Assembly (NCBI RefSeq): GCF_035083965.1
Contig: NC_089736.1
Location: 12,176,207 to 12,240,206 of the forward strand
DNA: 64,000 bases
From: Branchiostoma lanceolatum
Lineage: Eukaryota > Chordata > Leptocardii > Amphioxiformes > Branchiostomatidae
Reading direction: 5' to 3'
A model generated the notes under the pieces. The model was not told the origin of the DNA and made no database searches. It was given only the letters and a program-made list of their open reading frames with translations. How positions within the stretch are numbered: position 1 is the stretch's first letter; the number at the start of each line of letters is the position of its first letter. The translations under genes and the position numbers were made by a program. This document shows positions 1 through 64,000 of the stretch, one piece after another.

Positions 1-250
1 GCTACGGACAGAGGGACAATAGGTGACCCATGTACGGACTATTGTCTCTCTCTCCGTAGCCGGCTCCCTTGGAATACACTATTTGGCCAATTTCTACTAT
101 TTTTCCAGCTATCCACGGAGCCTGGTAGAGGCTAGGTTTAACAGAGGTGGGCCTGAAAGTTGCGTAGTAGCCGGTTCACGGTTGACAAAAGAAATCTGCC
201 TCAAGTGATACGTTTGTATGACAGGGAGAGGGGCTTATCGTCAAGATCAC
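1..250. repeat. Half copy of the palindromic element that follows
   Basis: Bases about 52-145 resemble the right arm of the hairpin element at 261-481 (shared blocks such as GGCCAATTTCTACTAT and a diverged GGTAGAGGCTAGG end). I see no gene here. It looks like a decayed or partial copy of the same family, cut by the window edge. Confidence 0.6.
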
Positions 251-260
251 AGGTGTGAGT

Positions 261-481
261 TAGACTCTACCAGTCTCCACGGGTCACTGGGAAAATAGTA
301 GAAATTGACCAAATAGAGTCAACTGTATGAAGGGAGTCGGCTATGGAGATAAGGTAAAACATTGCAATCCAGGGTTGCAATGTTTGACCTTATCTCCATA
401 GCCGACTCCCTTCATACAGTTGACTCTATTTGGCCAATTTCTACTATTTTCCCAGCAACCCGTGGAGACTGGTAGAGTCTA
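261..481. mobile_element. Palindromic MITE-like element with 9-bp target duplication
   Basis: Two arms of roughly 107 bp (261-367 and 372-481) are near-perfect reverse complements, with termini TAGACTCTACCAGTCTCC and its complement. The nine bases GGTGTGAGT occur directly before (252-260) and after (482-490) the element, which fits a target-site duplication. It has no coding capacity. A 9-bp duplication is known for Mutator-like and Merlin-like transposons, but the superfamily cannot be assigned from this alone. Confidence 0.75.
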
Positions 482-738
482 GGTGTGAGTCAGGAAACGT
501 CTTTCGTAAGTGATGACCTTTAGCGTAATACAAATGTAATCAAACAAAGGCCGAGTTACGGTATTGGAGCCCAAACAAAGGAGGGGTTCACGACATGTAG
601 TCTCCGAGTTGACTTTCTGACGCATGACCGACTTTCTTGAAAAAAGAGGAACAGAAACTATGACGAATGTTATGAAGGGCGTTAGCACAGTTTGCAGCGA
701 AACTAGTGAGAATCTCCGAAGGTAAAGTAAAAAGGAAT

Positions 739-3276
739 ATGGGTGAAGAAAAGCAGGCGCGTTTTGTTGAGTGGAGTTGTAACGTGTTTCTAGGCGTCTT
801 ATCGGACTTTGCAGTCCCCAAGCTAAGGAGTTTGTACGGCAAGGCGGGTCTTTCGAGGGACGAAGCCACAAAACGCCTTGATATTTGTCAAGAAAAGGTA
901 TTTAGGGTTTTGGAGTTTGGCTGGGTGGGGTGGGATTTCGTTAAACTGGTAGTCATTCGAATGGATCAGGCGATGTTGATTTGTTTTTAACGAATACCGT
1001 GAGTTGTAACAGTAACACCAACTTGGCCAGTGCAAATCGAAAAATATCATGATTTGATTAGGGGGCTTGGGGGTGGTAACGACTGGGAAAATGCTAGCAT
1101 GATTATACAGTATATCGCACTTATGGCGGCCCGCCCAACCATGGTGTTAAACCGGCAAAAATCTTACCCTGGGAAAGTCGTAAAGGGAGTGCTCCTACTG
1201 TGAGCTGCCTAGCAGTTTGAGGTGTGAATTGGCCCCTATAACCACATAAATTCATAAAAGGATTAGATCGTCTGCCAGCCTAGAACAATAGCAGGGACGG
1301 ATTACCATAATAACTGTCAGAGAAGTAAAACATTTTCTGTACTGTTTTTTTGGGGGAACACTATCAAACCATGCAGAATGACTCAGATATCTACCAAAAA
1401 GTCACATAATCCAAGGAAGTTTCAATCAGATAAGATCCCTTGATATTCAAGACAACACTATCATTTTTCAGTTTTGGGGAAGTCAGTCTTGTTCAAATTT
1501 CCAAACTTTCAAATCAACCCTGTCAACGTTGTGTCAGAGTAGGAAAATGCGACATCGTCTTCTTCAATTTTGGTGCTAAAAGATTGATCAGAAAAGTAGG
1601 TAACAAACCATGACGTCATAACAAACCATGACGTCATAACAAACCATGACGTCATAACAAACCTCGCCTATTGCAGGTGATTCACAGTCTGTGGCACTGG
1701 ATTCAGCAGGACAAGCAGGTGAACCTAGACAACATCACCCTCCTCAGGGGGCGTCCGGAACTTCGCCGGCTTGCTAAAAAGCAGCACTTCGTGCGCCCAC
1801 ACCCCCTGCCGCCTACGACCATACTTATTAACGAGGTCAGTTCAACATCACTTTTGTATAGCTTTGAAAGTGACCACACATATGGCAAAATCAATTGTAT
1901 AGTCATAGAATTTAATAAGTTAACAAGAGTCTGAGGACCCATGAAATTTGTTTTTATATATGGTGTTTTTTATTTGCCCAAGCTAGCTTGAGTGTATCAA
2001 GAGTTCCAGTTACCTACAAATTTGATTCTATATCCCTCCGTGGTATGACCACAACCTGTTGGGTCCCTAGGGAATTTATGACCCACTTTTGAAACTGACA
2101 GCTGACACCTGTCACAGCATGCCTAAAATGGAAATATAGATAATTCTCATTATGCAAATTCAGTCCCAATTTGCATAATTTGCAATTCATTGTGTACATC
2201 TTTGTCCAAGCTGCATAGTAAATAACATGAAAATCTGTTGCTCCTTTCTTCGGTTATTCTCCTTAGAAGATTTTGACAAATACACCATTACAGTTCCAGT
2301 GACACATACCAGGGGACCCAAAATCGACCTTGACCTTTCTCCTCCCAACACCTATCTACATACAAAATATCATTACAATCCATCTAGACGTTCTTCAGTT
2401 ATGCTGACTTGAAGCATCCGGTGACACACACATGCACGCACGCAAACACACTCAAAACAATATCCCCATGAAAAAGTATTTTTTCATGGAGATGATAATG
2501 CAAATCTTTCTATGGCCCTCACATGTTGTGGTTTATATGACAAGGTATCTCTTTCCCTTTAGGTTTGTAACCTGGGACTACCAGATTCCGCCATCCTCGA
2601 GTTTTTCCGTGATTTCAATCGCCGGCTCACCGGGTATGACCACAACGGGAAGATATCAAAGCCATTGAGGTACAGCGCTTTTCTGTCCGTGACTCTATGT
2701 TGCGTGGAAGAGAAGCTTGGAAACAAAGTCCTGAAGAAGACCTGGGGCGGAAGCGTACCTCTCCCTAAACATTTAAGGGAGATCTACATAAAACACGCAG
2801 CTCGCTGGATCTGGCACCCGATTGTTTCTCTGCCAGTTCTTATAAGTCTCGACCAAACAGAGAAAGGGAAGCCATTGGGTAAGGTGAGAGTCGTCCCTGA
2901 AAATCAGCCGATTCTGTCATGTCGAGCTTTTCAATTCCACCAAGGAGGTTGGTACCGTCCATCCTCTGAGCCCAAGTGTCCACCATTACCAGGTGTAAAG
3001 TTAGTTCCTCCTTGTAGTCAGTGCAAGGACATGTTTCCTTCACACGACCCTACTACAGGCAAGGGTGTTGGGTACGTGCAGTACAAAACAACTCCGCTAG
3101 GGGGCGCCCGCCACAAGTGGTGCCGAGGAAACTGTGCAGAGGTCACGGCCTTCAGTGACATGTTCTATCAGCTGGGATTGAAGTGCCATGTGGTCAACGG
3201 CAGTGCGAAGAAGGTTCTGGCTAAGTACAAGATGGACAAAATGCCGCGAGCAAAGTTTGTGAAGAAAACGTTGTAG
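739..3276 (+). CDS. Unrecognised 343-aa protein with PPCxxC and GNCAE motifs (three exons)
   Basis: Three exons join in phase 0: 739-897, 1677-1835 and 2563-3276, each with canonical GT-AG borders; the first two are both 159 nt. The product is 343 residues with no obvious signal peptide or membrane segment. I do not recognise the family by name. The C-terminal half holds PPCSQC (about residues 255-260) and WCRGNCAEV (about 292-300), a Cys/Glu arrangement resembling the zinc motifs of cytidine-deaminase-fold enzymes but in reversed order (CDA has CAE first, then PCxxC). The tail is basic (many Lys, ending KKTL). The start is the first ATG in an open stretch, so upstream non-coding exons are possible. 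The exon chain is well supported; the deaminase comparison is inference only. Confidence 0.75.
1605..1660. repeat. Three tandem 18-bp units each with a CRE-like TGACGTCA
   Basis: The unit ACAAACCATGACGTCATA is repeated three times with an 18-bp period, giving TGACGTCA at 1611-1618, 1629-1636 and 1647-1654. It lies in intron 1 of the 739-3276 gene and ends about 15 bp before the exon 2 acceptor. TGACGTCA is the consensus CREB/ATF site; any regulatory role is inference. Confidence 0.7.
2225..2490 (+). repeat. Dispersed repeat R1, copy 1
   Basis: This block shares long near-identity with 40444-40715, and part of it with 42045-42232 and 51567-51866. Signature sequences are ACCAGGGGACCCAAAATCGA, an AC-rich segment, and a terminal small hairpin around TTTTTCATGGAGAT. 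It lies in intron 2 of the upstream gene. It is non-coding and the family is unknown. Confidence 0.7.
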
Positions 3277-3796
3277 CGTTTTGCAAGAAAACGAAAATTC
3301 ATGTACATGTATGTTTTACAAAGTTATTTGTGTATTTAGAATAGATGAATTGTCACAATTCGGGGAAATGTGTAATAGTTCTCATCCTTAAATGTTTCTT
3401 GATGTTTGAGTTTGTAGGGCCATTTCATTTGACGGAACTGCGCAGCCAATTCTTGACTGTGGTTGTGCCTACATATTATTGTAGCCTATATAGGGTAAAG
3501 CAAGGGAATTTTATATAATGTCCTTGGGTAAAGGTACTAAAATACATGTATGCAGAATATTTTTGTGAGAAAAAGGAATTAATGTTTGTAGTTTATATGG
3601 TGAGGTGAGACTTTGTCATACTTTGATGTATTACTTGTTTAAAATTTTGAAGCTGGCTATAGAAAAGCAGTAGGGTTTGTAACCTTCGCTGACGTTCTAC
3701 TTACGTTGTGCACCTAAGTTTGAATAGGTGTTCATGTATTTAAAAATACATGAACACCTATTCTCAAATATCAATTTCAAGCCCCGGTAATGGTAT
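3277..3796. other. 3' flank of the 739-3276 gene with a 42-bp perfect palindrome
   Basis: No gene is visible. The stretch is AT-rich and probably contains the 3' UTR. A near-perfect palindrome at 3722-3763 (GAATAGGTGTTCATGTAT and its complement around a short A/T loop) could be a tiny foldback element or a strong hairpin. Confidence 0.5.
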
Positions 3797-4161
3797 CAAA
3801 GGAAACCCAAGCAATATTAGGGCCCGAAAATTGGATTTTGCAAGTCAATTTCTTGTCATTTCTATACACGATTAGTTCAAACAACACTACCGATATCACA
3901 ATGTAGTGAGATGATGCAAAAATATGACATTGGTGTGATGTGAGAACTCACTGAAAATCGTCGCAGAGGTTTTTGTAGGCTCGCGAAACTAAGGGGATCA
4001 TTCTACGGCTCGTTTTTGCACGGTTTTAAAATGCTCAAAGTGTGAAGTTATTTCGCAAATATGCTAAACAGTGTTAGTAAATGTCACTGCGATAAAGATT
4101 TCAGCATTATTATATTTTCATTTCCATTTTTGGGCCCTAATATTGCTTTGGTTGCCTCTAA
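3797..4161 (+). mobile_element. MITE family B (TTAA type), copy 1
   Basis: An AT-rich element of about 360 bp bounded by terminal inverted repeats AACCCAAGCAATATTAGGGC and its complement. Three more copies lie at 15420-15780, 20869-21221 (inverted) and 29041-29387. The copy at 29041 is flanked by TTAA on both sides, which is the piggyBac-type target. No coding capacity. Confidence 0.75.
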
Positions 4162-4499
4162 GCGCTGGAGTCTCAAGTTGTCCTCTTGGTAAATTTGATG
4201 TAATGATTATGTAGAATGATTCATGTTTGCAGTCAAGGTATCCACCCAATGGTTATCATTTGTGTACAACACATAAGCCATGCATAATCATAACATGGCT
4301 GCATATCATACATTACAAATGCAGTAGGATTTCCCACAAATGGGAATATAGTCTTAATCCATGATTTAAACTTCATACAACTTGCATATAGTAGAAAGAA
4401 AAAAACAGACGCCAAAACAAGAGTGTTTCAGTAGGAAGGTGCTTCTTTAATAGTTCACCCAAAATGTTACAGATAATACAATCTGGTTGGTGTTCAATT

Positions 4500-8655
<4,156 letters not shown>

Positions 8656-8917
8656 GATTTGTCTCCCAGCATGCAATACCATCAGACGTGTTCGCCAGTT
8701 TCCGGAAAAAAACTCACGAAGCCACGAACTTTACCGAAAAATACCGAATACTTACTAATCCAATCAGTTTTATCTATCAACTTATCAATGCATTTTATCA
8801 TATTTTATCATATTATATTTATCAAAGTTATAGTTTTTCTATAAAGATACGTTATTAAGAAAACATTTCCGTTCAGTTACTAACAGTAGTGAAGTCCCAT
8901 GATGCTTTGTTCGCAAA
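8656..8917. promoter_or_regulatory. Probable bidirectional promoter between RPL15 and the MFSD5-like gene
   Basis: The predicted RPL15 5'TOP exon starts near 8655 on the minus strand. A potential first exon for the plus-strand gene holds ATGGCAGCGCCC at 8918 and a GT donor after 8941 (AAA then GTGAGT). The gap of about 260 bp would be a divergent promoter. Start sites are inferred from sequence only. Confidence 0.45.
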
Positions 8918-8941
8918 ATGGCAGCGCCCACGTCAGAGAAA
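8918..8941 (+). other. Possible upstream exon with short ORF (5' leader of the MFSD5-like gene)
   Basis: ATGGCAGCGCCCACGTCAGA begins an 8-codon stretch that meets a strong GTGAGT donor. If it joins the acceptor before 10159, the reading frame runs out of frame past the MFSD5 ATG, so it could not encode an N-terminal extension there; it would act as an upstream ORF. The 1.2 kb between it and 10177 shows no other exon. Confidence 0.35.
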
Positions 8942-10158
8942 GTGAGTTTTTTACGATTCTTCCACCGTTCTTGTGTGATTTTTCTTCTTTAAAAGACGTT
9001 AACGACCCCAGGTCGTGGTTGTGTTCAATCAGAGGACTTCTAAATGTTAATGCCGCATAGTTTCTTGACGATTACTTGTGTCCCAGCCGGCGTATCCCAC
9101 ATGAAACGTAACCGTTCGCACCGGTAGCCATTTAGAAAGTTGTATCAAAATATTTGATTATTGTGATGTGGCACCCTCAAAACCGGATCTACCACAAACC
9201 TCGGCTTTGGAGTTGGAAAGCGCAACGGTATTTCTGGAAATATTTAACCAAAAACTTAAACGTGATCTTTCAGTAAACCGAAAGTGTTGCGAATAGAAGG
9301 CATGTAAACTTGTGAAACCAAAATTTGAAAGTGAAAACATACTTTCTATTGTGACCATATTCAGTATGTTTGATTAGAAATTGTAGTGCTATAATGCATA
9401 GAGTATGGCGATGTGTGAGGTTTGGTATTTTGACTGAGCTTTATCTTTGTAAGTAAATACCAGTGCTGCCCATTTACAAAAAAATGTTGTTGTTGTTGTT
9501 GTCCTTGCTTAAATGTTGTCTATTTCACTAGAGCTTAGAAGTGGAATCTTCGGGTGCTTGGTTTCACTTGGTTCAGTTACGAGTCAATGATTTGTCTCTC
9601 TAGGTATTTGACTCTTGGTGACTTGAACAGAAAAAAATTGTGAAAAATAAGCTGATGGAAAAAGAGACTTTGAAAATTGTATGCAGGAAGCAGTTAGATT
9701 TGTATTGTCTCATGTTACTATTGTTAGCTTATTTGACGCATAGCGAATGCCGACAAAGTCTGCGCTGCACGAATCTAATTTTTTGCTTGGAATATATTCA
9801 GGTTGTGCTCCCATTAATCAATCCTGAGTTTCAAGTCAATCCATTGATCCAAAGTTGAATAAAGCGAACTTGAAGATTCTTACCTGGCTTTCTAGCGAAT
9901 GCCCAGCAACAATGGCTTTTTAGCGAATGCCCAATATATCAGCCAAAATTTCGGCCATCGTGACACGGGTGCTAAATCTAACACCATAAACATGTTCAAC
10001 ATGTTGTCCCCTGAACGGGTCCCCTTATTTGAAGGACGTAAGTTTTGTCCTGGGGCAATAGTAACAAAACCCTTGTGTTTTTTTTTCAAGGTTTTCACCA
10101 TGAGGCTGTGACAAATACCAAGTTTGCCCCCCTGTAATGACAGTGAAGCTGAGACCAC
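8942..10158. other. Probable 5' intron, nothing recognisable
   Basis: AT-rich sequence with a short TGTTGT tract near 9485 and no exon, RNA gene or named repeat that I can support. The polypyrimidine/AG before 10159 is a plausible acceptor for a 5' UTR intron. Confidence 0.4.
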
Positions 10159-10176
10159 AGATTATAAGCCAACAAC

Positions 10177-11568
10177 ATGGAGGGATTCGTGTGCATCATC
10201 TTCTTCTTCCTATCTGCACTCTGTGTGGGTATGGAGATCATGGCACGAAAAGCCAAGCCACCAGAGATATCAGCGTCCAATCCCATCTTTCTAAAGTTCC
10301 AAACGGACTACTTCAAAGTCTATTTCCTGGCTCTTCTGGCAGACTGGCTACAGGGTCCCTATCTGTACAAACTGTACAGTCACTACGGGTTTGAGGAGTC
10401 ACAGATCGCTGTGCTGTACGTGTGTGGATTCGCGTCGAGTGTGATTTTCGGGACTGGAACGGGAGTGCTAGCGGATAGGTACGGGAGGAAAAGGCTTTGT
10501 GTGTGCTTCGCCGTGGTGTATTCCATTTCCTGCCTGACGAAACTCTCCAGGCATTACGGAGTCCTGATCTTGGGTAGAGTCTTAGGAGGCGTCTCCACAT
10601 CACTGCTGTTCACCGCGTTCGAGTCTTGGTACGTGTACGAGCACATAGAGACGCACGACTTCCCTCCGGAATGGCTTCCCGTCACGTTCTCGCGAGCAAC
10701 GTTCTGGAACGGAATTCTAGCCATCGGGGCGGGAATCGCCGCGAACGTCTTCGCCGGTCTTTTCAACTACGGACCCGTAGCGCCCTTCGTCATGGCAATA
10801 CCGTTACTTATCGCATCGGGGGTTCTTGTAAGTACAAAGTGGAATGAAAACTACGGCACACGCCAGATGAGATTCTCCAAGTTGTGCATAGAGGGACTCC
10901 GAGAGATCGTCAGAAGCAAGCGGATCGTGCTGATTGGTGCTATACAGTCGTTGTTTGAAAGCTGTATGTATATCTTCGTCTTCATCTGGACGCCCGTGTT
11001 AGACCCGTCAGGACCTCCGCTCGGCGTGGTGTTCTCCTCGTTCATGATCTGCATCATGATTGGCTCGTCCCTGTTCCACATCCTAACTACGAAACACGCC
11101 CGTCTCCAAGCGGTGCATGTCCTCGCCATATCGGTCCTCCTGGCCTTGACGTCCATGGTCTCCTGTATCAAGTCCACGCACCCTCACCACGAGAACCCAA
11201 CCGTATCGTTCCTCGCGTTCCTCCTACTCGAGCTCGCTTGCGGGATGTACTTCCCCTGTATGGGATACCTCCGCACCAGAATCATCCCCGAGAAAAACCG
11301 TGCCAGCATCGTCAACTGGTTCCGCGTCCCCTTGAACTCTATCGCGTGTATCGGACTGATGTACCTACACAACGACGACGTCCTCGGCACACACAAGATA
11401 TTCATCATTTGCTCGCTACTCCTGATGATAGCCATGTTGTGTGTGCTCCAGCTTTGTATATTCATTAAAAACGATGACAGCTTAAGAATACACATCGTAG
11501 ACACAGAGACTTTGAATGGCAACGGTGTTCAAGGAATGGAAAGAGATAGCCTAATGTCTAAGATATAA
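10177..11568 (+). CDS. MFSD5: Major facilitator superfamily domain protein 5 (molybdate-anion transporter)
   Basis: A single uninterrupted exon encodes 463 residues (human MFSD5 is 450). From memory of the human protein, matching blocks are NPIFLKFQTDYFKVYFLALL, ADWLQGPYLYKLY, LGRVLGG, FESWYVYEH, FVFIWTPVLDPSGPPLG, ELACGMYFP and NWFRVPLNSIACIGL. About 12 hydrophobic segments are visible, as expected of an MFS carrier of the plasma membrane or endomembranes. MFSD5 is reported to mediate high-affinity molybdate uptake in animals. The start is the first ATG after an in-frame TAA at 10165 and precedes the N-terminal hydrophobic segment. It is divergent from RPL15. The lack of introns in the coding region matches the vertebrate gene. 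Confidence 0.95.
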   Translation: MEGFVCIIFFFLSALCVGMEIMARKAKPPEISASNPIFLKFQTDYFKVYFLALLADWLQGPYLYKLYSHYGFEESQIAVLYVCGFASSVIFGTGTGVLADRYGRKRLCVCFAVVYSISCLTKLSRHYGVLILGRVLGGVSTSLLFTAFESWYVYEHIETHDFPPEWLPVTFSRATFWNGILAIGAGIAANVFAGLFNYGPVAPFVMAIPLLIASGVLVSTKWNENYGTRQMRFSKLCIEGLREIVRSKRIVLIGAIQSLFESCMYIFVFIWTPVLDPSGPPLGVVFSSFMICIMIGSSLFHILTTKHARLQAVHVLAISVLLALTSMVSCIKSTHPHHENPTVSFLAFLLLELACGMYFPCMGYLRTRIIPEKNRASIVNWFRVPLNSIACIGLMYLHNDDVLGTHKIFIICSLLLMIAMLCVLQLCIFIKNDDSLRIHIVDTETLNGNGVQGMERDSLMSKI

Positions 11569-11727
11569 GACATAAGAAAAGGAGCTGGTTCTCTGGTGGC
11601 TATATGTAGTGATTGAGAAACTATCACTATCAGTTACAGACTGTTAGATGTAAAAGGGGCTGGGGCAAAATCCATGTGCAATTTCCCTGCTTAGCCATTC
11701 AATGTACTCATATTTTGTTTGCTGTAT
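11569..11727 (+). other. Start of the MFSD5-like 3' UTR
   Basis: Non-coding sequence after the stop. The first clear AATAAA is near 12416, past the inserted foldback element, so the mature 3' UTR may include the element. Confidence 0.4.
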
Positions 11728-11732
11728 TTCAA

Positions 11733-12274
11733 CAGGGGTGCCAAAGTATTCATACAAATTTTACAGAATTCATACAAATTTTACGGAATGCATACGATCC
11801 ATTACGCAGAAACATACAAATTTTACGGAATACATACGATCCATTACTAGTTAACATACGATCCTTACTATTTGTTGGGTCACATGACATGACCGCCAAA
11901 TTCAAGATGGCGGACTCGGGATAACCAGTTCTTTGTATGATATCTTGGCTTTTAAGAGCTTAATAATGGCGTATCCCATCCTGTTAAACTCTAAATATCT
12001 CAATCTACACTGAATTAAGACTAATGACTAGGCTTAAACCAACTAGGAGGACCAAACAAAGCTAGATTCGGTGCTAGCTTGATGGCAAACAAATTAGTAA
12101 GGATCATATGTTTCTTTAGTAATGGATCGTATGTATTCCGTAAAATTCATATGTTTCTTAGTAATGGATCGTATGAATTCTGTAAAATGCGTATGTTTCT
12201 CGTAATGGATCGTATGTATTCCGTAAAACTTGTATGAATTCCGTAAAATTCAGATGAATTCTTTGGCACCCCTG
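11733..12274. mobile_element. Foldback DNA transposon with repeat-filled terminal arms
   Basis: A 542-bp element with inverted ends CAGGGGTGCCAAAG and CTTTGGCACCCCTG. It is flanked by the 5-bp direct repeat TTCAA (11728-11732 and 12275-12279). Each arm of about 150 bp is built from tandem variants of CATACGATCCATTACG and CATACAAATTTTACGGAAT. The unique middle has no ORF. The ends starting CAGGGGTG and the 5-bp duplication fit a non-autonomous hAT-like (hAT5-type) element, but this assignment is inference. Confidence 0.8.
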
Positions 12275-12279
12275 TTCAA

Positions 12280-14133
12280 GTTTTTCAACTGCAAGCCCAT
12301 GTTACCATATTTTGGCATTTTTCTATCTGTGAAATTGTAATTTTCTTTCTATTATTGTAGTAGTATTTGTCTATGGCATTTCACAGTTTATCCCTAATAT
12401 TAGACTTGAATATTCCAATAAATATGTCAGATTTGCTAGTACACTAAGTACTCATAATCATCTGTTATGTGCTGTCACATATTTTGCATTCTTTTATGAT
12501 ATTATATGCTCCAAAATACTTCCATATGCAGTAAACTGTCAAAAATTTTTAAATTCACAATCATAACTTATGCAGGTATAAAGACACAGACTATGTATCA
12601 CAAGATGAATTATACTGTATTATATGGAATGGAAGAAAGTAAACAATTTCATACATATATGACAAGGATGCATGAGTTGCTATTGCATCACAAAGCGAAA
12701 GTAAAACAAGAACAGAAATGATAAACTTGTTAATGGTTATAGTGAGTACATGTACATGAACATATTATTTATCGAATTTGCTGGTTGCAAGGGACGCAGG
12801 TCATATAATTTAGATATGTGTATGTTATATATTGCGTATATTGTACCATGCAGGGGTTAATCTAAATCGGGAAAGAGGGGCGCTGCACCCTCTTGTTTCA
12901 GCCCAGCGCCCCCTTGTCAAATTCAGATTTTAGCTAAATCTCCAGCATACAGCATTCTCTCAGCGATCAATTCTTCCATAAATACATAGAATTCGCTCCC
13001 TTGCCTGTGTGTGCTCCCTCTTGTTGAATTTTTCTAGAAAAACCCCTGCCATGGGATGTATGGGATTGTATCTTGGGCCTGCTATGAGTAATGCATGTGT
13101 ACATTACACTTCTGTGTATAGATTACTATTTTCCTGTTATTTTAAGAATAAACCGTTCCAATAATGAACACTTTGAAATTTCTAATATCAGTGAATGAAT
13201 CAAACCTTTCCTTTTGTTTTGTTTTTACCATGCCAACATTTTTGGTGACAAATTTTGTGTCTTTGCTCAGACCGTGTAAATTTATATTGGTGATGTTATA
13301 ATTTATATTTGTCTAATTAAGATATCTGATATAATGTAATCAAATCACTGCCTTTTTGCTTGCCATTCCAAAGCTATTTTGATTTATCCCTGCTGATTTA
13401 GAATATTTATGATATCATTATTTTCCACACAAACATGTCTATGCTATCTCTTCTGTGACATATCTTCTTGTGTTTTCAGAAGTGTCATTTCTGGATACAT
13501 GTCAAGTGAAGTCAAAGCATTTATTTATTCTGCAATAACATGTACACTGTATATGAAAGACGGTTTGCAAAGTGTAGGCTATTTAACCATTTTAATTTTT
13601 TTTGGCAATACATGAAAAAACCCTTTGCTTTGACTTCTTTGCAAATTGAAAGATGTTTGCAAGTAAGGTATTGAATGCACTTAAAAGTTTATCAAAGAAA
13701 AAGGAGCTTTTAGTTATTCAGTTTTTTGCCCATGATATTTCTACCAAAAATTTTGTTGTTGTTGAATTCGTATGATTATGGTGATATTATATTGCACTTC
13801 AGCATCTAGGTATGTATCCAAGAAAATGTGTTTCGTTTTAGCTATTCAGATATTCATAAAACATACAGATTCGCATATCATCAGTACTGAGAGCATTTTG
13901 CTGTCTGCTAGGTCTTTATAATATTACTCTCTGGTTGGGTTATTTTCCGGAACACTTTTTTGCCAAATGATACTGGTCAGTGTAGAGATGGAAAGACTGG
14001 GGATTTTGACAACCTGATTATCTTAAAATTCAAATATCTGTTTCTTTAACCATAGAATGTTTCATTGAAATTTATATTGAAATAATATATAACGTAATCA
14101 GCATGCACTTTTTATCAACATGTGACGCTGAAT
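12280..14133. other. AT-rich intergenic stretch with one small inverted-repeat element
   Basis: AATAAA near 12416 may end the MFSD5-like transcript. A segment at about 12850-13060 has inverted ends (GCAGGGGTTAATCTAAA against an AACCCCTGCC end) and looks like a small MITE. The rest holds no gene, RNA or repeat that I can support. Confidence 0.4.
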
Positions 14134-14141
14134 TGTATATC

Positions 14142-14527
14142 CACCCTCCTAAAAGCAGGAGCCCTATCACTCGATTCGTTAGCTCGCTCGTGTAGGGGCC
14201 CTGCTCTTTAGCCCCGGTAGACACGGTTCTGGCGACATTACTGACAGTTGCTCATGACTAATTAATGAACTATCCTTATTTGGCACAATTTGGCGGTTAA
14301 TTTGTTCTGAACCAAAAGTAACAATGTGAGAGGTAACCTGATTGGTTGATAGCTTTCTAGCGTCCCTTGCGCTTTTGCTAGAGATGAGGTTTAGCAAACC
14401 CTCTGATTGGCTGAAGCTGTTTTGGTGTCGACGGCGCCAGAACCGTGTCTACCAGGGCTAAAGAGCAGGGCCCCTACGCGAGCGAGCCAACGAATCGAGC
14501 GATAGGGGTCCTGCTTTTAGGAGGGTG
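14142..14527. mobile_element. MITE family A, copy 1 (8-bp target duplication)
   Basis: A 386-bp element with long inverted ends of about 90 bp beginning CACCCTCCTAAAAGCAG. The 8-bp TGTATATC flanks both sides (14134-14141 and 14528-14535). Other copies lie at 18823, 23932, 33188 and 52660. Non-coding; an 8-bp duplication fits hAT-like or similar transposases. Confidence 0.85.
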
Positions 14528-14831
14528 TGTATATCTAGCAACATGTTATCATATAGGTCTTGAAAATAATTGTCCATATCCCAGTGCCTTTCCAAATATA
14601 CAATGACTAATATTGATACATGTAGTATGTTAATGAGCTGAAGTTATTTGCTTACCTGTCGTCAGTAAACCTCTTGTTTCAACAGATATATAGCTTCAGT
14701 CTTTTATTTGAAAAATAGACAAGATAGAAGTATCCCCCGATTCATTTATTACAGTTAAATAGTTTTTAAAGTTGAACAACCGTTTGTTGGATGACTATTT
14801 AGTTAGCCAGAAGATATATTCATTTGAAGTA

Positions 14832-15200
14832 GTAGTGGCATTGTGTGGCATCGTGTGGCGCAATCGGTAGGGTGTTTCGCCCACAACCGATGTTGTGCCC
14901 TTGGGAAAGGCACTTTACACGACTTTCTTCACTTCACTCAGGTGTAAATGAGTACTTAGCTTCGGTTAGGGACTTCCCTCGGATAGGACGTTAAATGGAG
15001 GTCCCGTGTTTGAAGAGAGCTACACCTCGAGCACATTAAAGAACCCACCACACTTATCGAAAAGAGTAGGGGTCCTTCCCGGTGTGAGTGGTGCAAAACC
15101 TATAGTCCTCTGGCCGCACATGGGTTTCCCCTTAGTTATAGCCTACGGCTAGTTGGGCAACCCTGGCATGTACATGCTGAACCAATAAATAAATGAATAA
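14832..15200 (+). mobile_element. tRNA-derived SINE, box B part deleted
   Basis: The head GTGTGGCGCAATCGGT matches a tRNA box A region, followed by a body shared with 33833-34220, 40888-41040 and 53735-53960 (TGTTGTGCCCTTGGG, TCCCGTGTTTG, GGTGTGAGTGG). The tail is short AATAAATA-type repeats. Compared with the 53735 copy, a block containing box B is missing. Confidence 0.75.
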
Positions 15201-15224
15201 ATAAAATTTGAAGTCAGTAAGTAC

Positions 15225-15395
15225 CCATCTGGGCAATGAGGCTGTTATAACATGCTCCAGGCACCTCCTCGAACATGTTGCCTCCCTTAATTCCAAAGAA
15301 TGAATGCAGCTCCAACCAGGATGCCCTTCCATGGATGAGAACCGGGGTCTCTCCAGTTTACCAACTAATTCAAACCAGGAGCTCAACTGTGATAT
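15225..15395 (-). mobile_element. SINE fragment (second tRNA-derived family)
   Basis: Shares GCACCTCCT, GATGCCCTTCC and CAGGAGCTCAACTGTGA with the fuller copy at 30640-30845, which has a tRNA-like head on the minus strand. Confidence 0.5.
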
Positions 15396-15419
15396 TCTTA
15401 AAGGCTTTTAAATCATCTT

Positions 15420-15780
15420 AAAGGCAACCCAAGCAATATTAGGGCCCGAAAATCGGATTTTGAAGGTCAATCTATTTATAGTAATTTCTATACACGATTA
15501 GTTCAAACAACACTATCACAATGTATAGCAACATCCATGTTGCAAAAATATGACTATGACGTTGTAATATGAGAACTCATTGAAAATCGTCGCCGGGGTT
15601 TTTATAGGCTCGCGAAACTAAGGGGATCATCGTATGGCATGTTTTTGCACGGTTTTGATATGCTCGAAGTATGAAGTTATTAAAATGTGCTAGACAGTGT
15701 TAGTAAATGTCACTGCAATAAAGATTTCAGCTTTTTTTTATTTCCATTTTTCGGTCCCTAATATTGCTTTGGTTGACTTT
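15420..15780 (+). mobile_element. MITE family B, copy 2
   Basis: Ends AACCCAAGCAATATTAGGGC and its inverted partner, with an interior colinear with copies 1 and 4. The left side is preceded by TTAA; the right target copy is degraded. Confidence 0.75.
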
Positions 15781-17071
15781 GATATTGAGGTCTACAATAG
15801 TGTGTTAGAAAATTTGCTCGGTTAGAGTTTCTGGAAAAGAAAGAGCCCTTTTCTGTGGAAGTCATTGCAACAAGTCATATCTGGCTTTACACCGACATAT
15901 GCATCAGCTGTAATTCACGTCATAACCAGTAGGCGGCGTTGATATCCGCCCACCCACAACATGGCTGCCGTTGCAGACGACAACGTGACACAGTGACCTG
16001 CGATGACGACAAGAGCACTTTCACTGACGTCTTCACGTCCTACGGTCACGTCGCGGCATTTAGAAGCATTTCGTCACGGAAAGAGTCACCAAGATAAAAT
16101 TAAGGCTATCAAAATCAGCATAACGCCAAGCTTGTGTGCTGCGTTTTCGAAGCCCGAAGACATATTCCTGGACCGCCTGGATGTGACGTTATGACAGGCA
16201 CGCGGGTTATTTTGGGCTCGGTGTTTTGAAGGGCGCGGGGTTCATATCAATGGACCAGGAAACAAGAACAAGGTACGAGGAATATTTTTCACTCTTCGCT
16301 TTCCTCATTGAAACAGAAAAGTTTAGTTTGAATACCTTAAGAGAGCAGGCGTTACTGTTAAGCGCTATATTACTTTGAAGATGTGTTGATTCGGTAAAAT
16401 ATAGCGATGTAACAGAAGTCCCGACGCACCCTTACTACGCGGTCTTTTATCTGCTACACAGAATACTGTGCAAAGGATTAGGCATGACAATGTATTGCAA
16501 ACCGTTGTTGTTGTAATTGCTGCCCAAATCGTAACCTTAAGGCGACATTCGTGACATGTTTGGATGACATAGTACATTAAACGTACCACAAGGCTGCCCT
16601 TCCCTTTTGGGGTGTAGTGGTATGTAATCCTTTTAACCGCCTGTCTATGTATGATTCATGGACCATTCCTATAGTAATGTATAATGCACCATGCACCAAG
16701 ACCAGCTCTATTTTCAACATTCAATAAGTAGAATTCTATTCTTAATTACCAGTAAAGTGGCGTCGCGATGGCGTAGTGGCAGGGTGTTTGGCCCCAGGAC
16801 CCAGAGCCTGATACCGGGTTCGAATCCGGGGTTCCCTGATTTGTCCCGTTGACGTCGTGCCCTTGGGAAAGACACATGGCACGACTTTCCCCATGAATAA
16901 AGTGGTGCGAATAAGTTATTAAAGACTGAGGAAATCTTCAAAGTTGAAGTTAAATTCTGACTGACAGCCATGTATGCCGTTTTTACAGGGTAATAGGCCG
17001 ACCAAATGGGACTACCAGGGTCCGTTGAATAAGGTTGAACTTGCCGTGAAGTTAAATTCTGAGTGGCAGCC
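15781..17071. other. Upstream region of the first Kelch gene, CpG-rich around 15900-16280
   Basis: A GC- and CpG-rich block near 15900-16280 contains short ATG-led stretches, one ending at a GTACGA donor at 16273. It may be a promoter with a leader exon. None of these joins in frame to the BTB exon, so no N-terminal coding exon is claimed. A SINE lies at 16758-16890. A 30-bp block (GAAGTTAAATTCTGA plus GGCAGCCATG-like) is repeated at about 16947 and 17049, the second copy holding the Kelch start codon. Confidence 0.4.
16758..16890 (+). mobile_element. tRNA-derived SINE
   Basis: Head GATGGCGTAGTGGCAGGGTG (box A region) and GGGTTCGAATCCGGGG (box B), followed by TGTCCCGTTGACGTCGTGCC and a body segment. 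A shorter sibling is at 40233-40330. It lies about 180 bp upstream of the first Kelch coding exon. Confidence 0.75.
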
Positions 17072-18731
17072 ATGATGGCCCCTGACGTGCTTGTCTACGT
17101 GGAAGACGCCCGCTTCAAGGTCCACAAGCAAGTCCTGATGGAGAAGAGCGACTTCTTCCACTCCATGTTCACACACTCCTTAAGAGAGTCCCAAGAAAAC
17201 ACCGCGGTTCTTCGAGGACTGGAGGAAGAAACCTTCGAGACGTTGCTCAAGTTCATGTATACGTCTGAGATGTCTCTGACGGAGGATTATACGGAATTTA
17301 CGAAGATTCTCTTCACCGCGACGTATCTACAAATCCCCAAAGCTCTACAAGTGTGTGACGATTACTTGCAACGCCACATGAACGGTGAAAACTGCGCTGA
17401 AATGGCCGTGGTGGCGAGCAATCACGGTCTTGCCAAGCTAGAGACCGCTGCCATTGAACTAGTCAGCAAAAACTTCCCCCAAGCTACGGAATCAACCAGC
17501 TTTCTATACCTCTATCCCACCCAAATGATCAAACTGATAGACAACAGCTATACCTTCACGTGCGCAGAGTTGGACATCTTCGAAGCTTACGTGAAGTGGT
17601 TCCGATTCAACTTCGAAGAAAGGGCTAAGTTTGTTGGCAAGATTATGTCGAAAATAAGATTTGCCCTCATCAGCTTGAGGCACATTGAGGAAGACGTTTT
17701 CCGAATAGCAGCTGAGTTTGCGGACCGTGAGTTTATCCGTATGGTTCTAGAAGCGAGAGATTGGCACCTAAAAAAGTTCGAACAGAGCGTGTGTGTAGAT
17801 ATTAACATCACCGCCAGGGTGCCTCCTGTGATGACACTTATTGGTGGTTTGGAAGACGCGAATCAAGACTCTTCATTGGCGATGCAGATATGCAGGGCGC
17901 CGTCAGCGTCGAAACTCCTGTGGGAGCCTGTCACTACAGTGCCGAAGGGGTTTCAGGACGCGGCGGTGGCGTGTGCAGTGGTGAGTATATATGAATGGCT
18001 GTGATAAACAGGTAGAAGTAAAAGAAGTCACATAGCCTTTTTGAGGTTGATATGATAAGTTCTTGCCCGTAGGCTAATTGCAAGTACATGTAACATGGAA
18101 GGACGGACAGTCAATTGGTAACAATGTAGCATGTGACTATTCTAGTCCAAATACTAGCACTAAATTCTTATTCTCCAAGCAGAGGTTTTGGTTGGGGGGT
18201 ATTAGTGGCCGGGGTTTTCTTACGTTACATCCTTTCTTTCTTACGTTGCCCTCCTTTCTTACGTTACGGGAGGGCAACGTAAGAAAATCCCGGCCACTAC
18301 TACCCCCCGACCAAAACCTCTGCTTGGAGAATACTAAATTCTATCTTATTTGGGTTTGACTTCTTTTTCCGAGACAGTGGAAGACGAATGATCCCAGTTT
18401 TTCTGTAATGTGTGGGTTTTGTGATGTTAAGAGGAGAGTAGATATCCACAGCTTATAATTGAACCTGAATTACTTTCTATAGCAGTTTTGAGGGGTTGTG
18501 TTTTTATCTTACAGGTTGAAGATTTCCTGTACGTGCTTGGTTTCCCCACACATTTCCTGTCCAGTGACTCTATGGTCAAGGAACACGTCAGTCTGTTTTA
18601 CAGATACGACTCGCGTCAGCACGACTGGCTGCCCCTCAGGAAGCCAAGGGTTAAACATGCAGGTAAGGCACCGGTCAATGTGCACCCTTCAGGGTCGTAG
18701 TCGTAGAGAGCAATTGAGAGTGAACGAGACT

Positions 18732-18784
<53 letters not shown>

Positions 18785-20080
18785 TCACTGAGAGAGACAG
18801 TACAGACGGAACAGAGAGAAACCACCCTCCTGAAAGCAGAGCCCCTATCGCTCGATTCGTTAGCTCGCTCGCGTAGCGTAGGGGCCCTGCTCTTTAGCCC
18901 CGGTAGACACGGTTCTGGCGACAGTTGCTCATGAATAATTAATGAGCTATCCTTATTTGGCACAGTTTGGCGGTTAATTTGTTCTGAACATAAAGTAACG
19001 ATGTGAAACGTAACCTGATTGGTTGATAGCTTCCCAGCGTCCCGGAGTTTGCGCTTTTGCTCTAGATGAGGTTTAGCAAACCCTCTGATTGGCTGAAGCT
19101 GTTTTGGTTGCGACGGCGCCAGAACCGTGTCTACCGGGGCTAAAGAGCAGGGCCCCCACGCGAGCGAGCAAACGAATCGAGCGATAGGGGTCCTGCTTTA
19201 AGAAGTGTGGTACAGACGGAACAGAGAGAAACAGAGACACACAGGCAGAGAGTGAGACGGAGAGAGAGAGAGAGGGAGAGAGAGACAGACAGACAGATAG
19301 AGACACACACAGACAGACAGATAGATAGAGAGAGAGAGTGGCAGAGAGGGACAGAGACAGAGAAAGATATTTCGTACTTTTTTTATCGGTCCGTCAGTAA
19401 AGTGTAACTTCTGACTCTCCCATCCAGGCATGACCTTAACGGCCATCGGTGACAAGCTGTACGCCTGCGGGTCGGCCAGTGACAACATCGTCGAGTCTTA
19501 CTCCATCCGCACAAACAAATGGTCCAACGCCGCACGGCTTCCTCACGATCTCTTCCTACAGGCCACGGAGACCGTAGCCGGAAAGCTGTACATATCTGGC
19601 GGTCTTCACGAGGGAGCGGGGCTAAGTCAAGCCAGCGGCGACCTCTTGCGGTTCGACCCAGAATCGCACAACATCGTCGCGTTAGGACCAATGCGTTCCC
19701 CACGTTTCGGGCACTGTTTGGTAGCCGTTGGGAACAAACTGTATGTTTTTGGAGGTACGACGTTCGATCCTGAAATAATATCGTGGAGGTTTGCGATGAA
19801 TTCAGAGTGTTATGATGTTATGGAGGACGTTTGGACAGAGATCCCGTCCATACCGTCGCCTCGGTCGTTTTTCGGGGCGCTGGCGTGGGGGGACGTGATC
19901 TACGTGGTCGGGGGAACGCGTGACGGGGTGGGGCTGATGACCGTGCACGTGTACGATGTGAGGAAAAAGACGTGGGAAAGCAGGCCAAAGATGCAGAGAA
20001 GGCTGTTCTATCCGGGGCTAGTGATGCTGTGTCATCCATGCAAGAAGAACAAGAAATGGTGGGACCTCACGCTGACGTGA
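17072..20080 (+). CDS. BTB-BACK-Kelch protein (KLHL-like), paralogue 1
   Basis: Exons 17072-17980, 18515-18662 and 19428-20080 join in frame (phases 0 and 1) to give 569 residues. The BTB domain is about residues 4-105 (DVLVYVEDARFKVHKQVL, FHSMFTHSLRES), BACK about 110-235, and a Kelch propeller about 300-560 with repeats such as DKLYACG, GKLYISGG, NKLYVFGG and DVIYVVGGTRDG. Proteins of this type usually act as substrate adaptors of CUL3 ubiquitin ligases. An in-frame TGA lies at 17060, just upstream of the start, so BTB begins almost at the N-terminus; paralogue 2 has about 50 extra residues there. Intron 2 carries MITE A copy 2 and GA-rich microsatellites. AATAAA near 20206 may end the transcript. 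The exact KLHL subfamily is not resolved. Confidence 0.9.
18030..18450 (+). repeat. Dispersed repeat interrupted by a hairpin element
   Basis: The flanks TTCTTGCCCGTAGGCTAATTG and GGGTTTGACTTCTTTTTCC...CAGTGGAAGACGAA-like blocks recur at 49490-49700 and partly at 4880-4990. In this copy the hairpin element 18169-18333 is inserted. It lies in intron 1 of Kelch paralogue 1. Confidence 0.5.
18169..18333. mobile_element. Small palindromic element with TTCTCCAAGCAGAGG ends
   Basis: Inverted ends TTCTCCAAGCAGAGGTTTTG and complement enclose a nearly fully palindromic 165-bp element. TA is present at both flanks, as in Tc/mariner-type insertion. A second element with the same ends lies at 25362-25459. 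Confidence 0.7.
18728..18800. repeat. GA-rich microsatellite
   Basis: A run of AG dinucleotides with GATAGAG interruptions in intron 2 of Kelch paralogue 1. A related purine-rich tract continues at 19230-19370, after MITE A copy 2. Confidence 0.85.
18823..19210. mobile_element. MITE family A, copy 2
   Basis: About 388 bp with the family ends (CACCCTCCTGAAAGCAGAGC); the right terminus is diverged. It is inserted in the GA-rich intron 2 of Kelch paralogue 1. A 22-bp direct repeat starting TACAGACGGAACAGAG flanks it (18801-18822 and 19211-19232), much longer than the 8-bp duplications of copies 1 and 4. Confidence 0.85.
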
Positions 20081-20868
20081 CCTTACCATGTTTAATATAA
20101 ACGTCAAGAAAAGTAACCAATATTTAGATACGAAGTAAAGGACTTGTACAAACGATCGAGATAGTGAAAAGTTGTAGAACTAGTCAGCTTAAGCAGATAG
20201 GCTTCCAATAAATTTAAAGCAATGGCAAAATACACGATTCTTAGGGTCTCATTCATGTGTTACTCCGAGTGTTCAATCTCAAAGAGTCCGTACCCCCAAA
20301 AATTAACGGCTGCATGAACGTGTGTTTATATCGGTGGGAAATTCCCTTTTAGCCAGCCCAACTGATCTCAAGCGTCAATCTGATGAAAGCTTGTTTGTAA
20401 CTGAAGAAATTAGCAGGTAAAGTTCGGCAGCCGCGCGCGAGGTTGGACATGCACAACCTGACATTGTAGCTGATGCGGTCGTGCGCTTTCAGATGGAAAG
20501 TGCCTTTCTGGGGGTGTAGCTAAGTGCAGTTTGTAATTGCTATAAAAAGAGATTGTATGTAGTGAAACTGTTGGCAATTTTTTTACATGATCTAGGGTAA
20601 ATGTCCTCAACATAAAATGAATAACATTGGTACATTTTCTATAGCTTCATTACGAGCGCGCCCATGTAAAACAATAACAAATGAAGGGTAACTATGACTG
20701 TGATCAAATGTCTTTTTCAATCTTTATTTGATTATCATCACATTATGTATAATTCATCAAACAATGCAGCACCATTATTTTGTAACGACCATCTTTTCTA
20801 TTGCAAACATGTGAATGCAACCGTGGAAATTGACATTTTTGGCAAGAAACAACTAAAAGCGTCGTAGA
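20081..20868. other. Gap between convergent Kelch paralogue 1 and TLCD4-like genes
   Basis: Contains the likely 3' UTR of the Kelch gene and, at about 20244-20560, a dispersed repeat with a second copy at 42246-42545 (shared AAAGAGTCCGTAC, CTGCATGAACGTGTGTTTAT, GCTTGTTTGTAACTGAAG). No gene is visible. Confidence 0.5.
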
Positions 20869-21221
20869 AAAACGCAACCGAAGCAATATTGGGGCCAAAA
20901 AAATGGGAAAAAAATTAAATCTTCATGGTGAGTGACATTCACCAATATTGTTTAGCACATTTGCGTATCAACTTCATACTTTGAGAATTTTAAAACCGTG
21001 CAAAATCGTGCCTTACGATGATCCCATTAGTTTTGCGAGCCTACAAAAACTCAATCGACGATTTTCAGTGAGTTCTCACATCACAACAACGTCTTATTTT
21101 TGCATGATGGATGTCGCTATACATTGTGATAGTGTTGTTTGAACTAGTCATGTAAAGAAATGACTAAATAAATTGACTTTCAAAATCCGACTTTCTGGCC
21201 CTAATATTGTTTGGGTTTCCT
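20869..21221 (-). mobile_element. MITE family B, copy 3 (inverted), abutting a stop codon
   Basis: The family ends are present in reverse orientation. The element finishes at 21221 and is followed by TTAA (21222-21225), the family target site. The stop codon of the TLCD4-like gene is within that TTAA, so the whole 3' UTR beyond the stop is element sequence. Confidence 0.75.
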
Positions 21222-24200
21222 TTAACCACGGCTCACCACACGGTAGGCACCTTTACACATCTTGCTGAACCAGTAGAGGTTAAACACAGAGACGACGGGT
21301 ATGCAGCCGAAGATAGTGACCAGCAGAGGTATGCTGACTGTGTACAACTCCCCCGTTGCCATGTGTGAAGACAGCTGGAACCAAAGAGGAATAGTAGCGA
21401 GACGGCAGGTGAAGAAGACCACCAACATGAGCACTCCGTTCAGCTTGTAAAGACGAGAATTCTTCAGTCCCAGTTCGTACAAGATTATCCTGCGGGCCAA
21501 GAGAAGAAAATTAAATGAAGTTATCCTTTCTATCTATGAAATATTATAAACAGCGAGCAGATTATTATTGGGATGAGCAGAGCACTTTGGACCAATGCGT
21601 CTGACCGTTTACAGCTTAAAGGAACCTATCCAATATTTTGTGAAACACTTCTCTGATACACATCGGATCATAATGACCCCCAGCGGGGGTCTTCACTCTT
21701 CGTTGAAAATGAAAAATCTCAAGATTTATTCTGAAAATCTCAAGATTTTGTGATGAATATTAAGATTTTATGAAACAATCTTGAGATTTTATGAGACAAT
21801 TTTGAGATTTCATGAGATAATCTTGAGATTTCATGAGATAATCTTGAGATTTTATGAGACGATCTCGAGATCTTTGAAAAGGTCTCAAGTTTTTTCCAAG
21901 ATGGTTTCAAAGCATTTCAAGATTTTTTCATTACTTCTCGAGATGCTTTGAAAAAATCTGGAGAAACCTTGCGCCAGAAAGTTCCTTATCATATACATGT
22001 ACTAACCTCATGTTCACGAAAGGAGTTGAGAGTTCTTGCAGACAAACGAGGTTGCAGAAATATGGCAGCATGGGATCCACCTGGAAAAAAAATTAAAGAC
22101 ACTTTGAAATGGACGACTGAATTCGATAGCCTGGGTGCTAGCCTGTGTTTAAGCCGGCGTCACAATTCATTCGAGCGTCGGCCGACTTTGTAGATCGCCC
22201 GAAGCTCGCCGAATTTCAAAATCGCCCGAGCGTCGACCGTATTTTCCAATGAAAATCTAGGGTACGTCCGTCGAACACTAAAAACTAAAAATCCCACATG
22301 AGATGGTACCATCTCTTGGACATGGACGAAGTCAGAATCGACTAACCTGATAAAAGGCCAATATTTAGATGAACTTTTATTTGTAAAAATCGCCTGAAGC
22401 CCGCGTAATCGACAGGACGTCGGCCGTACTTCGGCTGAAAATGCACATTTGAAGCTCGCCAACACGTCGGCCGAGCTGAATTTCTTATTTGTGACGGGGG
22501 CTTTACACAAGCTCTCGGGCGGAGGTTACTAGTGCAGTAGTAGTTGGGGGTGGTATCCGTCGAGCGCGATTTAGTCAGGCTAGCCTGGGTGCCATATCAA
22601 TGGATTGCCTCGAATTCATAGCCTGGGTGCCATCCTTTTACTACCGGACTCAAACACTCGCTACCTTAGGTAGGAACTCGCTACCTTAGGGAGTGTAGGA
22701 ACCCCGGTAGTATGGCTATGACTTCGAGGTAATCCATTGATCTTTGCAAAGCTACCCACAAATGAAACCCACCAAATTGTAACATGATCCATCAAACGCC
22801 TCTCAGGTTATCCCACCAACAAACAAACCGGCAAACACGAAAGGTCCACTGCAGCACGAAAGAAACCCCCAGAGGACCCATCTTCGAACTTGACCTTCGT
22901 CTCCCCAACAGAAACTTTACCTACCAAAAATCATAAACATCCGTCCATGGCATCGAGAGTTATATCGCCAACGCCATCAGTCCACAATTCCCGACCAAAA
23001 ATATACCCTTCTGCCTATGGCGAAGGCAAAAAAGGAATCAAATAATAAAGATTTGTAAAATTTGGAGAAATTTCCACTTACTGTACCGGCCAGTCCTCCA
23101 AACACGGCCATCAGATGATGAACCAATATCATGAGGTCATACTGAGCGGGGTGGGTCGCCATTACCAGCAGATCTGGAGAGAAAACAGTGAGCATCATAC
23201 CAGCAGCTTGCTTTGCTAACGAACTGTTGTAAAGCCGGCGTCACAATTCATGCCAGCGTCGGCTGAATTTGTAGATCGCCCAAAGCTCGCCGAATTTCAA
23301 AATCACCCGAGCGTCCAATGAAAATCTCGGGTGACGTCCGTGTAACGCTAAAAACTATAAAAACCCTCATGAGATGGTACCACCTCTTGGACATGGACGA
23401 AGTCAGAATCGACTAACCTGGTAAAAGGCCAATATTTGGATCAATTTTTATTTCTAAAAATCGCCCGAAGCTCGTGTAATCGACAGGACGTCGGCCGTAC
23501 TTCGGCCGAAAATGCAAATTTGAAGCCCGAAATACCAGCTACCACACCCCTTACATTTATATGGTGGCTGTAATGGCTGCTAGTGTTATGGTCGTACTCT
23601 CAAACCTAAGAAAAGATACGGGAGTCGTGCTACCTTGGAAGATGCTTCTATTCTCTCGATCTCGAAGACTGAACTGAGAACATGCCACGGTTGTAATCTA
23701 CTATTCATATATTCAATGAAAGTTACATTTGTCTCTAGGTCCCGTGGAATATTCCTAGCTGCATTTTTGGGTGCACCGCGAGAAGGAATTCGAAAGACAT
23801 ACCTGCCATTGTGTACCCAACGAGTATGCACAATGTGTGCCTCACGATAGATGAATCGTACCTGTAGGAACAAGTTGGGATGGATAGAAAAACTTAGGCC
23901 AAGCATAGGCTCCTTCGCAGACTTCCTGGAGCACCCTCCTGAAAGCAGAGCCCTTATCGCTCGATTTGTTAGCTCGCTCGCGTAGGGGCCCTGCTCTTTA
24001 GCCCCGGTAGACACAGTTCTGGCGACGTTACTGACAGTTGCTCGTGAATAATCAATGAGCTATCCTTATTTGGCACAATTTGGTGGTTAATTTGTTCTGA
24101 ACCTAAAGTAACTATGTGAGACGTAACCTGATTGGTTGATAGCTTCCCAGCGTCCTTTGCGCTTTTGCTCTAGATGAAGTTCAGCAAACCCTCTGATTGG

Positions 24201-26747
24201 CTGAAGCTGTTTTGGTGGCGACGGCGCCAGAACCGTGTCTACCGGGGCTAAAGAGCAGGGCCCCTACGCGAGGAGGGTGGGTGCACCGAGAGAATGAATT
24301 CGAAAAACATACCTGCCAGCGTGTACCCAACGAGTATGCACGCTGTGTGCCTCACGATAGATGAATCGTCCAAAGTGTAGGAACAATTTGGGGATAGAAA
24401 AACTTAGGCCAAGCATAGCCTCCTTCGCAGACTTCCTGGAGCGGTGGCGTTTATATTATAATAATAATGATAGTCTTTGTTGCATATTCCTTCCCAGATG
24501 GGCTAAATACACAAATGACCACACGTGGTCTATAAGAAGCATAATGCAAAACATGAATTGATAAGCTGCTACATTCTGACATTGACAATCTAAAAGACAG
24601 ACAAACTGTCGACTATTGCAAAACTAATGTTGATCACCTAGGCTCTCTTTTTGAAACATTTGGAAACATGACTACATACTTTGTCTATTATATGTTCGTT
24701 CTTACATGACATCAGGTATATATAAGTGTCCTGCTTTGACATTTTTGTACATTTCTTGTCAAATTCTATTGTCTTAAACCACCTTAAACAGCGATTGGCG
24801 CTCATCTTTATATAAAGAACAATCGAGTAAAAAGTGGGTTTCATTTTCAACATATAAATGGTCACAGAATTCGCATGTTGTATTCTTCAGAGGGGTACGG
24901 TTATGCCTTATTATATTGTGTGTGTGTTGGTGGGGGCTGATACGCGTTTTTTTTTTACACGGGCCAAGGTTCTCTAATGCCGGCTTAGGGACTTTTGCCG
25001 CCAAGGGAGTTATGTCGCCAAGGGAGTTATGTTGCCTGAGGGACGATCTGGAGAACATATTCCCTCGGCGGCAAAAGTCCCTAAGCCGGCATTAGAGAAC
25101 CTTGGCCCGTGTAAAAAAATCGCGTATCACCCCCCCCCCCCCACCCCCAACAATATTAAAGTACACGAACCATGTATGTACGATCTTAGCACCGTGGGTA
25201 CCATAGTATTAAAAGGATAATAGATAAACTTCAATGACATACGATACAATGAAATTAATAAAGTGACAATAGAGATATCATCGACCGAAAACCGAAGTCA
25301 AGTTTCCACACTTTTTGTGTAAAATTTATGTAGGCGAACGTTTGAAAGCATGCAAATGTCATTCTCCAAGCAGAGGTTTCGGTCCAGTGGGGTAGGAGTG
25401 CCCGGGATTTTTAACGTTTCTCTCCCTACCCCACTCGACCCAAACCTCTGCTTGGAGAATATGCAAATGAAACAAAGAAAACAAAAGCGTACCGTAGCAC
25501 AGTCGGTAGAACCTCCCCCGGGTACATGCATATGTAAACAGACATGCCTCCAACAATCACACTGTGCACCACGGCCATTGCACTGCAAAGGGAGAACGAC
25601 TTCATTACAGGTTTGCGTAGCAAAACCTTTGTTGGATCCGTTGGCATGTGTGGTGGCCGCCATCTTGATTTTGTGACGTCGCAGGATAGCCATACCATTT
25701 CATTGGGAGGGGTGTTTTTGGGGTCGCTAGCGTTCTCTCTATTTTCAACAAGTTGGCACACAACTATCACACATTCAACTTAAATAAAAAGAAAAATTCA
25801 ATACCAATTCATATTCATAAAAAGTCCCCGTAATCGCTAAACTAACGTAGCAAACCTGAAGTACATGTAGCACAAATACTTAACTCTAGTTTGTGGACTG
25901 GGATTTCCATATACTGTACTACTAGTACTAGTTTTCACAGAATTTACAAGAAGCGGAAAACAGGTTTCACTTACCCTGGGAGCCCAGACTAGGACAGGGC
26001 CGCTGCTAACGATTTCCTTCGGCGGCCCAAGACAGTAAGCCCGCCCGATCTTAATCAACGCTCCGGGGAGTTGTAGCCCGGGGGAGTGGACCGCGTAGGG
26101 TCAACTCTCGGGCTAGAACTCCCCCGGTGCGCTAGTTACGGTATCGGCTACCCTGGGTTCCAGACTGTTTATCGGGCCTTTTAGCCGGTTCTCTTTAGCC
26201 GGTACCTTGCAGTCAGTTCCTCCCGGTGGCACAGAGACCCCAGCCCGCCGAACCGTAATTAGCGCACCGGGGGAGTTCTAGCCGGGGAGTTGACCGGCCC
26301 TATCTAAAAGGGGCGCGGTTCACTCCCACGGGCTTAACTCCCCGGAGCGTTGATTAAGACCGGGCGGGCAGACTGTTCTCTGGCCACCGTAGGAAATCGC
26401 TAGCGACCCGGTACTAGTCTGGCGCCCAGGGAAGGTATCGGCGGGCTTGGAGCTCTGGGCCGCCGAAGGAATTGGCTAGAAGGAACCGGCTAAAAGGAAC
26501 CAGCTAAAAGGCCCGATAAACAGTCCCAGGTTCCCAGGGTAGGCTTTACTATGCAAAGAACTGCTGATCATACAGCGTGGTCAAAACGTTCTCACCTGTT
26601 TGTTATGACGACTTGTTTCTTTGGAGACAATTTCCTAAAAGTAGGAGATAGTTTCTTCACTACAGGTGCTGCTAGCCACCTAAAGACGCTCAGATGAAAT
26701 ATTAAACTGGAAACCATGGTTAGGATGTGTGCTAGCCTGTACGCCAT
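21222..26747 (-). CDS. TLCD4: TLC domain-containing membrane protein (TLCD4/TMEM56-like)
   Basis: Six exons on the minus strand: 26747-26596, 25582-25493, 23861-23803, 23173-23082, 22080-22007 and 21489-21222. All borders are GT-AG, phases chain correctly and the product is 244 residues (human TLCD4 is 263). From memory of human TMEM56, matching blocks are SLIFHLSVFRW, SPTFRKLSPKK, HSVIVGG, GYTMADLLVM, ILVHHLMAVF, LQELSTPFVNMR, LNGVLMLVVFFTCRLA and WFSKMCKGAYRVVS. TLC-domain proteins are multi-pass membrane proteins related to TRAM, LAG1 and CLN8, and some act on membrane lipid composition. The paired histidines in LVHHLMA are typical of the domain. A longer start at 26816 in the same frame is possible, but the 26747 ATG fits the family N-terminus. 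Exon 3 has a decayed duplicate at 24313-24372. The tail is about 20 residues shorter than human and ends at a TTAA occupied by a MITE. It lies between the two Kelch paralogues. Confidence 0.9.
21705..21960. repeat. Minisatellite of AATCTTGAGATT units with inverted subset
   Basis: A 20-26 bp unit built on AATCTTGAGATTTTATGAGA is repeated about ten times with drift. The first units read AATCTCAAGATT, the reverse complement of the later core, so the array can fold back. It is in the last intron of the TLCD4-like gene. Confidence 0.7.
22150..22505. mobile_element. MITE family E, copy 1
   Basis: Ends AAAGCCGGCGTCACAA-like and TTGTGACGGGGGCTTTA-like are imperfect inverted repeats. The body is shared over most of its length with 23230-23532 (GTAGATCGCCC, GCTCGCCGAATTTCAAAATC, CATGGACGAAGTCAGAATCG). 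It lies in an intron of the TLCD4-like gene. Confidence 0.65.
23230..23532. mobile_element. MITE family E, copy 2
   Basis: Colinear with copy 1 but with a diverged right end. It starts about 55 bp upstream (minus-strand sense) of the exon 4 acceptor of the TLCD4-like gene. Confidence 0.6.
23932..24279. mobile_element. MITE family A, copy 3 (right arm shortened)
   Basis: Starts CACCCTCCTGAAAGCAGAGC and ends AGGAGGGTG, but lacks about 40 bp of the right arm present in copies 1 and 4. It is located between the two halves of an exon-bearing duplication. Confidence 0.85.
24313..24372 (-). pseudogene. Decayed duplicate of TLCD4-like exon 3
   Basis: It encodes DDSSIVRHTACILVGYTLA in the correct frame and keeps the GTATGT donor, while the functional copy at 23861-23803 encodes YDSSIVRHTLCILVGYTMA. 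The position equivalent to the functional acceptor reads CTACAC instead of CTACAG, so a canonical acceptor is lost. Rare use as an alternative exon cannot be excluded. Confidence 0.75.
24570..24915 (-). mobile_element. 3' fragment of a non-LTR retrotransposon (LINE)
   Basis: On the minus strand it encodes CEFCDHLYVENETHFLLDC, matching the Cys/His motif found after the reverse transcriptase in many LINE ORF2 proteins, followed by LYKDERQSLF and a degenerate tail with stops. It lies in an intron of the TLCD4-like gene. Confidence 0.7.
24940..25125. mobile_element. Palindromic element with about 65-bp perfect arms
   Basis: The arm ACACGGGCCAAGGTTCTCTA... to TTTTGCCGCC reappears as its reverse complement at about 25062-25118. 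The centre has a short direct repeat (CGCCAAGGGAGTTATGT twice) and a C-homopolymer follows on the right. It abuts the LINE fragment. Confidence 0.7.
25362..25459. mobile_element. Small palindromic element, second copy of the TTCTCCAAGCAGAGG family
   Basis: Same terminal inverted repeats as 18169-18333, with a different interior (about 98 bp). It lies about 35 bp downstream (minus sense) of TLCD4-like exon 2. Confidence 0.65.
25609..25893 (+). mobile_element. MITE family D, copy 1
   Basis: The left end CAGGTTTGCGTAGCAAAACC and right part GTAGCAAACCTGAAGTAC are followed by CAAATACTTAACTCTAG. The same unit is inverted at 50368-50646 and 54785-55080. The shared interior includes GGCCGCCATCTTGATTTTGT. 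It ends about 27 bp upstream of the exon 2 acceptor of the TLCD4-like gene. Confidence 0.75.
25972..26545. mobile_element. GC-rich foldback element of about 570 bp
   Basis: Ends TACCCTGGGAGCCCAGACT and a CAGGTTCCCAGGGTA complement. Inner blocks such as TTAATCAACGCTCCGGGGAG and CTTTTAGCCGGTT recur in inverted order across the centre. It is non-coding and lies in intron 1 of the TLCD4-like gene. Confidence 0.7.
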
Positions 26748-27961
26748 CGTTGTATCGGTGTTTGGTGCGATATGGCGTCTTACTGCTGTTGCTGTTAATC
26801 TCTGTTTGAATAGCATGTGAAGTCACCTGTTCACAACTTGCTGAACAGGTTTCAGGTTACAAAGTGACCTACATAGCTTCATTAGAGACACGTCATCTTA
26901 CTTAGGACGAGGTGAATAAATCAGGAGAACTGTAGTATTTTCGAGGAACAACCTTGCTCAACCAAAACTCGTAAAAATTTAGAGCTAGTAGCGATCAAGG
27001 AGGTCTATACAACCTCCTTGTAGCGACCAGCTGTCGATTTCTCATTGGAGGACGAACTTATTTACCTGAACGATAGGGGGCGCTTTTGCAACATTTCCCA
27101 GCATGCCCGATCCAAGATGGCGTCCAGTTGTGCAGACGACATTTTCCGGTTGATGACGAAATCTCGGTAAGAGTGACATGAAACCGAACCGGAACATCAT
27201 AACAACATCGTGACGATGTTTTTGCAGCGATTTGGGACGATATTTTGTGCTGTGAGGTTTCACAACAGGCGCGAATTCTAACAAAACTTCCGAAATCGCG
27301 AAGGGACCCCTTTTCGCCCCCCCTCTCAAAAATTACTTATTTTTACCAGGGATGAAACTTTTATTACTTAGTCTGCATTTTTTGCTGCAATATCATGATG
27401 CACGAAGTATAAATTAGAACGTGATCCACAAAAATGTTTTGGAGGTGCCCCAATGCTTAGACCCTCGGAGAAAACAAAAACCAAAACAACTTTATATTTA
27501 GACGTGTCAGATGATTGCTTTGGCGTGGAATCGCAGATAGTGGCGTAGTTAACATTTACCACATCCTTTACAGTTACGGTCAACTTCGCGATGTTCGCTT
27601 TGCTTTAGCTTGGAAAACAGAACGCCAACATATATCATTTCTAGCCAACACTGTTCAAAGCTAACGACCACGATGTCAAAAATCTATTAAACGCTATTGT
27701 CTCTACCAATATTGCTCAATATTATGAAAGCTTGCGACTAGATATAAGTCCGAAATAACAGCAAAGGTCGCCGTACATTTGTAGCTATCAAATAACTATA
27801 TTGATGCGTAGTATGATATGGCAGATGCCCAACAATACGTAATGCCAGTAGAGCTACTTGTAAAAGTCAGTTGGCCGGGAAACGATGTTTACCATTTAAC
27901 TTTACATCCTGATCTTGGCAGGACTCGTGGTACGCACCACCATATCACCACGGCTTGACTC
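26748..27961. other. Intergenic region between divergent TLCD4-like and Kelch paralogue 2 genes
   Basis: Divergent promoters are expected here. At 27117-27166 (+) an ATGGCGTCCAGTTGTGCAGA start runs to a GTAAGA donor after 17 codons' worth of sequence. It looks like a first exon or leader with an upstream ORF, but no acceptor joins it in frame to 27962. No other gene is visible. Confidence 0.45.
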
Positions 27962-30900
27962 ATGTCAACACAAATAGGCAAACCAGCCGGTCGGATCTCC
28001 GTGCAAGGCGAAACCACCGGCTTGTCGCAGTGCTTGAAGCGGAAGGAGCGCGACTCAGACCCCGAAGACATGGGGAAGGCGGTCCCTTCCTTGAAGAGGT
28101 TCCGTCGGGACGACTCTCAGTGCGATCTCACGTTGCGCGTCCAGGGCACCGACTTTAGGGCACACAAATGCGTCATCATGGCCAATAGCGACTACTTCAA
28201 CTCCATGTTCACTCATCCTTTGAAGGAATCGGCAGAAACAGTCGTGGAACTCCAAGGGTTGAATTCGGACACGTTTGAGACTCTGTTCGACTTCATGTAC
28301 ACGTCCAACATAACGCTAACGGAGGAGACCCTTCAGAGTATTTTGTCGGCCTCCACGTATCTACAGATCCCCAAAGCACTGGAGAAATGTTCCGGCTACT
28401 TGGAAGAGACCATGGACGCCTTAAGTTGTGCAGAAACACTTGTAACCGCAGGAAACCACGGCCTGACAAGTCTGGAGTTAATAGCCATGGAATTTTTGGC
28501 TAAAAACTTTGTCATAGCGACAGAATCACTGAGCTTCCTCTACCTTTCTCCTAAACAAGTTTTGACGCTTCTTGGTAGTGACTATACCTTCGTTTGCGCC
28601 GAGTTGGATATATTTGATGCAATAGTTCGCTGGTTCAGGCACGATTTTGAGCAGAGGGCAAAGTATGTGGGAAAAATTATGAAGAAAATCCGGTTTGGTT
28701 TGATCAGTGTGGTAGACATAGAAGAGGAGATCGTACCATTAAGCAAGGAGTTCGAAAATCGTGAGTTCTCAAAACTGGTGACAGACGCAAGAGCTTGGCA
28801 TTCGAGGAAGTACGAGCAAAGTGTCTCTGACAAGGTTAACAGTACGGCAAGGGTGTCTCCGTACATGACGTTAGTTTCTGGTATGATAGACTCAAACCAG
28901 GACTCATCCCTGGCCATACGGATGTGCCGTACGCCGTGGAAACGCAGACATCGTTGGGAACCGGTCGGGACCACTCCCAGGAACTTTGGGAAGGCAGCTG
29001 TTGCCTGTGCGGTGGTGGGTTTGTAAAATGTTTCGTTTAAAGGAAACCCAAGCAATATTAGGGCCCAAAGTCGGATTTTGATAGTCAATTTATTTAGTCA
29101 TTTCTCTACATGATTAGTTCAAACAACACTACCACAATGTATAGCGACGTGTATCATGCAAAAATACGACGTTGTTGTGATGTGAGAACTCACTGAGAAT
29201 CGTCGCTGGGGTTTTTGTAGGCTCGCGAAACTAAGGGAATCATTGTACGGCAAATTTTTGCGCGGTTTTAAAATGTTAAAAGTATGAAGTTATTACGCAA
29301 ATGTGCCAAGTATTGTTAGTAAATGTCACTACCATAAAGATTTCATAATATTTTTCATTTTGGGCCCTTATATTGCTTTGGTTGTCTTTAATAGTCTAAT
29401 TCTTACTGTCATAGATGTAAAAATCATATTGATACACGTGTATTTCCAATTTCTTATAGGAAGCCATCACAGTGAGTGTTAAGAACATAAGCCTGGATAC
29501 CAGACCGTTTCCTGGGCCTACAACAAAGCCAGCTCCACGGCCAACATGCCCCCAGGAAAACATTATCATACGTTACCACAGCTCCGAGTCTAACATGGAG
29601 CCCAGAAGCTAGCCTATGAAGGCCCTAGAAGCAGCCTGGCATCCAGGCTATAAAAAACATCGACATACAAGACTTCTTATTCAATTTTAAATACCCTTTA
29701 TCCATAGTACACAGGGAAGCCAGTTTACTATAATTACAAGGACCAGACTGGCTGAGATCCAATTATGACTCAACTGCAAAGGCAAATCCAGTTAAAGGTT
29801 TGGTACAACTGGAACCACTTCCAAGAAAACACATAGATCTAAATATGTACTAACAAGGTCACACTTGACACTAAACAGGGTCACAGTCTATTAGTACTGT
29901 ATCATAGTGGTGTCTTGCGAAGGCCACAAAAAATCTAATATCTTGGTTCTTGGATTCCTAGTCCAGCGGCATAGCTGAAAAATTATGCAAATTAGTCTAA
30001 AAGCACCAAATTTGGCACACATGTACTTGAATGTAATTGAAACAAGAATACACATGTATGTATGACGGCATCTCAGAGTCTGGCCAGAATCAATTTTATG
30101 GAATTTTTGGCCATTTTCAGACCAAAAATGTGTATTTTGGGATCCTGTGCCCTGGTAATGGAACATTTGTGCTAAATTTGGTGCTTTTAGACAAATCTGC
30201 ACCATTCAGCTAACTTTTCTATCCATGCCGCTGGGCTACCAATGTTCTTTTGTTTTTCTAGGTGGGCGACTTTCTGTATGTGGTGGGTTTTCCTAAGCGC
30301 TTCTTGGCGAGTCAATCGGAGATACACGACGACGTGAACTGGTTTATGCGGTACGACCCTCGTCAGGAGGAATGGCTCAAGCTGAGGAAGTTAAACCACA
30401 AACACTCAGGTATTAAAGGACAGTTTGCCTTGCGGTGCAGGTGTGCCACCTAGCAGTTTGCGGAGGAAGTACAGTGCAATGCACAAAGTTTTCTTTATGC
30501 TATCCGCATTGTATGGTATATACATGTGAAATTTGAACTGTAAACCTTTGTCGTCTAGACCCATGTAGTGCCTAGTGGCACATAGGGCAGCAAGTTTTCT
30601 TGTTTCAGTAAGAGGGTATCTTTTTACGGTGAGGGGGGTTTGCTAGCCCTTCCCCTTTAACATGCTTGAGGCACCTCCTAGAACACGGGACCCACATTTT
30701 ACGTTCCTTCCGAAAGATGGGTGCAGCCTCAACCGAGATGCCCTTCCTAGGATTGAAGTGAGTCCCCCCAGTTACCAACTAATTGGAACCAGGAGCTCAA
30801 CTGTGAGGCTGCTACCAGTTGAGCTATAGAGACATCTCTCGGTAAACCTTTGTACTTTCTTCTGTATATTTCCTACAGGTATGAAGCTAACATCTGTTGG

Positions 30901-31510
30901 GGACAAGCTCTACGCGTCAGGATCTTCTGATGTCACCATTGTGGAGTGCTACCTCATCAGAACCAACCGTTGGGTGGACGCGTTCGAGCTACCTCACAAA
31001 CAATTCCTGCACTCGGCCGAGTCCCACGGAGGGAAGCTCTACATCGCGGGCGGGATTTTTGTAGAGGAAGCTGGCAGCACAGCGTGCGACGACCTTATAC
31101 GCTTCGATCCAGCAACGAAAGAAGTCGCCACGCTAAAACCAATGGGGACGCCACGCTTCGGCCACAGCATAGTTTGCCATGGGAACAAACTGTACAGTTT
31201 CGGGGGAACGACCTACCACCCTGAAGTGGCGTGGGGGTTTGCCGAGAGCTCAGAGTGTTACGACATCGCGGATAATACGTGGACCACGCTGCCATCTATG
31301 CCCACCCCGAGGGGTTTCTCGGGTGTGACTGTGTTGGAAGACCAGATCTACGTGGTTGGGGGGACATGCGACGGGTTCGGTAAAACGTCGGTGGAGGTTT
31401 ACGACGTGAACGAGAAGAAATGGGAGAAGAGAGCAATGATACAGAGAAGGCTGTACTACCTTGGACTGGTCATGCTTCGACACCCTTTCAAGAAATTCAA
31501 AAATCCTTAG
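27962..31510 (+). CDS. BTB-BACK-Kelch protein (KLHL-like), paralogue 2
   Basis: Exons 27962-29014, 30262-30409 and 30879-31510 give 610 residues. Introns fall at the same positions and phases as in paralogue 1, and exon 2 is 148 nt in both. The start follows an in-frame TGA at 27956. Residues 1-52 are polar and basic (LKRKERDSDPED, SLKRFRRDD), possibly a nuclear signal. BTB is about 53-150 (CDLTLRVQGTDFRAHKCVIM), BACK about 155-285, and Kelch about 350-605 (DKLYASGSSD, GKLYIAGG, NKLYSFGGTTY, DQIYVVGGTCDG). The likely role is CUL3 substrate adaptor, as for the family. MITE B copy 4 begins 27 bp after exon 1. A plausible polyadenylation signal is near 32795. Confidence 0.92.
29041..29387 (+). 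mobile_element. MITE family B, copy 4 (intact TTAA duplication)
   Basis: A 347-bp element with family ends, flanked by TTAA at 29037-29040 and 29388-29391. It lies in intron 1 of Kelch paralogue 2. Confidence 0.85.
30640..30845 (-). mobile_element. tRNA-derived SINE (second family)
   Basis: On the minus strand the head reads TATAGCTCAACTGGTAGCAGCC (box A-like), followed by CAGTTGAGCTCCTGGTTCCA and a body shared with 15225-15395. It lies in intron 2 of Kelch paralogue 2. Confidence 0.65.
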
Positions 31511-33187
31511 GGTTGCAAAGTGTCCTATCTAGCAAAACTTCTAACCAGTGCTTTGGATTCTGTTTAGTTAGAAAAACAACAGCAAAGAAGACTTTCAAGA
31601 AATTCAAAAATCCTCAGCAACATTTTAAACTATATCCACAGGTTGTTGGAAAGAGAAGTTTCAAAGACTTATAGGTATAGTAACAGTTGAGCCATGGTGG
31701 ATAATATTTGTGTTTGCTCGGAAACTTCTATCCCACAGACAAGCAATTACAATATCAAATTAGGCAATTTTAAACCTGACATGCATACTCATAGTTATTT
31801 TCATGTACTTGAGAATTGAACTACTTGATTGTTATCTATATATGTAAGGGAAAATACTTTTATATCAATGTACTGAAGAAATTCAAACATTTTAAAGGCC
31901 CCCAGAGCATTTTATGAGGCTTGAAAACTGGAAATATTCTAGTTGCTGTAATCTTCATGAAATTGACATCTAATGCCATTGTTTACCACATTTGCGTGCG
32001 GATTTCTTATCAAAAGTGCTCAAAAGCGGCACAAAAATAAGCTACATGGTGATCTTTTAGTTTCACTGCCTAGTGTAAGACTGATATCATAGCCCCAGCC
32101 ACCTACGTCAAAATGTAGAAATGCAAAATTTAAATATAAAAATGCAAATATTTGACGGACATGCAGTCACTCTCTCATTGGTCGAACCGCTAATTGTGAT
32201 GGACAGTCAGGATCAGTCTATTAGGGTTTGTATTTTCTATCAGTTCTCACCACATGACATCGTATCTTTGCTCCGATATGTAATGGTGTTATTGAAACTT
32301 ACTATGTGTAGGAATGACTAGAAATTGGAGTTTTTTAATTCAACTTCAAGCCTCATAAAATGCTCTGGATGCCTTTAAAGAAGCTTACCCCCAAACAAAA
32401 ATATTCCCTGCTCTAGAGACAACTATTCAATGAAGGATTTTGACTGCACTTATGATATTAATATATTGTTTGTACAGAAAAAGACAATTTAAGAAATAAA
32501 TAATTCCCTGCCTAGATCAAACCAATGTTGTATAAACTTAAATTGCTAGGATTAGGAAGCAATGAATGACAAGAAGAATATCGTTTCATGTGTTATCTTT
32601 TTTCATATATAATCAGAGTACACTAGTCCATATTAACCATGCTGAATGCACTTCTACCTACGTCTTACATATCTAGGATAAAAGTGTAAAATTTGTACAA
32701 AACTAAGGATTTTACATAAACTACACCATTTATGCAATGATCAGATGTCATTTGACATGAACTTGTGTACGTTTGCATGGTTTTGAATATGGAACTGAAT
32801 AAATTGTACAAATAAATGTCAAATAGAGCCTCCTTTTTGCCTTGTTTTGGGGAGTTATAAAATCTACCGCAATTCCATATTACAGGTTAAATCAAGTTAA
32901 ACCGAAACGACAATAACATCTTCCTCTTTCTGAAATAAAATATTTCCCTTCACTCTCTTTTCTTTGATTAGGAACGAACTTGGAACATTTTGCTGAATGA
33001 AGGAATGTTGGTACGCTTGTAAAATTTTAGTCTTTCACTTATTGCTTTCTGTTATGGCCACAACTGATATCGAATAGATGTCATGCCTATAAAACAACTA
33101 CACTTTTGCTGTATAGACTCTGATGACAAACACCGTTGCATCTTTTTGGGGCCTGTTGTTTCATGTTTGCCATGTTGTACCACAGAC
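31511..33187. other. Intergenic, includes Kelch paralogue 2 3' UTR
   Basis: AT-rich sequence with AAGAAATTCAAAAATCCT repeated just after the stop (31489 and 31597). AATAAA motifs near 32795 and 32810 are candidate ends. An inverted pair (AAAGGC..CAGAGCATTTTATGAGGCTT near 31900 and its complement near 32345-32380) suggests a decayed 470-bp element. No gene is visible. Confidence 0.4.
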
Positions 33188-33595
33188 CACCCTTCTGAAA
33201 GCAGAGCCCCTATCGCTCTATTCGTTACCTCGCTGGCGTATGGGCCCTGCTCTTCACCCCTGGTAGACACGCTTCTGGCGACGTCACCACCAAAACAGCT
33301 TTCAGCCAATCAGAGGGTTTACTAAAGAACTGCTCAACCAAAACCGCAAAGGACGCTGGGAAGCTATCAACCAATCAAATTACGTCTCACATCGCTACTT
33401 TAGGTTCAGAACAAATTAACCGCCAAATTATGCCAAATAAGGATAGCTCATTAATTATTCATGAGCATCTGTCATTAATTATTCATGAGCGACCTTCAGT
33501 AACGTCGCCAGAACCGTGTCTACCGGGGGTGAAGAGCAGGGCCCCTACGCCAGCGAGCCAAATCGAGCGATAGGGGCTCTGCTTTCAGGAGGGTG
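33188..33595. mobile_element. MITE family A, copy 4 (8-bp target duplication)
   Basis: A 408-bp element flanked by CCACAGAC on both sides (33180-33187 and 33596-33603). The interior has a duplicated TCATTAATTATTCATGAGC block. It ends 71 bp from the NOP58 stop codon, so it may lie in that gene's 3' UTR. Confidence 0.9.
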
Positions 33596-33665
33596 CCACA
33601 GACAGGCACCACAATGTAAGAATTTGCTCCAGAAATGACCGCACGTTGCTGTCCAAGTCGATGGT

Positions 33666-36600
33666 TTAGTCCGAATCCTCCTCTTCCTTCACTTTCTTTT
33701 CCTTCTTCTTTTTCTTCTTCTTCTTTTCAGAGCTTGGCTGTGGAAAGGAAAATGCATTCGTGAATAGTTTCATCAGGTTGGTAAGTCACTGGATAACAAA
33801 TATTTTTGTATTTATTATTTCATTTATTGGTTCAGCATGTACATGCCAGGGTTGCCCAACTAGCTGTAGTCTATTACTAAGGGCAAACCCATGTGCGGCC
33901 ATAGGACTGTATGTTTTGAACCACTCACACCGGGAAGGACCCCTACTCTTTTCAATAAGTGCGGTGGGTTCTTTAACGTGCTCGAGGTATGGCTCTCCTC
34001 AAACACGGGACTTCCATTTAACGTCCTATCCGAGGGACGTCCCTAACCGAAGCTAGGTACTCATTTACACTTACAGGAAGTGAGGAGAGTCGTGTAAAGT
34101 GCCTTTCCCAAGGGTACAACGTCCGGGCGCATGTCCAGACATGTCTGGGGGCAAGCCGTGATCGAACTCGGGTACCCTTGTTTGATGGCCGAATGTTCTA
34201 GCCGTTACGCCACGTAACAAACACACAACCAAAAGTTTTATTCAAGACTGACTCTTAGGTGACCATCTGTCACCTTCCTCAGGGCAAGTGCGGTTCTGTG
34301 TGGGACTACATCTGTTAGCAGCGACACAACTACTTGTAGTTAGTTAAAGTTTAGTTAAAATCCTCCCACACCATTAGGTGTATAGGGCAGTGGCCATCCC
34401 TGTTTCATAGCCCTGGGCCACACTGTGGTGCAATCACTGCAGCAGGGGGCTAGTCCACTGGCAGTGAAGTGTGTTTAACTTCCATACTGTTTCAGGAGTA
34501 TGTACCATTTTTATCAAGTCTTTGGTATGACTCAATGTGCCTCTTGTCCAGAGGTGTCCTACCCGGGAGTTGAACTCGGGCCTTCTGGTTCCAAGTAATC
34601 AGAACCAGATGTGGTAAGTAACAGAAGCGCAGACCACTACACCACAGGGACACCCCGCAACTACTTGACGTGCATAACACAATTAGTCAGAATAACCCTG
34701 AGGAAGGTGACAGACAGTCATCGAAATGTCGGCCTTGAAAAGAACTCTTGGTAGCGTACAAAGACCTTTGTTATCCACGAAAATGCATCAGTCGTCGATC
34801 AGTTCAGACAGACTAGATTTTTAATATATGAACAACATGAAGTATAACGAATGTCGGACGTTTCGGCCCCCCAAAGATCAGGACGTTTCGGCCCCAGGTC
34901 AAGGACGGTTCTGCCCAAGGAAATCATGTTGATTGCCGATACGCGTCAAGTACCAAGATACGTTGACTGACAAAAGTACACAGTCTCTCTTGAAAATAAT
35001 GTTGATTTTCAATACTCGTTTCGGCCAAATAATATATAAATATCAAAAGGACAAACTCCAAGTTTAACTAATCTAACAAAGAAACGCAGTCTTAACTGAG
35101 AATCATCTTGATTGCCGATGCGCCGGCGGTCAGTGGATTCATACCACGCCATGCAGCGGCGCTAGCTATAGAGATGTTTCAGATTTAATTGTGGTAGGTC
35201 AGTGTGTTTGCTATGCTTAATGTTCAATCGTTTCACACAGATATTCGATCTGTAAATTGCATAGTAACTGTCATACACATAAGAATTAACTGGGCCGAAC
35301 CGTCCTGGACCTGGGGCCGAACTGTCCTAGACTTGGGGCCGAAACGTCGGGGCCGAACTGTCCATGGGCCAAACTGTCCTGATACCGTATAACAATGAAA
35401 CTTATATGAATTTATTGATATCTACAACAGAATATCAATGTACCTCAGGTGTTTCTGGTTCAGTTGCCGTGCTGGCCCCGCCTAACGATTCCTTTTTCTT
35501 TTTGTCTTTCTTCTTCTTTTTCTTTGCTGGTTCAGCCTCCTCTGTTTCCTCAGCTGAAAGAAAAAGTTTCTATATCATAAAAATGTCTCAAAACATGTGA
35601 ACATATATGTATACCGTCAAACCTGCCGAGCAACTACCTGCCTTCAAAGGACACATTGAAACAGTCCCGTCCATTCTTACATAGTTAAGACCCTCTCCAA
35701 GCAACCACCTGTCTTCCATAACCAGCAACCACCTTTTTTTCAGTCCCAAATGGGCCTACACCCTCCCCTGAACAACCAAAATTGATTGACAGCAGCAGCA
35801 TCTAACCCAGCAGCGGCCTCTTTAAAATGAGGATTTCTGCAAGCTCTGGCACTATCAGCCATTCATTCAGTTTCATTTATAATTTTCAACACCAGAATCA
35901 GAAACAATTCTGATACACACTGTATTCTTCACAACAATACCAGTAACAGCACTGTTAAGATAGATGCAGTTGAATTACAGTTAAAATCTGTAAATTCACC
36001 TTTTTGTGTCATCATTTAAAATCAGTAAGCACATAAATACTGCACAGAGTACAAATTGAGCTATTTAGAATTTTGACATATTAACTATAGAAACTGAATG
36101 CACTTGTTTTGGCATTCTAGGAGCAGACAACTGCAAAAAAAATAGTTTGATTGTTACATAAACACAGTTCTGACCACCTTGCCACCATTTAATTTAGAAT
36201 GAATCACTAGCAGAACTGACGTACCTTCATTTGCTGGTTCTTCCTTGACCTTGGACTTCTTCTTCTTCTTGGTTTTCTCGGGAGTCTCCCCTTCTCCCAC
36301 CTCCTCGATCTTCCTCTTCTTTGGCACAGCGGGGAGGGTGGAGTCAGCCGACGCATCAGCTACTTTCACCACACTGCAGTGGAACACAACACTGCCATTT
36401 CAACATCTGTGCATTGATTATGTCTAACATGCGGTTCACCAGATGTTAACGTGAAGCGCGAATCCGCGAGGTTTTATCGGAAATTGATATTTGGCGCGAC
36501 GATCGGGCTGTTTGAAGGCTTGAATCGACGAATTTTGATCAAATTAAGTGGAAGATACCGGAGAAATTGATCAGGGAAAACATGGAAGGAAAACATTGGA

Positions 36601-39600
36601 TGTCTTTAGGGCGTTTTGTCTAAAGTAGGGTGTTTAATTCCCTATCACATTTAGTACAGGGCGCAAACGGGACCGGTGTTGAAATGTTTTATTTCTGCCG
36701 ACTTGAATTTCCATGAATGTTTGTCAAATAAATAATAAAGTTTTGTGGTGCTAAATTACATCTATTTACCGATTGTATACAACGAAGGCCCACATAATTT
36801 CCACCTAAAGAGATGGCATTATTCAAGCTTTGTCTACCAGCAAAACTTGCCCCTCAAAATGCTGGAAATAGCGTTTCAGAGGGTCAAGATTTCAAAATTT
36901 TCCAGGGGAGCTTACCATCGGACCCCCCTAGAATTGTTGTTTATGCACATGTACACTTACAGGTACACAGGTTTAGGTGCAGGTCTGGACCTGAACTACA
37001 AGTAATGGTTAAGTTTCAATAAGGACAAAGGCATGTTCGATCACACTCTAGAGTACAGTATCCTCACCTTTTACTCTCATACTTGTCAGCCTGGGCCTTG
37101 GCCCTGCCAGCTCCGGAGATCTTCCTAAAGTGCCCCTCCTCTATCATCTTCAGCCTGGCCTCTAGTCTGGCCCTGTTCTCCAGACCCATCTCGTTTGACG
37201 TCTCCTCGCCTAAAGCGTCGTACCTGGCTGCTAGAGCTGTCTTAGCCGCCAACATTCTAGATACCTGGGTCAGGATGAATGCATGTCTTTAGTATACAAG
37301 ATATCTGAGTAAAGCCCCTATCACACATAGCTGACCATGGCCTCCCATCTTTTTCCAGACCATGGTTGGGAGATATTTGTGAGCAAGTTTTTCTCTAAAA
37401 TCATAGTAGAGTAGGGATGAGTACCGAAACCCACGTTCAGGTTCAGGTCCGGACCGGTACCCAGAGGTTTCGGTTCAGGTCCGGACCAATTAGGTCCGAC
37501 CTGAACCCATGGCATATTTTGATAATTGCCATAGCGGCATAATTATGCGGCGGCGTTTCGATCTGGTGATATCGTCACAACTGTCCTGCAATGTTTAATA
37601 GCAGTAACGTTACCTCCGGCAGTGAGAATAACCTTCTCACAAAGTTTACACTTTGCCGGTTCTGTGGGAGTTTGATTACATGGTCCCATACAATGCTGTT
37701 AGGGGAATAGCTCGCTGTGACATCGGTGCCCCACAGAGATCAAGCAAACATGACCCCGTCTGGGGTCTAGCGCAAAGAAAAACACGCGAAATATCCAATA
37801 TGGCGCCCACTGGGGGCCAAGTGGACTTCAACCAATCACATCGCTAGCTTCCCTTGACGTCATCAAACCTTGTGAGAATTTGTAAGACTTCAGGAATTTC
37901 ATAATGGTTGCCCAATGTTTTTGTCTTTTTCGAGCGCAAACTTCGCGATCTATGGAAGGTTAAAGATGGTCTAGAACGAAAAACATATATGTGAGTGCTA
38001 GATTTTTTTACCGGTCCAGTACTGAAATAACCGGAAAACTGGGTTTCGGTTTTTTGGACCTGAACCGAAACGTTTTTACAGGTCCAGAACCGGACAGGCA
38101 TAACCGGTACGCATCCCTATAGTAGAAGCTGGTGTGTTACACAGTGGGTCAGTTATACCGGCTATTTACATACAGATACCACGGTTCTGTTGGTACAAAA
38201 TGTAGTGCCAAAACAGCGATGCTTGGATTTTGCAGGATTGGTTCTCACAAAACGACGTGAGCAGCTAGACGACCCACCTTGCCCTTGTTCTTGGGTGTGG
38301 ACTGTCCCACTAGAGAGGCGTGGTAGATGAGACCATATTTGGGCGTGTCGTGTTTAGTCTTGAGTGCCCTGAACAGGGCCTTCTCCGCCCCCAGGATCTG
38401 TACTGTTGACGAGGGGTGCTTTGCCAAATTCAGCAGGGAACCTAGAATAAAAATTTACAAAAACATAAATACAATATCCATTTTAAAACCAGGCAAGCAA
38501 TTCTTTGTCAATTTCATTAACAAAGATCTTATTTTCACTCAGTTTTCTTCATTATCACACAACAGTTAATACAAGAGTAGGAAAAAATCTTGTACCACCC
38601 CTTTAATCCTATGGGGTGGTACATTCCTTCCTGTTTTCCTTCACACAGGACTGTACCATGATGTAGAACGAGGGGAGCACAGCGTACCTGCGTGTGAGAT
38701 GAGTCTAGCCCCCACCAGTTCCCCCACCATTATGGTGAGGTTGGGAGCGATGGCCATCATCCGGCTTTTCAAGTAGTCATACAGCTGCGCCCTGTACTCT
38801 GTAATGTCTATCACCTGCACAAACAAACAAACAAACAAACAACAGGTAGTCATACACCTGTATACAAACAACAATACGTAATGTGTTAAAAAATTTGTAT
38901 TTTCCGAGAACCATAGTACATTGGAACTCCTTGTTATCGAGTACTGTAGGAGCATCCTCACTAAACAGCTTTAAAGAACGGTTGCAGTCAGATATGCAAA
39001 GACAAGGTGTGATAGGCCGTTCAGTGTACATAATATAACCAGCTGCTGCCGCGCCGCGTGCCTGCGAAGCTGTTGTGTTACGCACAGGCAGTATCACAGA
39101 GGTAGCAAAGGTTGACATCATGGTGTTTTAAGGAGACCGTTTTGGATGACGACAGTAAAGCAGATATGACAGTTTGTTTCAGTGGTAGTGACGAAGTGTA
39201 GAGAGATCTTCAGTAGTCATCAGCACACTGTTTTCATCATCAACAAACTGCTGGACTGTATAAAAATACAATCCCCTAAAAATCAAGCTACAATGCCTAC
39301 AAGAATGAATTTTCAAAAACACAAATGCAAGAAATAACATTATATGAATGTTATGGGGTTCAAACAAGTCCGTATGAGTTTCGTATTGACATTTTGTTTT
39401 GGTTGAGGTAAAATTTGCAGGGAAGAAGTTATTTTTTACTTTGATCCATCATTGTACAGCCTTGTTATTGAACTTTAGAAACTACTTCGGCCTCAAACTT
39501 TTCCTCATACTGACTTGATATAAGCACAACTGTGAACCCACAAACATTCATAGAATGCTTTTTCTTGCATGTGTGTTGTCATCATTTATTAGTTTCATTT

Positions 39601-41281
39601 TACGCCTTCAGTGTTCTGGCCAGGCCTTTTCAGCATAGGGGCCCCCGATGCTGTGATCTGGACCCCCGATGCTGTGTTTCTTTCTGGGAAGAACCTTCAT
39701 AAATCTTATAAAAAGTTAATATTTGGCTTTCGAATGAGAATGTAACAGAGGAAAAACTTAACTTCACAAAATTTATCCCTCAAAATGCAGGAAATAGTGC
39801 CTTATTTGGTTATGAATGTCAAAATTTTATGCGGGAAGATGCCAGACTCCCAACCGTTATCATGGCTTTGGCACTCCGCAAGTGACTTGCGCCGTGCAAA
39901 GTTGGCCTTCTGTACCTTACCCCTATGCTGTGAAAAAATCCTGGTGAGAACACTGAACTTAAATCCTTTACATAGGAAAATGCAGAAATTTGCACTGTTT
40001 TATAACCTGCCGCCTTACCTGGTCACACAGGTATGTGATATTATCTATGTCCGTCTCTGCCACTTCCACACCCATGGAGATCTCAGCCGACTTCTTCACC
40101 TGTTCCTCTACTTCTTCAGGTAAGATGTGAGACAGGTCTGTCTTAGACGTGTTCAGTCTGTTACCTGCAGATATTAAAGATAATGTCTTTTATCGGTTTG
40201 TCAACAAACTGAATTAAAAACCAATGTAAAAACGTGGCGTTGCGGTGGCGTAGTGGCAGGGTATTTGGCCCAAGAACCCAGAGATACCAGGTTCGAATCC
40301 GGATTTCCCTGATTTGTCCCGTTGACGTCTCTGTCTAAGCTACCTGCATAGTCCCTTGAACCTTGAACGAGTGATCGGTGATGTCATCTCATGAGACAAT
40401 GGGTTTTTCTGCACCACTCAGTCCGGTCTTCCATTAGTAAATTACATGAAAATCTGTTGCTCCTTTCTTCAGTTATTCTCCTTAGAAGATTTTGACAAAT
40501 ATGCCATTGCAGTTCCAGTGTCACATACCAGGGGGCCCAAAATCGACCTTCACCTTTCTCCCTCCAACACCTACCCACATACCAAATATCATTGCGATCC
40601 ATCTAGACGTTCTTCAGTTATGCTGACTTCAAGCATCCGGACGCACACACAAACCCACACGCAAACACACTCAAAACAATATCATCATGAAAAAGTATTT
40701 TTTCATGGAGATAATAAGAGATACGTACCAATAGCTTTGACAGTTTTGGCGTAGGCCAGGTTGTCTGTGACGACTTTACTGAGCTCTGGGAAGTGCCAGC
40801 CGTACCACTCCTTACACCTCATGATGTAGTTGTTCAACTCTTTGTCCAAATCATCCAAGAGACCTGCAAGGGGAAAGTAAAACATCATGGGCGTCTCTCG
40901 GAAAGGACGTTAAATGGAGGTCCCGTGTTTGGGGAGAGCCACACCCCACACACGTTTAAGAACCCGCCAAACCTTTCGAAAAAGAGTACTTAGGGACATG
41001 CCCCGGTGTGCGATGGTCCAAACCTTCCAGTCGGTATATAGGCTACAAAAGTCTTCAGCAAGTTGAAGTTGGGAGCCTCAAAATAAAAAAAAAGAGCGAG
41101 AGCTAAACCTTCTACTGAAGACTGGATGAACAATATACTGAAACTGAGTAGAAGCAGTGCAAAAAATAGTTACTCAAGCAACTGGATAAAATTTTGAAAC
41201 AGTCAGACATTTCAGATAGTATCCGAGTTGAAGCTGGTTTCATTGTGCATGCATATAGACAGGGCGTCCAAAAATTTTTGA

Positions 41282-41322
<41 letters not shown>

Positions 41323-44300
41323 AGTGAGTGTGCGTGCTTGAGTGAGTGTGTGTGTTTGTGTTCCCGAGTGGGCGCTATGGACTAAGAATTATCTGGTAGC
41401 CTTGCATGTCAATCAATTTATATTATGTGTCCCAGTGTCTGGTATAATGACAACAATAAAGCAGAAGTTACAGTTTGTTTCAGTGGTAGTGACGAAGTGT
41501 AGAGAAATCTTCACTACTTATCAGCACACTGTTTTCATCATCAACAAACTGTTGGACTGCATAAAATACAATCCCCGAAAACCATCTACATGCAAGAAAC
41601 CAAGTCTGGTTACGGTATCAGGAAAAAAAAAGTGTCTGTGTGTGTGTGCAACACATGTACATGTGTATGTAAATACCACAGAAATGGTGCCCCTTGGCAT
41701 TCCCTGCAAAATGAGAGCATCTAATTTCTTTCTTTTCTTTGCGTAGGGCGTCCTGCTAGCTAATAGCCTGCTTACACAGCATACATCGAACCATGTATAC
41801 TCACATATGGCCTGTATGATCATAGTGTCGACCTTGTCTGGGCTGAACTTGAGCTTGTATCTGGACAGTCCGTGGGCCAGACCCAGGGCCATGGCCGCCA
41901 TCTCCTTATTTGGCAGCCCGGTGATGAGGTTATTGACCTGAGACTTGATACATCTCATGAGCTCTGCTATGGCCGTGTTGTGGACACATTGGAGGTCTAA
42001 CTTGTCCTGGAACAACAAAGATAAAAAATTGAAGTTCTGCTGCAGTACCAAGGTCAGATACCAGGGGGCCCAAAATCAGCCTTGAATTTTGGCTTCACAA
42101 CACCCGCCCACATACCAAATATCATCGTAATCCATCCAGGGGTTCTTGAGTTATGCTGACTACAATAGTCCAGAAACACACACAGACACACCAAAAACAA
42201 TATCTCCATTTTTCATGGAGATAACAAAGATACATTTCCAGTGGTTAAGGTCTCATTCCTGAGTTACTCCGTGTGTAGACTCTCAAAGAGTCCGTACGCC
42301 AAAAAATGAACGGCTGCATGAACGTGTGTTTATATCAGTGGGAAATTCCCTTTTAGCCGGCCCAACTGATCTCAAGCGTCAAACTGATGGAAGCTTGTTT
42401 GTAACTGAAGAAATTAGCAGGTAAAGTTCGGCGGTCGCACGCGAGGTCGGACGTGCACAGCCCGACATTGTAGGTGATGCGGTTGTGCGCTCTTCAGCTG
42501 GAAAGTGCCTATTTTTGGGGTGTAGCTAAGTGCAGGTTGTAAAACTGTTGGCAAAAAAAACGTTTATAGTGCCAACATAAAACCTTTAAAAACCCTTCTT
42601 TTCCTTAAAAATTTTGGCCCAATCTAGAGACCATATGTAATTAGGAAATAGAAAGACTTTTTGTCCGTTTGGACTGATTTGCAATGATAAAATTTTAGCA
42701 GTTGACAAGTGACCGTTAAAGTAGCTAAAATCAAGTTACCATTAGCAAATCAAGAATTAAAGTAGCCTGGTCTGTTTCTACAAACTAACCTTGATGGCAT
42801 TGCCCAGTTTGGCGTCTGCTACGGCCAGTTCCTCGTGAGCCTCCTTCGCTACGATCTTCTTCAGCATCTTCTTCATGGTTTTGCTCATCTTGCCTTCCAC
42901 CGCCGCCGTGGCAGCTGGAAACATGGGGGAGAAAGACACCTGTCAATCACCTGGCTTCTGCCTTCTGATTGGTCTTACTAGCACATTTAATTAAATCACT
43001 GATTACCAGACCTGTCCCTCAGTCCTGGGATGGAAATTCGCTTCCCAGGACAGACAAAAATTTTACTCTGTCCGTCCAATAAAAATCTTTAATTCCTACC
43101 TGTCAATCACCTGGCTTCTTCCTTCTGATTGGTCAAGCACATTTAAATCACTGATTACCAGGGCTGTCCCTGTCCCAGGATGGAAACTTGCTTATCAGGA
43201 CGGACAGAAATTTCACTCTCCAAAAAAATCTATATTTCATTTCATGGAAATGATAAAAATGTATTTTCATGAGCCTTAACTGACAGATATTAATTATAAT
43301 ATACACTATAATCAGTTACAATGTAAACTGAAGGGACCACCCTAAAGATTAATAATAAACTTAACTGACAGATTTAGCAATGAAAATTAACAACACGGGA
43401 TCCCAAACGATGAGTGAGATGGGAAAAGAATCTAAAGCTGGAGACAGCACTGCTGATTATATTATTTCACAATCTTCTTATGTTGTATTGTAAAAACGTT
43501 TAAACTTGTATTGTCATTATTAGCATTATGTATTTACAATAAAAAAAAGATAAAGCAGGCATCCCCAATTGAGGTGAAGCATATTCAGTATTTACAATAA
43601 TGAATAATTTTCTTGATATAAACTGAGAAATTATTATATTTTCTCAGTTTTTCATATCAAGCCTCAACTTACCAGATAGCGCCTCTGTTGTGTCATCAAA
43701 CTTCTGGAAGTGCTTGAGTTTCACGCTAAAGATTCAAACAAAAACACATCTCGTTAAGGATGAAACAAAAACCTTACCGAGGAAACACTTCAAGCAGACG
43801 TGACAGTTTGTTTCAGTGGTAGTGACGAAGTGTAGAGAAATCTTCAGTAGTCATCAGCACACTGTTCTCATCATTAACAAACTGTTGGAATGTAGAAAAA
43901 ATACAATCCCCAACAAACCATCCCTCATAACTATCTACAAACTCAAAAAGTATACTATTAGGCTCGCCCCTGAGGCGTCACCAAAAAAATTGATCTCCCC
44001 ACACCAAATTCATCTTGGAAGGTAAGATGTACAACTTATTTTTTAAAAACAAAATTTTGGAATCTCTTTGTTACAATGTAGCGCTGGTCATAAAAGGAAT
44101 AATGCTTATCAAGTACAATGCTGCATACACAAATATGTGCTAAGATTAGTAAGAAATCAGACAATACAGAAGTTCTTACATTTTGCTGGCCTTTTCTGGC
44201 GTCTCAAAGTCCTTGAAAAGTTCCTCAGTCTCCTGTAGTTTCTTCTCATTCAGTAACTGTGGAAAAAATACATTCATTTTTTGTAAGTGCACTTTCTTTA

Positions 44301-47245
44301 CTAGCATGAAAGTCTACCTGAGTCTATATACTGAACATTCAATTAAGTTTGCGCCATTCAAATATCGGGCAACGGACTTAGGAAAGGAAAGTGATCTCGA
44401 ACCAGTTTAGCTCAAATGAACTCAATGAACAGATGAGCTATTCTTCCACTGGTCATGACAGGAAGACAGACGCTATATTATATACAGTATTTACAGGTTG
44501 AACCGTTCATTGTACAGGGGAAATTCCCCTAGCTCTTTTCGACAAGCACAATGAACCATGGCATAACGTCCCGTCCTAAGGACTGCGACCCTTTCCGGTA
44601 GCGTGCATGTCGGGTGAGCGACACAGCCGGGATCGAACCCGGGGCTTCTAGTTCCAGAGGCAGGGCCGCTAACCACTGGACTAAGCACGCTGTGTACCAT
44701 GAAAATCTTGAAGGTACCGGTAAAAAACACCGGATACTGTACCGATATGAAATAATTAATTTTACTTTGTATGTGCTTATTTTGTGACTTATCTCCTAAC
44801 CTCATGCAACACCGAGAGACAACATAACTAATATACAACAAGAGTTCTACGACCTCATACCTTCGTCAAATGATTTTGACCTTTATGACTGACGTATTAG
44901 GAGTGTTTTTCATCAATCATCAATCATACCAGTTGATCCTCTTCTCCCAAATAACATAAGTTGTCCAAACCTCCTTGTTATGAATATGAGCTTAACAAAG
45001 AAGGTTATGCTAACATTTATCATCAATTATGCAAATAAGCTCCCTCCTTATTAGCATAATTTGATTCAATGGTGTTCACATTCACACAACTTCCTAATGC
45101 CACAAGTATGAAATTGCCGTCATTTACTAGTATGGAATTATAGTAGTTTCTCATTAATTATGCTAGTTAGGCCCACATTTGCATATTTCCTATCTATCAA
45201 CATTCCTCTCTTCCTTAGTTACAAATGTCACATATTTGAATAGTCATATCATGGAACACAGCAGATTTTTAAAATTGCCTCATTAATCATGCGAGTTATA
45301 ATTTGATTTGCATAATTATCATCCAATCATACAAAGCATCACGTAAGCTATCTACATACCAAAAATCATGACCATCCATCAAGACCATCTCGAGTTATAG
45401 TTTTTCTCATTAATTATGTCAATGAGGTTCTCATTTGCAAAGCTGATATCTATTAATATTTCTCTCTTCCTCAGTCACATATGTCACATGTTTGAGAGTC
45501 CTATCATGGAAATTGATGGATGCATAAACTTTCCTCATTAATTATGCAAATTAGATACTGATTTGCATAATAAGTATCTAATCATGTACATCAGCACTCA
45601 AGCTATGTACTTACAAAAATGTATGACCATCCACCAAGCCCTTCTTGAGTAATTCCCTTTCAAAGTCTGAAGCAAAACCTGCCCCTGCTATAGCCAACCC
45701 ATAGGTCTGCTTGGAGACTACCTTACCAATGCCTACAGCTGGCCATGGCTGACAGCCAATTTGTGTAACTGACGTTTCCTGCCTTCAACATGACCCCTCA
45801 TGACCCCTGCCCCTATCCATGACGCCTTGGAACAACACAGCCAACACGTACACATACTTCAGCATACAATATAACACATCTTTACACTTTTCTCGTTAAT
45901 TATGCAAAACACTTCGCCCAAAATCTAATCATCTTGAGATTTCCCACATACACACCGACACACCAACTACGACAACAAACCATCCAGGCGTTCTCGACTT
46001 ATTCTGTTCACTAACAGACACACAGACAAGCATCATCGAATAACCTTCTCGACGAAACTTCGTCGACGAAGGTAACATCTTTTATGCAGGCCGGGAGTTA
46101 TGATATCAAAGCCAAGGAGTATGGTAGTAGGAAACCTAGTTATGTTCTTTGAATAAAGATACTGACAAGTTGTTAACAGTTTGTTAATGTTTCTGTCATT
46201 ATACTACTGTCATTATTGAAGAAGTTCAGAAGAAAACACGTTAATTTTTAAAAAAATTGTCCAGGTACGGGTTCAGGTCCGGACCTGTACCTAAACCCCT
46301 GTACCTGTACCTGTGTAACAGTGGGGGTTCAAGCGCCTCCAACTGACCAGTCTAACTGGTCGCGACCTTTTAGCCTAGTGGTTAAGGCGTGCGTGCCTGT
46401 GATCTGGGCTGCCGGTTTCGGCGTGGGTTCGAATCTCGGTTGGGATCACTTGTTTCTACTCCCTCCTTTGATTTGTTTCACCTGTACCTGATGTTACCGT
46501 TTAGGTATGCAGCACTAGCCACGGTAAAAATCTAAAAATTGCTGTGTCTTTGAGTTTATGGTAGTAACCAAAATCAAGATAAAAAATGTTCACAGGTATG
46601 ATCAATCTGAGATGACCAACCATGGACTTAAAACAATTTGAGGTTTTACAGTATATATGAATTATTAGATATAACGTTATAATTGTAAACATATTGTTTA
46701 CCCAATTTGTAATGTATCCAATGAAAAGTTATAAAAAATTGGGCCATGCAATTATCTGCAATACATTCTCTCGGGAAATTCTTTTATCATGGCACAACAA
46801 ATTATCTAACATCCGTCGAAATAGACTCGAGAAGCTACAACTAGCCTGATAATTTTTTTGTTTAAATCGCCCCCCTCCCCACCTTTAAAATCCCTTATAA
46901 ATATTATCAGACATTTAAGCTATTTATAGCAAAAAGACTGCCTGTAGTATGTTTATGTTACAGTCTGTGACTTCCCTCATTGATTTGATGATATAAAACG
47001 TGCATACTGCCGCAGATTTGTTAGGAAAGTGTTAGTAAACCATAAATTGTAACACACACGTGCACGTGCGCGAAGATGTCATTTTTCACTCGGCAAAGTT
47101 CGGGATGAACAAACGCCGCATTTGGGCCCAAAATAGACGATTCAAGCGGAGAAAAAACAACGGAAATTATGCATAATACTACTAATATTGGTGTTCTTAC
47201 CTTGAATATGGCATAACCTGCCGGGGTTTCAAATAAAACCAACAT
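33666..47245 (-). CDS. NOP58: Nucleolar protein 58, box C/D snoRNP core protein
   Basis: Thirteen exons on the minus strand: 47245-47201, 44256-44180, 43725-43673, 42914-42790, 42006-41805, 40863-40729, 40164-40019, 38814-38688, 38441-38278, 37264-37068, 36373-36225, 35553-35444 and 33737-33666. Every junction is GT-AG and in frame; the product is 533 residues (human 529). It starts [15 protein letters not shown]. The coiled-coil and NOP domain contain [49 protein letters not shown] (about residues 292-304) and [14 protein letters not shown]. The Lys/Glu-rich C-terminus (about 440-533) is spread over the last three exons. NOP58 binds box C/D RNAs with NOP56, fibrillarin and 15.5K and is needed for rRNA 2'-O-methylation in the nucleolus. 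Three introns carry box C/D RNAs, as vertebrate NOP58 introns also do. The introns are heavily loaded with repeats. Confidence 0.97.
33833..34220 (-). mobile_element. tRNA-derived SINE, full length
   Basis: On the minus strand it begins TACGTGGCGTAACGGCTAGA (box A region), has GAGTTCGATCACGGC-like box B sequence, then the body shared with 14832-15200. It lies in the last intron of NOP58. Confidence 0.7.
34230..34750. repeat. Element with inverted CCTGAGGAAGGTGACAGA-type ends and nested SINE
   Basis: On the minus strand 34310-34255 reads CCTGAGGAAGGTGACAGATG, and on the plus strand 34697-34725 reads CCTGAGGAAGGTGACAGACA followed by GTCATCGAAATGTCGG. The two are inverted around a tRNA-like SINE at 34500-34665 (minus strand GGTGTAGTGGTCTGCG and CCCGAGTTCAACTCCCGGG). 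The plus-strand end resembles a hammerhead ribozyme core. Confidence 0.5.
34840..35390. mobile_element. Foldback element with GGGGCCGAAACGTC repeats in both ends
   Basis: The left end carries GACGTTTCGGCCCC twice plus AGGACGGTTCTGCCC. The right end carries the complement (GGGCCGAACCGTCCTGGACC, GGGGCCGAAACGTCGGGG) in inverted order. It ends about 50 bp from NOP58 exon 12. Non-coding. Confidence 0.6.
37412..38119. mobile_element. hAT-like foldback element with 8-bp target duplication
   Basis: A 708-bp element with inverted ends TAGGGATGAGTACCG and CGGTACGCATCCCTA. It is flanked by TAGTAGAG and TAGTAGAA, an 8-bp duplication with one mismatch. Subterminal GGTTCAGGTCCGGACC motifs recur inverted. 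A related fragment lies near 46263-46310. It lies in a NOP58 intron. Confidence 0.75.
39170..39250 (-). ncRNA. Box C/D snoRNA copy A in NOP58 intron (18S antisense)
   Basis: The 81-nt minus-strand RNA has a terminal stem CAGTTTGTT / AACAAACTG, box C ATGATGA and box D CTGA adjacent to the stem. The guide upstream of box D (TTCGTCACTACC) is the complement of GGTAGTGACGAA, a conserved 18S rRNA segment. By the fifth-nucleotide rule it would target the A of GGUA. In vertebrates NOP58 introns host SNORD11 and SNORD70, which guide 18S G509 and A512 in this region (from memory), so orthology is plausible. It sits in the intron between exons 7 and 8. Confidence 0.85.
40233..40330 (+). mobile_element. 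tRNA-derived SINE head
   Basis: GGTGGCGTAGTGGCAGGGTA and CAGGTTCGAATCCGG match the SINE at 16758-16890. It is truncated after TGTCCCGTTGACGTCT and lies in a NOP58 intron. Confidence 0.7.
40444..40715 (+). repeat. Dispersed repeat R1, copy 2
   Basis: Nearly identical to 2225-2490, including ACCAGGGGGCCCAAAATCGA and the terminal TTTTTTCATGGAGAT hairpin. It abuts the donor of NOP58 exon 6 (exon end 40729). Confidence 0.75.
40888..41040 (+). mobile_element. SINE body fragment
   Basis: Shares GGACGTTAAATGGAGGTCCC and CGTGTTTG with the SINE at 14832-15200; head and tail are missing. Confidence 0.55.
41280..41365. repeat. GT microsatellite
   Basis: A run of GT dinucleotides at 41285-41320 followed by GAGTGAGTGTGTG-type variants. 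It lies in a NOP58 intron just upstream in coordinates of snoRNA copy B. Confidence 0.85.
41471..41551 (-). ncRNA. Box C/D snoRNA copy B in NOP58 intron (18S antisense)
   Basis: 81 nt, nearly identical to copy A. The CAGTTTGTT/AACAAACTG stem, box C ATGATGA, box D CTGA and guide TTCGTCACTACC are all kept; differences lie mostly in the middle (TGATAAGTAGTGAAG instead of TGATGACTACTGAAG). It lies in the intron between exons 5 and 6. Confidence 0.85.
42045..42232 (+). repeat. Dispersed repeat R1, copy 3
   Basis: Shares ACCAGGGGGCCCAAAATC, the ACACCCGCCCACATACCAAA block and the terminal TTTTTCATGGAGATAA with 51567-51866. Confidence 0.7.
42246..42545 (+). repeat. Dispersed repeat C, copy 2
   Basis: About 300 bp colinear with 20244-20560 (shared AAAGAGTCCGTAC, GCATGAACGTGTGTTTATAT and GTGTAGCTAAGTGCAG). 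Non-coding and lies in a NOP58 intron. Confidence 0.65.
42938..43220. repeat. Tandem duplication of about 140 bp
   Basis: Two adjacent copies (about 42940-43090 and 43098-43220) share CCTGTCAATCACCTGGCTTC, CACTGATTACCAG and CAGGATGGAAA. It lies in a NOP58 intron next to exon 4. Confidence 0.65.
43804..43884 (-). ncRNA. Box C/D snoRNA copy C in NOP58 intron (18S antisense)
   Basis: 81 nt; boxes C and D and the guide are identical to copy A, and the stem is CAGTTTGTTAATGATGA at the 5' side with AACAAACTG at the 3' side. Its 3' end is 79 nt from the exon 3 acceptor border, close to the roughly 70-80 nt spacing preferred for splicing-coupled snoRNA assembly. It lies in the intron between exons 2 and 3. 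Confidence 0.87.
44515..44695 (-). mobile_element. tRNA-derived SINE (third family)
   Basis: On the minus strand it has CTTAGTCCAGTGGTTAGCGG (box A) and CCCGGGTTCGATCCCGGCTG (box B), then a body with ACCGGAAAGGGTCGCAGTCC. A degraded sibling is at 6960-7090. It lies in the first NOP58 intron. Confidence 0.75.
44860..46230. repeat. Tandemly duplicated AT-rich repeat block in NOP58 intron 1
   Basis: A unit of about 260 bp is repeated at roughly 45175-45430 and 45430-45690 (shared CTCATTAATTATG, CTCTCTTCCT, CATATGTCACATGTTTGA-like, ATCATGGAA and ACCATCCA blocks), with a partial earlier unit. Octamer-like ATGCAAAT motifs recur. Sequence near 45950-46080 resembles an inverted form of 63060-63350. 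Confidence 0.5.
46365..46460 (+). mobile_element. tRNA-like SINE head
   Basis: TAGCCTAGTGGTTAAGGCGT and GTGGGTTCGAATCTCGGTTG match tRNA box A and B. The acceptor stem does not pair well, so a SINE or tRNA pseudogene is more likely than a working tRNA. Confidence 0.5.
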
Positions 47246-47364
47246 TTTTGTGGCTAAATTCTAGATTCGCCCATCCACGCGATGAAAAAAGCTGCCAACG
47301 TACAGTGCGCAGGCGTCGTGACCTTGTGCCACTCATGGATCAGGGGTGACATCTAGCGATTGTA
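47246..47364. promoter_or_regulatory. NOP58 5' UTR and likely core promoter
   Basis: Sequence immediately upstream of the NOP58 start codon on the minus strand; CpGs are frequent. The start site is not resolved. The LINE fragment begins directly beyond it. Confidence 0.35.
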
Positions 47365-47830
47365 TTACAAACTGCAGTTCAAATTATTTTCGCCGCACGG
47401 TCCTGTGGGGACCTTTAGCGTTTTTGTTACGAACTGCAGGTCAAATACACCTGTTCGACACTCCGTTGGACCCGAGTCGACACTCTCCTCTTTAGATTGG
47501 GCTATTATGTTTCTGTTGAACCAAGGCAGGTTGTATCTGCTTGATGTTGTTTTACTAGGGATGTGCACGTTCATAGTGTGCTTCATTATATCTTTAAAAT
47601 CGTCCCATTTCTGTGTCACGGACATATCCTCAGTTCGTTTGTTAAAGTTTGCATAGTCACTAAGGTCACTCTTGATGGCCGGTTCATCAGCTTTAGTTCG
47701 AATATATACTTTTCTCTTGGGTTTCCTGTTTTTTTGGGTGCCAGGTTAACATCCATGATCCACCAATACCATGTCGTGGTCACTTTTTCCAGGAACTACT
47801 GTGGTCTTTTCAATTATGTTAGAAATGGAA
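47365..47830 (-). mobile_element. LINE ORF2 fragment (endonuclease-RT linker region)
   Basis: On the minus strand SDHDMVLVDHG-like residues are followed by WDDFKDIMKHTMN, VHIPSK and RYNLPWFNRNI. This series is typical of the segment between endonuclease and reverse transcriptase in CR1/L2-type elements. It is degenerate and truncated and lies just upstream of NOP58. Confidence 0.65.
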
Positions 47831-49306
47831 GAAAGTAACGTTATAGGGCGGCTGTGGATGGGTAATTTAGCTTGGTTGGTTTACGTGAAGGTGATTCAGT
47901 ACCAAAGACAGGTGTTAGGATTACCGAATACTGAGTAGGTCCAGAAAATAAGAAGCAAACCAATCATAAGTGTTTCTCCTTAGCTAAGGCCCTAATTTCT
48001 GTATTATCGTTACAGCTATGTACAGTCTTGTCTTTTTCCAGAAACACCCGTTGATCGTAGTATTTTTGGTGGCATTATCTTGAGTTGGTCGGCAGGCGAA
48101 GACTTCCTGGTAATGCGGCCTAGTCGCCTGATAGCCCACTGCATTTTGAGTAGACGACTGTGGTTTGCAGTTCAAATATGTAACAAAAATGGCTGTCTAG
48201 AAAAAACGTCACAATTTAGTATTCCAACATATTTGCTTGGAGATAAGATTTTTATTAAAATACACGCGATATCTATTGGTCGGTATACCATACCATACCG
48301 TGTGTGCTCGGGGTGATATATAATCATCTGCTCAGTTATGTTCTTTACCTGATATTTTTCAGTGCATCGCATTTTTCCTGCAAAATCTAATCCATTATAA
48401 CCCACAACATGACAATAAACACGATATATAAAAAACGCATTTTATTTCAAAAAAAAAAAAAATACAACAACAGCAACATTAGAAATCGCTTCCTTCCCTC
48501 ACGCCCTATTTACAAATAGTTCACAATAATCACAGTTCATAATACCAATAATAATCCATCTTTGGAAATCTAAAGCATTTTGCCTCTGCAATATTTTACA
48601 AATCATCCGGAAAATTTCACACACAAGTATCACACTTCAGAACAATAAATGAATTCACCATCACTGAATTGAAGGCAAAAATCAGCTATTTACAAAATAC
48701 TTCAGGCGTACAAATACTATGTACAACGATTATACTGTAGTCAGTTTTCAAAACATTGTCAGGGAAAATCTTTAAAAATCGTTGGAAAGCAGTCAAAAGT
48801 CACATATTGTGATGTTTTAATGGTCACTTATATTATATATATACAATAGTTTTTATGCACTTAGAATATTGTCATATATTATTATGCTGTCCATGCCTAA
48901 TTCTATTGTGATGTCTTTGCTTTGTCTGCAGGGCTAGCCTTTTACAATAGCCACAGGCTAGTTGACATGGATGTCTGCAGCCGCCATAAATCTGCCCTGA
49001 TGCCTGCGGTTGATTGATTGATTGATTGACAGGCTAGTTGAGTAGCCCTGACTGTGTGTCCTGAATAGCCAAACCCATTAGCCAACAGATCGCTAATGTT
49101 AGCCCCAAAACATAAAAATCTGTTCATTTTATGATAAAGACTTCACCATGAAACATTTACAATATTACAGCCGGATTTCTGTGTATGACAACAGTGTAAA
49201 AGTGGTCATGTTACTTGTCTATACACATACATGTTTCGTGGACTGTACATGAAGAAAAACTACCACTGTTTAACAGCAATAAGTGCATATGTACAGATGA
49301 CGTCAG
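47831..49306. other. Intergenic and 3' UTR of the CUB-domain gene
   Basis: A minus-strand AATAAA near 48440 next to a poly-A-like run could end the CUB gene, giving a 3' UTR of about 870 nt. A short (TGAT)n tract is at about 49012-49030. No further gene is visible. Confidence 0.4.
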
Positions 49307-61672
<12,366 letters not shown>

Positions 61673-62194
61673 CTGTCAATCAATAAAAACGGAACATTAC
61701 ATCAGTACATATGTACGGTTACGTTGTGTAATTGACACGCATGGCAGGCATTGTATACAACACTTATAAAAGCCCCCCCTGGCATTTTTAACTCGGTGTG
61801 TACTAACTACTATCCGAGCGAGGACAACCTTAAATTAACGACCATCTTCCATGCGGTGAAACCGTCGCGGGGAAATCGTGAAATTTATGAGACGGTTACG
61901 AAATGAATCTCACATCGCTCTGTTCCAATAGAGTGAACCCCACGAGGACACGTCTATCCTATTAGTGTGTTTACGTTGCCGAATTGACGGCCATATCTTT
62001 GTGTTCAACCGTACCCCTCAGAAGAAGAAGGGTTTGAAAAAAAACGGACTTTTCTCAACGAATTACACGTTAATTTTCTACGACAAGTGAACGCAACTCA
62101 CCAATTGAAAGCCACACGGATGAATCTGAGGTAAAATGTCGTTTGAAACGTCGGAAAACGCAAACGCCGGTCGGGAGCTACTGAAAAAGCAAAC

Positions 62195-62330
62195 CTGCTA
62201 GTATGGAGTCGCCATTGTTGTAGCTAGGGGGAAGGGACTGGGCTCGAGCAAATTGTCGCGCACTGATTGGCTAAGGCCGTGGGCTGTCGCGCGTTGATTG
62301 GCTGAGCCCGTGGGCTGATGTGTGGGTGTA
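62195..62330 (-). promoter_or_regulatory. Probable promoter and leader exon of the CUB gene with two inverted CCAAT boxes
   Basis: On the minus strand two imperfect direct repeats each contain AGCCAATCA, followed by a pyrimidine-rich CAGTCCCTTCCCCCTAG and a possible leader exon ending at a GTTTGC donor (exon end 62195). The leader contains the tiny ORF MATPY. An acceptor just upstream of the real start (exon from 61672) could receive it. Confidence 0.5.
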
Positions 62331-64000
62331 ACCCGAGAATCATCACAAAAGCGGCGTGGCACCTCCAGGCTACAGACATGTGTTGTTGTCACCTAAACAA
62401 CTGGAAAATTCACCTCTAGCGTCATCTCGTTCGCCATGTTTGAATTGTAAACAAAGTCATACGACCGAAAGAAAATTTCACGAATGCCCTCAATATAAAA
62501 CATTATCTGCTAGTGACGTGGATCACGGGTGATTTTAACGTCAGAGTTATAAATAAATAGTGACTGCTTCAAATCTACATGATACAGATGGCGTGTCTCG
62601 TGACTACATAATAGTCATGGTTCAACGTAGCTATTCCTATGGTGTTGTCATACCATGGGAACCTTCCCATCTTGTTTTACATTTCAATACCTCTTATGCA
62701 TGGCTGTGTGATTTGCCATGTAAAACCGTTTTTCTAGATATTGTAAAGAAGTACTGGTTAGTTCTGCTAGTTCATTTTAGTGACACTGAAGAAGAGTGAT
62801 GGATGTCACTCGAAATGTCCGGAAAAAGATCTCCGGATTCTTATCCAGTTGTAGAGTTTGAATTCTCTTTATATATGGTTCAATGTAGTTTTGACTTAAA
62901 AGCTTTGGGAGCGGCCCGGCGTAACAAAACATTCAGTCACCCGTGACAAAATAGTTCTAATATACTGCAGAAAATTATTGCCTCAGGGTATAGGTACTAT
63001 TAGGTAAGGAATCCGAGGTAAGATACCGGATGCATTTGTCATGACGTATACATTTTATGTACCATTACTGGGCTTCTCTTCAAAGTGCGCCAAGAAGGTT
63101 ATATTTTCGCCAGCGTTCGTGTGTGTGTCCGTCCTTCCGTCTGTTAATACGATAACTCGCGAATACCTGGATGGATTGTCTTCATATTTGGTAGTTGGGT
63201 AGGTCTTTGTGAGGCTTTGGGCCCCCTGGCGGCTTGCTATGGTACTGCAGTGGAACTGCCTGTTTTGATATCTCGTGTTCTGGACATGCTATGGTCATGA
63301 TTTTTAAGTGGTAGATAGACCTTGTTCTTCTGTGTTCTTGAATTATGCGTCATTTTGTGTATTGTAGTGTAGTTACCGCTCGAATGTTGTGGTATGCCGT
63401 CTAGAGAGATGAAAAAGACTGTCAACTTATGCCAAATCCATAATCATATCCAGTTGCTTGAGTAACTGATATTTGGCGTATCTTATTACCTGGATGTCTA
63501 ACCTTCATCGAGTGTCAAGTTATATTGAACATGTCAGGTTGGGTAAAGGTGCCTACAGTCATATGTCGGAAATTTAGATATACAAAATGTGCTAGTTACG
63601 AGTTAGCCCTAAAACTATTCATGACACTGTGAATGAAAAAGGCAATTTGTATGTCATATATCATAAGCCAATAATTATCACTAAATACTCCGCATCCGGC
63701 ACTTTGTTTACATACTGTACCGCCCCATTTTGTGCTGGAGTTTAGCGAATGACGTCAATGTCTTGTTAGTCCTAGACTGGTCCCAGTCTCTTGGGGTCGG
63801 CTTTAAGGGGTGTTTTACCGGGCCCAGTCTGCTTTATTGAACCGTTTCTGATAGCCTTTCTACTTCGGTTGCCACCCTACTTCCGCTGCCACCCTAATTC
63901 CGCTGCCACCCTACTTTCGCCGAGCCGATCTAATCCAAGGCCGTAAACCAACACCCCGAGCGGGCTAAGCCGTCTGGACGGGCGGGGGTCACTCCCAGTG
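62331..64000. other. Distal intergenic region with repeats
   Basis: No gene is supported. It contains a hammerhead-like motif at 62786-62840, a repeat at about 63060-63350 related in inverted form to 45950-46080, and three tandem units of TGCCACCCTACTTCCGC at about 63869-63920 near the window end. Confidence 0.4.

Follow-up and report, generated by a model that had tools for sequence, protein, structure and literature searches.

Nearly the same 81-nt segment stands in three introns of one gene in a 64,000-nucleotide stretch of DNA from Branchiostoma lanceolatum (contig NC_089736.1; the whole stretch is called the window below). What are these segments, on what might they act, and how did one gene come to hold three of them? 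A preliminary description, made from the sequence alone, had proposed box C/D snoRNAs antisense to 18S rRNA in introns of NOP58. The analysis reported here leads, with very high confidence, to one reading as a whole: three intron-encoded copies of SNORD70, which would guide methylation of 18S rRNA and would have spread by copying between NOP58 introns. Published reports are cited by accession.

Three copies of a box C/D snoRNA

The three segments are located on the minus strand at 43804-43884 (A43), 41471-41551 (B41) and 39170-39250 (C39), and each is exactly 81 nt long. Box C (ATGATGA, consensus RUGAUGA) was found near the 5' end of every copy at positions 11-17, corresponding to 43868-43874, 41535-41541 and 39234-39240 in the window. 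The 12-nt guide TTCGTCACTACC occupies copy positions 56-67 (43818-43829, 41485-41496 and 39184-39195) and is identical in all three. It is followed by one A and then by box D (CTGA) near the 3' end, at copy positions 69-72 (43813-43816, 41480-41483 and 39179-39182). A terminal stem of 9-10 bp was present in the three copies, with 100% of the cells paired and one G-U pair in one copy. Coordinates, length, 9-bp stem, both boxes and guide were exactly as first described in all three places. The copies are also near-identical, as had been claimed, with 76, 77 and 78 of 81 positions shared in the pairwise comparisons (94-96% across all 81 nt).

Two results from folding count against the preferred reading. 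In unconstrained folds with 40-nt flanks the terminal stem was formed in A43 and B41, whereas C39 paired otherwise; the fold of C39 also showed a stem external to the terminal one, which was given no weight as support. Furthermore, the guide is partly paired inside the snoRNA in the consensus fold of the three copies.

The sequence TTCGTCACTACCACTGA occurred exactly three times in the window, always on the minus strand. No further site with up to three mismatches was found in the window, and shuffled windows were expected to hold 0.12 such sites each; none of 100 shuffles reached three.

Six of the 81 positions are variable (10, 18, 33, 35, 38 and 46). None of them falls within the 41 positions of stem, boxes and guide, for which P was about 0.012 under random placement, the partition having been picked after the data were seen. 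The earlier statement that guide box and stem are conserved while the middle varies stood in its first half, stem, boxes and guide being free of variable sites. Its second half did not, since the identity given above extends over all 81 nt and the middle of the copies therefore hardly varies.

Two of the differences in B41 create GTAGTGA at its positions 35-41 (B41 being 41471-41551, minus strand), which is a piece of the 18S target discussed below. This motif can pair with the guide at -10.7 kcal/mol, compared to -6.0 in A43 and C39 and -20.7 for the 18S duplex. The self-complementary motif is probably due to chance.

Assignment to SNORD70

The Rfam covariance search that had been proposed as a check gave SNORD70 (RF00575), which we take to be the snoRNA also named HBII-234, as the top-scoring family at all three places. 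The match was full-length in each copy (model positions 1-89 of 89), which supports the box C/D class and fits the link to SNORD70 made in the preliminary description. Bit scores were 50.4 for A43, 48.2 for B41 and 48.0 for C39, with E values of 1.8e-05, 5.7e-05 and 6.1e-05 in a 20-kb search and of 5.8e-05, 1.8e-04 and 2e-04 over the whole window. The Rfam gathering score for SNORD70 is 50 bits, so that A43 is above it and B41 and C39 are just below, and this slight shortfall in two of three copies counts against the preferred reading. At the standard threshold Rfam recovered A43 and nothing else from the window. Since B41 and C39 escape that cut-off, the present record is useful for annotation.

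The copies resemble SNORD70 in the full-length covariance match, the 12-nt guide, the predicted 18S site and the host gene of the chicken homologue. They differ in that the match here covers 87 nt on the 89-position model, 2 nt being missing before the guide, and in being three in number. Seven of the ten Rfam matches within 30000-50000 were set aside as being under their own cut-offs: FTX_3, tRNA, bantam, MIR8001, SNORD100 on B41, and SCARNA7 twice.

The host gene NOP58

The gene was outlined from 47245 to 37068 on the minus strand, the outline being confined to this part and any exons farther 3' falling outside its scope. Exons 1 to 5 are at 47245-47201, 44256-44180, 43725-43673, 42914-42790 and 42006-41805, and exons 6 to 10 at 40863-40729, 40164-40019, 38814-38688, 38441-38278 and 37264-37068. 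Exon 1, located via an N-terminal peptide motif, starts with the ATG at 47245, codes for 15 residues and is followed by GTAAGAAC; it was left out of the joined translation. The other nine exons, joined at GT-AG junctions read by eye, gave one frame with no stop. At E=1.7e-189 this translation matched the human NOP58 chain 7mq8_SB, the alignment spanning query residues 2-408 (633 bits, versus 318.3 bits for human NOP56, 7mq8_SA, with the same query), in agreement with the host gene named in the preliminary description.

A43 is located in the intron 43726-44179, 78 nt from the intron 3' end; B41 in 40864-41804, 607 nt from the 3' end; and C39 in 38815-40018, 355 nt from the 3' end. By count these are introns 2, 5 and 7, provided that no small exon was missed. 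All three copies are in sense orientation relative to NOP58. Location in NOP58 introns is also found for the chicken homologue GGgCD13. NOP58 is presumably the host gene of human SNORD70 as well.

Predicted target in 18S rRNA

All 12 nt of the guide, TTCGTCACTACC, recur without change in an 18S reverse (antisense) primer published for work with human Huh7 cells (PMC11011473). They also lie within the 18S reverse primer of a Toxocara assay paper, where the available excerpt leaves the source species of the amplified 18S unstated (PMC3533947). The proposed 18S target was thereby recovered through published 18S primers of other organisms and not through the 18S rRNA of this organism.

In box C/D snoRNAs the methylated position is marked by the fifth nucleotide upstream of box D (PMC6466398, excerpt). 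In all three copies this nucleotide is a T, opposite the A of GGTA. For the human molecule, G509, A512 and C517 are listed as sites with overlapping guides, namely snoRD11, snoRD56 and snoRD70; T514 and C517 are also named in this region, in passages that do not print the letters (PMC5612246). GGTAGTGAC contains a T and a C at the spacing of three that the numbers T514 and C517 demand, and on this numbering the A paired with the guide is 512. The box D rule points to A512, in human numbering, as the predicted methylation site.

An animal 18S string had no match in the viral or genome contigs scanned; these collections are described as viral, bacterial and archaeal, so this says little. The snoRNA pattern likewise had no match in the viral contigs scanned, which says little about animal relatives.

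Flanks and origin of the copies

Similarity between the copies extends beyond the snoRNA. The ungapped repeat unit is 120 nt, over which identity with the reference copy is 91% and 87% for the other two. Between pairs of copies, identity amounts to 81-88% over about 27 nt upstream and to 55-75% over the first 20 nt downstream. Farther out, two 65-nt blocks per copy (36-100 nt upstream and 31-95 nt downstream) showed no similarity above shuffles in six of six comparisons, with 26 to 182 of 200 shuffles scoring at least as high as observed. The claim that the surrounding introns are unrelated must therefore be narrowed: it holds for the 65-nt blocks and fails for the near flanks, which are alike. 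Either the flanks were copied along with the snoRNA, in a unit of about 120-145 nt, or they aid processing, and three sequences cannot tell which.

A repeat unit longer than the snoRNA would also be seen if the copies were dispersed repeats with a snoRNA-like sequence and no snoRNA function. This explanation is extremely improbable. A covariance model of the repeat unit, searched against the 64-kb window and not the rest of the genome, found only A43, B41 and C39, the next matches having 10.6 and 9.6 bits (E 1.8 and 3.4). Moreover, all three are sense-oriented in NOP58 introns and carry an intact 12-nt 18S guide.

The shared 5' flanks can form a possible 8-bp hairpin directly 5' of each copy in the consensus fold of the three, at 43887-43909 (A43, with one U-U mismatch), 41554-41574 (B41) and 39253-39274 (C39), all on the minus strand; these coordinates were counted by hand from alignment columns. 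Hairpin and terminal stem together comprise 18 pairs. None of these was changed on both sides among the three sequences, and the shuffle control equalled the observed measures in 500 of 500 shuffles; therefore, there is no evidence of covariation for the hairpin. When the partners in these pairs were slid by 1 to 3 columns, paired cells fell from 98.1% to 24-56%.

The hairpin bears on a further explanation, in which the snoRNAs also act in cis in the NOP58 pre-mRNA and sense the level of box C/D core protein, like SNORD86 in NOP56. NOP58 is itself a core protein binding this class of RNA, and feedback involving NOP56 and SNORD86 has been described (PMC10324135 and PMC8162545, excerpts). Like the present copies, SNORD86 is a box C/D snoRNA whose host intron belongs to a core-protein gene of its own snoRNP class. 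It differs in being termed an orphan (PMC8162545, excerpt), with a reported feedback on splicing, whereas A43, B41 and C39 carry an 18S guide. With the hairpin also lacking covariation, action in cis is very unlikely. Less likely still is the more specific idea that the three copies with their shared flanking hairpin make the NOP58 pre-mRNA a sensor of snoRNP assembly, on which NOP58 protein would feed back through three sites in NOP58 splicing.

Proposed processing and mode of action

Sequence anatomy, family match and host gene were observed directly, whereas the steps from expression and trimming to methylation, and the manner in which the copies spread, are suggested by analogy with the known family. 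The NOP58 pre-mRNA would be spliced and each snoRNA then trimmed from its intron; trimming of box C/D snoRNAs ends near the C and D boxes (PMC4053766, excerpt). Box C/D core proteins, including NOP58 itself, would bind each trimmed snoRNA, and the 12-nt guide would pair with 18S rRNA at GGUAGUGACGAA. Fibrillarin would thereby be directed to 2'-O-methylate the A (A512, human numbering) opposite the fifth nucleotide before box D. The copies themselves would have spread from intron to intron within a single host gene.

Box C/D snoRNAs are best placed when the branch point follows them at a distance of about 50 nt (PMC8162545, excerpt). A branch-like motif, CTTAAC, was read by eye about 50 nt past A43. 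Judged by distance, the placement of A43 fits the position of best processing, and those of B41 (607 nt) and C39 (355 nt) do not. A variant of the preferred reading is suggested by this, with A43 as the working SNORD70 gene and B41 and C39 as poorly processed duplicates. A43 also has the highest Rfam score, the terminal stem was absent when C39 was folded without constraint, and some or most copies of a snoRNA may go unexpressed (PMC10234308, excerpt). Against this, stem, boxes and guide are intact and without a variable site in all three copies, while the farther intron blocks have no detectable similarity. The variant is a serious but lesser possibility. Three copies might raise or buffer the supply of SNORD70; selection for dosage or redundancy, which had been suggested earlier, stays a hypothesis.

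Comparison with known arrangements

In chicken, introns 3 and 6 of NOP5/58 hold the two isoforms of GGgCD13, whose mammalian homologue is HBII-234 and which guides methylation of 18S-A-473 (own numbering) via a 12-nt element at box D (PMC2653536, excerpt). According to the same excerpt GGgCD12, the homologue of HBII-95/snoRD11B, occupies introns 8 and 9, its site being G-470. The spacing of three from G-470 to A-473 equals that from G509 to A512. The pairing of vertebrate SNORD11 and SNORD70 with NOP58, as stated in the preliminary description, accordingly holds for chicken.

GGgCD13 and the present copies have in common that one guide occurs in multiple copies across NOP58 introns, with a 12-nt antisense element at box D. 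They differ in number and place, chicken having two copies (introns 3 and 6) and the present gene three (introns 2, 5 and 7); this numbering implies no homology between introns. The intron order (2, 5 and 7 here; 3 and 6, and 8 and 9, in chicken) may point to an early origin of these positions. Because two NOP58 copies are on record for chicken, three are unsurprising and the arrangement is an ordinary one. Intragenic duplication is given as the origin of almost all chicken snoRNA paralogues (PMC2653536, excerpt), and by analogy the three-copy state can be seen as one step further on this known path. A further genome is hereby added in which NOP58 introns contain SNORD70 more than once; the view of how snoRNAs work is left unchanged. 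No title on this locus was among the matches listed in a literature search on amphioxus and Branchiostoma.

SNORD11 had no Rfam match in the window at the standard threshold or up to E 1, nor within 30000-50000 up to E 5. A search string antisense to 18S at the neighbouring site matched five places, all with two mismatches, versus 3.94 expected by chance; a SNORD11 partner was rejected.

Other features of the window

A SNORD12/SNORD106-like match was observed at 6093-6184 on the minus strand, with 34.9 bits versus a cut-off of 43 (E 0.0022 in the window). It is located downstream of 6668-6805 (minus strand), the translation of which matches ribosomal protein L15 with E 5.2e-22, and is possibly another intronic snoRNA, in an RPL15 gene. 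Rfam mir-577 matched both strands at 335-407 with 54.2 and 52 bits versus a cut-off of 100, perhaps as a palindromic or repeat-derived artefact. On the plus strand, both 17063-20077 and 27959-31507 are of the kelch-like family, with one open frame for BTB-BACK and, after it, another for kelch repeats. A stop-to-stop frame of 466 aa at 10168-11565, also on the plus strand, matches the MFS_5 transporter family with E 4e-89 over profile positions 3-326 of 356.
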